64,000 bases of DNA from Vibrio penaeicida (lineage in GTDB: Bacteria > Pseudomonadota > Gammaproteobacteria > Enterobacterales > Vibrionaceae), in the NCBI RefSeq assembly GCF_019977755.1, contig NZ_AP025144.1, forward strand, positions 1,364,001 to 1,428,000, given 5' to 3'. The notes below the pieces were generated by a model. The model saw nothing but the letters and a program-made list of their open reading frames with translations. It was not told where the DNA came from and ran no database searches. The translations under genes and the position numbers were made by a program. Shown here in pieces: positions 1-64,000 of the stretch; positions within the stretch are counted from its first letter, which is position 1, and every line of letters starts with the position of its first letter.

Positions 1-361
1 GCATGGAGCCATCGACAGAAATACTGTCGTATTCCCCGTTTTCGCCATGGCTGGGCTCTGAATCAATATCGTAGGCGTAAATGGTGAGTGTTGATTCCGT
101 AACCTGAGCCCCTGTAGGCAAAGAGATACTGTGTTGCCAAGAGTAATCTTGGTCTTTACCGCTGTAGATATCAAACCCGTAGCCAGAAGGTGCAACGTAA
201 TGCGGTGACGTACTGTTTGCGTTGATTTTTTGAGTGATAGTGACGGAACCATCATTATTGGTTACGGTGTTATCCTCCGACGCAGCGCCTAACGCAGAGG
301 TACTGCATAAAGCTAGCGAGAGAAGAAACCACGCAGTTTGATGTGTTTTTCTAATGATCAT
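1..361 (-). CDS. Secreted protein, N-terminal part (runs off window)
   Basis: The reading frame starts at the ATG at 361 and runs leftward past base 1 without a stop, so only about 120 residues are visible. It opens with a signal peptide (MIIRK, then a hydrophobic stretch ending near ALGA), so the product is exported. The visible mature part has a YVAPSGYGFDIY segment followed by a beta-rich stretch containing AYDIDSEPSHGE and YDSISVDG. This resembles beta-sandwich modules of LruC-type or cell-surface proteins, but I do not recognise the family with certainty. A strong AGGAGG ribosome site precedes the ATG and overlaps the end of the upstream lipoprotein gene, so the two are surely co-transcribed. 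Confidence 0.75.
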   Translation of the reverse strand, partial: MIIRKTHQTAWFLLSLALCSTSALGAASEDNTVTNNDGSVTITQKINANSTSPHYVAPSGYGFDIYSGKDQDYSWQHSISLPTGAQVTESTLTIYAYDIDSEPSHGENGEYDSISVDGSM

Positions 362-370
362 AGCAGCCTC

Positions 371-853
371 CTAATCCGTGCCTAATACAAGGTCGCAACC
401 CACATTAATCTGATTCGTTAAATCTGAAATGGACGTCACGCTAGTGCAGTTTTCTCCATCCACCGTGGTTGTCACTTTGATGGATTGCCAGTTGGATGAA
501 AGTCGAAGTTCACTTTGTATTTGACCCATAGAATCGGTTCTTCCAGTGAAGAATGGAATGGGATCTGCGCTGGATGATGTCATGCTGTAGATTTTTAAAA
601 TATGGTGCCCACGTATGTTGGCGTTAACCCCATCGACTTGAGTCATGTTACTGACGACACTGAATGTGATTTGTTGGTTGGACGAGCCTTTCCAATCAAA
701 CCCACTAGGCACAGTAATATCTTTAAATTCTGAGCTTGAAATTGGTGCTGAAGGGGAGGGTGACCCAGAACTGCTACTATCGCCGCCACCACATGCTGAA
801 AGCATCAAGGCGGCTATGGTTACTGAAATGGCATTTTGTGTGATATTCATCAT
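371..853 (-). CDS. Small lipoprotein, first gene of a two-gene operon
   Basis: A 160-residue protein with a clear lipoprotein signal: a hydrophobic helix and the lipobox LSAC near residue 21, followed by a GGGDSSSSG linker. The rest has an ITVPSGFDWKG segment reminiscent of the VPxGFDWK motif in LruC-domain proteins, and two Cys near the C-terminus (around NC and GC) that could form a disulfide. Only 9 bases separate its stop from the next start (361), so it probably works with the downstream secreted protein, for example as its outer-membrane partner. That role is inference; the exact function is unknown. Confidence 0.75.
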   Translation of the reverse strand: MMNITQNAISVTIAALMLSACGGGDSSSSGSPSPSAPISSSEFKDITVPSGFDWKGSSNQQITFSVVSNMTQVDGVNANIRGHHILKIYSMTSSSADPIPFFTGRTDSMGQIQSELRLSSNWQSIKVTTTVDGENCTSVTSISDLTNQINVGCDLVLGTD

Positions 854-1111
854 TCACCCCGCTAGCTAGTATAGATTTTGGATTTATTCCTAATTGTGGT
901 TGCAGCAAGCGGTGTGCCAAATTTAATAGCTTGAATTTTAATGTTTTTTATTTTTTCGAGTTGGATTTTGTCTAATTGAGAATCAATTTAGAAGGTCAAA
1001 AAGCGAAGTGGAAAGGAGGGAAATACAGTAGGAGCACTGCCAATTTGGCTATCGGTATATACCAACACCACACTCCTACGTATAGAACTAAAACTGAATT
1101 GCGAGCGGTAG

Positions 1112-1576
1112 TTACTGAGTAGCAGCCTTAGCAAAATTACTTAATGCTTGTTTCACTTTACCGATAACTTTTTCACACTTGTTCTCAGAATTCATGTCCA
1201 ATCCATGACGAGTGTTGAGGTAGTCAGGGCTATTGTAAGACAACCAATTTTCCCCTGCTTCGTCTTGCCAAATGAGCATTTTTTGCGGCAAGTCGATAGC
1301 AGCGGTTTGGCTGCATTTCATCAATGGTGTGCCGACTTTTGGATTACCAAAAATAACTAGACGGGTGGGTCTGAGTTCCATTCCCACTTTCTTTGCACCT
1401 TCATCATGTTTGATTTGGGTGAAAACGGTCATGCCTTTTTTCTCAAGAACAGTCACAAGGTTCTGAGTTGTTTGATCGACATTGTGATTGCTTTTTATGG
1501 TTACAAGGCCGTTTTCAGCAATGGCCGAGTAGGACAAAAGGCATGAAAACACGCCAATAGCGATGGTTTTTTTCAT
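1112..1576 (-). CDS. DUF302 domain periplasmic protein
   Basis: About 154 residues from the ATG at 1576, chosen because AGAGGA sits at the right distance upstream and the signal peptide MKKTIAIGVFSCLLSYSAIA begins there. An in-frame extension upstream has no ribosome site. The mature part is a DUF302 domain: VTVLEKKGMTVFTQIKHDEGA, then RLVIFGNPKVGTPLM and the late AIDLPQKMLIW stretch are the usual landmarks. DUF302 proteins are small alpha/beta proteins of unknown biochemical role, here periplasmic. The gene stands alone; nothing in its surroundings suggests a partner. Confidence 0.88.
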   Translation of the reverse strand: MKKTIAIGVFSCLLSYSAIAENGLVTIKSNHNVDQTTQNLVTVLEKKGMTVFTQIKHDEGAKKVGMELRPTRLVIFGNPKVGTPLMKCSQTAAIDLPQKMLIWQDEAGENWLSYNSPDYLNTRHGLDMNSENKCEKVIGKVKQALSNFAKAATQ

Positions 1577-1698
1577 TTTGATTCCTCTGGAAGTAAAGTC
1601 AATATTACTGAGTGCATTGACGTTCCTCCAATTCCCCATTCAGAGAGAACAATCGTTTAGCAGAATAAGGCAGAACATAGGTTCTGCCAAGGTTCAAC

Positions 1699-2376
1699 CT
1701 ATTGAATTCGTTTAATTCTTACTTTGGCGACAGCGCCTTGCCAGTCATAGGCAGACTGCGCAAGATCGGCCTCACCGTGGATACCAGGGCTTGGGTAAAC
1801 ATAACCTTCATCTGTGTCAGTTGCAGCAGAGAATGGCGAACCGCCACATTGAGGACCCGGAATATTCGCGCATAATTCATCGTTGGCTTCTGTGCCAGCA
1901 TCGTATGCGTGCATTTGGTAGGTCACCGATTTACCAATGTACCTAGGCAGTCGTTTTCCGCGGAGTGATACCATTGTGTCATTGGTGGGAAGCAGCATGG
2001 AAATAAGGCTCAATCGGCTATGCGGGCGAGTTGATGTGATTTCAAACGACACGCTTTGGCCATTATTGAGCAAGCCTGCTGAAGATGAGGTAGCTGATAC
2101 GTAGTTAGAGCCATCAAGTTGAGCTTGCAAGGGGGCAATATCACCGCCTTCTGCAACGCGCTCAACGTTATCAGAGACAGGTTCCCCGAGTTGAAAAAGC
2201 TGATGTCTTGGTAAGTGGGTTGCACCAAGAAAAGGCGTAAACGATATGCCTTTTGTCAGGTTCGTTACGGTGACTTCGTAGACTCTTTCTTGATGGTAGT
2301 AATAAGAGTTGGCGAGCAATGAAGGTGAAAGACTAAAGAGTGCTAAAGAGATGAGTGTTTTTGTTGTGTTTTTCAT
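1699..2376 (-). CDS. Spondin-domain secreted protein
   Basis: A 225-residue exported protein with a signal peptide (MKNTTKTLISLALFSLSPSLLA) and a single spondin_N-like domain. Landmarks are VYEVTVTNLTKGISFTPFLGATH near the start, AEGGDIAPL in the middle and SLISMLLPTNDTMVSLRG, which is the typical SMxxPTxDxF-like segment. Bacterial spondin-domain proteins are beta-sandwich secreted proteins without a known enzymatic role, sometimes adhesive. GAGG sits 8 bases before the ATG at 2376. It is monocistronic as far as can be seen. Confidence 0.85.
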   Translation of the reverse strand: MKNTTKTLISLALFSLSPSLLANSYYYHQERVYEVTVTNLTKGISFTPFLGATHLPRHQLFQLGEPVSDNVERVAEGGDIAPLQAQLDGSNYVSATSSSAGLLNNGQSVSFEITSTRPHSRLSLISMLLPTNDTMVSLRGKRLPRYIGKSVTYQMHAYDAGTEANDELCANIPGPQCGGSPFSAATDTDEGYVYPSPGIHGEADLAQSAYDWQGAVAKVRIKRIQ

Positions 2377-2474
2377 GCGAAAACCTCGCGTGTCGTTATT
2401 TAAAAGTCATAACGACTATACGCTCAGCCTTTGCTCGAATAACTCACAGAAAGCTCACAAATGCATCACAAAAG

Positions 2475-2506
2475 ATGCTCGCGCTATCATTCTTAAGCGC
2501 GAGCAT
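2475..2506 (-). terminator. Rho-independent terminator of the EamA gene
   Basis: An 11-bp perfect inverted repeat (ATGCTCGCGCT / AGCGCGAGCAT) with a 10-base loop. On the minus strand it is followed by CTTTTG. It lies 64 bases past the EamA stop and before the spondin-gene start. Confidence 0.65.
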
Positions 2507-2570
2507 ATTGAATCATAAGGGCACCCAACTGCAAGAGCATTCAACCACAAGTACACTCTATAGCAGAAGG

Positions 2571-3503
2571 CTAGTTCGACTTTTTGGTTTCCCAGTGCGT
2601 AATAAAAGCGACGGCACCAATAATAATGGCGGCGCCAAGCCATAGCCGCCCAGGTGGAACCCAGCCAAATACCATCCACCCAGCCAACACGTTTAGAGGA
2701 AGTTTTGCGTGATCAAAGGGTTGTACAAACGATGCATCGGCAACGGCGTAAGCTTTCACAATTGCCCATTGCGCTAGCGCTGTCATCGCTCCTGCGGCAA
2801 TCAACACTGCCCATAAATTCCACGTGCTAGGCATAGAAAAATCGGGTAGCGCCAACAATAGATTAAATGGGGTGATCAGCAAAAGAAGGTACACGACCAT
2901 AGTGGAAGGTGGATCGTTCACTGATAACTTTTTCACCATAATGGAATAACATGCCCAGAAAAATGCAGCACCGACAGGCAATAGTGTCGCCCAGCTAAAG
3001 TCGTCTGCCCATGGCTCTAAAATAATCATGGCACCAGCAAAGCCTGCCAATGTCGCAAACCAGCGAGCAGCCCCCACTTTTTCTTTTAGGATCAAACCTG
3101 AACCAACGGTGGCGAAAAGCGGTGATGTCATTAGCAATGCGATGCCTTGCCAAATAGGGACAGGGTACGCCAGTGCCCACAGCCAAAGTTGTATACCAAT
3201 AACGGAGAGAAAAACCCGCATTGCATGCCACCCAAAATGTTGAGTTTTGAGTGATTGGCGAATGCCTAGCGTTCTTAGATACGGGAGAATAACCAATAGC
3301 GCAATCCCATATTGGAGCAGCGCTACGGTGGTGGACGGAACGCCAAAGTTAATACTTGCGACTTGAGCAAGGCTATTAACAATGGCGAAAGCCATTCCGG
3401 CGGTAAGCATCCAAGACGCACCGCGTATAGGGTTATGTTGTTGAGTGTGCATAAAAGTGGTGAATAAAAATTGTGTTTTTAAATCATACGTTTTATTCAC
3501 CAT
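2571..3503 (-). CDS. EamA/DMT-family inner-membrane transporter
   Basis: A 310-residue, very hydrophobic protein with about ten transmembrane helices arranged as two EamA repeats (roughly residues 28-155 and 165-305). The AVADASFVQPFDHAKLPLNVLAGW segment in the second half is characteristic. Members of this drug/metabolite superfamily export metabolites such as amino acids; the substrate cannot be read from sequence. The start at 3503 lacks a convincing ribosome site and MHTQQH at about 3452 is an alternative. It lies 97 bases downstream of the PhyH-type dioxygenase gene in the same direction and could share its transcript. Confidence 0.85.
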   Translation of the reverse strand: MVNKTYDLKTQFLFTTFMHTQQHNPIRGASWMLTAGMAFAIVNSLAQVASINFGVPSTTVALLQYGIALLVILPYLRTLGIRQSLKTQHFGWHAMRVFLSVIGIQLWLWALAYPVPIWQGIALLMTSPLFATVGSGLILKEKVGAARWFATLAGFAGAMIILEPWADDFSWATLLPVGAAFFWACYSIMVKKLSVNDPPSTMVVYLLLLITPFNLLLALPDFSMPSTWNLWAVLIAAGAMTALAQWAIVKAYAVADASFVQPFDHAKLPLNVLAGWMVFGWVPPGRLWLGAAIIIGAVAFITHWETKKSN

Positions 3504-3600
3504 TAAGCCAACGCTTGTGACACGACAAATCTATTCAAAAAAATTGAATGAATTTGATGCTGGTCGAATATAAAGGCTTAACCAAGCTAAGCGCTCTAGA

Positions 3601-4773
3601 TCACCTCTCGGGTTCAGCTTTTCGCCTTTCGGATTGAGCCAATAGTGCTTCTTGGTATTGTTGTTTCGACTCGCCTTTGTCTAATACCGATTTGAGTAAC
3701 TGTTTCATGGTTTGAGGCGCTAATTCACCAACGGGTGCGTCTGTATCTAAATTGGTGGGGAAAGAGTAACCATCAGCCGAGGCTGTAAGAATGGCGTCTT
3801 TTTCCAATTCGTTCAGTGTTCCTGATTGCCAATGTACACTTAGGTTATCGAAGAGCGTTGACGATACCTTTGCTAAATCTACCGTTTCCATCGGTTTCGC
3901 AAACGCAGAGGATATTTGAAGTAAGTTGGCGCAGCGCTGCACGTCTTGTGTGTCGTTTTGTCCTGCTGCGTGCACGATGGCTGGGTTAAAAAAGAGGGCA
4001 TCGCCTTTGGATAACGGCAGTTGCACACAGTGATCTTCGAAGTACTGTTGAAATATGGGCTCTCTGCACGAGACATACCCTAATGGGTAGTGTTGTGAGT
4101 AAGGTAAAAGCTTGGTCGGACCGCTCTCTAGCGGCATATCACTGTGTGCGATAGCTCCTTGCAGAGTCAATAATGCCGACATTTGCTGAGCATGAACGGG
4201 GTATTGGCTTAACGTATCTGCGTGTTGAAAACCAAGGTGGTAATCGCGATGAGACTGTTGTGCGCGTCCCCCTGGACGAACAATATTCACCTGAGAGGTA
4301 ACTTGGTAGTTTCCGCCAAGCCAAGACTCTGAAACCAATTTAAGCAAAGGGTTCTTGTAGTAATTGATGAATACGTCTGGGTTCGCCAACGCACTTTTTT
4401 GAAACACATTCCAGATACGCCCATTGGCCGTTGCCCCTGCTTGAGCGAAATGATCGCCTTCACCAAACCCTAGCTCCGATGCCAGAATGTCATTAAAAAC
4501 ATGACTCATCGAATCGACGATTTGGGTATCCGAGAAAAAGTGCTTAATGACGACAATACCGCCTCCCATCAGAAAAATACTCGCTAATTCTTCTTTGATC
4601 GTGTCCCAGTTTTCGGAATCAATTTGGTGCGCATCGTAAATGACAATACCTTGATGCACTTCAGATGGCCATTTGAGTGCAAATTCTGAAGAGGGAACAC
4701 GACTGGTGACAAAGTCTTCTAAACTGATGTTGTCTTTGTTCGCAAACATTGGAAATTTAGAGTTCGAGTACAT
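3601..4773 (-). CDS. Phytanoyl-CoA dioxygenase (PhyH) family protein
   Basis: A 390-residue protein of the Fe(II)/2-oxoglutarate oxygenase superfamily. The facial triad can be read as H175-x-D177 (SHRDYH) and H268 (NPAIVHAAG), with R280 placed to bind 2-oxoglutarate. PhyH-family enzymes hydroxylate or oxidatively demethylate small molecules; the substrate here is unknown. AAGGAG precedes the ATG. It diverges from iolB, and the shared 268-bp intergenic region holds two IolR-like sites, so it is probably co-regulated with inositol catabolism. Oxidation of a modified inositol such as an O-methyl inositol is a possible role, but that is speculation. Confidence 0.85.
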   Translation of the reverse strand: MYSNSKFPMFANKDNISLEDFVTSRVPSSEFALKWPSEVHQGIVIYDAHQIDSENWDTIKEELASIFLMGGGIVVIKHFFSDTQIVDSMSHVFNDILASELGFGEGDHFAQAGATANGRIWNVFQKSALANPDVFINYYKNPLLKLVSESWLGGNYQVTSQVNIVRPGGRAQQSHRDYHLGFQHADTLSQYPVHAQQMSALLTLQGAIAHSDMPLESGPTKLLPYSQHYPLGYVSCREPIFQQYFEDHCVQLPLSKGDALFFNPAIVHAAGQNDTQDVQRCANLLQISSAFAKPMETVDLAKVSSTLFDNLSVHWQSGTLNELEKDAILTASADGYSFPTNLDTDAPVGELAPQTMKQLLKSVLDKGESKQQYQEALLAQSERRKAEPER

Positions 4774-4938
4774 GGGGTTTCTCCTTTTCCCTAAGTAGTG
4801 TCTTACCGTTGTTTTACTGTATCCGATGGATATCTGTAACCCTTTGATTTTTTGTTTTCCGCCAGATGTTATTCCGCATTCTTATGCAAATGTGCGGTTA
4901 AATTCTAGCCAATCATCACACTTTTGGGAATCACTTTT

Positions 4939-4954
4939 TGAATTAACTGTTTCA
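4939..4954 (+). promoter_or_regulatory. Candidate IolR operator, upstream of iolB
   Basis: TGAATTAACTGTTTCA matches the putative IolR consensus of this region (TGAAATAAACGTTTCA) at 13 of 16 positions. It lies about 90 bases before the iolB start, 29 bases from a second site. Confidence 0.5.
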
Positions 4955-4967
4955 TTTGCTCTTTATG

Positions 4968-4983
4968 TGAAATATTTATTTCC
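4968..4983 (+). promoter_or_regulatory. Candidate IolR operator, iolB/phyH divergent region
   Basis: TGAAATATTTATTTCC keeps the GAAA-N6-TTTC arms of the IolR-type palindrome. It lies about 60 bases before the iolB start, between the divergent phyH-like gene and iolB. Confidence 0.5.
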
Positions 4984-5041
4984 ATCAAAGGCAACCCAGC
5001 ACATCACCATCAAGTTGTGCAGCAATGTGGAGAAAAAATGG

Positions 5042-5866
5042 ATGTCTGATTTACTTTCTAAACGGAAAAGTCGGGACGAACAGAACCGTATACAGCACAT
5101 TACACCTGCGTCGGCGGGTTGGACGTACATTGGTTTTGACGTTGTGCAACTCACGAGTGGTCAAACCCAAAGTTTTGAAGCCGTAGAAGGACAAGAAGTT
5201 TGTATTGTACTGGTTTCAGGCAAGGCAAGGGCGACATTAGCCGGGGAGAGTTTGGGGGAGATAGGGGAGAGGATGTCACCATTCGACAAGATCAAACCTT
5301 ATGCTGTTTACCTTTCAAACGGAGCTGTATGCACATTAAACGCTCAAACAGATTTAGAGCTAGCAGTGTGCCGAGCTCCGGGCAAAGGCACGCACCCATC
5401 GCGACTGATCTCTCCTAAAGACATAGGTGCCGAGCATCGTGGCAATGGCCGAAATCAGCGGTTTGTGCATAACATTTTGCCCGACGACAAACCCGCAGAC
5501 AGTTTGCTGGTTGTTGAAGTTTATACCGATGAAGGGTGCACAAGTTCTTACCCCAGTCATAAGCACGATCAAGACGATCCGCCGAATGAAACTTTGCTAG
5601 AAGAAACGTACTACCACCGGCTGAATCCAGAACAAGGATTTTGTTTTCAGCGAGTGTACACCGATGATCGTACGTTGGACGAATCCATGGCGGTGTATGA
5701 CCGCGATGTTGTTCAGGTACCTAAAGGTTATCACCCTGTCGCGACCGTAGCTGGTTATGACAGCTACTATTTAAATGTGATGGCTGGCCCAGTAAGACAA
5801 TGGTTGTTTACATGGGAAAAAGACCATCAATGGGTTAATACTGACGAATATAAAAAGATGGATTAA
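5042..5866 (+). CDS. iolB: 5-deoxy-glucuronate isomerase IolB (copy 1)
   Basis: IolB converts 5-deoxy-glucuronate to 2-deoxy-5-keto-gluconate in inositol catabolism, in the cytoplasm. The start at 5042 (274 aa, normal family length) is preferred over an in-frame extension to 4826, because GGAG lies 9 bases upstream and homology begins there. It is a bicupin: metal ligands are H173 and H175 (SHKHD), E187 or E188, and H231 in KGYHP. The LEETYYHRLNPEQGF and QVPKGYHPV stretches are canonical, so this is the more standard of the two IolB copies here. It is followed after 3 bases by iolG. Confidence 0.93.
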   Translation: MSDLLSKRKSRDEQNRIQHITPASAGWTYIGFDVVQLTSGQTQSFEAVEGQEVCIVLVSGKARATLAGESLGEIGERMSPFDKIKPYAVYLSNGAVCTLNAQTDLELAVCRAPGKGTHPSRLISPKDIGAEHRGNGRNQRFVHNILPDDKPADSLLVVEVYTDEGCTSSYPSHKHDQDDPPNETLLEETYYHRLNPEQGFCFQRVYTDDRTLDESMAVYDRDVVQVPKGYHPVATVAGYDSYYLNVMAGPVRQWLFTWEKDHQWVNTDEYKKMD

Positions 5867-5869
5867 AAC

Positions 5870-6856
5870 ATGTTTAATATTGCTCTATTTGGTGCCGGAC
5901 GCATTGGTCAGGTACATGCTGCCAACATTTCTTCACACCCAAAAACTAACCTTACGGCGATTATCGACCCTTATGAAAAGGGCGCTCTTATGTTGGCAGA
6001 GAAATACGATGCGCAAGTTATGTCGATACAGGATGCGATGGAAAATCCGAGTATTCACGCGGTTTGCATTGGCTCGGCAACGGATACCCATGCTGATTTG
6101 ATTGAACTTGCAGCGAAATCGAACAAGGCTATTTTTTGTGAAAAGCCCATTGATTTAAGCCTAGAGCGAGTGCGTCAATGTCTTGCGACTGTTTCTACTC
6201 ATCAAGTACCGATGTTGGTGGGGTTCAATCGCCGATACGATCCTCATTTTTCTGCGCTCCAGCAACAGTATGCTAAAGGGGCGATCGGTAAAGCTGAGTC
6301 GTTAGTGATTACGTCTCGTGACCCCGCTCCACCGCCAGTTGAGTATGTCAAAGTCTCTGGTGGTTTGTTTCGAGACATGGCAATTCACGATTTTGATATG
6401 GCGCGATTCATACTAGGAGAGGATCCTATTTCTGTGATGGCCCATGGCAGTTGTATGGTGGATGAAGAGATCGGAAAAGCAGGTGATATCGACACGGCGG
6501 TAACGGTTCTCTCTTTCCCTTCTGGTGCTACCGCAACGATCATTAATAGTCGTCGATCTGGATACAGCTATGATCAACGCGCAGAACTTCATGGAAGTGA
6601 AGGGATGTTACGTGTAGAAAATTTGCCGGAAAATTTGGTTCAGCAATGGGATGAATCTGGTGTGCAATCAGCGAAACCTCAGCCGTTTTTTCTAGAAAGA
6701 TACGAAAAAGCTTATCAAGTTGAATGGCAACATTTTGTGGATATCCTCGAAAGAAAAACAGCGCCTTTATGCAGCGGATATGATGGTGAGATTGCTTTAG
6801 TAATTGCTGAAGCTGCCACCAAATCTATGCGTTCAGGGCAGCCTGTTTCGCTATAA
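5870..6856 (+). CDS. iolG: Inositol 2-dehydrogenase IolG
   Basis: A 328-residue NAD-dependent Gfo/Idh/MocA oxidoreductase that oxidises myo-inositol to scyllo-inosose, the first catabolic step. The Rossmann motif GAGRIG is at 8-13, the catalytic lysine lies in EKP (91-93), and D169 and H173 sit in GGLFRDMAIHDFD, the signature of true inositol dehydrogenases. It starts 3 bases after iolB, so the two are one operon. It converges with iolR with only 21 bases between the stops. Compared with the two other oxidoreductases in the region, this is the one with the classical IolG hallmarks. Confidence 0.93.
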   Translation: MFNIALFGAGRIGQVHAANISSHPKTNLTAIIDPYEKGALMLAEKYDAQVMSIQDAMENPSIHAVCIGSATDTHADLIELAAKSNKAIFCEKPIDLSLERVRQCLATVSTHQVPMLVGFNRRYDPHFSALQQQYAKGAIGKAESLVITSRDPAPPPVEYVKVSGGLFRDMAIHDFDMARFILGEDPISVMAHGSCMVDEEIGKAGDIDTAVTVLSFPSGATATIINSRRSGYSYDQRAELHGSEGMLRVENLPENLVQQWDESGVQSAKPQPFFLERYEKAYQVEWQHFVDILERKTAPLCSGYDGEIALVIAEAATKSMRSGQPVSL

Positions 6857-6877
6857 GAAAACTGTAAATAGAGGCAA

Positions 6878-7693
6878 CTATGAAGCCAATGAAACGGCAA
6901 TGGTCTGTGCGAGACACAGCGTTGCAGACTGAGCTCTAAAGCCGTCTACATTGGCTTCATTCACAACAAAATTCACATCAGAAAGCTCTGCAATGGGGCT
7001 GACTTGGCTGTCTGTAATTGTGACCTGTTTTGCACCTTTTTGTTGAGCAGAGCTTACCCAGTCGTGTGTTTCCTGGGCGTACGGGGTAAAGCTGATCGAA
7101 ATAACCGCATCTTTTTTGGTGACCATCGCAAGCTGTTCATTGTACATACCACCTAATCCATCAATCAGCATGACTCGTTTGCCTAAATGACGTAAGGCAT
7201 ACACAAAGTACGACGCCACACTGAATGAACGGCGCATTCCTACTACATAAACACATTCTGCTTCGTCCAACAGTTTGACTGCTTTGTTCAAATCATCTTC
7301 TTCGATTTTGTTTGCCAGTTGCTCTAGAGAGTGGGCATTAGCGTGTGCGAAGGAATGCAAGCGAGAAATCGGTGTGCTTGGTTTAATTTCGTCTGGAGAC
7401 ATGGCTTTTACAAGCTTTACCCGATCTGAATAATTGCTGGTTTCTTCCACCATGTTTTGGCGATACAGTTGCTTTATCTCATTGAAGCCATTGAAGCCCA
7501 ATGCGCTGGCAAATCGAATCAGTGTTGAAGGAGGGACATCGGCGTTACTGGCAATAACGGCAACCGTATCAAATGCCACATTATCAGGGTTATCCAGTAG
7601 ATACTGACCCACTTGTTGAAGGCGTCGGCTTAAGCTGCCGTATTCTTTTCGGATACGATCTTGTAACTCATTGAGTGTTGTTACGGGTTTCAT
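6878..7693 (-). CDS. iolR: RpiR-family regulator IolR
   Basis: A 271-residue regulator with an N-terminal HTH_6 domain (about 1-78, including DVPPSTLIRFASALGFNGFNEIKQLYRQ) and a C-terminal SIS sugar-binding domain (about 125-260; YVVGMRRSFSVA and ISFTPYAQET). In proteobacteria, RpiR-type IolR represses inositol genes and is released by a pathway intermediate, binding GGAA-N6-TTCC-like palindromes. A matching TGGAATAAACATTTCA lies 65 bases upstream of its own start, so autoregulation is likely. Related sites occur at iolB, the iolC fusion and mmsA. Confidence 0.9.
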   Translation of the reverse strand: MKPVTTLNELQDRIRKEYGSLSRRLQQVGQYLLDNPDNVAFDTVAVIASNADVPPSTLIRFASALGFNGFNEIKQLYRQNMVEETSNYSDRVKLVKAMSPDEIKPSTPISRLHSFAHANAHSLEQLANKIEEDDLNKAVKLLDEAECVYVVGMRRSFSVASYFVYALRHLGKRVMLIDGLGGMYNEQLAMVTKKDAVISISFTPYAQETHDWVSSAQQKGAKQVTITDSQVSPIAELSDVNFVVNEANVDGFRAQSATLCLAQTIAVSLAS

Positions 7694-7757
7694 GTAGCGT
7701 CCAAATAAGTGAAAGTGAGAAGGAAAACGTCCTTCTATATTTCGAGATTACTTCATT

Positions 7758-7773
7758 TGGAATAAACATTTCA
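7758..7773 (-). promoter_or_regulatory. Candidate IolR autoregulatory operator
   Basis: TGGAATAAACATTTCA, 14 of 16 identical to the sites at 31010 and 33032, is 65 bases upstream of the iolR ATG on the divergent side. Confidence 0.6.
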
Positions 7774-7809
7774 ATCCTGTGTATCAGATTCGTGAGAGCT
7801 GCCCCTATA

Positions 7810-7857
7810 CCTATATATCCAAATGCCTATATACCCAAATATCTATATAGCCATGTG
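7810..7857. repeat. Three 16-bp degenerate tandem repeats
   Basis: CCTATATATCCAAATG, CCTATATACCCAAATA and TCTATATAGCCATGTG follow one another head to tail upstream of iolR. The unit is AT-rich. It could be slippage-generated or a set of protein-binding sites; nothing ties it to a known function. Confidence 0.7.
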
Positions 7858-8163
7858 ACCTCAAAGTGCTTCGTTCAGCGAGAATTACCCGGTTTTCAAA
7901 CAAGGCACCAGTACAAAAATAAAATTTAACCGTGAGTCGGTAGCCCGACTTAAATTTGTGACTTTGAACCAACAATGACAAATCTATTCGGTCATTTTTT
8001 TGGGGAAGATAAGCTAATTGATGAATAAATCAGTTATCAGCGATTGCTTAATCTCTCTCTTTTAATAGGATTATTTGCGAGTTTGCTTTTTCACGCTTCT
8101 TTTTAGTAGCTGTAGACGATAGGAGCCTTCACAAAAGTATAACATTCTTAGGGTGGACACTTT

Positions 8164-8392
8164 ATGGGCTTAGATAATGAAATTCTTGCTACTTTGCAAA
8201 TGTACACTAAGGCATTATCGGTCTCCCTCAAATACCGTGATTTTGGACAACACCGGCATTATTGGAAATAAAGAACGCTCAGACTCTCTTTCTGGTATCG
8301 ATAGGTTTGGTATTCCTTTGTTAGCCGTTTCCGTTTGTGTAGGAGCACTTGCACTAGTGGGGCAGTTACCTGGTATTCCTGCGTTGCTTTAG
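8164..8392 (+). pseudogene. Possible small ORFs or gene remnant in a long non-coding gap
   Basis: The 818-base gap between iolR and the next gene is otherwise empty. AGGGTGGACACTTT precedes an ATG at 8164 that opens a 35-codon frame (MGLDNEILATLQMYTKAL..., stop at 8271). A second frame running to 8392 contains DRFGIPLL and VGALALVGQLPG. The two frames read one after the other faintly recall the N-terminus of an AhpF-like protein with an internal deletion and a frameshift. The resemblance is weak and may be chance. It could equally be a leader peptide or nothing. Confidence 0.2.
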
Positions 8393-8469
8393 GTCAAGAA
8401 ATGATTTAGGTCTGGAATTGCTATAGCTCTAGAACTTTTCAAGCATAACTGGTTGTAAGTAAAGAAGAG

Positions 8470-8497
8470 GGAGAGCTCATGCCAAATCGAGCTCTCC
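8470..8497 (-). terminator. Stem-loop downstream of the lipoprotein gene
   Basis: A 9-bp perfect inverted repeat GGAGAGCTC / GAGCTCTCC with a 10-base loop, 14 bases beyond the stop at 8512. On the minus strand it is followed by a pyrimidine-rich stretch but not by a clean T run. Confidence 0.5.
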
Positions 8498-8511
8498 AAA
8501 CTCAACTTGGG

Positions 8512-9723
8512 TTAAAGGGTGATTGTTTTGTCTTTGAAGACCAGTTTTTCTATATGGCTTAAGTTGTTTTTACCGTCTCTGCGTTGTTGCTTGTCTTTAA
8601 TGGTAACTGAGCCGTCGCTATGCTTTTCGATTGTGTAAGCCGAAGCGTTTCCTGAAAAGAACACTTTGTTTGTTGCTGCGTTTCCAGTGATTTCATTGTC
8701 CATAGAATTGACGATTACATTCGAAGGATTCGATCCCGTTAATGTAATGTTTTTAAGGTATTGAGAATGGTGAGTATAGGGAACGGATTCGTTAAAACGT
8801 AAGCTAAAATCACCAGTAAAACTTCCATCAATTCGAGCATTGTATGTGAGGTAAGAGTGGAAGAATTTATTGTTCATTAATTCCGCACCAAGGGTGTCTT
8901 CCAGAGCAATTTCCTTACGGCTTTTTGCGGTATAAATTCCCCACATTCCATGCTTATTGCTTTCCGACCAAGCCCCCCATAGACCGTAGTAGGAATCAAT
9001 GACTGATGCGAGATATTCTTGTGACAGGCTGTTTTCTTCTGTCAGTTCATTTATCCAGTTTTTTTGGTCAATACCCCCTCCCCACAATCGGTGCGCTAAG
9101 GCGTAATATTGCGCTTGCCGTATTTCAGCTTGAAACGCTGGCAGTGCTCCCATGAACGTATCTTCTTGATCAATACCGATTCCGCAGTCGTGAACCAAGT
9201 GCAGAATTTCTTCAAATGTCGCGTCGCGGTGGTCGTAGTTTTGATTGATATACCATTTGTGCCCTTCAACTTGGATTTCATTTTGGTACAGCGGTTGACC
9301 ACCTAAATCCGAGGCAGGGTTAGAACCATCGTCCTCACCATTCAGAAGCAAGAGTACTGCATTGTTATCTGCCATTTTGTTGGCGACTTGGGTTTTGTCT
9401 GATCCAAACTGTGAATTGAGGAGAGGGGTTAAGTAATGCTCTAACACCGATCTCGCACGAACAATTTGATTGTCTGATAGCTCGTTTTGCGCGATCAGGT
9501 GTATTGCCTTTCCATTTGGCGCAAGTACTTTTGTGTAGCGATTGAATTTCATTTCAATGCTGTAGGTTTCTGAAAGTGTGTCGGGTACATCTTCAATTCC
9601 TAGGCTTTTTGTTTCTTCAGAAAGAGGAATAAAAGCGGCAGAGGCATTACTTGTGCTGTTACAGCCAGTTAAGTTAAACGTGATGGATGTGGCAAGCAAA
9701 CTAGTAAGAACGAAACGCTTCAT
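8512..9723 (-). CDS. Lipoprotein of unknown function, RTX-like C-terminal tail
   Basis: A 403-residue protein with a lipobox (LTGC, Cys21). The middle contains a His/acid cluster, EEILHLVHDCG (residues 171-181), which could bind metal but is not a standard HExxH zincin motif. The last 100 residues look like the beta-strand tail of peroxidase- or RTX-type secreted proteins: YTIEKHSDGSVTIKDKQ, then NNLSHIEKLVFKDKTI. I do not recognise the family. It sits alone between the inositol left arm and the DUF2975/HTH pair, with no visible link to inositol metabolism. Confidence 0.75.
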   Translation of the reverse strand: MKRFVLTSLLATSITFNLTGCNSTSNASAAFIPLSEETKSLGIEDVPDTLSETYSIEMKFNRYTKVLAPNGKAIHLIAQNELSDNQIVRARSVLEHYLTPLLNSQFGSDKTQVANKMADNNAVLLLLNGEDDGSNPASDLGGQPLYQNEIQVEGHKWYINQNYDHRDATFEEILHLVHDCGIGIDQEDTFMGALPAFQAEIRQAQYYALAHRLWGGGIDQKNWINELTEENSLSQEYLASVIDSYYGLWGAWSESNKHGMWGIYTAKSRKEIALEDTLGAELMNNKFFHSYLTYNARIDGSFTGDFSLRFNESVPYTHHSQYLKNITLTGSNPSNVIVNSMDNEITGNAATNKVFFSGNASAYTIEKHSDGSVTIKDKQQRRDGKNNLSHIEKLVFKDKTITL

Positions 9724-9880
9724 TTTGGTATCCCGCTGTGCACTTCGTCAGAGGCGAAGTGTTGGCTATGTGGTTATATCAGTAGATCTTAGCATTTCAT
9801 GAATTAATCGTGTGTTGGGTAAGCGAATGTAAGGGTGAGTCTTCTAACTTTCTCCCCAGTATTTCTTATTCTTAAAGAGT

Positions 9881-9909
9881 ATTAAATTATCGTTTTTCGA
9901 TAATTTAAT
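9881..9909. promoter_or_regulatory. 12-bp inverted repeat, candidate operator of the HTH/DUF2975 pair
   Basis: ATTAAATTATCG and CGATAATTTAAT are perfect inverted copies separated by TTTTT, ending 36 bases before the start of the DUF2975 gene. The position and symmetry suit autoregulation by the small HTH protein encoded just downstream. Confidence 0.5.
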
Positions 9910-9945
9910 GTTGATCTTCGATTCTTTACGATTTAGTATGCGCTT

Positions 9946-10518
9946 ATGCAATCAGATGAGATTCACCTAATGTCAAAGATCCAAAATCAAAGCCGCCGCG
10001 TGCGAATTCTATTTCAATGTTTGTTTGTATTAACGCCTATTATGGTTTGTTACTACTGGCTAACGGTGGAGACGCCGTATGACTTTTTAACCTCAATGGG
10101 CATCATTGAAATGAGCTTCAAGACTAATGATTTCACCTCCTTACCTTTGTCTATCAGCACCCGGGTATACATAATGATCGCGAGTTTGATGTTGTGCAGC
10201 ATTATTATGTATGCGCTGACGCTGTTAATCCGGCTGTTCAAGAACTACGAACGCGATGAAATCTTTTCGTTGGAGAATGCCAATTACTACCAAAAGCTCG
10301 GCTACAGCTTGTTTTACTGGGTTGGTGGTTCGCTCATTTATGGCGCAGCAACATCAGTGATTCTGTCGTTCAACAACACACCTGGTAAACGTATGTTGTC
10401 GGTAACTTTTGAAGGTCTGGATTTGCTGACGCTTATGTTTGGCTTTATCGTGGTGATCATTTCTTGGGTAATGAAAGAAGGTCATGCACTTGCAGACGAA
10501 AACCGCCATACCATTTAA
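9946..10518 (+). CDS. DUF2975 membrane protein
   Basis: A 190-residue protein with four predicted transmembrane helices (about 25-45, 70-95, 125-145 and 160-180) and a short cytoplasmic FKNYERDEIFSLENANYYQKLG loop typical of DUF2975 proteins. The start could also be the ATG at 9970; neither has a good ribosome site. The gene is followed 9 bases later by a small XRE-type regulator. DUF2975 and YozG-like HTH genes commonly travel together, the HTH protein probably controlling the pair. The membrane partner's function is unknown. Confidence 0.85.
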   Translation: MQSDEIHLMSKIQNQSRRVRILFQCLFVLTPIMVCYYWLTVETPYDFLTSMGIIEMSFKTNDFTSLPLSISTRVYIMIASLMLCSIIMYALTLLIRLFKNYERDEIFSLENANYYQKLGYSLFYWVGGSLIYGAATSVILSFNNTPGKRMLSVTFEGLDLLTLMFGFIVVIISWVMKEGHALADENRHTI

Positions 10519-10527
10519 GGGCTTATC

Positions 10528-10743
10528 ATGACGATTTGTATTAATTTAGATGTAATGATGGCCAAAAGGAAAATGCGATTAAAGACGCTGGCTCAAGAAG
10601 TGGGGATTACCGAAGCTAATTTGTCGGTGTTAAAGAATGGCAAAGCAAAAGCCGTACGTTTTTCAACGTTAGAAAAGTTGTGTGAAGTACTTGAATGCCA
10701 ACCGGGTGATATCTTGGAGTATCAAGCAGAGCAATCAGAGTGA
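10528..10743 (+). CDS. YozG-like small HTH (Cro/C1 family) regulator
   Basis: A 71-residue protein that is essentially one helix-turn-helix domain: TLAQEVGITEANLSVLKNGKAKAVRFSTLEKLCEVLECQPGDILEY. It matches the YozG-like Cro/C1 family. It is the second gene of an operon with the DUF2975 membrane protein. The perfect inverted repeat at 9881-9909 is a plausible target. No antitoxin-style toxin partner is visible, so a toxin-antitoxin reading is not supported. Confidence 0.9.
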   Translation: MTICINLDVMMAKRKMRLKTLAQEVGITEANLSVLKNGKAKAVRFSTLEKLCEVLECQPGDILEYQAEQSE

Positions 10744-10773
10744 TTTTCTAAGGTCGCAGGAAGGTTGGACAAA

Positions 10774-10807
10774 AATAAAGGCGTGATGGGATATTCACGC
10801 CTTTATT
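10774..10807. terminator. Bidirectional terminator
   Basis: A 13-bp inverted repeat (AATAAAGGCGTGA / TCACGCCTTTATT) with an 8-base loop between the convergent HTH gene and the leftward inositol operon. A/T tracts on both sides let it serve both strands. Confidence 0.85.
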
Positions 10808-10845
10808 GTCTGACTGGGTATACGCCATTCAGCGCGACAAACATC

Positions 10846-12006
10846 TTAGGAGGTTAGCGCAACCCATTGGCTGTCTGAATCTCTTGAGTTTAATGCCGCA
10901 AACACAAAAGCCATACCTTCAGCACCTTCTTCCACACGAGGATATTCAAGGCACAGTGGGTTAGGTTCCTCTCCCGATTCCAGTGCCACAATGTGATTCG
11001 CCAAATCAAAATACAAATTAGCGAATGCTTCTCGATAGCCCTCCGGATGCCCAATAGCAACATGAGATACTCTTTGTGCTTCAGGCAATAATCCTTTACC
11101 CCCTTTGGTTAAGGTATATGCAGGTGCATCTAACGGTCTAACAAGTAATTCATTGGGCTGTTCTTGGTTCCACTCTATGCCACCTTTTGTACCATAAATC
11201 GTGAAACTCAAGCCATGTACGCCACCAGCTGCAGCTTGAGTGACAAATAGCTGACCTCGCGCACGATTTGAATATCGCAATTGCACTCCACAATAATCGT
11301 CTGCTTGACGCCCATCCACCAAGGCAGTGACATCAGCACTGATTTTTTCAGGGATCATTCCTGACACATAACTAAGCAAGTGATAGCTGTGGGTTGCGAT
11401 ATCGCCCAGTATCAATGAAGGACCTGCTAACTCAGGTTTCATGTGCCAATTAGACTCATCAAGTTCGCTGGGCGTTAGCTCAGCCAAATGCCCTTGGATA
11501 TAGTTGCTTTGAAGCATTTTTATATCGCCAATGACACCATTTTTTATCATGGCGCGTGCTTGGCGTACCATGGCATAGCCCGTGTAGCCGTATGCAACGC
11601 AATAACACTTCTTACTTTGCTTGGCTTTGGCAACAAGATGGTTTGCTTCTTCTTCGTTCATTGTGAGCGGTTTCTCACACATTACATGAAAACCCATTTC
11701 TAGAGCTTGAATGGACAAGGCGTAATGAGTGTTGTTGGGCGTCATAATCGCAATCACATCTGCACCATCTGCTCGGCTTTGTTCCTGAGAAAATAACGCA
11801 TCAGGCGAAGCGTATCCTCGAAAGCCCAAAGATTCAGCGGCTTTCAAAGAACGGTCTGGGTTCGAAGAAAAAACACCGGCCACCACTTCAAATTCTTCGT
11901 GCATAGTGGCAGCACTTCGGTGAATAGACCCGATAAACGAATCGGGACCTCCACCAATCACAGCAAGCCTTAACCTTCGTCCAAGTTTTTGTATCGAGAG
12001 GCTCAT
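10846..12006 (-). CDS. Gfo/Idh/MocA family oxidoreductase, last gene of the iolD operon
   Basis: A 386-residue NAD(P)-dependent oxidoreductase. The N-terminal Rossmann motif is VIGGGPDSFIG, the catalytic lysine lies in CEKPL, and the C-terminal alpha/beta domain contains GDIATHSYHL. It is closest within the window to the oxidoreductase at 14889-16070 (shared GYTGYAMVRQAR / GYTGHVMVQQAR and GPSxIxGDxxTH), not to IolG. Such paralogues in inositol clusters handle other isomers (scyllo-, D-chiro-) or keto-inositol reduction. The isomer cannot be read here. It is separated from the aldolase gene by 103 bases containing a tandem repeat. Confidence 0.87.
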   Translation of the reverse strand: MSLSIQKLGRRLRLAVIGGGPDSFIGSIHRSAATMHEEFEVVAGVFSSNPDRSLKAAESLGFRGYASPDALFSQEQSRADGADVIAIMTPNNTHYALSIQALEMGFHVMCEKPLTMNEEEANHLVAKAKQSKKCYCVAYGYTGYAMVRQARAMIKNGVIGDIKMLQSNYIQGHLAELTPSELDESNWHMKPELAGPSLILGDIATHSYHLLSYVSGMIPEKISADVTALVDGRQADDYCGVQLRYSNRARGQLFVTQAAAGGVHGLSFTIYGTKGGIEWNQEQPNELLVRPLDAPAYTLTKGGKGLLPEAQRVSHVAIGHPEGYREAFANLYFDLANHIVALESGEEPNPLCLEYPRVEEGAEGMAFVFAALNSRDSDSQWVALTS

Positions 12007-12071
12007 ATTCTTTCCTTTTATCAGCTAGGAGAAAGGTGCGTACACGTGAGTTCTGCGCAAAAATAGTTTAT

Positions 12072-12133
12072 TCCGGAGCAAGAAAAATCTAGTCTGGAGC
12101 AAGAAGAGCCTAGTCTGGCGCAAGAAGAGATAG
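12072..12133. repeat. Three 21-bp tandem repeats across the aldolase stop codon
   Basis: Units start at 12072, 12093 and 12114 (last unit 20 bp), consensus TCTGGAGCAAGAAGAGCCTAG. Read on the minus strand they repeat the last codons of the aldolase, each ending in an in-frame stop: LLAPD-stop, ALLAPD-stop, IFLAPE-stop. Confidence 0.85.
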
Positions 12134-12940
12134 CACGCGCACAACTTCTTCTTGAAGTGTAGGTATTGCAGCCAGAGCGAATCGACTTCTATCGAAATGT
12201 AAGTCTTCCTTCATCAACGCACGAACTTTGCACCCCATTGCCATCCTAAGTGTGGTCCCTACATTAAATTTTGCCACTCGGGTCCTTTTGAGCTTTTGTA
12301 GATCATCAGGGTGAATTCCTGAAGTGCCGTGTATGACCAAAGGAATTGGCATGTCTTCTTCAATGTCTTGCAAACGCTTAAAATCAATAGGGCTGTCTGC
12401 TCGCATTTTACGGTGCACATTTCCAACGGATACCGCTAACGCATCGACGCCACTCTCTTTAGCGTACTGCCAAGCCTCGTTTGCTGAGGTGATAATTGAC
12501 TGAATGTGATCTCGACCTTCTTCATAGGGTACGGATCCTAGCTCTCCTTCTAAAGAAACACCCAGTGACTTAGCCACTTTTGCTACTTGTTGGGTACGCG
12601 CCAAATTTTCTGAAAAAGGCAATTGAGAACCATCAAACATAACGGAGCTGAAACCCGCATGCATCGCCTGGTACACGATCGATTCTTCATAGCAATGATC
12701 AAGATGAACAACGACGGGAACTTGGCTTTTCTTGGCGATAGGAACCAGCATTCCTGCCATCACATCTACGCCAGCCAGATCCACCATGTCTTTATTAACG
12801 GCAAGGATTACAGGTCGGTTAATGGCTTCCGCTCCTTGCACAATCGCGATAGCTTCTTCGATTCCAAACACATTGCAGCAAGCGATAGCGCCTGAGCTAT
12901 CGGCCGCTTGAGGAAGTATCTCATTGAGTGATACGAGCAT
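12110..12940 (-). CDS. iolJ: Class II ketose-bisphosphate aldolase, IolJ-like
   Basis: A 276-residue zinc-dependent aldolase of the fructose-bisphosphate/tagatose family. Zinc and catalytic positions are visible: D81-H82 (HLDHCY), E133 (EGELG), H176 (VGNVHRKM) and H204 (VIHGTSG), with the phosphate-binding FNVGTT stretch near 225. In this operon it most likely cleaves 2-deoxy-5-keto-gluconate-6-phosphate to dihydroxyacetone phosphate and malonate semialdehyde. The same reaction is expected from the DUF2090 domain of the fused kinase at 30953, so the step is duplicated. The gene starts 17 bases after iolB copy 2. Confidence 0.85.
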   Translation of the reverse strand: MLVSLNEILPQAADSSGAIACCNVFGIEEAIAIVQGAEAINRPVILAVNKDMVDLAGVDVMAGMLVPIAKKSQVPVVVHLDHCYEESIVYQAMHAGFSSVMFDGSQLPFSENLARTQQVAKVAKSLGVSLEGELGSVPYEEGRDHIQSIITSANEAWQYAKESGVDALAVSVGNVHRKMRADSPIDFKRLQDIEEDMPIPLVIHGTSGIHPDDLQKLKRTRVAKFNVGTTLRMAMGCKVRALMKEDLHFDRSRFALAAIPTLQEEVVRVLSLLAPD

Positions 12941-12957
12941 TTTGTTTTCTCTCCCTT

Positions 12958-13815
12958 TTATTTGAACTTCGCGACCATGTCTTTAATACCTGGAATGGTT
13001 TCCACTTGGTATTCATGGTTGGGGTCGAAAAATTGCACCAAAGATTTGCTTGTTTCGCCTACGATAATGGTGAAGTAATACATTTCATAACCCGGTGCGG
13101 CCACGCTTGGGTGATAGCCTTTGTCTATCGCGATCACACTGCCTGTTTTAACGTGATAAACCGGTCCTTGATCATCATGGTGTTCATATAAAAACTGCGC
13201 ACCAAAGCCATGTCCGGGGTTGAAACGGAATTGGTAAACTTCTTCATAACGGCTTTCAGTAGGGAGCCTATCTTCATCGTGTTTATGTGGTGGAAATCCT
13301 GACCAGCCTCCGGCACCAACGGTGAAGAGTTCGCTCACAAGCAAGCGCCCACGGTTGTCGGCGTTTTTTTGACCAAGGATGTGTTTGATTTTTCGGTGAG
13401 TTTTTGTGTCGTCGCTGCCATATTGCACTTTGTCTACGTCATCAGGCGTGACAGCAAAAGGCTCGAGTTCGGGGCGATCTTCATCGCCGTAGTATCCGCC
13501 AGCAATCAGTACATCAGCAGAGTCGCTCATACAGGTAATGTTGGCTGTTGATCCAACGGGTACATAGACAGCGGAAGGGTCGCCTTCCCAAACCGAATTT
13601 CGTTTTCCTACGCCCGGAAACGACTTCTCGTTTACCGATATGTCACAAGTTCCTCCTGCTAACACAACCACACTTTCATAGTTATCTAAGCTGTATTGGT
13701 AGGATTCACCCTGTTTCAACGAGACTGGGTTGAAGTAACACAACGGGGTCGTGTCATCATTAATATCAATGACGGGTTCGTTTTTGTTGTTAAACGGTGG
13801 AATATGCTTACCCAT
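12958..13815 (-). CDS. iolB: 5-deoxy-glucuronate isomerase IolB (copy 2, divergent)
   Basis: A 285-residue IolB-family bicupin. Metal ligands are conserved: H177 and H179 (PPHKHD), E191 or E192 and H235 (DKGYHPS). Between these it differs strongly from copy 1: EEVYQFRFNPGHGF replaces EETYYHRLNPEQGF, and the N-terminal half is barely alignable by eye. It may be specialised for the product of another inositol isomer or simply be an older paralogue. It overlaps the end of iolC by 8 bases, implying translational coupling within the iolD operon. Confidence 0.9.
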   Translation of the reverse strand: MGKHIPPFNNKNEPVIDINDDTTPLCYFNPVSLKQGESYQYSLDNYESVVVLAGGTCDISVNEKSFPGVGKRNSVWEGDPSAVYVPVGSTANITCMSDSADVLIAGGYYGDEDRPELEPFAVTPDDVDKVQYGSDDTKTHRKIKHILGQKNADNRGRLLVSELFTVGAGGWSGFPPHKHDEDRLPTESRYEEVYQFRFNPGHGFGAQFLYEHHDDQGPVYHVKTGSVIAIDKGYHPSVAAPGYEMYYFTIIVGETSKSLVQFFDPNHEYQVETIPGIKDMVAKFK

Positions 13816-14899
13816 GACACGACTCCTTGTTGGTTAGCAGTGAAAATTGAGGGGAAAATGGGTGATTTTGTGATTGCATGAATTCAAGCAGCTCAGGTAA
13901 TGTCGACATCGCATCAGAACAGGTATTCCCAGTCACATTAATGGCGGCATTTGCACTGCCCATAGCGACGCAGTCTTGCAGGGGCTGCCCATGCAATAGC
14001 CCAAAAATCAATGCGCCTGCAAAAGCGTCTCCTGCTCCGTACGGCTTTTTCGCAACCACATTGAATATGCCTTGGGTTGTGCTGGTGAGATTTTTGTTGC
14101 TGTCGGAACCAAAGATTCTGCACCCATTTTCACCCGCTTTCGCAACCACCAATTCGGCTTGTTTGCATAAAACCTGGGCGGCAATGAGTGCCATCTCTTC
14201 GCTGTCTTTATGGTGAAGCGCACTGCCTTGCATAACTTGATACTCTTCTTCGTTCCCGATGACGACATCACTTATCGATGAGGCTTTTTGGTAACAATCG
14301 GCAGCTTCTTCTGCGCTCTCCCACGAATAAGCGCGATAATCTAAGTCGAGTACGACCTTACAGCCATGCGCTTTGGCTAACTTCATCGCTCGTAAAGTCG
14401 ATTCACGGGAAGGAGATTGCGACAGTGCCGTGCCTGATACAATCAGAGCTCGAACATCTGAAAAATCAACGGTATCGACGTGATCAAAATTCAGGGCGAG
14501 GTCCGCAGCTAGATTTCGGTATATGACCACTTCAGGGTTAGGATCAAACTCAGCCAACGCGAGGCTGGTTCGATATTCTCCCTGAACGGCAAATAAATAC
14601 GTTGTGCCGATGGAATGTGTATCTAGCGTGTCTTTTACGTATTGCCCAACCCCATCTTCTGATACGCAACTTAAAACCGAAGAATGCGCTCCCAGTTTAG
14701 ACAGTGCAAAAGCGATATTCGCAGGAGAGCCGCCTACGGCTTTGTGGAAGGTTGATGTGCTTCCTAGAGTTGCTCCGAAGTCATTGGCATACAGATCCAT
14801 GCCTGCTCGTCCGAGGCAAAGTGCATCGATAGGGCGATTATAATGTTCGGTCCAATCACTTAAACGTATTTCATTTTTGGGGTTGGTATTAGTTGTCAT
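13808..14899 (-). CDS. iolC: 5-dehydro-2-deoxygluconokinase IolC (stand-alone copy)
   Basis: A 363-residue PfkB-family sugar kinase that phosphorylates 2-deoxy-5-keto-gluconate. The N-terminal LCLGRAGMDLYAND and GGSPANIAFALSKLG (substrate/lid region) and the C-terminal ATP/anion-hole motif GAGDAF (288-293, D291 catalytic) are visible. Unlike the second kinase in this region it lacks the DUF2090 extension. It overlaps the upstream oxidoreductase by 11 bases and iolB copy 2 by 8 bases, so the operon is tightly coupled. Confidence 0.92.
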   Translation of the reverse strand: MTTNTNPKNEIRLSDWTEHYNRPIDALCLGRAGMDLYANDFGATLGSTSTFHKAVGGSPANIAFALSKLGAHSSVLSCVSEDGVGQYVKDTLDTHSIGTTYLFAVQGEYRTSLALAEFDPNPEVVIYRNLAADLALNFDHVDTVDFSDVRALIVSGTALSQSPSRESTLRAMKLAKAHGCKVVLDLDYRAYSWESAEEAADCYQKASSISDVVIGNEEEYQVMQGSALHHKDSEEMALIAAQVLCKQAELVVAKAGENGCRIFGSDSNKNLTSTTQGIFNVVAKKPYGAGDAFAGALIFGLLHGQPLQDCVAMGSANAAINVTGNTCSDAMSTLPELLEFMQSQNHPFSPQFSLLTNKESCHG

Positions 14900-16070
14900 C
14901 GTAGCTCACCCATATTGCGCCTTTATCGGCAGACTCAACACAGGACTCGACAAACTTAACGCCACTGATACCTGCATCAATATCTGGATACCAATGGGTG
15001 GAAAGAAAGTCGGTGTCTTTGCGTTCAAAGGCGTCTATAGCCAAGGCATAGCGGTGGTAAAGATTTGCCCACGATTCAAAGAATCCCTCACCATGACCTC
15101 CTCCAATACGCGAACTGCTCACACCAGCCGCGTCGTTATGAAGGTATGGCATTCCTCGCTCCATGACTTGCGCAGGTTGCCCTTGAATTTCATAACGCAA
15201 TTGGTTCGGATATTCATCCCACCATTCTATGCTGGCTTTTTCACCGACAATGCGGATTTTTTGCTGATGCATCGATCCTGCGTTTATTGCACTTGCCCAC
15301 ATAGTGCCTGTCGCGCCATTGTCGAAATTCATAATGACGTGCGCGTTATCTTCGAGTGGCGAGCGCGATTCAATGAAAGATTGCCTAGCACATAAAAGGG
15401 ACGTCACTTTTAACCCCGTGATCAGTTCCGCTAAGTAAAAAACATGAGTGCCGCAATCTCCAATGATAAAGCTTGGTCCTGAAACTTCAGGGTTCATGCG
15501 CCATTTTGCTCCGGGGGAGTTTTTTTCCACTTCTACGTTGTGGTACCCGTGGGCAAACTGCATTTGAATAACACGAACTGCGCCGATATCACCCCTATGC
15601 ACCATTTCACGCGCCTGCTGAACCATCACATGGCCGGTATAGCCATACATAACAGCCAACATGCGATTATTTTGATGGGCTATCGCTTTAAGCTCTTCTG
15701 CTTCAGTGGCATGAAAAGTCACAGGTTTCTCACAAATCACGTGCAGCCCAGCTTCTAATGCCGCTTTGGCTATTTCGTAGTGCGTTGCGTTTGGCGTTGC
15801 AATGGAGACGGCTTGAATACCATTTTCTTTTTTGGCTTCTTCTTCGAACATCACCTTATAGCTGGGGTAGCATCGGTCTTTTTCTAAGCCTAGGTTGGTA
15901 CCAAAGTCTATGCAGCGCTGGTGGTCAATATCTAATGCACCAGCTACAAATTGAAACAGACGATCCCGAGCGGCAGCTGCACGATGAGAATGACCAATTT
16001 CACTGCCTCGCCCACCCCCAATGAGCCCCCAACGAATGGGGGTGTCAAAGTGTTTTTCTTCATTAAACAT
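14889..16070 (-). CDS. Gfo/Idh/MocA family oxidoreductase, second gene of the iolD operon
   Basis: About 393 residues from the ATG at 16070, chosen because AGGAG (overlapping the iolD stop) precedes it; an upstream extension has no ribosome site. The Rossmann motif is GLIGGGRGSEIG, the catalytic lysine lies in CEKPV, and GDCGTHVFYL carries the Asp/His pair. It resembles the oxidoreductase at 10846 more than IolG. Its likely role is a dehydrogenase for an inositol isomer or keto-inositol, feeding IolE. Starting 10 bases after iolD, it is certainly co-transcribed. Confidence 0.87.
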   Translation of the reverse strand: MFNEEKHFDTPIRWGLIGGGRGSEIGHSHRAAAARDRLFQFVAGALDIDHQRCIDFGTNLGLEKDRCYPSYKVMFEEEAKKENGIQAVSIATPNATHYEIAKAALEAGLHVICEKPVTFHATEAEELKAIAHQNNRMLAVMYGYTGHVMVQQAREMVHRGDIGAVRVIQMQFAHGYHNVEVEKNSPGAKWRMNPEVSGPSFIIGDCGTHVFYLAELITGLKVTSLLCARQSFIESRSPLEDNAHVIMNFDNGATGTMWASAINAGSMHQQKIRIVGEKASIEWWDEYPNQLRYEIQGQPAQVMERGMPYLHNDAAGVSSSRIGGGHGEGFFESWANLYHRYALAIDAFERKDTDFLSTHWYPDIDAGISGVKFVESCVESADKGAIWVSYDDN

Positions 16071-16080
16071 CTGGCTACTC

Positions 16081-17937
16081 CTAAATGCCTCGTCGTTGAT
16101 AACGCCGACCTTCATCCCAAGTTTCTTTTGCTTTAACAACTTCTTCTCGATCGGTTATTTCTGGCAGTCCGACTTCCCACCACGCATCAACCGACGACCA
16201 GAGCGTTGGGTCGATATCAACGACAAGTACGTAAGTTTGATCCGCTGCTTTTGCGCGGCTAAAAGCGGCCTCAAAGCCATTGAGGCTGTCTACCTTTTCT
16301 GCTATCGCCCCTAAGCCTTGAGCGTGCTTAACAAAATCAACTCTTGGAAGCTCTGTTTCTTGTCGGATTGACGTACAGTCTTTCAGTAAATTGTTAAAAC
16401 TCTCGTTGCCCGTGTTGTTTTGAAGCTTGTTGATCACTGCAAATCCACCGTTATCACAAACGATCACAATCATTTTGTGACCCGTTAAAACGGAGCTGTA
16501 AATGTCTGAATTGAGCATTAAGTATGAGCCGTCACCAACGAGAACAATGGCGTCACTGTTGTCCAGAGCCATTTTCGCACCCCAACCAGCTGCCACTTCG
16601 TAACCCATACAAGAGAAACCAAATTCAATATCTAACTGACCTGATTGGCTCGCTTGCCAGTTCATGTTGAGTTCTGCAGGTAAACCACCTGCTGCGGTTA
16701 TGACTCTGTCGTCAGGCGATGCCAGCTGATTCACTTTGCCAATAACCTGTGCATAGGACGGTGTGGCTGTCTCCGAAGGTCGGGTGCGTTCTGCAACGAT
16801 ATCCAACCATTTCTGTCTCTCTTGGCGAGCGAAAATTGACCATGTTTTGTCCACATTCCAGTGTGTTAGCATCGGGCTAATCTGTTCGAGTGCTGCTTTG
16901 GCATCGGCTTGTATCGGGCATGAAAGGTGCTTAATAACGTCGAAACGGCACGTGTTAACACTGATCAACTTCATGTTCTCATCGCGAAAAACGGTCCAAG
17001 AACCTGTAGTGAAATCTTGTAAACGTGTACCGATAGCTAATACCAAGTCTGCTTGTTCGGCGATGTTATTTGCGCTGTCGGAGCCCGTCGCACCAATTGG
17101 TCCACAATTTAAGGGATGTGAGGCTGGCAAGAGAGTTCGACCTGCAATGGTTTCAATTACGGGGATGCCATACTTTTCAGCAAACTCTTGAAGCTGCTGT
17201 TGCGCCTCGCTGTAAAACACACCACCTCCAGCCACTATTACCGGTTTCTTGCTCTGCTTAATCAGTGTGGCGGCAGCTTCTAAGTCTTCGAATTCAGGCT
17301 GAGGGCGTCGAATTCGGTGTACTTTTTTCTCAAAAAATACTTCAGGGAAATCCCAGGCGTCACCTTGAGTATCTTGAGGTAGCGCCAAAAAAACCGGGCC
17401 GCAATCACCAGGATCCAGCAAAGTCGCCATAGCTTGTGGCAAAGAGGCGACTAATTGCGCGGGACTGGTAATGCGATCCCAGTAACGACTCACCGGTTTG
17501 AATGCGTCGTTAACCGTTAGGGTCGGGTTATTGAAATGCTCGGTTTGCTGTAAAACCGGATCCGGCAAGCGAGAGTTAAAGGTGTCGCCTGACAAAAGCA
17601 ATAATGGGAGTCGGTTGGTGTGAGCAACACCAGCCGCCGTAATCATATTCGTGGCTCCCGGTCCAACCGACGATGTAGCAATACCAATACGTTTTCTCTT
17701 GTTAGCACGTGCATAGGCTATAGCCGCAAGCGCCATCGATTGTTCATTCTGCCCGCGCCAAGTCGGGAACACATCTTGGTTTTCTAAGAGTTGTTGACCC
17801 AAACAGGTCACGTTCCCATGACCGAAAATAGCAAACGCGCACCCAAATAAGGATTCTTCTTTACCTTCTACTTCTATGTATTGCGCTGTCAGGTAGCGAA
17901 CGAGCGCTTGAGCTGTTGTGAGTCTTACCGTTGTCAT
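16081..17937 (-). CDS. iolD: Trihydroxycyclohexane-1,2-dione hydrolase IolD
   Basis: A 618-residue thiamine-diphosphate enzyme that opens the ring of 3D-(3,5/4)-trihydroxycyclohexane-1,2-dione to give 5-deoxy-glucuronate. The catalytic Glu lies in GQNEQ (E65). The central domain contains VIVAGGGVFYSEA, and the C-terminal TPP/magnesium motif is GDG (468-470) followed by CDNGGFAVI. AGGAG precedes the ATG. It is the only IolD in the window, so both IolB copies must depend on it. It heads the leftward operon, with a LacI-type operator about 55 bases upstream of its start. Confidence 0.95.
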   Translation of the reverse strand: MTTVRLTTAQALVRYLTAQYIEVEGKEESLFGCAFAIFGHGNVTCLGQQLLENQDVFPTWRGQNEQSMALAAIAYARANKRKRIGIATSSVGPGATNMITAAGVAHTNRLPLLLLSGDTFNSRLPDPVLQQTEHFNNPTLTVNDAFKPVSRYWDRITSPAQLVASLPQAMATLLDPGDCGPVFLALPQDTQGDAWDFPEVFFEKKVHRIRRPQPEFEDLEAAATLIKQSKKPVIVAGGGVFYSEAQQQLQEFAEKYGIPVIETIAGRTLLPASHPLNCGPIGATGSDSANNIAEQADLVLAIGTRLQDFTTGSWTVFRDENMKLISVNTCRFDVIKHLSCPIQADAKAALEQISPMLTHWNVDKTWSIFARQERQKWLDIVAERTRPSETATPSYAQVIGKVNQLASPDDRVITAAGGLPAELNMNWQASQSGQLDIEFGFSCMGYEVAAGWGAKMALDNSDAIVLVGDGSYLMLNSDIYSSVLTGHKMIVIVCDNGGFAVINKLQNNTGNESFNNLLKDCTSIRQETELPRVDFVKHAQGLGAIAEKVDSLNGFEAAFSRAKAADQTYVLVVDIDPTLWSSVDAWWEVGLPEITDREEVVKAKETWDEGRRYQRRGI

Positions 17938-17991
17938 TTGTACACTCCTTGTCTACTCACTATTCGAATTGACCAAATAATAACTCTTACC

Positions 17992-18005
17992 TGAAAATGT
18001 TTTCA
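17992..18005. promoter_or_regulatory. LacI-family operator at the iolD/iolE divergence
   Basis: TGAAAATGTTTTCA is the exact reverse complement of the site before the lacI gene (22371). It lies 55 bases upstream of iolD and suits repression of the leftward operon. Confidence 0.65.
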
Positions 18006-18107
18006 ATTCATTTGTTGAGTATTTGATCGAAATGAGCTCAATTTGTGCATAATTGAGATCTTAACAAACAAATATGATCACTATTTATCCTATTTGTATT
18101 GACACAA

Positions 18108-18121
18108 TGAAAACATTTCCA
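18108..18121. promoter_or_regulatory. Second LacI-family operator, iolE side
   Basis: TGAAAACATTTCCA, one mismatch from the site at 22371, lies 54 bases before the iolE start. With the site at 17992 (116 bases apart) it could permit looping or separate control of the two divergent operons. Confidence 0.55.
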
Positions 18122-18174
18122 TTATCGTAACCCAATTGTTAATTAAATGTGAATATTGTATAGAGAGTGACATT

Positions 18175-19065
18175 GTGGAATTGAAACTTGCAAATGCCCC
18201 GTGCTCATGGGGAATAGAATTTCCAGATAACCCAGATAACCCATCTTGGCAAACGGTCTTAAATGAGATCAGTAGTTCGGGGTACAAAGCAACAGAGTTG
18301 GGACCTTTAGGCTATTTGCCGCAAGAAAAAGAAACACTGGAAAAGGAGCTGTCAGACAGAGGTTTAGATCTTATAGCGGGTACGTTATTTGTTCATTTTC
18401 ATCGCATGGATACCCGACAAGCTATATTGGAACAAACCAAGACAGTGTGTCAGATACTGCAACAGCAAAATGCTAAATATTTGGTCATTATTGATCACGT
18501 TTCTTCCCCCCGCACTGACCAAGCAGGTCAAGTCGAAACAGCGACACGCCTCTCAAATGAGAGCTGGAAATACATGATGGATACGCTGAAGGAGGTAGGA
18601 CGTATTTGCGCCGACTTTGGCATTGTTCCAACCTTACATGCTCACGCTGGAACCTTTATAGAGTATCGAGATGAACTAGATCGTGCCATGAATGATCTAC
18701 CACCAGACTTAATGTCGCTTTGCGTCGATACAGGCCACTGTATCTACGCAGGGATGGACCCGTGTGAAGTACTTACTACCTATCAAGATCGTGTTAAATA
18801 CCTGCACTTTAAGGACATAAATCCAGATGTTCACAAAGTCTCTGTTGCAAATGGCGTCGATTTTTACAAAGCCATTGGCAACAATATTTTCTGTCCATTA
18901 GGAGAAGGGTGTGTTGATTTTGAAAAAGTAAAACAGACTCTTATTGAAATTGATTTCAAAGGATGGGTCACTGTTGAGCAAGATACTGACCCGAGTGCAA
19001 AAAGTGATGCAAAAACCGATGCCGAAAGAAGTCGGGTGTTCATTGAACAAACTATTCTATCTTGA
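18175..19065 (+). CDS. iolE: Inosose dehydratase IolE
   Basis: A TIM-barrel enzyme of the xylose-isomerase-like superfamily that dehydrates scyllo-inosose. I place the start at the GTG at 18175, with GAGAG 7 bases upstream. This gives 296 residues, the family's normal length, beginning with the canonical ELKLANAPCSWGIEF. An in-frame TTG at 18136 would add 13 unlikely residues. Other landmarks are ATELGPLGYLP, PTLHAHAGTFIEY, LCVDTGHCIYAG, YLHFKDIN and the late GWVTVEQD, which carry the metal ligands. It is the first gene of the rightward operon with the ABC transporter. Confidence 0.92.
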   Translation: MELKLANAPCSWGIEFPDNPDNPSWQTVLNEISSSGYKATELGPLGYLPQEKETLEKELSDRGLDLIAGTLFVHFHRMDTRQAILEQTKTVCQILQQQNAKYLVIIDHVSSPRTDQAGQVETATRLSNESWKYMMDTLKEVGRICADFGIVPTLHAHAGTFIEYRDELDRAMNDLPPDLMSLCVDTGHCIYAGMDPCEVLTTYQDRVKYLHFKDINPDVHKVSVANGVDFYKAIGNNIFCPLGEGCVDFEKVKQTLIEIDFKGWVTVEQDTDPSAKSDAKTDAERSRVFIEQTILS

Positions 19066-19132
19066 GGCTTCCTATACAGCAAAGTAGGTCAATCAGGGGA
19101 TAGATACGCGAAATAGAATATGGAGAAATGTT

Positions 19133-20260
19133 ATGACGGGGAAAGTTTCTGCAGAGGCAGCGCCAGCTGTTTCCAGTAATGATGAAAGAGTGCGCAAGGT
19201 CTCGGTGCTGAACCGACTCCTTTCTAGACCGGAGTTAGGATCCGTATCCGGAACAATATTGGTGTTTCTGTTCTTTGCCATAGTGGCATGGGATTCAGGC
19301 ATGTTTAATGCTGATGGCATCATGAACTGGACAACGGTATCCGCACAGCTAGGCATTATTGCTGTTGGTGCATGTTTACTGATGATTGCTGGCGAGTTTG
19401 ACCTATCCATCGGCTCAATGATTGGTTTCGCCGGAATGATGATAGCCATACCCTCAGTTTATTGGGGGTGGCCGGTATGGCTAGCCATTATTTTTGCCTT
19501 TGTAGGTGCAATGGCGATTGGCTTTATTAACGGGTACATCGTTGTAAAAACGGGGTTGCCTTCTTTCATCGTTTCATTGGCTTTCCTCTTTATTTTACGT
19601 GGGTTAACTATTGCCTTATCCATTATGTTGACCAATAAAACCATCCTTTCTGGTGTGTCCGAAGTCGCAGAGGGGGATATTCTTGCCGCCGCCTTTGGGG
19701 GGGAAATAGGCATGGGATTTTTCCAGTGGCTAGCAGACGTTGGTTTGATTGAAGCCTATAGCGACGGCACGCCGATCGTGAGCGGCATACCCATGGTCGT
19801 GATCTGGTGGTTCATCATTACCATCATCGCTTCATTTGTCCTGCTAAGAACCAAGTTTGGTAACTGGATCTTTGCTTCTGGCGGCGATGCCAACGCGGCG
19901 AAAAATGTGGGTGTACCAACTGAAAAGGTCAAGATTTCGCTATTCATGTTCACTGCGTTTTGCGCAACGGTCTTTGCTGCATGTCAGGTGTTGGAGTTTG
20001 GCTCCGCCGCTGCCGACCGTGGGTTGCTTAAAGAGTTTGAAGCGATTATTGCCGCGGTTATTGGCGGTGCATTACTCACTGGGGGGTATGGCTCGGTGAT
20101 TGGTGCATTTTTTGGCGCTTTGATATTTGGTGTCGTGCAAATGGGGATCTTTTTCACCGGTGTCGATTCTGATTGGTTCCGAGTATTTCTGGGTGTGATG
20201 TTACTGATTGCCGTTCTTTTCAATAATTTTATTCGCAAGAAAGTGACCAGCGCACGTTAA
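19133..20260 (+). CDS. Sugar ABC transporter permease (inositol uptake, RbsC-like)
   Basis: A 375-residue inner-membrane permease of the RbsC/BPD_transp_2 family with about ten hydrophobic helices. The conserved loop MIAGEFDLSIGSMIGFAG and the C-terminal EAIIAAVIGGALLTGGYGSVIGAFFGALIFG are diagnostic. GGAG precedes the ATG. It sits between iolE and the ATPase gene in one operon, so its cargo is very probably myo-inositol or another cyclitol. That assignment comes from context rather than from the protein. Confidence 0.9.
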   Translation: MTGKVSAEAAPAVSSNDERVRKVSVLNRLLSRPELGSVSGTILVFLFFAIVAWDSGMFNADGIMNWTTVSAQLGIIAVGACLLMIAGEFDLSIGSMIGFAGMMIAIPSVYWGWPVWLAIIFAFVGAMAIGFINGYIVVKTGLPSFIVSLAFLFILRGLTIALSIMLTNKTILSGVSEVAEGDILAAAFGGEIGMGFFQWLADVGLIEAYSDGTPIVSGIPMVVIWWFIITIIASFVLLRTKFGNWIFASGGDANAAKNVGVPTEKVKISLFMFTAFCATVFAACQVLEFGSAAADRGLLKEFEAIIAAVIGGALLTGGYGSVIGAFFGALIFGVVQMGIFFTGVDSDWFRVFLGVMLLIAVLFNNFIRKKVTSAR

Positions 20261-20281
20261 TACGTTTTCAAGGAGCAAATT

Positions 20282-21088
20282 ATGGATAAGTACATTCTCG
20301 AGCTTAAAAACGTCAGTCGCTATTTTGGTTCTGTGATTGCGTTAAAAGACATCGATATGAAAGTGAAAATGGGGGAAGTGCATTGTCTGTTAGGTGACAA
20401 CGGTGCAGGTAAATCGACGTTAATCAAAACTTTAGCTGGCGTGCACAAACCTTCAGAAGGCGAGTTTTTAATGAACGGATCGCCCGTGAGGTTTGACTCA
20501 CCTCGTGATGCACTGGACGCAGGTATCGCGACGGTATACCAAGATTTGGCGTTGGTGCCTTTGATGAGTGTGACTCGAAATTTCTTTATGGGTCGGGAGC
20601 TCACTAAAAAATGGGGACCGTTTGAAATATTTGATACCAAACGAGCCAATGAAATTGCGCGTGATGGTTTGGCTGATATGGGGATAGACGTAAGGGACCC
20701 TGAACATCCGATCGGTACGATGTCGGGCGGTGAAAGGCAGTGTTTGGCCATCGCTCGTGCAATTCACTTTGGTGCCAAAGTACTGATTTTGGATGAGCCA
20801 ACCGCAGCCTTGGGTGTTAAGCAATCTGCGAACGTTCTTAAAGTGGTCGCAAGGGCACGTGGTAAAGGTTTAGCAGTGATTTTAATTACCCACAACGTTC
20901 ACCATGCTTACCCAGTCGCGGATCGATTTACGCTGCTAAATCGAGGAAAAAGTTTAGGTTCATGGAAAAAAGATGAAGTCTCTCGTGAGGAGATTCTGGA
21001 AATGATGTCAGGTGGCGAAGAATTAGAAACGTTGGAAGCGGAATTGGCCGAGTTTGCACGCGCAGATGCTGTGGCGAGTGTGGGCTAG
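20282..21088 (+). CDS. Sugar ABC transporter ATPase, single-domain (FrcA-like)
   Basis: A 268-residue ATPase: Walker [10 protein letters not shown] (38-46), Q-loop in VYQDLALVP, signature MSGGERQ (147-153), Walker [13 protein letters not shown] (167-178), H-loop H204. RbsA-type ATPases usually carry two such domains in about 500 residues. This one has only one, as in FrcA-type fructose and some inositol systems, and would act as a homodimer. The C-terminal tail is acidic ([15 protein letters not shown]). It is preceded by AAGGAG, 21 bases after the permease gene. Confidence 0.92.
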
Positions 21089-21173
21089 GTAACACATTCT
21101 GTCGATAAGAAAACAACAGAAGTGGAAGAACTGGATGACTTTCACTTCATTCACAACACATGGAGATATCCGG

Positions 21174-22139
21174 ATGAACAACCTATTGAGCAACATAGCG
21201 AAAAAGGCATCTGTATTGGCGTTAGCCATTTGCGGAAGTGCAATAGCATTCATGCCTTTAACTGCTTCTGCGGAAGAGCGTTTTGTTTTAGTTAGCCACG
21301 CCCCAGATGCTGATTCATGGTGGAACACGATTAAAACCGCAATTAAAGAAGCGGGACAAAACATGGATGTATCAGTTGAATATCGTAACCCACCAACCGG
21401 TGATCTGGCTGATATGGCTCGAATCATTGAACAAGCCGTCGCGTCAAACCCACAAGGGATAATCACAACACTCGCCGACTATGATGTTTTAAAAGGCCCA
21501 CTAGAGAAAGCAAAGAAAAAGGGTATACCAGTGGTTACAATTAACTCTGGTACAAAAGAACAGAGTGAAAGTGTTGGCGCATTGTTACATGTTGGTCAGC
21601 CGGAGTATGATGCAGGATTTGGTGCAGGTAAACGTGCGAAAGCCGATGGCATTAAATCGTTCCTATGTGTAAACCACTACATCACCAACCCAGCTTCCGT
21701 TGAGCGTTGCCAAGGTTTTGCTGATGCACTGGGTGTAGATTTAGATGGTCAGATGATTGATTCAGGACAGGATCCAACAGGTATCGAAAAGAAAGTCATG
21801 GCGTACATGCGTAAAAACCCAAACATAGAAGCCATTCTGACTTTAGGTCCAACATCTGCTCACCCAACACTTCGTGCATTAGAGAAAAACCGTCAATTGG
21901 GAAAAATTTACTTCGGTTCTTTTGATCTAAGTAACGAGATTGCGCAAGGTATTAAAGAAGGCAACATTAAGTGGGCAATCGACCAACAGCCATACCTTCA
22001 GGGATATCTACCAGTCATGGTACTGACTCTATTCAATCGCTATGGTGTTCTACCATCAAACCATATCAATTCAGGACCAGGCTTTGTAACAAAAGAGAAC
22101 TTGGCGCTTGTTGAAAAACTGGCGGGTGAGTACCGATAG
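21174..22139 (+). CDS. Periplasmic sugar-binding protein of the inositol ABC transporter
   Basis: A 321-residue solute-binding protein of the ribose/galactose-binding (Peripla_BP_4) class. The start at 21174 has GGAG upstream; an in-frame extension to 21135 does not. The signal peptide ends at LTASA (residue 33). The mature chain begins ERFVLVSHAPDADSWW, with the two-lobe pattern typical of the family and IINSGT-like hinge segments (VVTINSGTKEQ). It is the last gene of the iolE operon. Context points to inositol as ligand. Confidence 0.9.
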   Translation: MNNLLSNIAKKASVLALAICGSAIAFMPLTASAEERFVLVSHAPDADSWWNTIKTAIKEAGQNMDVSVEYRNPPTGDLADMARIIEQAVASNPQGIITTLADYDVLKGPLEKAKKKGIPVVTINSGTKEQSESVGALLHVGQPEYDAGFGAGKRAKADGIKSFLCVNHYITNPASVERCQGFADALGVDLDGQMIDSGQDPTGIEKKVMAYMRKNPNIEAILTLGPTSAHPTLRALEKNRQLGKIYFGSFDLSNEIAQGIKEGNIKWAIDQQPYLQGYLPVMVLTLFNRYGVLPSNHINSGPGFVTKENLALVEKLAGEYR

Positions 22140-22145
22140 TAAAAT

Positions 22146-22188
22146 CACCACTTCTTTTGGTTATTGCCAACAAAAGCCAAGAGTGGTG
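22146..22188 (+). terminator. Imperfect stem-loop after the binding-protein gene
   Basis: CACCACT and AGTGGTG arms flank an inner TTGG / CCAA pairing just past the stop at 22139. No T run follows, so it may be a 3'-end-stabilising stem rather than a full terminator. The remaining gap to 22370 shows no gene. Confidence 0.35.
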
Positions 22189-22370
22189 GTAGGTTAGATA
22201 TCGAGATTAAAGTTTAGGCTCACAGGGTGTCTGTTCGGTAGGGAGCAGGATGCGCCAGTGTGACTGTTTTAGGGAACAGTTGCATGTGTCGGAATGAATG
22301 GCGGATCGTTACATCCGGTTTGTGAGCCGTTTTAAATAAAGTAGTAAAGAAAAATACGAGCAAAAGATTT

Positions 22371-22384
22371 TGAAAACATTTTCA
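22371..22384. promoter_or_regulatory. LacI-family operator upstream of the regulator gene
   Basis: TGAAAACATTTTCA lies 147 bases before the start of the LacI-family gene, consistent with autoregulation. It is identical (reverse complement) to the site at 17992. Confidence 0.65.
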
Positions 22385-22530
22385 GTTAGACTCCAATGTC
22401 ACGGTGTCACAAGGTAACAGATAACCTGAGTCACATACTGTTTCTGTAATGTCGCCATGAAATGGAACAAAATTAACCGCGAAAGAGCAACAGACTCTAA
22501 TACATGCATTAAAAAAATATGGAAGTTTGA

Positions 22531-23565
22531 ATGGACGATAGTGAGAACAGCAAAAAGGTTGAGTCAAAAGTACGTAAAGTTACGGTTGTACATGTAGCCG
22601 AACGTGCTGGGGTTTCTTTGTCTGCCGTTTCAAGAGCCTTCAACCCCGAAGCCAGTATCTCTTCAAAGCTGAGAAATAAAGTCATGGCAGCAGCGGAAGA
22701 GCTGAATTACAAGCCAAATCGACTTGCAAGAGGCATTAAATCTCGCTCCAGCTTGATTGGCATTCTCGTTACCGATTTCAACAACCCATTCTATTTACCT
22801 GTCCTTTCCCAATTCACAGAAGAAATTCAAAAAAGAAACTGCCATAGCCTGTTGATCAAAGTGACCGATGAAATGGATATCAAAGAAGCGGTTGAATTGG
22901 TTATGGAATATAACGTAGATGGCTTGATTATCACTTCCGCTTCATTACCTGAAGCGTTGTCTGATGCTTGTAAGGCGCAAAATACGCCTGTCGTTATTTT
23001 TGGGAGAAATTCAGATGAGAACAGCGTTACTGTCGTGAGTTGCGACAACTTAGAAGCAGGGGGGATGGCTGCAGACATGATTTTGGATGCTGGATACAAT
23101 CGACCCGCTTTTGTTACAGGACCTATAGGCACGTCGGCAACGGTTGAGCGTCAGCGAGGATTTCTAAGTAAGCTAATATTGCGAGGTTGCGATAAATGGC
23201 AAATCGTGGAAGGTGGGGAATTCAGTTACGACGCTGGTTATGACGCGACTGTTCGTATATTTAATTCCAGTGAAAAACCCGATGCCTTGTTCTACGCTGA
23301 CGACATAATGGCGTGTGGCGGTATGGATGCTATTCGATACGAATTTGGATTAAGAGTGCCAGAAGATGTCGGTATAGTTGGCGTGGATGACATAAGGCTC
23401 GCGAAAAGTCGTGCCTACAATTTGGCGACGATTAGGCAGCCATACGAAGAAATGATACAAAAGACGATAGGCACATTGTTTGATCACATCGCAGACTCTG
23501 AGTTACCACCGCAATCTATTACACTACCTTGTGAACCCGTTATTCGTGGTTCGATAAAGAAATAA
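22531..23565 (+). CDS. LacI-family regulator of the iolD/iolE block
   Basis: A 344-residue regulator. The N-terminal HTH (VTVVHVAERAGVSLSAVSRAF, about residues 17-37) is followed by the hinge (YKPNRLARGIKS) and a periplasmic-binding-protein-like effector domain with IGILVTDFNNPFY at its start and GIVGVDDIRLA near the end. The DNA contacts and the three nearby TGAAAACATTTTCA-like palindromes make it the probable regulator of iolD, iolE-ABC and itself. The effector is probably inositol or an intermediate. Inositol clusters more often rely on IolR alone, so the presence of both is unusual. Confidence 0.9.
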   Translation: MDDSENSKKVESKVRKVTVVHVAERAGVSLSAVSRAFNPEASISSKLRNKVMAAAEELNYKPNRLARGIKSRSSLIGILVTDFNNPFYLPVLSQFTEEIQKRNCHSLLIKVTDEMDIKEAVELVMEYNVDGLIITSASLPEALSDACKAQNTPVVIFGRNSDENSVTVVSCDNLEAGGMAADMILDAGYNRPAFVTGPIGTSATVERQRGFLSKLILRGCDKWQIVEGGEFSYDAGYDATVRIFNSSEKPDALFYADDIMACGGMDAIRYEFGLRVPEDVGIVGVDDIRLAKSRAYNLATIRQPYEEMIQKTIGTLFDHIADSELPPQSITLPCEPVIRGSIKK

Positions 23566-23704
23566 AAGCTTATAAGTGATGGCTATTAGGCGCTGTTTCC
23601 AAGCACTTTTAGAATACTGTTTTTAAGTCATTTTCGAGCCAATCTTACTGTTGGTTATATCAATTTATTTTTTATTTATATCCTTAATTATTAATACCTT
23701 ACGC

Positions 23705-23780
23705 TATAATTTCACTTATCAAATAGCCGCAATAAATATGGCTTTACTCTCATAAATTTTTGAGAGTAATAATCATTTCA
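23705..23780 (+). promoter_or_regulatory. Candidate promoter and leader hairpin of the cytochrome operon
   Basis: The 337-base gap after lacI is AT-rich. TATAAT at 23705-23710 is a good -10 element with a poor -35. A 9-bp inverted repeat (TTACTCTCA / TGAGAGTAA, 23744-23769) lies in the presumed leader. The stretch 23762-23780 matches a Fur-box consensus at 13 of 19 positions, which is weak in such AT-rich DNA. No inositol-type operator was found here. Confidence 0.35.
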
Positions 23781-23902
23781 TTCTGAATTTTAGAACAAAA
23801 CGTGATATCGGTATATCTCGTCTTCTTCTTACACTTATCCTCTGGGCATAATTTCCATTCAACGCGTTGAATTATAATTACTTTTGTCAATTCGAGGAAA
23901 AA

Positions 23903-25204
23903 ATGAAAAGGACTCATATTCTTAAGCTGAGCACTATGGCTGCGGCTTTACTTAGTTGTGTTGCGACTGCAGCACCAATGGATCCAAATGATGACAATGC
24001 ATACCGTCATTTCCCAGCCAGCGTATCGGCTGAGATAGAAAGTAAGTATTACCTGTATAAAGATTCGCACGCGAAAGATCTTATTTGGTATGTGCCCAAA
24101 TCTGGTTACGTTTCCTACCGTGGTCGAGGAAATAACACTCGTCCAAACTTCAACGCATCTAGCTACGTGCCAAGGTTCGGTACTTGGGCGGCACTTCGCC
24201 CTGGTGAAGCTCAAATCCGTATGGGTGGCGCATTCAATACAATGGGACGTGTGGAAGATGTTAACTTCTTAAAGCTTGAAGCTGAGAAAGTAGGCTTTAA
24301 AGTTTCTCCTGCAGTAGTCAATCGCGGCACGGCGTTATTTGTTGTTGATGGCATTGATGCTAACGCAGACGGCCGAATTGACGTGCAGTGTGTGGACGAG
24401 CCTCTGACTATCACAGATGCGTTTGGTGAAACAGTCAATGTCAATATCAATAAGTGTTCCGTGACTGCCATTGATGGTACTCAACAAGAAACCTCTATTG
24501 TAGAGAAAGCTTACGCTAAGGTACCAAGTGGTAGAACTAGCTCCTCTGTGAATGTTCCTTTCCAGTTAGTGACGTTGCCTGATAACGACATGACCAACGT
24601 CATTCAAGACGACCTCATGGTGGGTAACAGCTTAGCTCCATACTTTAGCCTTGTCGTTGATTGGGAGCTGGAAACAGAAAGAGCGACACGTGCTGCACGT
24701 ATTACTGTCGACTGGAATCAGACATTCGAACAAGCGCATACATTTGCGGCTTACCACAACTACGCTTGTGTCGATATTGAAATCCAAGCGTTCTTTAAAA
24801 AACTCGTTCAGGAAGGAAAGGGCGTTTACGTTGAATACTATAACCCTGAAACTGGGCAGTATGAAGAGAAAGCACCAAACCAAGCGGCATTCATAAAAGC
24901 AGTCGAAGGCATTCAAGCAGAGCTGCAAGCAGAGTTGTTTGATCAAATTCAAGAGTACAGCCAATCACAACTAGGGCAAGTAGACACTAGTACCAACGCT
25001 ATGTGGACGTTACGCGCTAACTATGAGAAGCAAATCCTGAAACGTCACGAAACCAGAACCATTAACTGGAACCCTGGTATGTCAATGGAAACAGTACAAA
25101 CTGAAATGAGTGTGGACTGTGTTGTTGGTGGATTCGGAATGCCTGTTGAATGGAGCACCGAAGTAGGTTGTCACGCGATTGTTGATGACGTCACTACGCC
25201 GTAA
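23903..25204 (+). CDS. Exported protein of unknown family, paralogue A of the cytochrome operon
   Basis: 433 residues from the ATG at 23903, which has GAGGAAAAA upstream; an in-frame extension to 23867 is less likely. The signal peptide ends near VATA (24), and mature APMDP follows. I do not recognise the family. Visible features are YYLYKDS...LIWYVPKSG, GGAFNTMG, FVVDGID followed by an EF-hand-like loop (DANADGRID, 152-160), a Cys pair 163/185, WELETERATRAARITVDW, and a C-terminal pair C406-x16-C423 enclosing GG-F-x-MPVEW. The same landmarks occur in the protein at 27503, so the two are paralogues. The product is presumably periplasmic or secreted. Confidence 0.85.
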   Translation: MKRTHILKLSTMAAALLSCVATAAPMDPNDDNAYRHFPASVSAEIESKYYLYKDSHAKDLIWYVPKSGYVSYRGRGNNTRPNFNASSYVPRFGTWAALRPGEAQIRMGGAFNTMGRVEDVNFLKLEAEKVGFKVSPAVVNRGTALFVVDGIDANADGRIDVQCVDEPLTITDAFGETVNVNINKCSVTAIDGTQQETSIVEKAYAKVPSGRTSSSVNVPFQLVTLPDNDMTNVIQDDLMVGNSLAPYFSLVVDWELETERATRAARITVDWNQTFEQAHTFAAYHNYACVDIEIQAFFKKLVQEGKGVYVEYYNPETGQYEEKAPNQAAFIKAVEGIQAELQAELFDQIQEYSQSQLGQVDTSTNAMWTLRANYEKQILKRHETRTINWNPGMSMETVQTEMSVDCVVGGFGMPVEWSTEVGCHAIVDDVTTP

Positions 25205-25275
25205 CGGAGAGTAACTCTAGGTTATGGCTCTCGTCATAATCTGGATTATTGCTCTTTGTAACGCTAATGCAGTGT

Positions 25276-25300
25276 TTAGCCCACGAAGTTCGTGGGCTAA
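25276..25300 (+). repeat. Intercistronic perfect hairpin
   Basis: TTAGCCCACGAA and TTCGTGGGCTAA are 12-bp perfect inverted copies around a single G. The element lies between the first two genes of the cytochrome operon and ends 3 bases before the AAGGA ribosome site of the second gene. No T run follows, so it is more likely an mRNA-stability or attenuation element than a terminator. Confidence 0.8.
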
Positions 25301-25314
25301 TTCAAGGACTACCT

Positions 25315-26286
25315 ATGATGAAATTGACTCATTTACTTGCTAGTGCCGCACTCGTTTCAGCAGTGTCGGCGCATGCTAGCGATTACACGCTGTCTTTGTT
25401 GGATTTTAATTCCACAATAGACAACGGCGACATCGTTTTTGCCCCATTTAAAAATACCACACGTGGCACGGGTTACGTTTGGTTTAGAGATTATGAATAC
25501 GACTATCGGCTCCCTGTTGCTGGAGAGTATCGAACTAAAACAATAACGGTCAGCTTTGTTCCGAGAAGTGTTCAGAGCGGAGAATTTACAACTTTTGCTC
25601 GGGAAAACAACATCCGGCCAAACAGAAAGACCATCGTTCCTGACGATGCAATTCTTTGTCAGCCTACTCAAGCGTTAACCGACTTGCTTACCACATTTGA
25701 GTACTCGTCTGTGTCAACACGTCAACCTGGTTACCCTAAATTGTGTAGCTTAGTGATTCGTTACAACACCAGCTCAGCCAAAGAAGCTCAATTACTTGAA
25801 CTTATCGATACTAAGCAGTTAATGCATGCAAAGTTTTCTTTGTCAGACCCTGCTGATCAGCCTGCACCTGGTGTGTTCATCGAAGTACCAAGTATTGTCA
25901 ATCAGTTGGTTGAACAAAAGGTACTGGAACACGATCTACCATTGCCAACTGAACCACCAGTACAACCAGACCCACCAGTGTCATCTGAGCCAACATCAGG
26001 CGAACAAGGGGAAACCAGTCCCCCTCATGTCGATATTGGATGGTATGGATTGAGTCAAGGTATTAACTTTTACTCTTCACATGTCGATCCGACTTTGTTT
26101 GGCTTTGATGTTGGAACAACTATAGACAAGTCGCTGCTGTTTCAACGTTGGACGCAGTTCATAGATCTCTTCTTAGTGGTAGACGAGCAGCCTGGATACT
26201 GGGTTATTCCAGAAAAAGCAGCATCGGAAAAGATCGTTATTTCAGAGCCTATGCCTTCAACCCCGTTCGTTGAGGTTATGTACTGA
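25315..26286 (+). CDS. Exported protein with proline-rich linker, unknown family
   Basis: 323 residues from the ATG at 25315 (AAGGA 7 bases upstream). The signal peptide ends at SAHA (about residue 21), and mature SDYTLSL follows. The N-terminal part (22-205) is beta-rich with one Cys pair (C115, C144). A Pro/Glu-rich linker (about 208-237, PTEPPVQPDPPVSSEPTS) leads to a C-terminal piece of about 85 residues (GWYGLSQGINFYSSHVDP...). The linker suggests a protein spanning the periplasm or joining two domains. No known domain was recognised. It is followed 6 bases later by the cytochrome gene. Confidence 0.8.
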   Translation: MMKLTHLLASAALVSAVSAHASDYTLSLLDFNSTIDNGDIVFAPFKNTTRGTGYVWFRDYEYDYRLPVAGEYRTKTITVSFVPRSVQSGEFTTFARENNIRPNRKTIVPDDAILCQPTQALTDLLTTFEYSSVSTRQPGYPKLCSLVIRYNTSSAKEAQLLELIDTKQLMHAKFSLSDPADQPAPGVFIEVPSIVNQLVEQKVLEHDLPLPTEPPVQPDPPVSSEPTSGEQGETSPPHVDIGWYGLSQGINFYSSHVDPTLFGFDVGTTIDKSLLFQRWTQFIDLFLVVDEQPGYWVIPEKAASEKIVISEPMPSTPFVEVMY

Positions 26287-26292
26287 TTTTCT

Positions 26293-27513
26293 ATGCCTTT
26301 TCTTATTACCTACTTAAGTTGTATGTGGGTTCGTTGCGTTCTAGTTTCCTTGCTAGGCGCAACGTTTTTACTGTCTTTCAATGGATACGCTCTTGAGTTG
26401 GATAATCGCACTTACAAAACGGCGATTGAGCAAGAATGCCATGGCTGCCATTTTGATAACCGAATGAAACCCGTCGGAACGTTGCCAAATGGTTCTCGAA
26501 AATGGACAGATCAAAAGTGCGTGGCGTGCCATACAGAAATTGACGAAATAGCGTACAACTACAGAAATAAGATCTCAGATCCACGATACGTCGCACTTCC
26601 AGTGAAGGACAAACGTCTTGAATCTATGGAGAAATACCCCCTTTCTTATTTACATGCACCCATATGGCCGATGTTTGAAAAACAAACGGTCAGAGTTAAC
26701 CGAAAAACGTTAGTCAAATTCCTCAACGCCCCACATGGTACCTGTGACGGCAATAGCTGCAATGCCCCTAAAATGATGGCTTACACCAATATTTCTGAAG
26801 ATGAAGTGATAGCGATCAATGAGCATTTGGGCGCTATACCCAATGAATCGGATTTGGAGGTGAAAGGCTCGATAAAGAAGGGAGAGGCGTTGTTTAAACA
26901 GAGTTGTTCTATGTGTCATGGCAATAGCCAGTTATCAGGCTATAACGCGAATGCGATGAGTTTGTTTTCTGCAGATTGGATCCACCAATATGCCAATGGT
27001 AAGGCGGTGGAAGGGAGAAGCATGCCCAAACTGCCAATCTCTCGTCGCGATGCTCATGACCTTTATGCTTATTTTCAACACTCACGTTCTGAAAATGAAG
27101 AAGCCTTAGCCAAGGCTGTTTCGCAAGTATCGGCTGATTTCGAACAACTTCCCACAGGGAGCATTCCGCCTAAAGCGCTGAACTATATATGGAACCGTTT
27201 ATGGCGAGATACGGGCTGTGTGCATTGTCATGGTATTGAGGGAAGGGCGAAAGAGGTGTTTAACATGGCTGGCAAGGAGCATATAGAGCAGTGGCTAAGT
27301 GAAAACGACCCGAGCATTTTGTACCAACGGTTGGCTATACGGGAAAAAGAGAAAGAGTTTGGTATGGGAGCGACTCCAGCAGGGATGCCTGCAACGGGGC
27401 GCCCACTACCTAAACCACTCATTAAATTACTGGGTATCTGGATAAAGTCTGGTTGCCCAAATGAAAAGAACGAAAATATTTGCAAGGAAAAATGGAATCA
27501 CCATGCGCAATAA
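26293..27513 (+). CDS. Exported c-type cytochrome with four CXXCH motifs
   Basis: A 406-residue protein with an N-terminal hydrophobic signal (about 11-34). There are four haem-binding motifs: CHGCH (49-53), CVACH (76-80), CSMCHG (205-210) and CVHCHG (309-314). The first pair is close together like a dihaem unit; the last two each begin a class I cytochrome c-like fold, with downstream Met residues (RSMPKL, GMPATGRPLP) as possible axial ligands. A further CDGNSC (151-156) lacks the His. The start has no clear ribosome site and MWVRC at 26323 is possible. It presumably transfers electrons in the periplasm for its three exported neighbours. The last 11 bases overlap the next gene. Confidence 0.88.
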   Translation: MPFLITYLSCMWVRCVLVSLLGATFLLSFNGYALELDNRTYKTAIEQECHGCHFDNRMKPVGTLPNGSRKWTDQKCVACHTEIDEIAYNYRNKISDPRYVALPVKDKRLESMEKYPLSYLHAPIWPMFEKQTVRVNRKTLVKFLNAPHGTCDGNSCNAPKMMAYTNISEDEVIAINEHLGAIPNESDLEVKGSIKKGEALFKQSCSMCHGNSQLSGYNANAMSLFSADWIHQYANGKAVEGRSMPKLPISRRDAHDLYAYFQHSRSENEEALAKAVSQVSADFEQLPTGSIPPKALNYIWNRLWRDTGCVHCHGIEGRAKEVFNMAGKEHIEQWLSENDPSILYQRLAIREKEKEFGMGATPAGMPATGRPLPKPLIKLLGIWIKSGCPNEKNENICKEKWNHHAQ

Positions 27514-28879
27514 AATCGTAAACACCCTTATTCAGTGCTTATTGCTGATATCTGTCTTCAACAGTGGCGTGACCGCCGCTCCCATAGACCCTTCATTAAA
27601 AAATGTAGAAGCCGAATTTCCCGCAGATATTCTGCATAAGTTTTACCTTTACGGTGATACCGTAGACGCAAATCTAGTGTGGTTTGTGCCTAAATTTGGT
27701 TCGATCGCACGAGATAACACTGGGTTTAATCAACCAGAGTTCGATATCGGCAGTGCTTATAGTGAACATCCTAATTATTTCCCAGGAGAGGAGCTGGTTT
27801 GGTTCAGTGGCGCGTTTGATACGAGAGGATTTGAAAAAGATATTGAGCATTTGTCTCAGGTCGCGTCTCAAAAAGGGTATCGAATCTTAGCGGCACAACC
27901 CAAAGCTGCTGAGACGTATTTTGTGGTTGATGGTGTCGACGTACAAAGTTTAGATTTGGATTGTTCTGAAAGCATTAGTACGTCATATGGGGATTTTCCA
28001 ATTTGCTATGTTTTCGATCAGCAAGGCCAAAAGCACCCCGCGGAATTTGTAGCAAAGTTAGAATCGACGCTGCCAGAAAACACTATGAGTGATTATGTCG
28101 GTTTTAGAGGAATAACGGTCCCTTATTGGAAGGACACATTAAAAGACCTAATGGGGTACGGCTTAGCGATCAATGACCCCTTCGTGGGACAAAACTGGGA
28201 CGATAAAATTCAGGTAGTGACAGTGTGGGAGCTAGACACACACTACAATCGACCTAGAGCGCGAATCAACATCAATTGGCCAGATCTGGTACATCGTTTT
28301 ATTGAGTTTCAAAAAGCACACCCTGCGTTACTCACGGTGAGTGACATCAAACACCAAATAAATTCATGGGTTAGAGTTGCTCTCGCGACACAAAATGCCC
28401 CTTTTTATCTCCACACATTCAGTGCAAACAATGATGTTAACTTGATTACTGATGCCGTATATAAAGTGTTGAGCAAGAGAAGGCTGTTTGTTCCTCAGTG
28501 GGTGTTCACACGACCACCAATCAAGACGAATGTTTCGTCAAATGCCACTCGCAGTGAAAAGCGCTTGGTACCTATTGCTAATGGTGGGATTACGTTTTTT
28601 GTACCCGCGACGATAACAGTCAAACCAGAACTAAGATTTGCGATTAATCGTTCAGCGGCAAACCAGCCAAGACAAGACATTGATTTGCACTATGGTCCAA
28701 GTGTCCTTACCCTCAACCCACAAACTAATATGTACATTGAGTGCTTACATGGTGGGTGGAATTTACCTGTTAGATGGGCACGTACCTCTGCGTGTTTGGA
28801 TACCCATTCCGATAACCAAGCTCGCCCACGTATTGGTTTAGAGGCGATGAAGAAGTTTATGCCCTCCTCGTTGAGGTAA
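27503..28879 (+). CDS. Exported protein of unknown family, paralogue B of the cytochrome operon
   Basis: 458 residues from the ATG at 27503, which overlaps the cytochrome stop (27511-27513) and so is translationally coupled. The signal peptide ends near GVTA, and mature APIDP follows. It aligns by eye with the protein at 23903: FYLYGDT...LVWFVPKFG, SGAFDTRG, YFVVDGVD, Cys pair 154/168, WELDTHYNRPRARININW, and the C-terminal pair C414-x16-C431 enclosing GGW-x-LPVRW. It lacks the EF-hand-like loop of paralogue A. The family is not recognised. Duplication and divergence around a cytochrome suggest a heteromeric periplasmic assembly. Confidence 0.85.
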   Translation: MRNKIVNTLIQCLLLISVFNSGVTAAPIDPSLKNVEAEFPADILHKFYLYGDTVDANLVWFVPKFGSIARDNTGFNQPEFDIGSAYSEHPNYFPGEELVWFSGAFDTRGFEKDIEHLSQVASQKGYRILAAQPKAAETYFVVDGVDVQSLDLDCSESISTSYGDFPICYVFDQQGQKHPAEFVAKLESTLPENTMSDYVGFRGITVPYWKDTLKDLMGYGLAINDPFVGQNWDDKIQVVTVWELDTHYNRPRARININWPDLVHRFIEFQKAHPALLTVSDIKHQINSWVRVALATQNAPFYLHTFSANNDVNLITDAVYKVLSKRRLFVPQWVFTRPPIKTNVSSNATRSEKRLVPIANGGITFFVPATITVKPELRFAINRSAANQPRQDIDLHYGPSVLTLNPQTNMYIECLHGGWNLPVRWARTSACLDTHSDNQARPRIGLEAMKKFMPSSLR

Positions 28880-28885
28880 ACAATG

Positions 28886-28918
28886 ACGGCATGCAGGTAA
28901 ATGATTGCATGCCGTTTT
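28886..28918 (+). terminator. Terminator of the cytochrome operon
   Basis: A 10-bp perfect stem ACGGCATGCA / TGCATGCCGT with a 10-base loop and TTTT tail, between the convergent operon end and the VOC gene. Confidence 0.85.
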
Positions 28919-28927
28919 ATACCTCAA

Positions 28928-29293
28928 TTAATCGACTCTCTCTAACAACTCAATTAGATTGCCAAAAGGATCGCGGAAATCAAAACGCTTCATGCTAGGT
29001 ATTTGAACGCTTTTGTTGATGATGAAATCATGGGTTTCTAATGTCTTTCTCCACATATCAAGATCACTGACTTCGTAGGCAATATGAGCAGACGTATATG
29101 CGCGAAAGTTTTCATTTTCAATCGCAAAATGAATGGCAATGTCGCCAAGGCGTAACCAAAAGCTGCCATTACCTTCTAGCGTATTTGGTTTTGTCACTTG
29201 CCTGAGTCCGAGCACGTTACAATAGAAAGCTTTTGCCTCTTCTTGAGCACCACTCGGAATTGTAATTTGGATATGATTGATGGCTTTTAACAT
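28928..29293 (-). CDS. VOC-family (glyoxalase/bleomycin-resistance fold) protein
   Basis: A 121-residue single VOC domain: INHIQITIPSGAQEEAKAFYCNVLGL at the start, FWLRLGDIAIHFA in the middle and FDFRDPFGNLIELLE at the end. Metal ligands are probably H7 and E116. Family members are isomerases, dioxygenases or epimerases; the reaction cannot be assigned. It reads in the same direction as mmsA but about 118 bases downstream of it, and may be carried on the same transcript. Confidence 0.88.
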   Translation of the reverse strand: MLKAINHIQITIPSGAQEEAKAFYCNVLGLRQVTKPNTLEGNGSFWLRLGDIAIHFAIENENFRAYTSAHIAYEVSDLDMWRKTLETHDFIINKSVQIPSMKRFDFRDPFGNLIELLERVD

Positions 29294-29410
29294 TGTTTTC
29301 TCGTTGGATTAAACTGAGATGGATCTGATGAGGGATAGAGCGAGCTCTATTTATAAAGGAGGTGCCCTACGCCACAATCACGGGGGGAGAAAGCAGCGCA
29401 GAGCAAATTT

Positions 29411-30922
29411 TTAATCCATTGTCGGCATAATGAAATCACTTTTGTGCTTCTCAAGTCGAACACTTGTTGGCCAGCGTGTGGTAACTGTTTTCATTCTGGT
29501 ATAAAAACGCACGCCATCATTGCCGTGTACGTTCAAAGGTCCAAATATTGAGCGTTTCCATCCACCAAAACTGTGGAATGCCATTGGAACAGGAATCGGT
29601 ACATTAACGCCTACCATACCTGCCAAGACATCCTCACTGAATTGTCTTGCGGTTTCACCGTCACGAGTGAAAATGGCGGTACCATTACCGTATTCATGGG
29701 TATTAATGAGTTCAAGTGCGGTTTGATAATCGGGCACGCGAACAACCGACAAAACCGGACCAAAAATTTCTTCCTGATAAATGGTCATGTCTGGCGTAAC
29801 ATGGTCGAAAAGTGTAGGACCGACAAAAAATCCATTTTCATGTCCTTCGACACTGCAGCCTCTGCCATCTATCGTGAGCTCGGCTCCTTGGGCTTCACCC
29901 GAATCGATGTACCCAATGATTTTTTGTCGATGTTCTGCGGATATGACTGGTCCCATGTCGTTTTCTTTACCATCTACCAGCCCAGGTCCCACACGCATAG
30001 CCGCTATTTTGTTCGTTAGCCCTTCAATTAGCGCGTTTGCAGTCTCATCACCAACTGCGACAACCACTGAAAGCGCCATGCAACGTTCACCCGCTGCGCC
30101 AAACCCAGCACCGAGAATGGCACCTGTTGCCATATCCATGTCAGCATCTGGCATCAGAATACAGTGGTTTTTTGCTCCGCCAAGTGCCTGACAACGCTTT
30201 CCATGAGCTGAAGCTGTCGAGTAAATGTATTCAGCAATAGGAGTAGAACCAACAAAGCTAACGGCTTGTACAGACGAGTGAGTAAGCAACACATCGACGG
30301 CTTCTTTGTCTCCATTAACCACGTTGAATACGCCATCTGGTAGCCCTGCCTGTTTCAGTAACTCAGCCAGCATTAATGCAAGTGAAGGATCTTTTTCTGA
30401 AGGTTTTAGAACAAATGTGTTACCGGTCGCGATGGCTATAGGAAACATCCACATTGGGACCATCGCTGGAAAGTTAAAAGGTGTTATACCTGCACAAACG
30501 CCTAATGGCTGCATGATAGAGTGGCTGTCTACACCACTGCCGACGTTTGCCGAGCTTTCACCTTTTTGAAGATGTGGGATACCGCAGGCAAACTCGACCA
30601 CTTCCAGACCACGCGTTAACTCTCCCATGGCATCGGAAAATACTTTTCCGTGTTCATTGGATATCAATTCTGCGAGTGTGTGACTGTTTTCTTCAAGTAA
30701 TGTTTTGAATTTAAACATGACACGAGCTCGACGAAGTGACGGGGTTTTGGACCACGTTGGAAAGGCGTTAGCGGCAGCTTCAATAGCTTCTTCGACTTCC
30801 GATGCTAGGCTAAGTACTACCTGTTTGGTCTGCTGCCCTGTCGCAGGGTTATACACTTTCCCAAATCTATCGGTTTGGCTTTCTACGCGCTGCCCGTTAA
30901 TAAAATTGTTAATGGTTTCCAT
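29411..30922 (-). CDS. iolA: Malonate/methylmalonate-semialdehyde dehydrogenase (IolA/MmsA)
   Basis: A 503-residue CoA-acylating aldehyde dehydrogenase that converts malonate semialdehyde to acetyl-CoA and CO2, the final inositol step. Family marks are GVCAGITPFNFPAMVPMWMFPIA (around 141-163), SFVGSTPIAEYIY and the catalytic Cys281 in GAAGERCMALS. MmsA-type enzymes lack the usual general-base Glu and use CoA. AGGAG precedes the ATG, 30 bases after the fused iolC. A copy of the IolR-like operator lies 88 bases upstream within that gene, so it may also have its own promoter. Confidence 0.93.
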   Translation of the reverse strand: METINNFINGQRVESQTDRFGKVYNPATGQQTKQVVLSLASEVEEAIEAAANAFPTWSKTPSLRRARVMFKFKTLLEENSHTLAELISNEHGKVFSDAMGELTRGLEVVEFACGIPHLQKGESSANVGSGVDSHSIMQPLGVCAGITPFNFPAMVPMWMFPIAIATGNTFVLKPSEKDPSLALMLAELLKQAGLPDGVFNVVNGDKEAVDVLLTHSSVQAVSFVGSTPIAEYIYSTASAHGKRCQALGGAKNHCILMPDADMDMATGAILGAGFGAAGERCMALSVVVAVGDETANALIEGLTNKIAAMRVGPGLVDGKENDMGPVISAEHRQKIIGYIDSGEAQGAELTIDGRGCSVEGHENGFFVGPTLFDHVTPDMTIYQEEIFGPVLSVVRVPDYQTALELINTHEYGNGTAIFTRDGETARQFSEDVLAGMVGVNVPIPVPMAFHSFGGWKRSIFGPLNVHGNDGVRFYTRMKTVTTRWPTSVRLEKHKSDFIMPTMD

Positions 30923-30952
30923 AGTTTTTCTCCTGATAAGTTAGCGCATAAG

Positions 30953-32896
30953 TTAGGAATTTCGCTGCTGCCAAACTGATATAAGCTGGTGGTAGTTACT
31001 TTTTACTTTTGAAATAAACGTTTCATCGTCTATTTCACACTTTAGCCACTGTTTCGTGGGCTCTCCAAAGATGGAACGACCTACAGCAAATCCTTGTACA
31101 TTTTTACTTTGAGCAGCATCTCGGAATCCCTTTTCAAGTTGATCCAATGGTGCATCTAGCCCAAGTAAAACAATGCCACGGCAATAGGGATCTTGCTGCT
31201 CAATAAGTTCATCGATGTCTTTCCAGCCTTGTTGATCTATCGATGGCAACTTCCACCAGTCGGGCTTTATTCCTAAGTCATAAAGCTGTGAAAGCGCTGA
31301 AGTATATAGCTGACTTTCTTCCTCGGGAGAGCATGGTGCTGAGTCTTTAGGTAAAATGATTTCCAACAGCAATTCATGCCCACTTTGACAGCAAGCTTGG
31401 TAGATCTCTTGTAGATCTCGCTGTTGTTGAAGTTTGAGAGACTGCTCGTCGTTTGGATGATAGAAAACTAAACATTTAACAATATGCTCTTGTGGCCAGT
31501 TCACAAGCTGGCTACCAATATTGCCATGCTCAAGCATGAGAGGGCGGGAGGAAGGCAGCTCTATAGGGCGGCCAATCCAAACCATCGAGTCATTATTCTC
31601 TTTGATCCCTGTTGCTTGATTCAAAACATGCTGACCAAAAGTGCTGTCACAGAGAATACCCGATTTACCTTGTAGCCCTGCTTCTTCGGTAGCTTGACGG
31701 TAAGCCTGCCAAATCAACGACTTAATGTAAGGGATAGTATCAAGTTCACGGTTAGCTTCTCGCGCCATATCTGCGAACTGAGCCCTATGGTCAAACGCGA
31801 GGACGCAGATATCTTGCCATTCTCTTGCTCGCTTAGTGACGCGGTGGAGGTGATTTAGCTCGCGACTCACATCTGGGCGAGGAATATTTTCGGCGTGCGT
31901 AATGTAATAGTCGAGCTCGGCTTTTGTTGGCATAGCCGGAGCACAACCGTGTCGAGATACTACCAGAGCGCCACATGCGTTAGCGTAATTGCAGCTTTGC
32001 TCCCAAGATTCTCCGTTTAGATAACCACGCAACAGCCCCGACATAAAAGCGTCACCAGCGCCAAGCACGTTGAGGACATCCACTCTTACCCCTTTAACGG
32101 TAATACCTTCATCTAAGGTATCTGGAATGTCTGTGGTAAAGACACTGCAACCCATAGGACCACGCTTGCAGACCAACTCTGCTTTAGAGTAGTTTCGAAT
32201 CCTTTTTAATGCCTCTACGGTATCAGTGGATCCCCCTGCGATGTGAAATTCTTCTTCAGTCCCAACAATCAAATCAAAGTAGTGTAATACATCCTGAAGT
32301 GACTGGGTCACGCTATCTGATTCGATGAATCGAGTTTCACCATCACCTAAAGAGGTGAGCCCCCATAGAACAGGACGATAGTCGATATCCAATGCGGTTT
32401 TTACACCGTGTTTTCGAGCATAAGATAATGCAGTAAGCACGGCTTCACGTGAGTTGGGGTTTGAAAGGTGCGTACCAGTAATGGCTAAACAACGCGACGA
32501 TGCAATGTAACTCTCGGAGACATCATCTGGCGTAATCGCCATGTCAGCACAGTTATCACGGTAAAAGATAAGTGGAAAGGTGTCTTCGTCTTTTATGCCG
32601 AGTAAAACAAGCGCTGTGAGTCTGTCTTTGTCGGTGATTAAATGCGAAACATCCACCCCAGCACGAATCAATTCCTCTCTAACAAATCGACCCATATGCT
32701 CGTCACCCACTCGTGCCAACATGCCAGATTTTAGCCCTTGAATGGCAGTACCATAGGCGACATTTCCGGAAGAACCGCCTAAATACTTCGCAAATGTGGT
32801 CATGTCCTCTAAGCGAGATCCTATTTGATCGCCATATAAATCGACAGCCACTCTGCCCATGCAGATAACATCGAGCTTTTTATCTACTTCTTTCAT
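30953..32896 (-). CDS. iolC: Bifunctional IolC: deoxygluconokinase fused to DUF2090 aldolase
   Basis: A 647-residue fusion from the ATG at 32896 (AGGAG upstream; an in-frame extension to 32986 is rejected). The N-terminal half is a PfkB kinase: VICMGRVAVDLYGDQIG, GGSSGNVAYGTA and GAGDAF. From about residue 335 the DUF2090 domain begins (ICVLAFDHRAQF, GILCDSTFG, KCLVFYHP, DWWKLPS, VQGFAVGRSIF). This TIM-barrel domain is understood to be the 2-deoxy-5-keto-gluconate-6-phosphate aldolase in such fusions. The protein therefore duplicates both the stand-alone IolC and the IolJ-like aldolase of the other operon. Confidence 0.93.
   Translation of the reverse strand: MKEVDKKLDVICMGRVAVDLYGDQIGSRLEDMTTFAKYLGGSSGNVAYGTAIQGLKSGMLARVGDEHMGRFVREELIRAGVDVSHLITDKDRLTALVLLGIKDEDTFPLIFYRDNCADMAITPDDVSESYIASSRCLAITGTHLSNPNSREAVLTALSYARKHGVKTALDIDYRPVLWGLTSLGDGETRFIESDSVTQSLQDVLHYFDLIVGTEEEFHIAGGSTDTVEALKRIRNYSKAELVCKRGPMGCSVFTTDIPDTLDEGITVKGVRVDVLNVLGAGDAFMSGLLRGYLNGESWEQSCNYANACGALVVSRHGCAPAMPTKAELDYYITHAENIPRPDVSRELNHLHRVTKRAREWQDICVLAFDHRAQFADMAREANRELDTIPYIKSLIWQAYRQATEEAGLQGKSGILCDSTFGQHVLNQATGIKENNDSMVWIGRPIELPSSRPLMLEHGNIGSQLVNWPQEHIVKCLVFYHPNDEQSLKLQQQRDLQEIYQACCQSGHELLLEIILPKDSAPCSPEEESQLYTSALSQLYDLGIKPDWWKLPSIDQQGWKDIDELIEQQDPYCRGIVLLGLDAPLDQLEKGFRDAAQSKNVQGFAVGRSIFGEPTKQWLKCEIDDETFISKVKSNYHQLISVWQQRNS
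31010..31025 (-). promoter_or_regulatory. IolR-like operator inside the iolC 3' end
   Basis: TGAAATAAACGTTTCA (coding for ETFIS on the minus strand) is identical over 16 bases to the intergenic site at 33032. It lies 88-103 bases upstream of the mmsA/iolA start. Confidence 0.6.
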
Positions 32897-33031
32897 TCCC
32901 TGCTCCTGATATTTCGAACCCACTTGTATTTCGTACTCACCTACATCTATTAATGTCTTTCTTTGCCATGAAGCGAAGTAATACATTGAATCAATTTATG
33001 AATGAAAGTGGCATATCGCAAATACAAATTA

Positions 33032-33047
33032 TGAAATAAACGTTTCA
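33032..33047 (-). promoter_or_regulatory. IolR operator upstream of the fused iolC
   Basis: TGAAATAAACGTTTCA is a near-perfect palindrome with GAAA-N6-TTTC arms, 136 bases upstream of the fused iolC. The remaining gap to the chemoreceptor gene (33048-33470) is AT-rich and shows no gene; it must hold the chemoreceptor promoter. Confidence 0.65.
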
Positions 33048-33470
33048 TTTAATCTACATCTGAAATTTTTAAATCGCAAGAGTTTTGTTGTTTTTTTGAA
33101 CGGTTAAAAGGTCTTTTAACAAGGCTAAGACCTAAATTGAACTCGAGAGAAATGAATTGAGCTGAAAAGAAACGGAAAATTGGCGTTCTATCTGAACCTA
33201 ATTTTTTTTCTAAAGATGAATCTCAAGTGTCCGATAAATAAGAAATTAGTAAATAATCTAATTGAGTCAAAATATTGACAATGGTACGTACGTCATACCT
33301 GTTGGTGTATCGGATAAAATTCGCCATTAGATTGACGAATTAGCATGAAAAACTTAGTCCTCAGTCGCTAGTAATTTACTAATCCTGTTGATAGATTGTG
33401 CCTGTAAAATATTTGTTAACACCAACTCTTGGTTGTGACAAATACGAGTTTGCAAAAGGAGGTTGGGAAT

Positions 33471-35591
33471 ATGCGAACGCTATCTGTTCATTTGAAAATT
33501 ACACTGCTGGCTGGTCTCTGCCTGCTCTTTACATCGGTGAGCTTGATAGGTTTTTCAATCTACAATGCAACGGGTAACCAGAAGATTGTCATTGACCATA
33601 GTTCCCAATCCGTTATCGATAAATCTCAGCAAATCTTAGCTGGCATGGCCAAACTGAATGCTGCAGAAGTTCAAACTTATCTTGATGAAGCAACCTACCG
33701 CGCTGAAATGCTGGGTGAGAGTGCGTTATTTCTGCAGCGCAATGCATTAGAAAACTTTACTCCAAGTGAAGAACTGCGAACCGCGCTCAATGAAATGGTG
33801 AATAACACGGTAGTACGTTTTCCAACCGTGCGTGGGGCTTACCTTGTTTTTAACGAAGATGCGCTTGATGGGGAAGACAGTAACTATCATGGTGCAGACT
33901 ATGTAGGCTCCAACGAAAAGGGGCGATTTGCCAGCTATTGGTCGATTTCTCCTGAAGATGAAACGCTTGTTTTTGGTGAGCCGCTAGAAGAAAGTACATT
34001 AATGGATTCGTCTCAGGCAGAGCGCTTTCTATGTCCTATAAATTCCGGTCAAGCTTGCGTTACCTCACCGCGCATTATCAACAGCCAGAATGGTGATGTG
34101 TTGCAAACGTCACTGACCGTCCCACTTGTATCTGAAGAAGAAGTGGTTGGTTTCCTTGGCGTTGAGTTATCTCTTAATGCTCTGATTGATACGGTGATGC
34201 AGTCGGATCAAGCCTTATTTGCAGGTAAAGGGCACATTACAATTTTGAGTTTAGACGGCACTTTGATCGCAACAGACGATTCCAGCGCCAAACTGGGTGA
34301 AAAATATCAGAGCGATAGGGTCAGCGCTTCTATGCTGGAGGGTTTCCTATTTTCGAGCGAAGTCCAAACCCAATGGAGTGCGGATAAACAATGGCTCACG
34401 GTGTTTTCACCTGTCTCTGTGGCAAACCAAACGTGGGGTGTCATGTTAGAAGTGCCCCGCGAGAGCGTATTGGCCGACGCGACTCGACTTGATTCGGTTA
34501 TAACGGAATTGGTTAATGGCTCCATTTCAAACGAATTGATGGTCGGTGTTGTGCTGGTTCTATTTGGCTTGGTGTTGATCGCCGGTCTTGCTACTCGCTT
34601 AGTGAAGCCTATTAAGGAAGTGGTTACTAGATTGGACGATATTGCATCTGGGGAAGGGGATTTAACTCAGAGACTGGATGTACAAACCCAAGACGAAATT
34701 GGTCAATTAGCGGCGGGCTTCAACAAATTCTTAGATAAGTTACAAGTGATCATCAAAGAGGTGGTTGCGACGACGCACGATATTTCTTCGACGTCAGAAC
34801 AATCGGGGCAAGCGGCATCGGTGACTCGCCAAAGCAGCGATGCGCAGTTTAAAGAAGTTGACTTAGTTGCCACAGCATCCGAAGAAATGACGCAAACGGC
34901 GGGCTTGGTCGTTCAAAATGCCGAAATTGCGGTTCAAGCGGCAAACGAAGCCAATATGTCTGTCTCTCAAGGTAAAGAGGTGATTGGCGACTCTTCGGAT
35001 GAAATGACGAAGTTGGTTGATAAAATGACCAGCGCAGTGCCAGTGGTTGAAGACTTAGCGAAGAATAATGCGGCCATTACCGAAATCCTTTCGGTGATTG
35101 AAGGCATTTCTGAGCAGACTAACTTGTTAGCGCTAAACGCGGCGATAGAAGCTGCGCGCGCAGGAGAGCAAGGGCGAGGCTTTGCGGTGGTCGCCGATGA
35201 AGTACGAAACTTGGCAAGCCGAACACAAGATTCAGTAGGCGAAATCCGAGAAGTGATTGAAAAAGTACAAGTTGGGACCAAAAATGTCGTGAGCGCAATT
35301 CAAGAAGGAAATGAACTGGCTGCGCACACACATGATCAGGTTGATAAAGCGGTAAAAGAGCTTAATACAATCGATGAATCCATTGTGGCTATCGTGGACA
35401 TGAACTCTCAGATTGTAAAAGCGGCGGAAGAGCAACAGTCGGTGTCTGGAGAGGTGAATCTTAACGTGTCTAATATCCGTGAGTTAAGTGCACAGATTTT
35501 GGAACAGGCGGAATCATCAGAAAGAATCAGTAAAGAAATTTCCGCAATATCCTCACGACAAAAAGACTTGGTCAACCAGTTTAAAGTGTAG
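33471..35591 (+). CDS. Methyl-accepting chemotaxis protein, dCACHE-type
   Basis: 706 residues from the ATG at 33471, which has a perfect AGGAGG 8 bases upstream. A first membrane helix (about 10-32) is followed by a long periplasmic sensor region (about 33-360) with [16 protein letters not shown] and WLTVFSPV segments typical of double-CACHE sensors. Then come a second helix ([21 protein letters not shown]), a HAMP domain and the signalling tip [35 protein letters not shown] (each key motif intact). It lies next to the inositol genes and may sense a cyclitol, but the ligand is inference only. Confidence 0.92.
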
Positions 35592-35612
35592 GTTTGTTAC
35601 CCATAAAATACT

Positions 35613-35636
35613 AAAGGGAGCTTCACGCTCCCTTTT
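35613..35636. terminator. Terminator between the chemoreceptor and roxA
   Basis: A 9-bp stem AAAGGGAGC / GCTCCCTTT with a 5-base loop and TTTT, located between two convergent genes and usable from both sides. Confidence 0.85.
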
Positions 35637-35657
35637 GCTATTTGACATGTCGTGACT

Positions 35658-36803
35658 TTACTCGTGAGTAAACCAATATCCACGATTGACGAAATCACTA
35701 AGGATGTCGAGTGCTGTACCTGCATCACCGGAGTTGTCAATATCGTCCCAAATGATGACGCTTTGATCACACAGAGTATGTATGAGCTCTTGTTGAGATT
35801 CTTCTACAGTAACAACATCACCGTTTACATAAGCGGTGAGCGGATTGTTTTCATGGTAATACGCTCGAAGACCGGAAACACGCTCAATAGCCCCACCTTC
35901 TTGTAGATAGCCTTGTAGCTCCTCTGGTGTCCATTTCTCTTCAGCAGAGACAATATCTAATTGATGGCGAGATTGGCTCACTAGGCAGCCAATGAACTTA
36001 TCGAGTGTCGCTTCGTCGTTCAATGAGTTTTTTAACATGGCTTTTAACTGACTGAGGTCTTTATCCTGAATGACCCCTTTTGTTTCTTGTGTTTCTTGAG
36101 CAGGGTTATGCAGATGGTGATCACCCATATCATGAGCCAATACGTAATCCGCAAAATTGGAGAGAAGTTCCTGCTGCTTAGGAGAACGGTAACCGACGGA
36201 GTAACTCATTGAAGGTTGAAGGGCGTAGCCATCGTGTGGAAAACCGGGTGGGATATAAAGAATGTCACCGGGTTCGAGCACGTCGTCGATGATAGGCTCA
36301 AATCCTTCAATTTGCCTAAGCACAGAGTGGCGGCAAGTCTCTTTATATTGCCCTTCATCAAGCGCGCCTACACGCCAATGACGTTTCCCTAAACCCTGAA
36401 CAATGAATACATCGTATTGGTCTATATGAGGACCAACACCACCACCTTGAACGGAGTAACTAATCATTAAGTCGTCAAACAACCAGTTGGGCATCGCATC
36501 GAATGCTTTAACAAGTTCAGCCGCTTCTGGGTGCCAATGATTGGCAGCTTGAACGATAAATGACCAGTTGGTTTCGGCCAGCTCCGCGAATTTTTCTTCA
36601 GGAAAAGGACCGTGTTCGGCTACCCAGTTGTCATCTAAATTGGAGACAAAGCGCGAATCAATTTCCTCTTCCATGGTTAAACCGGCTAATTCATCCGGAG
36701 AAAGAGGGTCCGAAAAGTTAGAGAAACCACCTTTGATAATGGTCGGCTTTTTCTGCCAGTAATGAGTAAGAAATTCTTCTATTGAAAAGGAGAGCTGGTA
36801 CAT
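35658..36803 (-). CDS. roxA: Ribosomal protein uL16 arginine hydroxylase RoxA (YcfD)
   Basis: A 381-residue JmjC/cupin-fold Fe(II)/2-oxoglutarate oxygenase that hydroxylates an arginine of ribosomal protein L16. The N-terminal FLTHYWQKKPTIIKG is the typical opening. The iron triad is H126-x-D128 (GPHIDQYDVF) and H190 (PPGFPHDGYAL). The C-terminal winged-helix region after about residue 270 is present, so it is full length. The gene stands between convergent and divergent neighbours with no operon partner. Confidence 0.92.
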   Translation of the reverse strand: MYQLSFSIEEFLTHYWQKKPTIIKGGFSNFSDPLSPDELAGLTMEEEIDSRFVSNLDDNWVAEHGPFPEEKFAELAETNWSFIVQAANHWHPEAAELVKAFDAMPNWLFDDLMISYSVQGGGVGPHIDQYDVFIVQGLGKRHWRVGALDEGQYKETCRHSVLRQIEGFEPIIDDVLEPGDILYIPPGFPHDGYALQPSMSYSVGYRSPKQQELLSNFADYVLAHDMGDHHLHNPAQETQETKGVIQDKDLSQLKAMLKNSLNDEATLDKFIGCLVSQSRHQLDIVSAEEKWTPEELQGYLQEGGAIERVSGLRAYYHENNPLTAYVNGDVVTVEESQQELIHTLCDQSVIIWDDIDNSGDAGTALDILSDFVNRGYWFTHE

Positions 36804-36951
36804 GGTGGATTCGCATCTTTAAAATTTGCCGACATTCTATACCTAAGTAACCACATTAACTACACCCAAGTGCCGTCAAGCTGGTGGGATACGAGCCCTC
36901 AAGTATGTGGATTCTATATTTGTCTTGGTTTTGAATAGGAAAAGATGAAGA

Positions 36952-36977
36952 GCGGTAAGATATAGTCATCTTACCGC
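36952..36977 (-). terminator. Stem-loop after gtrB
   Basis: A 10-bp inverted repeat GCGGTAAGAT / ATCTTACCGC with a 6-base loop, 10 bases past the glycosyltransferase stop. On the minus strand it is followed by CTCTTCATCTTTT. Confidence 0.65.
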
Positions 36978-36986
36978 CGCCGGGAT

Positions 36987-38015
36987 TTAGGGTCTGTTGA
37001 CCTTTTGAGAAGCTTTATTGGATTGAGTTGAAGAGGAAAAGTCGACGCTTTTCAGAGTGCCTTTTTTCTGCTTTTGTTCTTTAGACGATTCTCGTCTTTT
37101 CAAGAGGTATCTTGGCCGCTGTTTGGTTTCAATGTATAACCGACCCACATATTCCCCAATAATTCCTATTCCAATCAACTGGATACCACCAAGGAATACA
37201 ATAGCGACAATTAATGTAGGGAAACCAGGGACAGGGTTCTCATTGATGAATTTGTCTAAAATAATCCAACTGCCGTAACACAGAGACATAAAAGAAATAA
37301 AGAACCCGATGTAACTCCATACTCTAAGTGGAAGAGTCGAGAAACTGGTTATCCCCTCTATGGCAAAGTTCCAAAGTTTCCAGCCGTTAAATTTAGATAT
37401 ACCAGCCGCGCGCTCATTTCGTGTGTATTCAACTATTTCAACTTTTCCACCAACCCATGAAAGAATACCTTTCATGAATAGGTTTCGTTCAGGGAGTTGT
37501 TTGATATGCTCGACGGTGTCGCGAGAAAGTAAACGGAAGTCTCCGACGTTCTCTTGAATTTTCAAGTCACTTATTCGGTTATGTATTTTATAGAACATTT
37601 CAGCGGTGTTTCTTTTTAATACACTGTCACTTGTTCTATCGACTCGTTTGGCGAGCACGACGTCTGCCCCTGCTTGCCATTTGTCGACCATTTCAGGGAT
37701 CACATCGATAGGGTCTTGGAGATCTACATCGATAGGAATAACGGCGTCACCGGAAGCGTGCTCCAATCCAGCCATTAGTGCGGGTTCTTTACCGAAGTTT
37801 CGAGTAAAGCTCAAAGAGATGACATTTTTATCGCTAACTGATAATGCTTCAATAATGCTTTCGGTAAGATCCGTACTTCCATCATTAATAAACAAAATTT
37901 CAATGTCATAGCGGCTAAGTTCGCTATTTTCTTTTACCGTTTTATAAAAGAGAGGAATAGCCTCTTCTTCATTAAAAACTGGAACTACCAAGGATATTTT
38001 AATGCTATCTCTCAT
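36987..38015 (-). CDS. GtrB/DPM1-like family 2 glycosyltransferase
   Basis: A 342-residue membrane-anchored glycosyltransferase. The GT2 domain (about 1-215) has [30 protein letters not shown] (DxD-type metal site) and the acceptor region [11 protein letters not shown]. Two C-terminal helices (about 230-255 and 265-290) match GtrB/bactoprenol glucosyltransferases, which load a sugar on undecaprenyl phosphate. No flippase (GtrA) or third-partner gene is next to it, so it is an orphan. The start at 38015 has a weak ribosome site. The AT-rich upstream DNA hints at transfer. Confidence 0.88.
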
Positions 38016-38340
38016 CAACAAACCGAATAAGTTAATAATTAGATTTTAAACTCAGGCTTAGTATGATGGGGTTAGGAGAAGCCTAAGTACATCTAAATTA
38101 TGTAAGTAAAATTGTTAAGTTGAACAATGTCTCATTTAAATGTTCACTAGCTGAATCTTTCTCTACTTATTATAAATTAAGATCATTGTATTAATAATAT
38201 TCTATTTAATTATATTCACTGAGTTGATAATTAGCTTCATATCAGAAGTAATGATTTCTTATAAATTATTTATTTAATTACTAATGTTATTTTCTTACTT
38301 TTATCGTGGTTTTTTATAAATAAATCATGGCTATATAGCG
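38016..38340. other. AT-rich intergenic region upstream of gtrB
   Basis: No gene, repeat or clear operator is seen in this stretch. It is markedly richer in A/T than its surroundings and would carry the gtrB promoter. Confidence 0.5.
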
Positions 38341-38363
38341 AAAAAGCTGCCCATAAGGCAGCT
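38341..38363 (-). terminator. Terminator of the racemase gene
   Basis: A 7-bp stem AGCTGCC / GGCAGCT. Read leftward it ends in TTTTT. It lies 44 bases past the racemase stop. Confidence 0.8.
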
Positions 38364-38406
38364 CAATATTTATAGTAATTAGCTCAATTGGTGGGTAAGC
38401 CCACTG

Positions 38407-39633
38407 TTACCAAACGTAGCGACGAGGGTTCGAGTTACCCCAAATTGTGTAGATTTCAGGAAATATCATGTCGGTGTGCGTTTCTATCTCACCAATGGTT
38501 ATGCTGTTGTCACCTTGCGTACCAAACAGTACCGCTTCTGAATTCTGGCGAATGCCGTGAACATCGGTTACATCAACCATTGTTGTATTCATCGAAATCT
38601 TGCCTACAACAGGAACACGTTGACCGTTTATGATAACTTCTGCTTTGTTACCAAGGCTGCGGTTATAACCATCTGAATAACCAAGTGGTAGGTTGGCTAG
38701 AATGGTCTCACGTTCTGTGACGAATGAACTGTCATACCCAACTGTGCTGCCCGCAGGAAGTCTATGCAAAGATGCCACTTTTGTTTTGTAAGAAACGATA
38801 GAAGGGTACTCAGCATGTCCAGGAAGATCGCCATACAAAACACCGCCTGGGCGCACCATATCAAACTGAGCTTCTGGTACGTTGAGTGATGTAAATGAGT
38901 TGGCAGCGTGAAGAGTCACATCTTCGCGATCAAGGTCTGAGTTCTCAATGATCCAAAGTGCACTTTGCTCAAATTCTGCGGCTTTCTCTTTAATGTAGTC
39001 GACTTCATAGTTAGGGAAGTGAGTCATGATTCCCACGATCTCAACATTGTCGAAGTCCGCCATTTTCAACGCGTCTCGTTGTCCACGTTGTGTCGACATA
39101 TCTAAGCCGTTACGACCCATTCCGCCAGAATTCAGCGCAAGGTGAACATTAATTTCAGTATCAAAGCGTTCTGCAATTCGCTCGATCTGGCGAGCTTTAG
39201 ATAACGAACCCACTAGCTCTTCAACATCGTATTGAATCGCGTTAGCAATTTCTTTGCGGCTCGCCGCACGCACACGAATTAACTGTCCATCAAAGCCAGA
39301 TTCACGCACGATACGTGCTTCTTCATTACTTGCAATAGCAACGCATGGAATGTCTTGGGCAAGGATAGTCGGCATAAGTCCTTGAATGCCATTTCCATAA
39401 GCGTCCGCCTTCATAACTGCACAAATACTCGTACCTTTATTAACAAAAGTTCGGAATTGATTAATGTTATCGTTGAACTGAGACAGGTTTACTTCAAGCC
39501 ATGCATTGCTGGTTTTGTATTCATTGCTGTATTCGCTTTCAATACCCGAAAGCAGTGGCGCACTTAGTGCAGGCGTTGAAATAGTGGTCGCGGCAGCAAA
39601 AGACAGCGCTAAAAGAGTTAATTTAGTTTTCAT
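38407..39633 (-). CDS. bsrV: Periplasmic broad-spectrum amino-acid racemase BsrV
   Basis: A 408-residue PLP enzyme of the alanine-racemase fold with a signal peptide (MKTKLTLLALSFAAATTISTPALSA), which distinguishes it from cytoplasmic Alr. The start at 39633 is supported by GGAG and the signal peptide. PLP lysine is K75 in AVMKADAYGNG; the catalytic tyrosine region STVGYDSSF and KISMNTTMVDVTD are present. BsrV-type enzymes in vibrios make D-Met, D-Leu and other D-amino acids that act on peptidoglycan. Length and features match that group closely. Confidence 0.93.
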   Translation of the reverse strand: MKTKLTLLALSFAAATTISTPALSAPLLSGIESEYSNEYKTSNAWLEVNLSQFNDNINQFRTFVNKGTSICAVMKADAYGNGIQGLMPTILAQDIPCVAIASNEEARIVRESGFDGQLIRVRAASRKEIANAIQYDVEELVGSLSKARQIERIAERFDTEINVHLALNSGGMGRNGLDMSTQRGQRDALKMADFDNVEIVGIMTHFPNYEVDYIKEKAAEFEQSALWIIENSDLDREDVTLHAANSFTSLNVPEAQFDMVRPGGVLYGDLPGHAEYPSIVSYKTKVASLHRLPAGSTVGYDSSFVTERETILANLPLGYSDGYNRSLGNKAEVIINGQRVPVVGKISMNTTMVDVTDVHGIRQNSEAVLFGTQGDNSITIGEIETHTDMIFPEIYTIWGNSNPRRYVW

Positions 39634-39702
39634 GTTTTTTCTCCAAAGCATCCCCCTCCCGAGTAAACGAGTGAACATAGGAGAGGGCATTAAATTTATA
39701 TG

Positions 39703-39757
39703 CTGGGCGAATTGAACGCCCAGACGGAATCGGGTTACGTTGGGTCAATGGACCCAA
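39703..39757 (-). terminator. Tandem stem-loops after the second chemoreceptor
   Basis: CTGGGCG / CGCCCAG (39703-39723) and TTGGGTC / GACCCAA (39740-39757) are two hairpins just beyond the stop at 39770. T runs are poor, so termination is inferred from position. Confidence 0.5.
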
Positions 39758-39769
39758 GTAATGAAAGAG

Positions 39770-41404
39770 TTACACCAGTCGGAATTTTGCCATTGACTGC
39801 TGCAGCGATTGAGACAGTTGCTCTAACTCAGAGCAAGACTGTGCGGTTTGAAGAGAGCCTTGTGCGACTTGTTCGGACGAGCTTTGCATGTTTTCAACAC
39901 GAACCGAAAGGTCACCAACTACCGCGGATTGCTGGCTACAAGCACTGGCTATTTGAACACCCATATCAGAAATTTGAGTCACAGCATTTTGGATGTCACC
40001 CATAATATCTTGAACTTGATCGCCCAGCCCTAAACACCTCGACGTGCTTTCTTGGCTACCATCAGATACGTTTTTCACTTTCTGAGTGCTGGCTTTAAAT
40101 TCTTCGATGATAGTGCTGATTTCACCAGTTGAATCTTGTGTACGTCCAGCAAGTGAGCGTACCTCTGAAGCAACAACAGCAAAGCCACGGCCACTCTCGC
40201 CAGCGCGTGCTGCTTCGATTGCTGCATTAAGTGCAAGAAGATTCGTTTGTTCTGCGATATCTTGAATCACGTCGACAAAAATATGGATTTGTTGTGAGCG
40301 CTTTTCTAATTCAGCGACTGTTTCACTTGAAAGACGAATAGAGTCCGCGACTTCCATCATGGCATCGATCATCAGTTTCACTTGATCGTTGCCATTTTTA
40401 GTCAGGTTCATCGCATCTTGTGTTTCTTGAGCGGAGGTTTCTGTGTTTTTCGAAATATCATGAATGACAGATTCCATCTCTGTCATTGCAGACGATACTT
40501 GGCTGGTTTCTTTTTGTTGGTGTTGCATACCTTCCGCTGATTGACTTGAAATCATGTTCACTTCACCAGCAGAGTGGTTAACTTGAGAAACCGCAGAGGC
40601 AACTTGTTCAATAAGAGATTTAAGGTTGTTTTGCATGGATTCGACGGAAGTCGCTAGCTGGCCTAGTTCGTCTTTTCCGATAGCGTTGTGATCCAGTTTT
40701 TGCGAAAGATCACCGTCTGCGATGTCGTTAGCCAAGGTCGCGACAGCGGTAAGTGGACCACATATCACCTTAGTAAGAACAACGGTAACGATAAGCATGA
40801 CAATAAGTGCCAGAGCGTTGCTTGTTAGGTTCTTCATCTCCAAGCCATCGATCTCAGAAAGAATCGTAGCTCTGTTACTCAACATTGCATCGTTCAGAAT
40901 ACGTTTCAATGTAGTGAAAGAGCGGGACATTGACTCTGCTGTCGCTTGGTTATTGAGAACCAATTTTTGAGCTTGCAGATTGTTATCATCAACCAGTAAC
41001 TCGTGGAATTGGTTGCTTTGCAGGATGTATTGATTCCAATCACTCATTAGTTGGTCAAACGTGTTCTGCTCTTCACCTGGCCAGACTGTTTTGCCGTAAG
41101 CTGCTAGGTTTTTTGATAGCTCTTTTTTTAGTAGCTCATTGCTTTGAATGTCGCTCAGAAGTTCAGCGTGGTTATTATGAACCTTTAGCAATTTGTACTG
41201 AGAAAGGCGTAACTCTAAGAAATCTTGTTGGAGTGACTCAACGGTCATGACCGCTGGTAGTGTGTCGTCAGCGTAGTTGAGCAGCTCGTTTTGAATGTGT
41301 TTTAAACCGTTCAGGAAAAAGACAGCAAAAATAATGTTAATAACTGCAATCAAGGAAAATGACAAAGCAAGTTTTTTGCTGATTGCGAGATTTTTAAGAA
41401 ACAT
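39770..41404 (-). CDS. Methyl-accepting chemotaxis protein, four-helix-bundle sensor
   Basis: A 544-residue chemoreceptor. TM1 is about 10-30. The short periplasmic domain (about 31-185, [23 protein letters not shown]) is helical as in 4HB_MCP sensors. TM2 is about 190-210. A HAMP domain and the full signalling tip [35 protein letters not shown] follow. It converges on no partner genes, so the ligand is unknown. A perfect CRP-type palindrome 74 bases upstream suggests control by carbon status. Confidence 0.92.
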
Positions 41405-41477
41405 AAATTCCTCTTTATTTTATGGCTCAGATTTGTGTTGTGTATTTTTTGTATTTCTATAACCATCCTTGATTTGG

Positions 41478-41493
41478 TGTGATTTATATCACA
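41478..41493. promoter_or_regulatory. CRP-type site upstream of the second chemoreceptor
   Basis: TGTGATTTATATCACA has the full TGTGA-N6-TCACA symmetry and lies 74-89 bases upstream of the ATG at 41404. No gene is seen in the surrounding 41405-41763 gap. Confidence 0.75.
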
Positions 41494-41763
41494 ATAAATA
41501 ATGATTTGTACTACATTTATATATTTAGTTACATTATCGGAAATGAGAATTCTTATAAAACAAATGGTTAATGAAATGCGCAACTATTCGTGTATGAAAA
41601 AAGAGCTGCATGATCAAAGTTTGAGCTTTTAATGAAACGCAATTGAATTAATTATGTTTATGGCTCAATTGTGAGAATTTAAATCACGAGTTAGGCGGGG
41701 TTAATGCGGTTTTTACATCGATTATTGGATGAAAATAAAAGCTAGGAGGAGTTCTGAGGGCAG

Positions 41764-41796
41764 AAAAAAACCAGCGGAGATAACCCCGCTGGTTTT
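41764..41796 (-). terminator. Terminator of the mnmA-hflD-purB operon
   Basis: An 11-bp stem (AAAACCAGCGG / CCGCTGGTTTT), T-rich on the minus strand, 22 bases past the purB stop. Confidence 0.88.
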
Positions 41797-41818
41797 AATA
41801 TTCTTAGTATTATCTAAG

Positions 41819-43841
<2,023 letters not shown>

Positions 43842-43859
43842 GTAAGTGCTCCTTAATTA

Positions 43860-44972
43860 TCAAATACGTTTTTCTATGATGCCGCCGCCCAAACAGACTT
43901 CGTCTAAATAAAAGACAGCAGATTGTCCAGGTGTTACAGCAACTTGCGGTTCATCAAAAATGACTTTTATGGTTTCGTCATTAACCGGGATGATAGTACA
44001 AGGAATATCTTGTTGGCGATAGCGCGTTTTCACGGTACAGGACATTGGTTGCTTGATCACTTCGCGATCGACCCAATGAAGCTGTGATGCCATTAAACCA
44101 GTGGATTTAAGAAGTGGGTGATCAGCGCCTTGAACCGCAATGAGTACATTACGTTTTAGATCTTTCTCTGCAACATACCAAGGGTCTTCGTTTCCGCCAC
44201 CGCCTTTTTGCCCACCGATATGCAAGCCTTTACGCTGACCTAAAGTATGGTACATCAAGCCTTGGTGCTCCCCAATAACGCGCCCTTCAGGTGTTTCAAT
44301 CTTTCCAGGCTGTGCAGGCAAGTATCGAGAGAGGAAGTCGGTGAACTTACGTTCGCCTATAAAACAAATACCGGTGGAGTCTTTTTTCTTGGCTGTGATC
44401 AAGTCTTGCTCTTCTGCAATACGTCGTACTTCAGGCTTCTCTAGTTCGCCTACAGGAAACAGGCTACGAGCAACTTGTTCTGAGCTTAGTGTATAAAGGA
44501 AGTAGCTTTGGTCTTTATTGCCATCCAGCCCACGCAACATTTTTGGCTTTTCGCCTTCCACTGTAGGGAAGGTACGACGAACATAGTGACCCATGGCAAT
44601 GTAGTCTGCCTCCAGAACTTCATCGGCAAATTCTAGAAATGCTTTGAACTTGATTTCTTTGTTGCAGAGGATATCTGGATTAGGAGTGCGTCCGGCTTTG
44701 TATTCTGCTAAGAAGTACTCGAAAACGTTATCCCAGTACTCCGCAGCAAAGTTGATGGTGTGTAGGTGGATACCCAATTTGTCACAAACAGCTTGTGCGT
44801 CTGCCAAGTCTTCCGCTGCGGTGCAGTATTCCTCATTATCGTCTTCTTCCCAGTTCTTCATAAACAGGCCTTCAACTTGGTAGCCTTGTTGCTTCAGAAG
44901 GTAGGCGGAAACAGAGGAGTCAACACCGCCGGACATACCGACGATCACTTTCTTTTGGCTGTTATCTGACAT
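43860..44972 (-). CDS. mnmA: tRNA-uridine 2-sulfurtransferase MnmA
   Basis: About 370 residues; the protein thiolates U34 of Lys, Glu and Gln tRNAs. The PP-loop ATP-binding motif GMSGGVDSS is at the N-terminus. The catalytic Cys lies in [11 protein letters not shown] and its partner in [12 protein letters not shown], both present. The start is taken at the ATG at 44972; a GTG four codons upstream is the alternative. Head of the mnmA-hflD-purB operon. Confidence 0.96.
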
Positions 44973-45105
44973 TGTTTTTACCACATAAATTACTTGGGGG
45001 CAGATTCTAACAGAAAGAATTTGCTGGATACAGATCCGAGAGTTAAATCACAAAAAGCAATCGGTGTACTTGCTGAAAACTTCACCAATATCTCGAAATG
45101 ACGAC

Positions 45106-45780
45106 CTATACGGAGACGTACTTCCATTTACCTGGTTGTAAGTCGCCTACGTTCCAATCTCCCATGGAATAACGGATCAAGCGAAGAGTAGGGAAGCCTA
45201 TATTGGCTGTCATTCGGCGTACTTGACGATTTCTTCCTTCTACAATGGTAATCGCAAGCCAAGTCGTTGGAATAGAAGCGCGGAAGCGAACGGGTGGGTG
45301 GCGTTCCCATACATTGGGCTCAGGTATGATGTCTACTTTTGCGGGCAATGTTATGCCATCTTTCAATTCGACACCTTTTCTTAGCTTTTCGAGATCTTCC
45401 TCTGCTGGCGAGCCTTCGACCTGAACCCAATAGGTTTTAGGGGATTTTGATTTTGGCTGCGTCAATCGGGCTTGCAAGATTCCGTCGTTAGTAAGCACCA
45501 TAAGACCCTCACTGTCTCTGTCTAGCCTACCTGCCGCATACACTTCCTTTACTGATATATAGTCCGCTAGCGTTTTTCTGCCTTCCCCATCTGTAAATTG
45601 GCTTAGCGTGTCAAACGGTTTGTTAAACAGAAGTACCTTACGCTCTTCTGCTGACACACTGTTGGTTTTATGAGGTGTTTTATGCGATTTTTTTGATCGA
45701 ACTTTGGCATTTGTTTTAAAAGATGACGTGCGAGAAGCACCAGAACTCTTTGATTTTACGCTGCGAGAGCGAAAAGACAT
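45106..45780 (-). CDS. rluE: 23S rRNA pseudouridine synthase RluE-type
   Basis: A 224-residue pseudouridine synthase of the RsuA/RluE family. The catalytic Asp is in [26 protein letters not shown] and [24 protein letters not shown] are family marks. It has a basic N-terminal extension of about 45 residues rich in Ser, Lys and Arg and no S4 domain, as in RluE. The start at 45780 has AAGG upstream; an in-frame extension to 45876 is unlikely. Confidence 0.92.
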
Positions 45781-45928
45781 GTTAACTACCTTGCAAAAAT
45801 GTAAACGAACTGTGGGTGAAAGTTTAACTTCATTTGTGATTAGGCTATGATTTGCGCGCCAAAAAACAGGAATCACGAACTGAATGATAGACTAAACAAT
45901 CAGAGTTGTTTAGTTTTACGTGAGTACG

Positions 45929-46148
45929 GTATCCGCTACAGGATACAGACGCTACACCCTTTCCATTATTACGATAAATGAGGATGTGTACGTGATACCA
46001 AACCAGTGTTTTCTGTTTGGTCAGAATTACCGGTACAGGTAATCGGTTGAACTAGAATAGAAACACTATAGAGTCAATGACTCTTAAAGGAGTTTGGGAA
46101 AACAATCGCGGTCAGCCATAGGAGGATGTAGTACGGACTGACTGGCGA
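45929..46148 (+). other. Hairpin-rich leader upstream of icd
   Basis: The 428-base gap before icd has no gene but several stem-loops in series: GTATCC/GGATAC (45929-45946), ACCAAAC/GTTTGGT (45997-46021), ATTACC/GGTAAT (46026-46043), GAGTCA/TGACTC (46071-46083), and a longer imperfect one from 46108 to 46148. The first and third share the loop consensus CCGSTACAGG. It may be a structured 5' leader or a small RNA. Confidence 0.5.
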
Positions 46149-46199
46149 TACATTCATGCAGACCTATTTCTCATCCAATAGAGACTGTCAGATATATAG

Positions 46200-48437
<2,238 letters not shown>

Positions 48438-48453
48438 AGCGAAGAGAGAAAAA

Positions 48454-48478
48454 GGCTGCAATCCTATGTGTTGCAGCC
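48454..48478 (+). terminator. First terminator-like hairpin after icd
   Basis: GGCTGCAA / TTGCAGCC, an 8-bp stem with a 9-base loop, 17 bases after the icd stop. The following T content is modest. Confidence 0.6.
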
Positions 48479-48533
48479 ATTAATTTAAAGCTTTTACCCA
48501 TGCTCTGTTTAAAGTCGCTAGGGTATAAAAACA

Positions 48534-48559
48534 AAGAAACCCGCGTCAGCGGGTTTCTT
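48534..48559. terminator. Bidirectional terminator between icd and cspD
   Basis: An 11-bp stem AAGAAACCCGC / GCGGGTTTCTT with a GTCA loop, flanked by A and T tracts, 17 bases from the cspD stop. Confidence 0.88.
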
Positions 48560-48575
48560 ATACTCCGAATTTCGA

Positions 48576-48797
48576 TTATTTGGCTGGTTCGCCTTCAATT
48601 GGAATTACAGAGCTCGCATGGAAGCCTTTTGGACCCTGCTCAACTTCGTAGTTGACTGGTTGTCCAGCTTTAAGAGTACGGTATCCGTCCATTTTTATTG
48701 TTGAGTAGTGCGCGAAAATATCGCCCTCTTCTCCTTCCGGACAGATAAACCCAAATCCTTTGGCGTTATTAAACCACTTCACTGTACCTGTAGCCAT
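48576..48797 (-). CDS. cspD: Cold-shock-like protein CspD
   Basis: A 73-residue cold-shock domain from MATGTVKWFNN, with the RNP1 motif KGFGFI and RNP2-like DIFAHYS. The late residues PKGFHASSVIPIEGEP and the position divergent from clpS identify CspD, a stationary-phase inhibitor of DNA replication in E. coli. The start at 48797 is preferred over an upstream ATG (adding MYS) because GAGGGA is correctly spaced from it. Confidence 0.94.
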   Translation of the reverse strand: MATGTVKWFNNAKGFGFICPEGEEGDIFAHYSTIKMDGYRTLKAGQPVNYEVEQGPKGFHASSVIPIEGEPAK

Positions 48798-49037
48798 GCT
48801 ATACATCCCTCATGCATTTTTTAGTAACTGATGTTGTTTACGTCGACGCAGCTGTATCTATCAATATTGTTGCATCATACTGCTATGGCTATCAATTCAG
48901 CAATTGCTAAAATTTTAGCCACCAAGAACACAATTTAGTCAATGAATGAGCCCAGTCAATAGTTTGCAGTAATAAAATCTAACAATTTGACAAAGATTTC
49001 ATTTTTGAGATTAACAAAATTATAACTAGAGTGCATA

Positions 49038-49065
49038 TTGACAATAATGTTGTTGTGGATATTTA
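49038..49065 (+). promoter_or_regulatory. Candidate clpS promoter
   Basis: TTGACA (49038-49043), a 16-base spacer and TATTTA (49060-49065) lie about 160 bases upstream of clpS, in the AT-rich 426-base cspD/clpS divergent gap, which otherwise holds nothing recognisable. Confidence 0.35.
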
Positions 49066-49223
49066 AAGTGATATTTTCCTCAATAAAAAATCTCTCTAAA
49101 GTTTGAATAACTCCAATAGCAATGTTTTATTTGCAGGGATACAATTGGTGCATTAGTCTTAAGTAGAGGGTGAAATTTGAGTAACATCCTTGAGTCTCAA
49201 TCCTCCTAAAAACCGACAAAAAA

Positions 49224-49544
49224 ATGAGCAAGCAATATCAATGGGTCACTCCAGACTCGGATTTACTGGAGAAAGAAAAAACACAAGTAAAACCACCGGC
49301 TATGTACAACGTTATTCTCAACAATGACGATTACACGCCAATGGATTTTGTGATTGAAATACTCGAACGTTTCTTTTCAATGGATATAGAAAAAGCAACA
49401 CAAGTGATGCTCAAAGTGCATTACGATGGGAAAGCAATTTGTGGTACTTACACTGCCGAAGTTGCGGAGACAAAGGTGGCGCAAGTCACTGTGCACTCGA
49501 AAGAGAATGAGCATCCGCTGTTATGTACAATGGAGCAGGCATAA
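49224..49544 (+). CDS. clpS: ClpA adaptor protein ClpS
   Basis: A 106-residue adaptor that delivers N-degron substrates to ClpAP. The N-degron pocket motif [15 protein letters not shown] and the later [23 protein letters not shown] are conserved. It lies upstream of clpA (43 bases) in the usual order. There is no obvious ribosome site before the ATG. Confidence 0.96.
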
Positions 49545-49587
49545 AGCTTGCTTGAGCAACATAGGTTGTTCTTTTGGGGAGGTACTT

Positions 49588-51864
49588 ATGCTAAATAAAG
49601 AACTAGAGTCGAGCCTTAACAGTGCTTTTGCTCGTGCGAGAGACAAACGCCATGAATTCATGACCGTTGAACATCTGCTCCTCGCGCTACTCGACAACGA
49701 CGCTGCAAAAGAAGCACTAAAAGCATGCCAAGCTGATCTGGACGTTCTTCGTCAGGAGCTTGATACATTTATCGATCAAACAACACCTCTCATTCCAGAA
49801 AACGATGAGACAAGAGAAACTCAACCTACTCTAAGTTTTCAACGCGTATTGCAGCGTGCTGTTTTCCACGTCCAGTCTTCAGGGCGTAGTGAAGTAACGG
49901 GTGCGAATGTATTGGTTGCTATCTTTAGCGAGCAAGAGTCTCACGCGGCTTATCTACTCAAGAAAAATGACATTAGCCGCTTAGATATCGTTAACTACAT
50001 TTCGCATGGAATCAGTAAATCACCGCAAAATAATGGTGAAGAAGATTCGTCTTCTAATGTATTTGGTGAAGAGTCTTCATCGGAAGATGGCAACTCTGAA
50101 GAACGATTAGAAAACTTTGCAACTAATCTAAATCAGATTGCAAAACAAGGGCATATTGACCCGCTTATTGGTCGAGATAAAGAACTTGAGCGTACGATAC
50201 AAGTACTTTGCCGACGCCGTAAAAATAACCCACTGCTGGTTGGTGAGGCGGGTGTAGGTAAAACGGCAATTGCTGAAGGGCTGGCTTGGAGAATTGTAGA
50301 AGGCCAAGTGCCAGAAGTGATCAAAGACAGCGTTATTTACTCTTTGGATATCGGTTCTTTACTTGCTGGTACTAAGTACCGCGGTGACTTTGAAAAACGC
50401 TTCAAAGCAATACTTAAGCAGCTAGAAAAAGAAGAAGACGCGATTCTGTTTATCGATGAAATTCACACTATCATCGGGGCAGGTGCCGCATCTGGTGGGC
50501 AAGTTGATGCCGCTAATTTGATTAAACCACTCCTTAGCAGTGGCAAGCTTCGTTGCATCGGTTCCACTACGTATCAAGAATACAGCAATATTTTTGAAAA
50601 AGAGCGAGCGCTTTCACGCCGATTCCAGAAGATCGATATCGTAGAACCTTCGTTGGACGATACGACTAAGATTTTGATTGGTCTTAAGCCTAAATACGAA
50701 GCTCACCATGAAGTTCGCTACACCAAGCAGGCTTTACGTGCTGCGGTAGAGCTTTCAGCCAAATACATCAATGAGCGCCATTTGCCCGATAAAGCAATAG
50801 ACGTAATTGATGAGGCAGGTGCACGTAGCCGTCTGGCTCCGGCAAGTCGTCGTAAGAAGACGGTGGGTGTTTCCGATATTGAGAATATGGTTGCCAAAAT
50901 GGCTCGCATTCCGGAAAAATCCGTATCTTCTTCAGACAAAGATATCCTGCTGAATCTTGATGAAAAAATGAAGATGTTGGTGTTCGGTCAAGACCCTGCA
51001 ATCGAAGTATTGAGTGAAGCAATCAAGCTTACTCGAGCAGGATTAGGTGCAGACAACAAACCTGTTGGTTCGTTCTTGTTCGCTGGTCCTACTGGTGTCG
51101 GTAAAACTGAAGTAACGGTTCAGCTTTCCAAGCTATTAGGCGTCGAGTTGTTGCGCTTTGATATGTCTGAGTACGGTGAACGTCATTCTGTGAGCCGATT
51201 GATTGGTGCACCTCCTGGTTATGTTGGTTATGACCAAGGTGGCTTGTTGACTGATGCTGTGATTAAACATCCTCATTCAGTTGTATTGCTTGATGAGATT
51301 GAAAAAGCACACCCAGATATCTTTAACCTGCTGCTACAAGTTATGGATAACGGTACACTAACAGACAACAATGGACGCAAAGCGGATTTCCGTAATGTGA
51401 TTCTGGTTATGACAACCAACGCTGGCGTTGCCGAGACGGTTAAGAAGTCTATTGGCTTGATTCAGCAAGATCATAGCCATGATGCAATGGGTGAAATTAA
51501 GAAAGTATTCACTCCTGAGTTCCGTAACCGTTTGGATAACATCATTTGGTTTAACAGCCTAGATGAAAGTGTGATTCACCAAGTCGTTGATAAGTTTATT
51601 GTTGAGCTTCAAGCGCAGCTTGATTCACGCGGTGTTTCTATGGAAGTGTCAGAAGATGCTCGCCACTGGTTAGCACACAAAGGCTACGACAAGACCATGG
51701 GTGCGAGACCAATGGCTAGGGTGATTCAAGAGAACCTCAAGAAGCCGCTTGCCAATGAGTTGCTGTTTGGCTCGCTAGTTGATGGGGGAACCGTTAAGGT
51801 AACTCTAAAAGATGATGAGTTGGTGTTCCATTATGAGAACAAGAAAGAAGCAGTTCCTCATTAA
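49588..51864 (+). CDS. clpA: ATP-dependent Clp protease ATPase subunit ClpA
   Basis: A 758-residue AAA+ unfoldase partner of ClpP. The N-domain (1-150) is followed by D1 with Walker [10 protein letters not shown] and D2 with Walker [22 protein letters not shown] is the D2 pore-loop region and KSIGLIQQD the IGL loop that docks on ClpP. The start at 49588 ([14 protein letters not shown]) has GGGGAGG upstream; the longer frame reaching back into clpS is not coding. Confidence 0.97.
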
Positions 51865-51886
51865 TTGAACGAAAATTGTTAACTCT

Positions 51887-51913
51887 AAATGCGCCTCTAA
51901 GGGCGCATTTTTT
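51887..51913 (+). terminator. Terminator of clpSA
   Basis: AAATGCGCC / GGCGCATTT stem with a TTTTTT tail, 22 bases after the clpA stop. Confidence 0.9.
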
Positions 51914-52059
51914 ATTCCCATATCCTTTCTGCTTTTCATTCCTCCTCATTGTTTTTCAAACCTTCTCCCATTGTTTAAAAACTTCATTCGTCTTTAATCC
52001 AATCTTTATGTTTTTTATGTAACGCTTGAGGTAACGATAAGAAAAATAAGGAATTCCTT

Positions 52060-53097
52060 ATGCGTTGGCTTTACATATGTATGATGGGTTTTGTTCTTGC
52101 CGCTTGCGGTGGAAATAAAACACAGGTGGTTTTGGCTCCAGAAAATTTCTCAGGCATCGTTGAAAGAATCAAAAACAACCAAGCAAACAGCATCCACGCC
52201 TTAGTGGTATGGCAGAACAATGAAAAGTTGGTTGAAATTTTTCGAGAGGGGGGAGGGCGATATGGTCATATTCAGACCTCAAATATGCCAGTTGGTCGTG
52301 ATGCGCTCCACAATGTTCATTCGGTGACAAAATCATTTGTCGCAACGCTCATTTTCATGGCTATTGATGAGGGGCGGTTAGCCAGTCTCGATGTCCCTGT
52401 TTTTAGTTTATTTCCTGAATACCAAAACAAAGATACGCAAGACAAAATGGCGATAACGGTGAGGCATGTACTCAATATGTCTACGGGCTACGCACTCAAC
52501 GAACACGCGATGCCTTACGGTATTGGAAACCCATTTCAGAGGCACTATGCAGCAAAAGATTTGAAAGAAATGTTTCTGAATACGACGTTACGGTTTGAGC
52601 CAGGAAGTCAATTCTGTTACAGCGGGCTATCTACGATTGGGCTTTCAAAAGTGATAGAGCGTATCTACGATAAGCCATTTGCGACGGTTATGCGCGAGAA
52701 GCTATTTGAACCACTTGGGATCAGCAATTATCGGTGGATCAATCAATTGGGCTCAGGAGAGCCGGGAGCGGATTGGGGGTTGATGACTGACAGCGAATCC
52801 ATGGGCAAATTTGGACTGATGTTGCTAAATAATGGTCAATGGGAAGGCAAACAAATTATTGACTCTGAATGGGTTCAGTTGATCAAAAAGAGCGAGTTTA
52901 ATCGAGGTGTCTTAGGTTATGGAATGCACTTTTGGCAGCTGCCCCAACATTCATCGGCTTATGCTGCAATGGGGCATGGAGAGCAATACATCATTGTTAT
53001 ACCTAGTAAAAGGGCCGTTATTGTTACCACGGGGGGCAACTATAACCAAGGTCACCAGATACTCGATTTGACGCAATTGGTGTCTCAATTGTTGTGA
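52060..53097 (+). CDS. Serine-hydrolase (class C beta-lactamase fold) lipoprotein
   Basis: A 345-residue lipoprotein (lipobox LAAC, Cys16) with a penicillin-binding/beta-lactamase fold. The SxxK motif is SVTK (about 88-91), the second motif YSG replaces YxN, and the third is GHGEQ near the C-terminus in place of KTG. It is more like esterase or DD-peptidase relatives (EstB type) than a true AmpC. It is inserted between clpA and infA, which are usually close neighbours. It is flanked by its own terminator at 53122. Confidence 0.88.
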   Translation: MRWLYICMMGFVLAACGGNKTQVVLAPENFSGIVERIKNNQANSIHALVVWQNNEKLVEIFREGGGRYGHIQTSNMPVGRDALHNVHSVTKSFVATLIFMAIDEGRLASLDVPVFSLFPEYQNKDTQDKMAITVRHVLNMSTGYALNEHAMPYGIGNPFQRHYAAKDLKEMFLNTTLRFEPGSQFCYSGLSTIGLSKVIERIYDKPFATVMREKLFEPLGISNYRWINQLGSGEPGADWGLMTDSESMGKFGLMLLNNGQWEGKQIIDSEWVQLIKKSEFNRGVLGYGMHFWQLPQHSSAYAAMGHGEQYIIVIPSKRAVIVTTGGNYNQGHQILDLTQLVSQLL

Positions 53098-53121
53098 ATC
53101 AGATTCCGTGGAGGCAAACGC

Positions 53122-53150
53122 AAAAAACGGAGCATAGTGCTCCGTTTTTT
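53122..53150. terminator. Bidirectional terminator before infA
   Basis: A 12-bp stem AAAAAACGGAGC / GCTCCGTTTTTT between convergent genes, ideal on both strands. Confidence 0.92.
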
Positions 53151-53164
53151 GTGTGTCTCGAAAA

Positions 53165-53383
<219 letters not shown>

Positions 53384-53467
53384 TTAATCCTCTTTAGAAA
53401 TTTGGCTGAAATTTTCAACGAACGAATTTTGCCGTTAAAACAATAAAAAGTAAAGTTGCGGCGTATT

Positions 53468-54169
53468 CTACCCCTGCCACCGATGATTTACTAGCCTTTG
53501 ATGAGGATGAAAGCGCACTTTGTAGTTCATAGCCTGACATTCGTCGATTTGATAGCCTAAATACAGCCATTGCTTGCCGCTTTTCTGACAGTATTCCAAC
53601 TGAAGGAGCACGCATAATGTGCCAAGTGACAGTTCAGAGTGGGGGTTATAAAAGGTGTAAAAAGCGGAAGCACAGTTAGACATCACGTCGGTTACAGCGA
53701 CCCCTATCAATTTGCCCTCTTCGTAGACATGTAAAAATTGAGTATTGAGCCACTCATTTTGTGCGAAATCGGAAAAATCCTGTTTTTTAGGAGGGTACAT
53801 GCTTCCTTCACGATGGCGCTCAATAATGTACTGTTCGTACACATTAAACCACTCTTCATCGAGCGAGTTCTTCATCTTCCACTCGACGTTTTTCGCCTTG
53901 TTTAATAGCCGTTTCTGGCTTTTGGATGGTTTGAAATCTGAGACTGCGACTCTGAGCGATTGGCAGGCATTGCATTGATCACACTGAGGTTTGTAGATGG
54001 CATTCCCACTTCGGCGAAACCCATTGGCCATAAGGAGCTCATAACCGGAGCAAGTGTGCAATACGTCATCTAAAACTACTGCAACGCGTTCCTGATGCTC
54101 GTCTAAATAGCTGCAATCATGGGACTCTGTCATCCCAATGCGGATTAGAGTTTGATCTTTCTGGTTCAC
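53468..54169 (-). CDS. bpt: Aspartate/glutamate leucyltransferase Bpt
   Basis: A 233-residue N-degron transferase that adds Leu to N-terminal Asp or Glu, making the protein a ClpS-ClpAP substrate. ATE-family features: CSYLDEHQERVAVV, QCNACQSLRVAV and the C-terminal LGTLCVLLQLEYCQKSGKQWLYLGYQI. Its ATG overlaps the end of aat by 4 bases (ATGA), so translation is coupled. Bacterial Bpt uses leucyl-tRNA rather than arginyl-tRNA. Confidence 0.94.
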   Translation of the reverse strand: MNQKDQTLIRIGMTESHDCSYLDEHQERVAVVLDDVLHTCSGYELLMANGFRRSGNAIYKPQCDQCNACQSLRVAVSDFKPSKSQKRLLNKAKNVEWKMKNSLDEEWFNVYEQYIIERHREGSMYPPKKQDFSDFAQNEWLNTQFLHVYEEGKLIGVAVTDVMSNCASAFYTFYNPHSELSLGTLCVLLQLEYCQKSGKQWLYLGYQIDECQAMNYKVRFHPHQRLVNHRWQG

Positions 54170-54891
54170 GACAACTCCCCTGAAATCGGACTTTCAAGTA
54201 TTTGGGGTTGGTAGCATTGCTTAGATACGTTTTTTGTTTTTAGAATTTCCAACATATCAATAAAATCAGCTCGGCTACATTCAGCAGCCCCCAAAGATTG
54301 CAAATGCGCGTTCATTAACTGGCAATCAATCAACGCTCCTCCATTACGTTGAAAATGTTGGCAAAAATGCCAGAGAGCCACTTTTGAAGCATTTGGCTGT
54401 ATGCTAAACATAGACTCTCCGCAAAAGACTTGTCCAATTTCCACCCCATATAATCCACCTACAATCTGACCTTTGAGCCAAACTTCCACGGAATGAACAT
54501 GACCCAGTGAAGCCAGACGTTTATAGGCATCTCTCATTTCTTCAACCAGCCAAGTCTCTTCAGGTGACCTTGTTTCTGCACACAAGGTAATAACTTCTTT
54601 GGTGGCTTTGTTAATGGAAACTTCATAGCCTGATTTGCGAAAATATTTTTTGAGACTTTTCGCTGGTTTGAATGTCTTAGGATCGAAGGTTGCACGAATG
54701 CTAGGGCTCCACCACAAAATAGGTTCATTGTGGCTATACCAAGGAAAAATGCCTTGCTGGTATGCTGAAAGTAGTCGGTCGGGATGAAGGTCTCCCCCCA
54801 TTGCCATCAAGCCATCAGGGTTGTCCAATGCTTCTTTGGTTGAGGGAAAGCTTTGTCGATCGGTGCTAAGTTCAGGTAGAAAAATCTTCAT
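54166..54891 (-). CDS. aat: Leucyl/phenylalanyl-tRNA-protein transferase Aat
   Basis: A 241-residue GNAT-like transferase that adds Leu or Phe to N-terminal Lys/Arg. FPSTKEALDNPDGLMAMGGDLHPDRLLSAYQQGIFPWYS is the diagnostic N-terminus, followed by WWSPSIRA and GGLYGVEIGQVFCGESMFS. It forms a two-gene unit with bpt and, with clpS and clpA upstream, a local N-degron pathway. Confidence 0.96.
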   Translation of the reverse strand: MKIFLPELSTDRQSFPSTKEALDNPDGLMAMGGDLHPDRLLSAYQQGIFPWYSHNEPILWWSPSIRATFDPKTFKPAKSLKKYFRKSGYEVSINKATKEVITLCAETRSPEETWLVEEMRDAYKRLASLGHVHSVEVWLKGQIVGGLYGVEIGQVFCGESMFSIQPNASKVALWHFCQHFQRNGGALIDCQLMNAHLQSLGAAECSRADFIDMLEILKTKNVSKQCYQPQILESPISGELS

Positions 54892-54925
54892 ATCAACTAT
54901 TTTGGCAGAATTTGGAGGAATTATA

Positions 54926-55381
54926 ATGAGAAAAATATTGCTAATATTATTAATTATTCCTGTTTTTGTGCAGGCTGAATACCAAAGAAATCAGGCAAGA
55001 ACCGTAAATGAAGTGGTTTATGGCAAAGTAGACAGTATTCGTTATATCACCGAGCAGCAGATTGTAGAATCAAAATCCAGTGGTTGGCAAACATTGGCCG
55101 GCGCAACAATAGGTGGGTTGATTGGGCACCAATTTGGCGGTGGGACGGGTAAGCAAGTTGCCACTGTAGTGGGTGCGGTTGCAGGTGCGGGTATCGCACA
55201 TGACAGGTCTAATCAGATTTATAGGATAGAGCATAAATTAGTTGAAATTCTGATAGATACAGATAAAGGGGAGCTCGTCAATGTGATACAAGATGTTGAC
55301 TCCAATATGCTATTTCAACGCGGAGACTCGGTAAGAATTTTGTACTTTGATAACGGAGTTCGGGTAGACATTGCTTACTAA
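54926..55381 (+). CDS. Glycine-zipper envelope protein
   Basis: 151 residues from the ATG at 54926, which has GGAGGA upstream; the frame extends into aat but that part is not coding. The signal peptide is MRKILLILLIIPVFVQA. The mature part has a Gly-rich zipper GATIGGLIGHQFGGGTGKQVATVVGAVAGAG (two helices with GxxxG spacing), as in the SlyB/Rick_17kDa family. Unlike SlyB it lacks a lipobox cysteine. It is divergent from aat with only 34 bases between starts. Role: outer-membrane or periplasmic structure, otherwise unknown. Confidence 0.87.
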   Translation: MRKILLILLIIPVFVQAEYQRNQARTVNEVVYGKVDSIRYITEQQIVESKSSGWQTLAGATIGGLIGHQFGGGTGKQVATVVGAVAGAGIAHDRSNQIYRIEHKLVEILIDTDKGELVNVIQDVDSNMLFQRGDSVRILYFDNGVRVDIAY

Positions 55382-55532
55382 GGTATTTCCCTCTTAAGTT
55401 CGCTGAAATTAAAAGCATGTTTGTAAGGCTAACAGGTGCTAGCAAAGCACTCTGTTTTTGGTTAGTCTGCGAGTACGAAAAATAAAAACTCGCACTCGGA
55501 TGTGTGAGACTATGCAGGAATAATCAACATCA

Positions 55533-56813
55533 ATGGAAAGCCTTACGTTACAACCCATTTCTCTCGTTTCTGGTGAGGTTAACTTACCTGGTTCAAAAAG
55601 TGTTTCAAACCGTGCCCTGCTATTAGCCGCTTTGGCTTCTGGTAAAACTCGACTAACCAATTTGTTAGACAGTGATGACATTCGCCATATGCTGAATGCA
55701 TTGACGAAGTTAGGTGTGAGTTATCAGCTTTCAGACAACAACACCGTCTGTGAAGTGGAAGGTCTGGGCAGAAGTTTTAATGTTGAAAATGCTCAGGAAC
55801 TATTTTTAGGAAATGCGGGAACTGCAATGCGTCCACTGGCGGCAGCGTTGTGTTTGGGGAGCGGAGAGTATGTACTTACTGGCGAACCAAGAATGAAAGA
55901 GCGACCAATCGGTCATTTGGTCGATGCGCTTAAGACTGCTGGTGCAGATATCGAATACTTAGAAAACGAAAACTACCCACCTTTAAAAATTAAAGGTACT
56001 GGGTTAAAAGGTGGCACCGTAAAAATAGATGGGTCGATTTCCAGCCAGTTTTTAACCGCGTTTTTAATGTCAGCACCTTTAGCAGAAGGTGACATTAAAA
56101 TTGATATTATTGGTGAGCTTGTTTCCAAGCCGTATATCGATATTACACTGCATATTATGAAGCAGTTTGGCGTGGATGTTATCAACAATGATTACCAATC
56201 CTTTGTTGTTCCATCAGGACAGTCTTATAAGGCACCTGGCGACTTTTTAGTGGAAGGCGATGCATCTTCCGCCTCTTACTTCCTTGCCGCAGCAGCGATA
56301 AAAGGTGGTGAAATTAAGGTGACTGGTATTGGTAGAAACAGCATTCAAGGTGATATTCAGTTTGCTGACGCGCTTGAAAAAATGGGTGCTGAAATCGAGT
56401 GGGGCGACGATTACGTGGTGTCTCGACGAGGTGAATTGAAAGCTGTGGACTTAGATTTCAACCACATACCTGATGCAGCAATGACTATCGCGACGGCAGC
56501 ACTATTTGCGGAAGGAACAACGGCTATTCGCAATGTCTATAACTGGCGTGTGAAGGAAACGGATCGCCTGTCTGCAATGGCGACAGAGCTGCGTAAAGTA
56601 GGAGCTGAAGTGGAAGAAGGTGAAGATTACATCATCATCACACCAACGCCCAACCTTAAGCACGCAGCCATTGATACATATGATGATCATCGTATGGCTA
56701 TGTGTTTCTCATTGGTAGCACTGAGCGATACACCAGTGACGATTAACGACCCTAAGTGCACATCAAAAACCTTCCCAGATTACTTCGATAAGCTGGCTGG
56801 TTTAAGTCAGTAA
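55533..56813 (+). CDS. aroA: EPSP synthase AroA
   Basis: A 426-residue 3-phosphoshikimate 1-carboxyvinyltransferase of the shikimate pathway. [19 protein letters not shown] binds the substrate phosphate; [19 protein letters not shown] and [16 protein letters not shown] follow, and the C-terminal [15 protein letters not shown] and [13 protein letters not shown] are typical. Complete, class I type (glyphosate-sensitive group by motif). Confidence 0.97.
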
Positions 56814-56831
56814 ATTGAGCGTGATTTATAT

Positions 56832-56860
56832 AGCCCCAGCATTCTTGCTGGGGCTTTTTT
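56832..56860 (+). terminator. Terminator of aroA
   Basis: AGCCCCAGC / GCTGGGGCT stem with a TTTTTT tail, 18 bases after the stop, overlapping the end of the convergent yciN. Confidence 0.92.
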
Positions 56861-57104
56861 ATTTTAAAGTAAATTCTTTGGACAATTGGTGAGCGAGTAA
56901 CTTAAACATATTGAAAACGGCAGGCGTATGCTCACTTGGGAGACCTTGTTCATTTAGAAAGTATTCGCCTTTGAAGATCAAAACGCCATCTTTTTCGATG
57001 ACCGAATTTGCGCGCATGCCTTCTATATATTCTTCGTGCTCTTGGATAATGCTGTTGGCGATGAGCAGCAAGTCAAACTCTGAAATGATTTTTTTTGAAC
57101 TCAT
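56859..57104 (-). CDS. yciN: DUF2498 protein YciN
   Basis: An 81-residue protein matching YciN: ANSIIQEHEEYIEGMRANSVIEKDGVLIFKGEYFLNEQGLP and TPAVFNMFKLLAHQLSKEF align well with the E. coli protein. It is a conserved neighbour of topA, as in E. coli. The start at 57104 has AGAGG upstream. Function unknown; proposed to be small and cytoplasmic. Confidence 0.92.
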   Translation of the reverse strand: MSSKKIISEFDLLLIANSIIQEHEEYIEGMRANSVIEKDGVLIFKGEYFLNEQGLPSEHTPAVFNMFKLLAHQLSKEFTLK

Positions 57105-57578
57105 GGAAACCTCTAATATAGATGAGGGAAGGATATAACCAAGTACCTTGAGGTTCTTTGGGTATATCAATATGGCATAAATTAGCAAGAATTTTGGGGA
57201 GGTTAACTTGTTTTGGCTCAAAGGAGGTGAACAATTTTCTTTTTTCTACCGAATTTTGGCGTTGTTGTAGAGATACAGTAATGTGAAATCGTCTCTTTTT
57301 TGTGAGCCATTACAGAAATCCACCATTTTCTCTAGTCTATGACTAATCTCATGATTACTATGTGCGCATTTTTATTGGGGTATATATGCGTTTAAAACGT
57401 TTGAGACCCTTTGCGATGCCAGTTTTCTGATTGGCCAGATGTCGACCACTCAGAATTGAAATGTAAAAAACTGGTTGACCTTCTTATAAACTCGCACAAT
57501 AGTAAAAAAAGAAGCAATGAGCCAGTATGGCGTGCGCTAATCGATGCGCAATCGAATTTGAGGACGTTTGAGTCAGTT
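57105..57578. other. yciN/topA divergent intergenic region
   Basis: 474 bases with no credible gene. In-frame codons upstream of topA run to 57411 but lack homology features and a ribosome site. The region must hold the topA and yciN promoters; no operator was recognised. Confidence 0.5.
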
Positions 57579-60209
57579 ATGGGTAAATCTCTCGTTATAG
57601 TGGAGTCACCTGCCAAGGCAAAGACTATTAATAAGTACCTTGGTAAAGACTATATAGTTAAGTCGAGCGTGGGGCACGTACGTGATCTCCCTACAGCTGG
57701 GCAAAGTACTGGCACAAAGAAAGCGGCAGCTGTGTCGACAAAAGGTATGAGCGTTGAAGAAAAAGCGCGTATCAAGAAAGAAAAAGATCGCAAAGCTCTA
57801 ATCAAGAAAATGGGTATCAACCCCTATAAAGAGTGGGAAGCGAATTACCAAATTCTGCCGGGCAAAGAGAAAGTTGTTTCGGAATTGCAGAAACTGGCCA
57901 AAGACGCTGAACACGTTTATCTCGCAACCGATTTGGACCGTGAAGGAGAAGCTATTGCGTGGCACCTTCGCGAGATCATCGGTGGTGATGAAGAGCGCTA
58001 CAAGCGAGTTGTATTTAACGAAATTACAAAAAACGCGATTCAGCAAGCATTTGAAACACCTGGTGAGCTAAACCAAGACGGTGTCAATGCACAACAAGCC
58101 CGTCGTTTCATGGATAGGGTAGTGGGCTTTATGGTCTCGCCTCTGCTTTGGAAAAAAGTGGCGCGTGGTTTGTCTGCTGGTCGGGTTCAGTCTGTTGCGG
58201 TTAAATTGCTCGTTGAGCGTGAGCGTGAAATTAACGCTTTTATTCCTGAAGAGTTTTGGGATATCCATGCCGATACCAAAACAGCAGATAAAACAGACTT
58301 TCGTCTGCAAGTGGCTCAGAAAAATGGCGAGGCGTTCAAGCCCGTCAATGAAACACAAGCTAGCGCAGCGGTTTCTGATTTAGAAAAAGCAAAATATGAG
58401 GTTTGCAAGCGCGAAGATCGCCCTACGAAAAGTAAACCCTCTGCTCCGTACATTACGTCGACACTGCAACAAGCTGCGAGTACCCGATTAGGTTACGGCG
58501 TTAAGAAAACCATGATGTTAGCTCAGCGTCTCTACGAAGCTGGTTACATCACCTACATGCGTACAGACTCCACTAACTTAAGTTCAGAAGCCGTAGATAC
58601 CTTGCGTGGTTTTATCGGCTCTGAATATGGCGATAAGTATCTTCCAGCGAAACCTATCGTGTATGGTAGCAAAGAAGGGGCTCAAGAGGCTCACGAAGCG
58701 ATTCGACCTTCTAGCGTAGAAGTGAAAGAGCAAGACCTCCAAAGCATGGATAAAGACGCTCACAAGCTTTATCAGCTGATTTGGAATCAATTTGTAGCGT
58801 GTCAAATGACGCCAGCGCAATACGACTCGACTACATTGAGCGTAAAAGCGGCAGAATATACGTTGAAAGCAAAAGGGCGAATCCTTAAATTTGATGGTTG
58901 GACCCGAGTTCAACGACCTATGGGTAAGAACGAAGACCAGATATTACCAGCGGTTCAAATTGGTGATGTCCTTGATCTTGTCGCGTTGGACCCTAAGCAG
59001 CACTTTACCAAGCCACCAGCTCGTTTCACTGAAGCCGCATTGGTTAAAGAGCTCGAAAAACGTGGTATTGGTCGTCCTTCGACTTACGCTTCCATCATTT
59101 CTACGATTCAAGATCGTGGCTATGTCAAAGTGGATCAACGACGTTTCTACGCGGAAAAAATGGGCGAAATCGTTACTGACCGTCTAGACGACAGCTTTAA
59201 CGACTTGATGAACTACGACTTCACTGCTCGCATGGAAGAAAAGCTCGACCAAATTGCGGAAGGTGATGCGAATTGGAAAGCGGTTCTAGACAACTTCTTC
59301 ACTGACTTCACTGGAGATCTTGAGAAGGCAGAGTTGGAAGAAGATCTTGGGGGCATGCGTCCTAACAGTATTGTGTTAACGGACATAGAATGCCCTACGT
59401 GTTCTCGCCCAATGGGGATTCGTACTGCATCTACCGGTGTTTTCTTAGGTTGTTCTGGTTATGCTTTACCACCAAAAGAGCGCTGTAAAACCACCATTAA
59501 CTTAGGTGACGAAGAAGGGATCATCAATGTTCTAGAAGAGGACGTTGAAACTGCAGCATTGCGCGCTAAAAAGCGTTGCCCTAAGTGTGAAACTGCGATG
59601 GATGCATACCTCATTGACGACAAGCGTAAAATGCACGTTTGTGGTAACAATCCAAATTGTGATGGTTACTTAGTCGAGCACGGTGAGTTTAAGGTGAAAG
59701 GCTACGATGGACCGCTTGTTGAATGTGACAAATGTGGTTCAGACATGGTTCTTAAGAACGGTCGCTTTGGCAAATATATGGACTGCACGAGTGAAGACTG
59801 TAAGAACACTCGTAAGATTCTGAAAAATGGTGAAGTGGCACCACCGAAAGAAGATCCTGTTCATTTCCCTGAACTGCCGTGTGAAAACTCTGACGCGTAC
59901 TTTGTTTTACGTGATGGGGCTTCAGGCTTGTTCATGGCTGCGAGCAACTTCCCTAAATCGCGTGAAACGCGTGCGCCTTTGGTTGAAGAGTTAGTTCGGT
60001 TTGAGGATCGCCTGTCTCCTAAGTTCAAATACTTGACGACAGCACCCACTCACGACCCAGATGGACGCCCAACCGTTGTGCGCTTTAGTCGAAAGTCGAA
60101 AGAGAACTACGTGCGCTCTGAAGTGGATGGTAAGCCATCTGGTTGGACGGGTTTATACATTGATGGGAAATGGGAAATTACCGATAAACGTAAAAAACCA
60201 AAATCCTAA
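57579..60209 (+). CDS. topA: DNA topoisomerase I TopA
   Basis: 876 residues from the ATG at 57579 ([25 protein letters not shown]). It relaxes negative supercoils by a type IA mechanism. The Toprim domain (first 150 residues, with the acidic [13 protein letters not shown] motif), the catalytic tyrosine in [13 protein letters not shown] and the three C4 zinc-ribbon units (CPTC...C, CPKC...C, CDKC...C from about residue 600) are all present. A longer frame to 57411 is not used. Confidence 0.97.
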
Positions 60210-60230
60210 TGAGTTAAAAGCTTAAATATT

Positions 60231-60256
60231 AAGGCAGCCTATTGGCTGCCTTTTTT
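60231..60256 (+). terminator. Terminator of topA
   Basis: AAGGCAGCC / GGCTGCCTT stem with a TATT loop and TTTTTT tail, 22 bases after the stop. Confidence 0.93.
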
Positions 60257-60399
60257 GTTTCCTCATTTGACGAAAGTATGATTATTGCCAACACTTATTA
60301 CTTAATGGCTATATGCAACATGTACATATATAAAAATAAGATCAAACTCTAGAGAAAGTTGATGACCCATTAATTTTCACTGTTGGTTGGGAGAAGATA

Positions 60400-63099
60400 T
60401 TGAGGCTTAAAGCACGGTTGTTGTTAATCACAGCAATTGGACTGTTTCCTGCTATTGTACTTATGGCGGCAAATTCCTGGTGGCAATTTATTCAAGAAAA
60501 GTCGGCTGTGGAACGCTGGGCTTCTGGTGTTGCTGAGCAACTAGTCAGGGAGCAAGCGCTAACTCTGTCAGAATCAGAGCGTTTCTTGAATACCATCAGT
60601 TATTCTTATGAAACACTTATCGATAACAAGGTGCAATGCCAAGACGTACTTCGCCATTGGCTAAAATTGAGCCCTTATTTTTCTAACCTCATTATTTCTT
60701 CACCTAACAATGCTCAAAGTTGCCAAGCGACAAACACGCGCAATGATGTCGATGTCATCGTGAATCAAGTGTATGTTCAGCAAGCCATATTGAATCAGAG
60801 ATTATCAATTGGTGAAGTGTTGTCTGGCACTCGTGTAGATAAACCCTTTTTACAAGTAGCATACCCTTTAGGGGTGTTTAATGAAGGTAGCCGAGCAGCA
60901 ATTGTTGGTGAGCTTTCATTTGATTGGTGGCAAAGTAAATTGCTACAGATGGATATCCCTTACAGCGCATCCATTAACTTGGTCGATGTCCACAAAAACG
61001 TATTGGCTACAAATGGGTTAAAGCCCGAAAATGTTATTTCTGATGAGCGGCTGAAAATCGAAATAAAACGGGTACTATTTCCTAATATTCCTTCTTCCCC
61101 AAAGATAGTCATATCCCTTTCTTCTAGGGGTTTCTCTCAAGTTGTTTTTGAAAACTTGGTAGGAAATATTTTGTTTCTGGTTTTTGGTTATTTGATGGCT
61201 ATCGCCATAATTTGGTGGGGTTTTTCGAGTACGGTTTTAAAACCTGTTTTTGAGCTGCTGAGAAGAAGTAAACAGTATGTTGATGACTTTTCTTCAGGAG
61301 CACCAGCAAAGCTTGATGAATTAGAAGGTTTTTGTGAGCAATTTGACCGTGTTCTTATAGAGCAGGATGAATTAAAACACCAACTTATTGAGCAAGGTGC
61401 CCATCTTAATCAGGCTTATAATCGCTTAAATAGCTTATTGGATAACTCACCGTTTGGGGTGGTTGAGTGGGACACAAACCTCAGAATTCAAAGGTGGTCG
61501 ACGCTCTGCGAAACCATATTCCAGCTAGAGCAGGATGAAGTGGAAGGTAGAAAAATTAACCAACTGCCGGTTCTTCTAAAGCGGCATATGTGGTCAATTG
61601 AGCCATTTTTGAAGCTCTATCAACACGGTAAAGACAGTAGTAAACGTATAGAGATTGGTTATCGTGATGATCTTGGTGGAGAAAAAGTCCTCAAGTGGTG
61701 TTTTTCCGCAATCTATGACGATGCTGGTGACCTATCGAGTATTTTGGGGCTATTTGAAAATGTAACGCAGCATGTCGAGTATCAACGAGAACTTGAGTAT
61801 CACGCACGCTACGATAGCTTGACAGGGTTACCTAACCGCTATTCTGCCTTACAGCTTATCTCTGACCGCCTTACGAAGGAAGTAGAGTTCTCAGTCGCGC
61901 TTCTAGATATAAAAGGGTTTAAACTGGTTAATGACCATTACGGGCACGAATATGGCGATATGCTTTTGGTCGAGTTATCTGAGCGTATTAGTGAAAAATT
62001 ACAAAGAGACGAAGGGTTTGCAAGATGGGGAGGTAATGAGTTTATCTATGTTCTTCCATTTGTTGGTGAGGCGCGAGTGAGTGCGAGGCTGGAAGAGTTG
62101 ATAAGCGAAATTGCACGCCCAATTGAACTCGGAACCAGCACTTATTCGACTCAAATAAATTGTGGGGTAACATTATCGGACAAACCCGTCGAATCCCCCT
62201 CTGAACTGATACGTCTTGCTGATTTGGCCATATTCTTTGGTAAAAAAGAGAAAAACAAAGCGATTAATTTTTATCAACCCTCCATGTCAGAAATTGGAAG
62301 CGCCCAATTTGAAACAGAAAGTGAGTTAAGGCGCGCAATTACCAATAATGAGTTCAAGCTGGTGTATCAACCAATCTTAAACAATCGGTCGCAATTGGTT
62401 GAGTCGGCCGAAGCTTTAGTGAGATGGAATCACCCAGAAAAAGGTTTGATTCCGCCCTCTCACTTTATACCAGTGGCTGAAGATTCAGGTTTAATTCTAG
62501 AAATAGGGAACTGGGTCTTAGAGGAAGCCATATCTCAATTGAAAGTCTGGCTAGATGAAGGGCTAGGGATCAAAGACATTGCTGTTAACTTATCCGCTCT
62601 TCAAATTAATGATGCAGGCTTTGTGTCAAATATTAAAGAAATACTAGAACGCTACAAACTCCCTCCACAACACCTCACACTGGAAGTCACCGAAACGTCA
62701 TTATTGGCAAGTTATACTGATGTTATTGCGAAAATAGGACAACTAAAAGATTTAGGAATAAAAATTGCACTTGATGATTTTGGAACGGGTTATTCGAGCT
62801 TGAGCTATTTGAATGAATTACCACTGACAAAATTAAAAATTGACCGCTCATTTGTGGCAAGAATCGATGAACCTCAAGAGCCTACCGTACTGTTAGATGC
62901 GATTATTTCTATCGCACATAACATGGGTTTAAGTATTGTGGCCGAGGGAATCGAAACCTTATCTCAATACGAGTATTTAGAAGCAAAACAGTGTGAATTT
63001 AGCCAAGGTTTTTATTTTAGTCCCCCTATTGATGCTAATTCGTTCCAAGCGTTACTTGCACAAAAACAGTGCATGAATGCACCAGTTAAAAACAATTAA
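60400..63099 (+). CDS. Membrane GGDEF/EAL protein, probable c-di-GMP phosphodiesterase
   Basis: 899 residues starting at TTG (60400) with GGGAG six to seven bases upstream. TM1 is about 5-25, a periplasmic sensor follows (to about 250, with Cys residues), TM2 about 250-275, a PAS-like domain (about 340-455), a GGDEF domain (about 470-625) and an EAL domain (about 645-890). The GGDEF active site reads GGNEF, which predicts loss of cyclase activity. The EAL site is intact: EALVRW, NLSALQIND, EVTETSL, DDFGTGYSS, KIDRSFV, AEGIET. It is therefore most likely a sensor-linked phosphodiesterase. A stand-alone gene. Confidence 0.92.
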   Translation: MRLKARLLLITAIGLFPAIVLMAANSWWQFIQEKSAVERWASGVAEQLVREQALTLSESERFLNTISYSYETLIDNKVQCQDVLRHWLKLSPYFSNLIISSPNNAQSCQATNTRNDVDVIVNQVYVQQAILNQRLSIGEVLSGTRVDKPFLQVAYPLGVFNEGSRAAIVGELSFDWWQSKLLQMDIPYSASINLVDVHKNVLATNGLKPENVISDERLKIEIKRVLFPNIPSSPKIVISLSSRGFSQVVFENLVGNILFLVFGYLMAIAIIWWGFSSTVLKPVFELLRRSKQYVDDFSSGAPAKLDELEGFCEQFDRVLIEQDELKHQLIEQGAHLNQAYNRLNSLLDNSPFGVVEWDTNLRIQRWSTLCETIFQLEQDEVEGRKINQLPVLLKRHMWSIEPFLKLYQHGKDSSKRIEIGYRDDLGGEKVLKWCFSAIYDDAGDLSSILGLFENVTQHVEYQRELEYHARYDSLTGLPNRYSALQLISDRLTKEVEFSVALLDIKGFKLVNDHYGHEYGDMLLVELSERISEKLQRDEGFARWGGNEFIYVLPFVGEARVSARLEELISEIARPIELGTSTYSTQINCGVTLSDKPVESPSELIRLADLAIFFGKKEKNKAINFYQPSMSEIGSAQFETESELRRAITNNEFKLVYQPILNNRSQLVESAEALVRWNHPEKGLIPPSHFIPVAEDSGLILEIGNWVLEEAISQLKVWLDEGLGIKDIAVNLSALQINDAGFVSNIKEILERYKLPPQHLTLEVTETSLLASYTDVIAKIGQLKDLGIKIALDDFGTGYSSLSYLNELPLTKLKIDRSFVARIDEPQEPTVLLDAIISIAHNMGLSIVAEGIETLSQYEYLEAKQCEFSQGFYFSPPIDANSFQALLAQKQCMNAPVKNN

Positions 63100-63120
63100 T
63101 TAACGAATCTCCAACGGAAA

Positions 63121-63132
63121 GCAAACGTTTGC
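63121..63132. promoter_or_regulatory. PurR/LacI-type palindrome between the EAL gene and glgC
   Basis: GCAAACGTTTGC is a perfect 12-base palindrome with flanks AA and TT that matches the PurR box core (ACGCAAACGTTTGCGT). It lies 414 bases upstream of glgC. Its target, whether glgC, an RNA between, or neither, is unclear. Confidence 0.45.
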
Positions 63133-63545
63133 TTGTTGTCGCACAATTGTTGGCATGGATCGCAAAATAATGATTGTAATTGCATATGCATTGAGTTAAA
63201 AATAAGCTCATAAATCGCACTTCGTAAAGTATAAATATAAAAGTGCAAAATAATAAATATGAACAATATCAGTATTTTTCGCTTGATTTGCCTGATGGAA
63301 TGAGAAAGTTATTAATAGCTTCCATTTCTTAAAGCTTACGAATCAGGCTCACTATGTGAGTGGCAGTTATCTCTCCAAGAGATTTTCGTGGGGTTGCACA
63401 TACGTTACACAAAGTGCGACGCATGTAATGTCGTGGTTCAACTCGGAGCAGAACACTGTCTCTGCACATGGACGTATGACCCAACAATCGAAACACACGT
63501 ATTTCGTTAGTGCGGGCATAAAACTATAAGATATGGAGATATATA
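63133..63545 (+). other. Long leader upstream of glgC, with several small hairpins
   Basis: No gene is seen in this gap. Hairpins CTCAC/GTGAG (63348-63360), ATCTCT/AGAGAT (63369-63383) and GCAGA/TCTGC (63448-63465) occur in the half nearest glgC, so a structured leader is possible. Confidence 0.4.
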
Positions 63546-64000
63546 ATGGCTGGTGTATTAGGAATGATTCTTGCGGGTGGGGAAGGTTCTAGACTAAGAC
63601 CCCTAACAGGATCACGCAGTAAACCCTCGGTGCCTTTCGGAGGAAGCTATCGCCTGATAGATTTCGCTCTGAATAACTTTGTAAACGCAGATTTAATGAG
63701 AATTTATGTTCTCACGCAATTTAAATCTCAATCCCTTTATTTGCATATGAAGAAAGGTTGGAATTTGTCGGGTATTACAGACAGGTTCATCGACCCTATT
63801 CCTGCTCAAATGCGTGACGGTAAACGTTGGTATGAGGGTACGGCAGATGCTATCTACCAAAACATTCGGTTTATCGAATTAGCGCAACCTGATCAAGTTT
63901 GCATTTTTGGTTCAGACCATATCTACAAAATGGATATCAGGCAAATGCTTGACTTTCATAAGCGAATGGAAGCAAAACTTACGGTTTCAGCTTTGCGAAT
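63546..64000 (+). CDS. glgC: Glucose-1-phosphate adenylyltransferase GlgC, N-terminal part
   Basis: The visible 151 residues begin MAGVLGMILAGGEGSRLRPLTGSRSKPSVPFGG, the nucleotide-binding signature of ADP-glucose pyrophosphorylase, and continue with GSYRLIDFALNNFVNADLMRIYVLTQFKSQSL and GTADAIYQNIRFI. It makes ADP-glucose for glycogen. The gene runs off the window at base 64000. The start at 63546 has GGAG a few bases upstream. Confidence 0.95.
   Translation, partial: MAGVLGMILAGGEGSRLRPLTGSRSKPSVPFGGSYRLIDFALNNFVNADLMRIYVLTQFKSQSLYLHMKKGWNLSGITDRFIDPIPAQMRDGKRWYEGTADAIYQNIRFIELAQPDQVCIFGSDHIYKMDIRQMLDFHKRMEAKLTVSALR

What the first reader, a model, noticed from the sequence alone, without database searches (positions are those of the whole stretch)
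23705..28918. Unrecognised four-gene exported-protein/tetrahaem cytochrome operon inside an inositol cluster
Seen: four co-directional genes, all with signal peptides, in tight operon arrangement (gaps of 6 bases or an 11-base overlap, plus a 110-base gap holding a perfect hairpin). The first and last are paralogues sharing YLY.DS/T, LVWFVPK, SGAF-TRG, FVVDGVD, WEL...RARI and C-x16-C around GG[FW]x[ML]PVxW. A tetrahaem-type cytochrome lies between them, plus a Pro-rich linker protein. I recognise no family for three of the four. Inference: a heteromeric periplasmic redox or surface assembly, possibly adopted into this region by insertion between the LacI regulator and the mmsA arm. This is my best candidate for an undescribed system.
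Basis: partly seen in the sequence, partly recalled or inferred. Interest (0 to 1): 0.75.

Follow-up and report, generated by a model that had tools for sequence, protein, structure and literature searches.

The report
Undescribed exported protein–tetrahaem cytochrome operon
Four neighbouring genes in a marine Vibrio encode exported-looking proteins, one of them a four-haem electron carrier, that are found together in distantly related bacteria yet match no named system; the first gene looks built to be made in much larger amounts than the rest.

Summary
The four genes are real: A 23903-25204, B 25315-26286, C (four CXXCH) 26293-27513, D 27503-28879, a paralogue of A. A, B and D match no family in Pfam, NCBIfam, PHROGs or PADLOC above cut-off; C stays below every NCBIfam cut-off. 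A-B-C lie together in the same order in 13 of 13 loci from Gammaproteobacteria, Myxococcota and Bdellovibrionota. Searched from C instead, 4 of 4 C-bearing genomes (of 395) carry A, B, C and D. It is rare: A in 4 of 329 Vibrionaceae genomes. New evidence: A has the best codon adaptation of its operon in 15 of 15 loci (two further loci do not follow); a strong hairpin fills the A-B gap in 12 of 13 loci versus 7 of 30 control gaps, and in 10 of 10 further loci; A has an odd number of cysteines in 20 of 20 relatives, D-type and B even. I read A as the abundant major component of an exported, probably disulfide-linked assembly, with B, D and the cytochrome as minor parts. The inositol setting is incidental. 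Export, assembly and redox role are inferred.

The parts
23857..23880 (+). Promoter region of A: perfect palindrome ATTCAACGCGTTGAAT beginning 46 bases before the A start codon, followed by a TATAAT-like box
   Evidence: a TCAANNNNTTGA perfect palindrome begins at -44 in 4 of 4 Vibrionaceae sets examined (window, L009, L032, L033 intact copy), with three different cores (CGCG, CTAG, GCGC) that each keep the symmetry; absent at this place in the other 13 upstream regions. It is the only perfect palindrome of that form in the 64-kb window. Operator role is inferred.
23903..25204 (+). Gene A: exported-looking protein of 433 aa, inferred major component
   Evidence: no Pfam match among 20 of 20 relatives at E <= 0.01; best codon adaptation of its operon in 15 of 15 loci; 5 or 7 cysteines after residue 30 in 20 of 20 relatives.
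25276..25300 (+). Perfect 12-bp hairpin between A and B
   Evidence: hairpin in the A-B gap with z <= -2 in 12 of 13 loci against 7 of 30 control gaps.
25315..26286 (+). Gene B: exported-looking protein of 323 aa with a Pro-rich linker in this species, two conserved cysteines
   Evidence: no Pfam match among 18 of 18 relatives at E <= 0.01; AlphaFold2 model, mean pLDDT 84.4.
26293..27513 (+). Gene C: tetrahaem c-type cytochrome, 406 aa (CXXCH at residues 49, 76, 205, 309)
   Evidence: Cytochrome_CBB3 PF13442 E 6e-10 on residues 194-260; four CXXCH in 13 of 13 loci.
27503..28879 (+). Gene D: paralogue of A, 458 aa, lacks A's extra cysteine
   Evidence: D-type genes have an even number of cysteines in 6 of 6.
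28886..28918 (+). Terminator-like hairpin after D
   Evidence: 10-bp perfect arms, 10-nt loop, TTT tail; not listed by the scan, which allows loops of 3-8 only.

Best explanation
The operon encodes one exported multi-protein assembly. A is its abundant major component. A hairpin after A caps or stabilises the A message and reduces what follows, so that B, C and D are made in smaller amounts. D is a paralogue of A and a likely terminal or anchoring version of it; B is a small partner; C is a tetrahaem cytochrome c that gives the assembly a redox function at low stoichiometry. My preferred step-by-step mechanism, inferred: A crosses the inner membrane by Sec, folds with two internal disulfides (three in myxobacteria), and uses its one remaining conserved cysteine to join subunits; C either takes the electrons of that oxidation or of a substrate held by the assembly and passes them to periplasmic carriers; lineage-specific lipoproteins (RCC1 propeller in myxobacteria, other lipoproteins in Alteromonadales and Cellvibrionaceae) tether the assembly to the outer membrane. 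Shown: the gene set, its co-inheritance, the four haem motifs, the codon and hairpin asymmetry, the cysteine parity. Inferred: export, assembly, stoichiometry at protein level, disulfide linkage, location, redox role.
For: A-B-C adjacent and in order in 13 of 13 loci. B and C each found in 16 of 16 genomes or records chosen by A; C once in 15 and twice in G078, which holds two sets. Search from C: 4 of 395 genomes have C and 4 of 4 have A, B, C, D. Distances of A, B and C correlate (A-B 0.87, A-C 0.78, B-C 0.91, 16 loci) and the A and C trees show the same family-level groups. A highest in codon adaptation in 15 of 15 loci, one-sided Fisher p < 0.05 in 13 of 15; the base-composition control is higher in A in only 7 of 15. 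A-B hairpin z <= -2 in 12 of 13 loci against 7 of 30 controls, Mann-Whitney p 2e-4; z <= -2.7 in 10 of 10 further loci. Cysteines after residue 30: odd in 20 of 20 A, even in 6 of 6 D-type and 18 of 18 B. The Agarilytica D-type carries two galactose-binding F5/F8-type C stretches, a surface or glycan hint.
Against: A exists without B and C near it: a second A in Archangium (L039), a D-like gene in Algicola (L040) and a divergent one in G816 (L058) have no B or C recognised in the 17-20 kb read. Codon asymmetry fails in 2 loci: L033 (A 0.37, C2 0.40, B fragment 0.41) and L057 (A 0.38, C 0.45). One of 13 hairpins is not significant by energy (L011, z -0.8) and 7 of 30 control gaps also reach z <= -2. 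Related genomes are not independent trials. No fold match gives A or B a structural role. No protein-level, localisation or redox data exist here.
Confidence: 0.5

Rival explanations
1. A periplasmic or surface electron-transfer module: C carries electrons between the respiratory chain and an external substrate, and A, B and D are structural or substrate-binding subunits around it, comparable in role to other multihaem conduits.
For: Four CXXCH in C in 13 of 13 loci and C never missing from an A-B set examined; c7-like and class-I-like haem domains.
Against: No outer-membrane porin or decahaem partner was recognised in the operon; codon usage makes the cytochrome a minor, not the major, product; A can occur without C.
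Confidence: 0.2
2. A maturation system: C is an oxidase that chemically modifies or cross-links A (compare, from memory, MauG- or MbnH-type di-haem enzymes) and B is a chaperone.
For: A abundant and C scarce by codon usage, as expected of substrate and enzyme; A-specific extra cysteine.
Against: C's third and fourth haem domains keep Met-Pro motifs (M244-P245, G364-M365-P366; nearly invariant or invariant) that look like axial ligands for electron transfer, not an open catalytic haem; no match to a di-haem peroxidase family was seen.
Confidence: 0.12
3. A glycan- or host-surface adhesion or degradation system in which the cytochrome feeds electrons to a secreted oxidative enzyme.
For: Two F5/F8-type C stretches in the Agarilytica D-type; several hosts are polysaccharide degraders or surface dwellers (recalled).
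Against: The extra domain is in one of six D-type proteins; no oxidative glycan enzyme was recognised in the operons.
Confidence: 0.1
4. No common machine: unrelated exported genes that stay together by chance or by shared horizontal transfer.
For: Patchy distribution and plasmid location in Agarilytica.
Against: Same order in 13 of 13 loci across three phyla, with changing neighbours, correlated divergence and a search from C that returns the whole set.
Confidence: 0.05

Closest known systems
Cytochrome c class I / cbb3 subunit III-type domains (Pfam PF13442, PF00034)
   Same: Residues 194-260 of C match PF13442, E 6e-10, over its cut-off.
   Different: One domain of three; C also has an N-terminal two-haem region (PF14522 and PF14537 below cut-off) and a fourth haem near the C-terminus. 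No NCBIfam cut-off is reached by the window protein; best sequence match in the PDB is partial, CcoP E 9.5e-6 over about 35 positions.
Multihaem conduits of the OmcA/MtrC and NrfH kinds (TIGR03507, TIGR03153)
   Same: Weak local similarity around haem motifs in 15 and 11 of 23 C proteins.
   Different: Far below the curated cut-offs for the window protein (17.4 of 209.3 bits and 18.3 of 134.2 bits); four haems; no porin recognised.
Operons with an abundant major subunit followed by minor subunits behind an intercistronic hairpin (pilus-type operons; recalled, no paper read)
   Same: First gene with stronger codon adaptation and a hairpin after it.
   Different: No usher, chaperone, sortase, pilin or pseudopilin family was matched by A, B or D.
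RCC1-repeat and F5/F8 type C proteins
   Same: RCC1-repeat protein directly after C in 6 of 6 myxobacterial loci (one run against Pfam, PF25390 E 7e-180; the rest by similarity); F5/F8-C in one D-type.
   Different: Accessory and lineage-specific; absent from the window's operon.

Membership tests
Any curated family for A (Pfam, NCBIfam, PHROGs, PADLOC) | Match at or above the curated cut-off, or E <= 0.01 where there is none | tested here: not met
   Window A: no hit over cut-off. No Pfam hit at E <= 0.01 among 20 of 20 relatives.
Any curated family for B | As above | tested here: not met
   18 of 18 relatives without a Pfam hit at E <= 0.01.
c-type cytochrome (C) | CXXCH haem-attachment motifs in an exported protein | tested here: met
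   Four CXXCH in the window and in the C gene of 13 of 13 loci; export read by eye; haem attachment not testable here.
ccoP / cbb3 oxidase subunit III (TIGR00782) | Score over 179.95 bits | tested here: not met
   23.6 bits.
OmcA/MtrC decahaem conduit (TIGR03507) | Ten haems and score over 209.3 bits | tested here: not met
   Four haems; 17.4 bits.
Known fold for A | Significant match to a solved or viral predicted structure | tested here: inconclusive
Known fold for B | Significant match to a solved structure | tested here: inconclusive
Disulfide-linked polymeric surface structure | Major subunit that polymerises on the cell surface | not testable with these tools
   Only indirect signs: codon usage, hairpin, cysteine parity.
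Phage or anti-phage system | PHROG or PADLOC match, or presence on viral contigs | tested here: not met
   No match at E <= 0.01; no relative of A in IMG/VR with the patterns used.

The most novel reading that the evidence does not exclude
A new kind of bacterial surface structure: a coat or fibre made mainly of A, joined through A's one unpaired cysteine, whose assembly or function is redox-controlled by a dedicated tetrahaem cytochrome (C) and finished by the paralogue D and by B, shared by marine gammaproteobacteria, myxobacteria and Oligoflexales.
Probability: 0.2. Interest if true: 0.85.

Novelty: categorically new. Interest (0 to 1): 0.6.

Why it matters
Two protein families (A/D and B) with no curated family, and a gene set kept in order across three phyla, mark a machine that annotation pipelines do not name. 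The codon, hairpin and cysteine evidence turns 'unknown operon' into a testable claim with named roles: abundant subunit, paralogous partner, scarce redox subunit. If right, it adds an exported redox assembly not tied to the known outer-membrane electron conduits. 'Categorically new' here means that no named system was matched; the general idea of multihaem proteins at the cell surface is known.

Tried and rejected
Rejected or not shown: (a) B as a remote copy of A: profile-profile probability 1.7%, halves compared separately at most 1.2% between A and B. (b) Internal repeat in A: none. (c) Insertion into the inositol cluster: the LacI neighbour was found in 1 of 118 genomes, so no empty site. 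(d) Fold by structure: A and B gave no significant Foldseek match; no family is excluded by the second look. (e) Hairpin as an intrinsic terminator: by eye only L010 and L011 of the 13 gaps (L009 aside) have a clear T run, so message protection or a brake on B is likelier than termination. (f) Viral origin: no relative in IMG/VR with the patterns used.

Literature: eight full-text searches of the PMC library; only search listings were seen, no paper was opened, and no listed title concerned this gene set. Papers outside that library were not searched.

Limits: ORFs in the fetched loci were called by script, not by a gene finder; control gaps come from those calls. The C start in myxobacterial loci is approximate. 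In one search the L033 gap was set wrongly (it ran into a broken B copy, and C was taken from the other set); one search repeats it (110-nt gap, z -3.2; A 0.37, C2 0.40). The L033 row also chose a B fragment. L034, L035 and several short loci were fetched and used in no count. L009 was left out of the hairpin test and because it is nearly identical to the window.
Full report
WHAT IS THERE. Four genes run on the + strand: A 23903-25204, B 25315-26286, C 26293-27513, D 27503-28879. A and D are paralogues (28% identity, E 6e-27; probability 100% over 400 columns). C has four CXXCH. A perfect 12-bp hairpin lies between A and B, and a terminator-like hairpin with 10-bp arms follows D. The genes are under purifying selection: between the window and Vibrio penaeicida dN/dS is 0.06-0.12. 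The window's assembly has 6.78 Mb in 3 contigs; the closest relative met is Vibrio penaeicida (L009, A 99.5% identical).

NO NAME FOR IT. A, B and D reach no curated cut-off in Pfam or NCBIfam and have no PHROGs or PADLOC hit at E <= 0.01. No relative in the alignments does in Pfam at E <= 0.01: 20 of 20 A and 18 of 18 B were scanned. No PDB chain matches the A or B profile at E <= 1. In 5.8 billion proteins A had 17 hits, B 6 and C 11. C matches Cytochrome_CBB3 over cut-off but no NCBIfam cut-off; across 23 C proteins the NCBIfam matches are weak, local and inconsistent.

IT IS ONE SET. A scan of 84,980 species genomes with an A alignment gave 12 loci, and the plasmid collection one more, on plasmid pSU1 of Agarilytica. 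B and a four-CXXCH C follow A on the same strand in 13 of 13. These come from Vibrio, Cellvibrio, Algicola, Shewanella, Pseudoalteromonas, Agarilytica, Myxococcus (three), Corallococcus, Archangium, an Oligoflexales MAG and a record labelled Comamonas that groups with myxobacteria. In 16 genomes or records chosen by A, B was found in 16 and C in 16, C twice only in G078, which has two sets. A search that starts from C is fairer: 4 of 395 genomes (family of G700) have C at E <= 1e-20, and 4 of 4 carry A, B, C and D. Distances among 16 loci correlate (A-B 0.87, A-C 0.78, B-C 0.91), and the A and C trees recover the same family-level groups, though deeper forks are weak or differ. It is rare and patchy: A in 4 of 329 Vibrionaceae genomes, 1 of 369 in a class-wide sample (the window's own), and 16 of 145 genomes of the order of G702, one of them only at E 4e-8.

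VARIANTS. D-type genes follow C in L009, L011, L012, L013, L032, L033, L056 and L057, and precede A in L010 and L021. None was seen beside A-B-C in the six myxobacterial loci or L019. The Agarilytica D-type has two F5/F8 type C stretches. Lipoprotein-like partners (lipobox by eye) are common but differ: in 6 of 6 myxobacterial loci a small one between B and C and an RCC1-repeat protein after C (one RCC1 protein tested); a shared family beside the set in L011, L012, L013 and L057, with a fragment in L056; another protein after C in L010 and L021, that of L010 distantly related to A (E 1e-9). The Oligoflexales genome has a second, divergent set with two A-like genes (E 3e-30 and 2e-5) and a C-like gene (3e-21); the gene at the B position was not recognised by the B profile.

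CONTEXT. In Photobacterium genomes G081 and G078 the full set sits among other genes. Inositol is therefore incidental. The LacI gene beside the set was found in 1 of 118 genomes of the genus.

UNEQUAL AMOUNTS. I scored codons preferred in highly expressed genes (list typed from general knowledge, the same for all genomes). A is highest in 15 of 15 loci; one-sided Fisher p is under 0.05 in 13 of 15 (L020 0.09 and L056 0.14 are not). Base composition does not explain it: C-ending four-fold codons, a mutational control, are higher in A in only 7 of 15. In the window A ranks 13th of 63 ORFs, so it is raised, not extreme; B ranks 41st, C 50th and D 55th. Against: A exceeds B in 9 of 10 further loci (L032 and L056 of these are also), failing in L033; one search shows A (0.37) below C2 (0.40) in L033 and below C in L057 (0.38 against 0.45). 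Synonymous divergence from V. penaeicida is lowest in A (0.03, against 0.14, 0.10 and 0.27 in B, C and D), as expected of strong codon selection, though recombination could also do it.

THE HAIRPIN. The A-B gap holds a hairpin with z <= -2 in 12 of 13 loci (L011 is -0.8, though it has a 10-bp stem) against 7 of 30 control gaps between co-directional ORFs; Mann-Whitney p 2e-4. In 10 further loci z is -2.7 or lower in 10. Sequences differ between lineages, so position and fold are kept, not letters. Relatives within myxobacteria and within Vibrionaceae are not independent. B follows the hairpin, C follows B at a few bases or an overlap in the gammaproteobacterial loci. Together with the codons this suggests one message with A in excess.

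CYSTEINES. After residue 30, A has 5 or 7 cysteines, odd in 20 of 20; five further A genes are also odd (5, 5, 5, 7, 7). D-type is even in 6 of 6, B in 18 of 18, counting the partial P0022 as zero. C289 of A is invariant in the 20 and missing in D of the window. An exported protein with one conserved cysteine too many most simply pairs with another molecule. This is inference.

HOW IT MOST LIKELY WORKS. A is exported in bulk and builds the body of an assembly; D is its modified end or anchor; B helps; C is the scarce redox part; lipoproteins anchor it in some lineages. Shown: genes, linkage, codon and hairpin asymmetry, cysteine parity. Inferred: all protein-level statements. Rivals are an electron conduit, a maturation enzyme, and a glycan-directed system.

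NOVELTY. No named system was matched. Eight full-text searches of one open library gave no paper on this gene set (listings only).

Noticed in passing
window 23857-23872: Perfect 16-bp palindrome before A; in 4 Vibrionaceae sets a TCAANNNNTTGA palindrome starts at -44 with three different symmetric cores. Looks like an operator of a regulator not linked to the locus.
   Followed up: partly
L033 (G078), 8224-16925, minus strand: Two tandem A-B-C sets; one A copy and one B copy are broken into pieces, and D follows the second set. Described only.
   Followed up: partly
L041:3496-9347: A second, divergent set in the Oligoflexales genome: two A-like genes, an unrecognised gene at the B position, a small lipoprotein-like gene and a four-CXXCH cytochrome.
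   Followed up: partly
L019:3872-4666 and L041:9460-10215: Similar-looking unknown proteins follow C in both Oligoflexales sets (seen by eye); perhaps a regulator of the set.
   Followed up: no
L020 (record titled Comamonas sp. KCTC 72670): Its A and C group with Archangium and its genome falls in the myxobacterial order searched; the record's organism name looks wrong.
   Followed up: partly
L021:7428-9596: Agarilytica D-type protein with two F5/F8 type C (galactose-binding-like) stretches, on a plasmid.
   Followed up: partly
L039:9984-11318: Archangium has a second A (62% identical to Corallococcus A) with no B or C recognised in 19.9 kb around it; G779 and G804 also have a second A, not examined.
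   Followed up: partly
L014:8379-9350 and L015:17103-18137: A protein with a von Willebrand factor A domain lies beyond the RCC1 gene in myxobacterial loci; that of L014 also has a borderline dockerin match.
   Followed up: no
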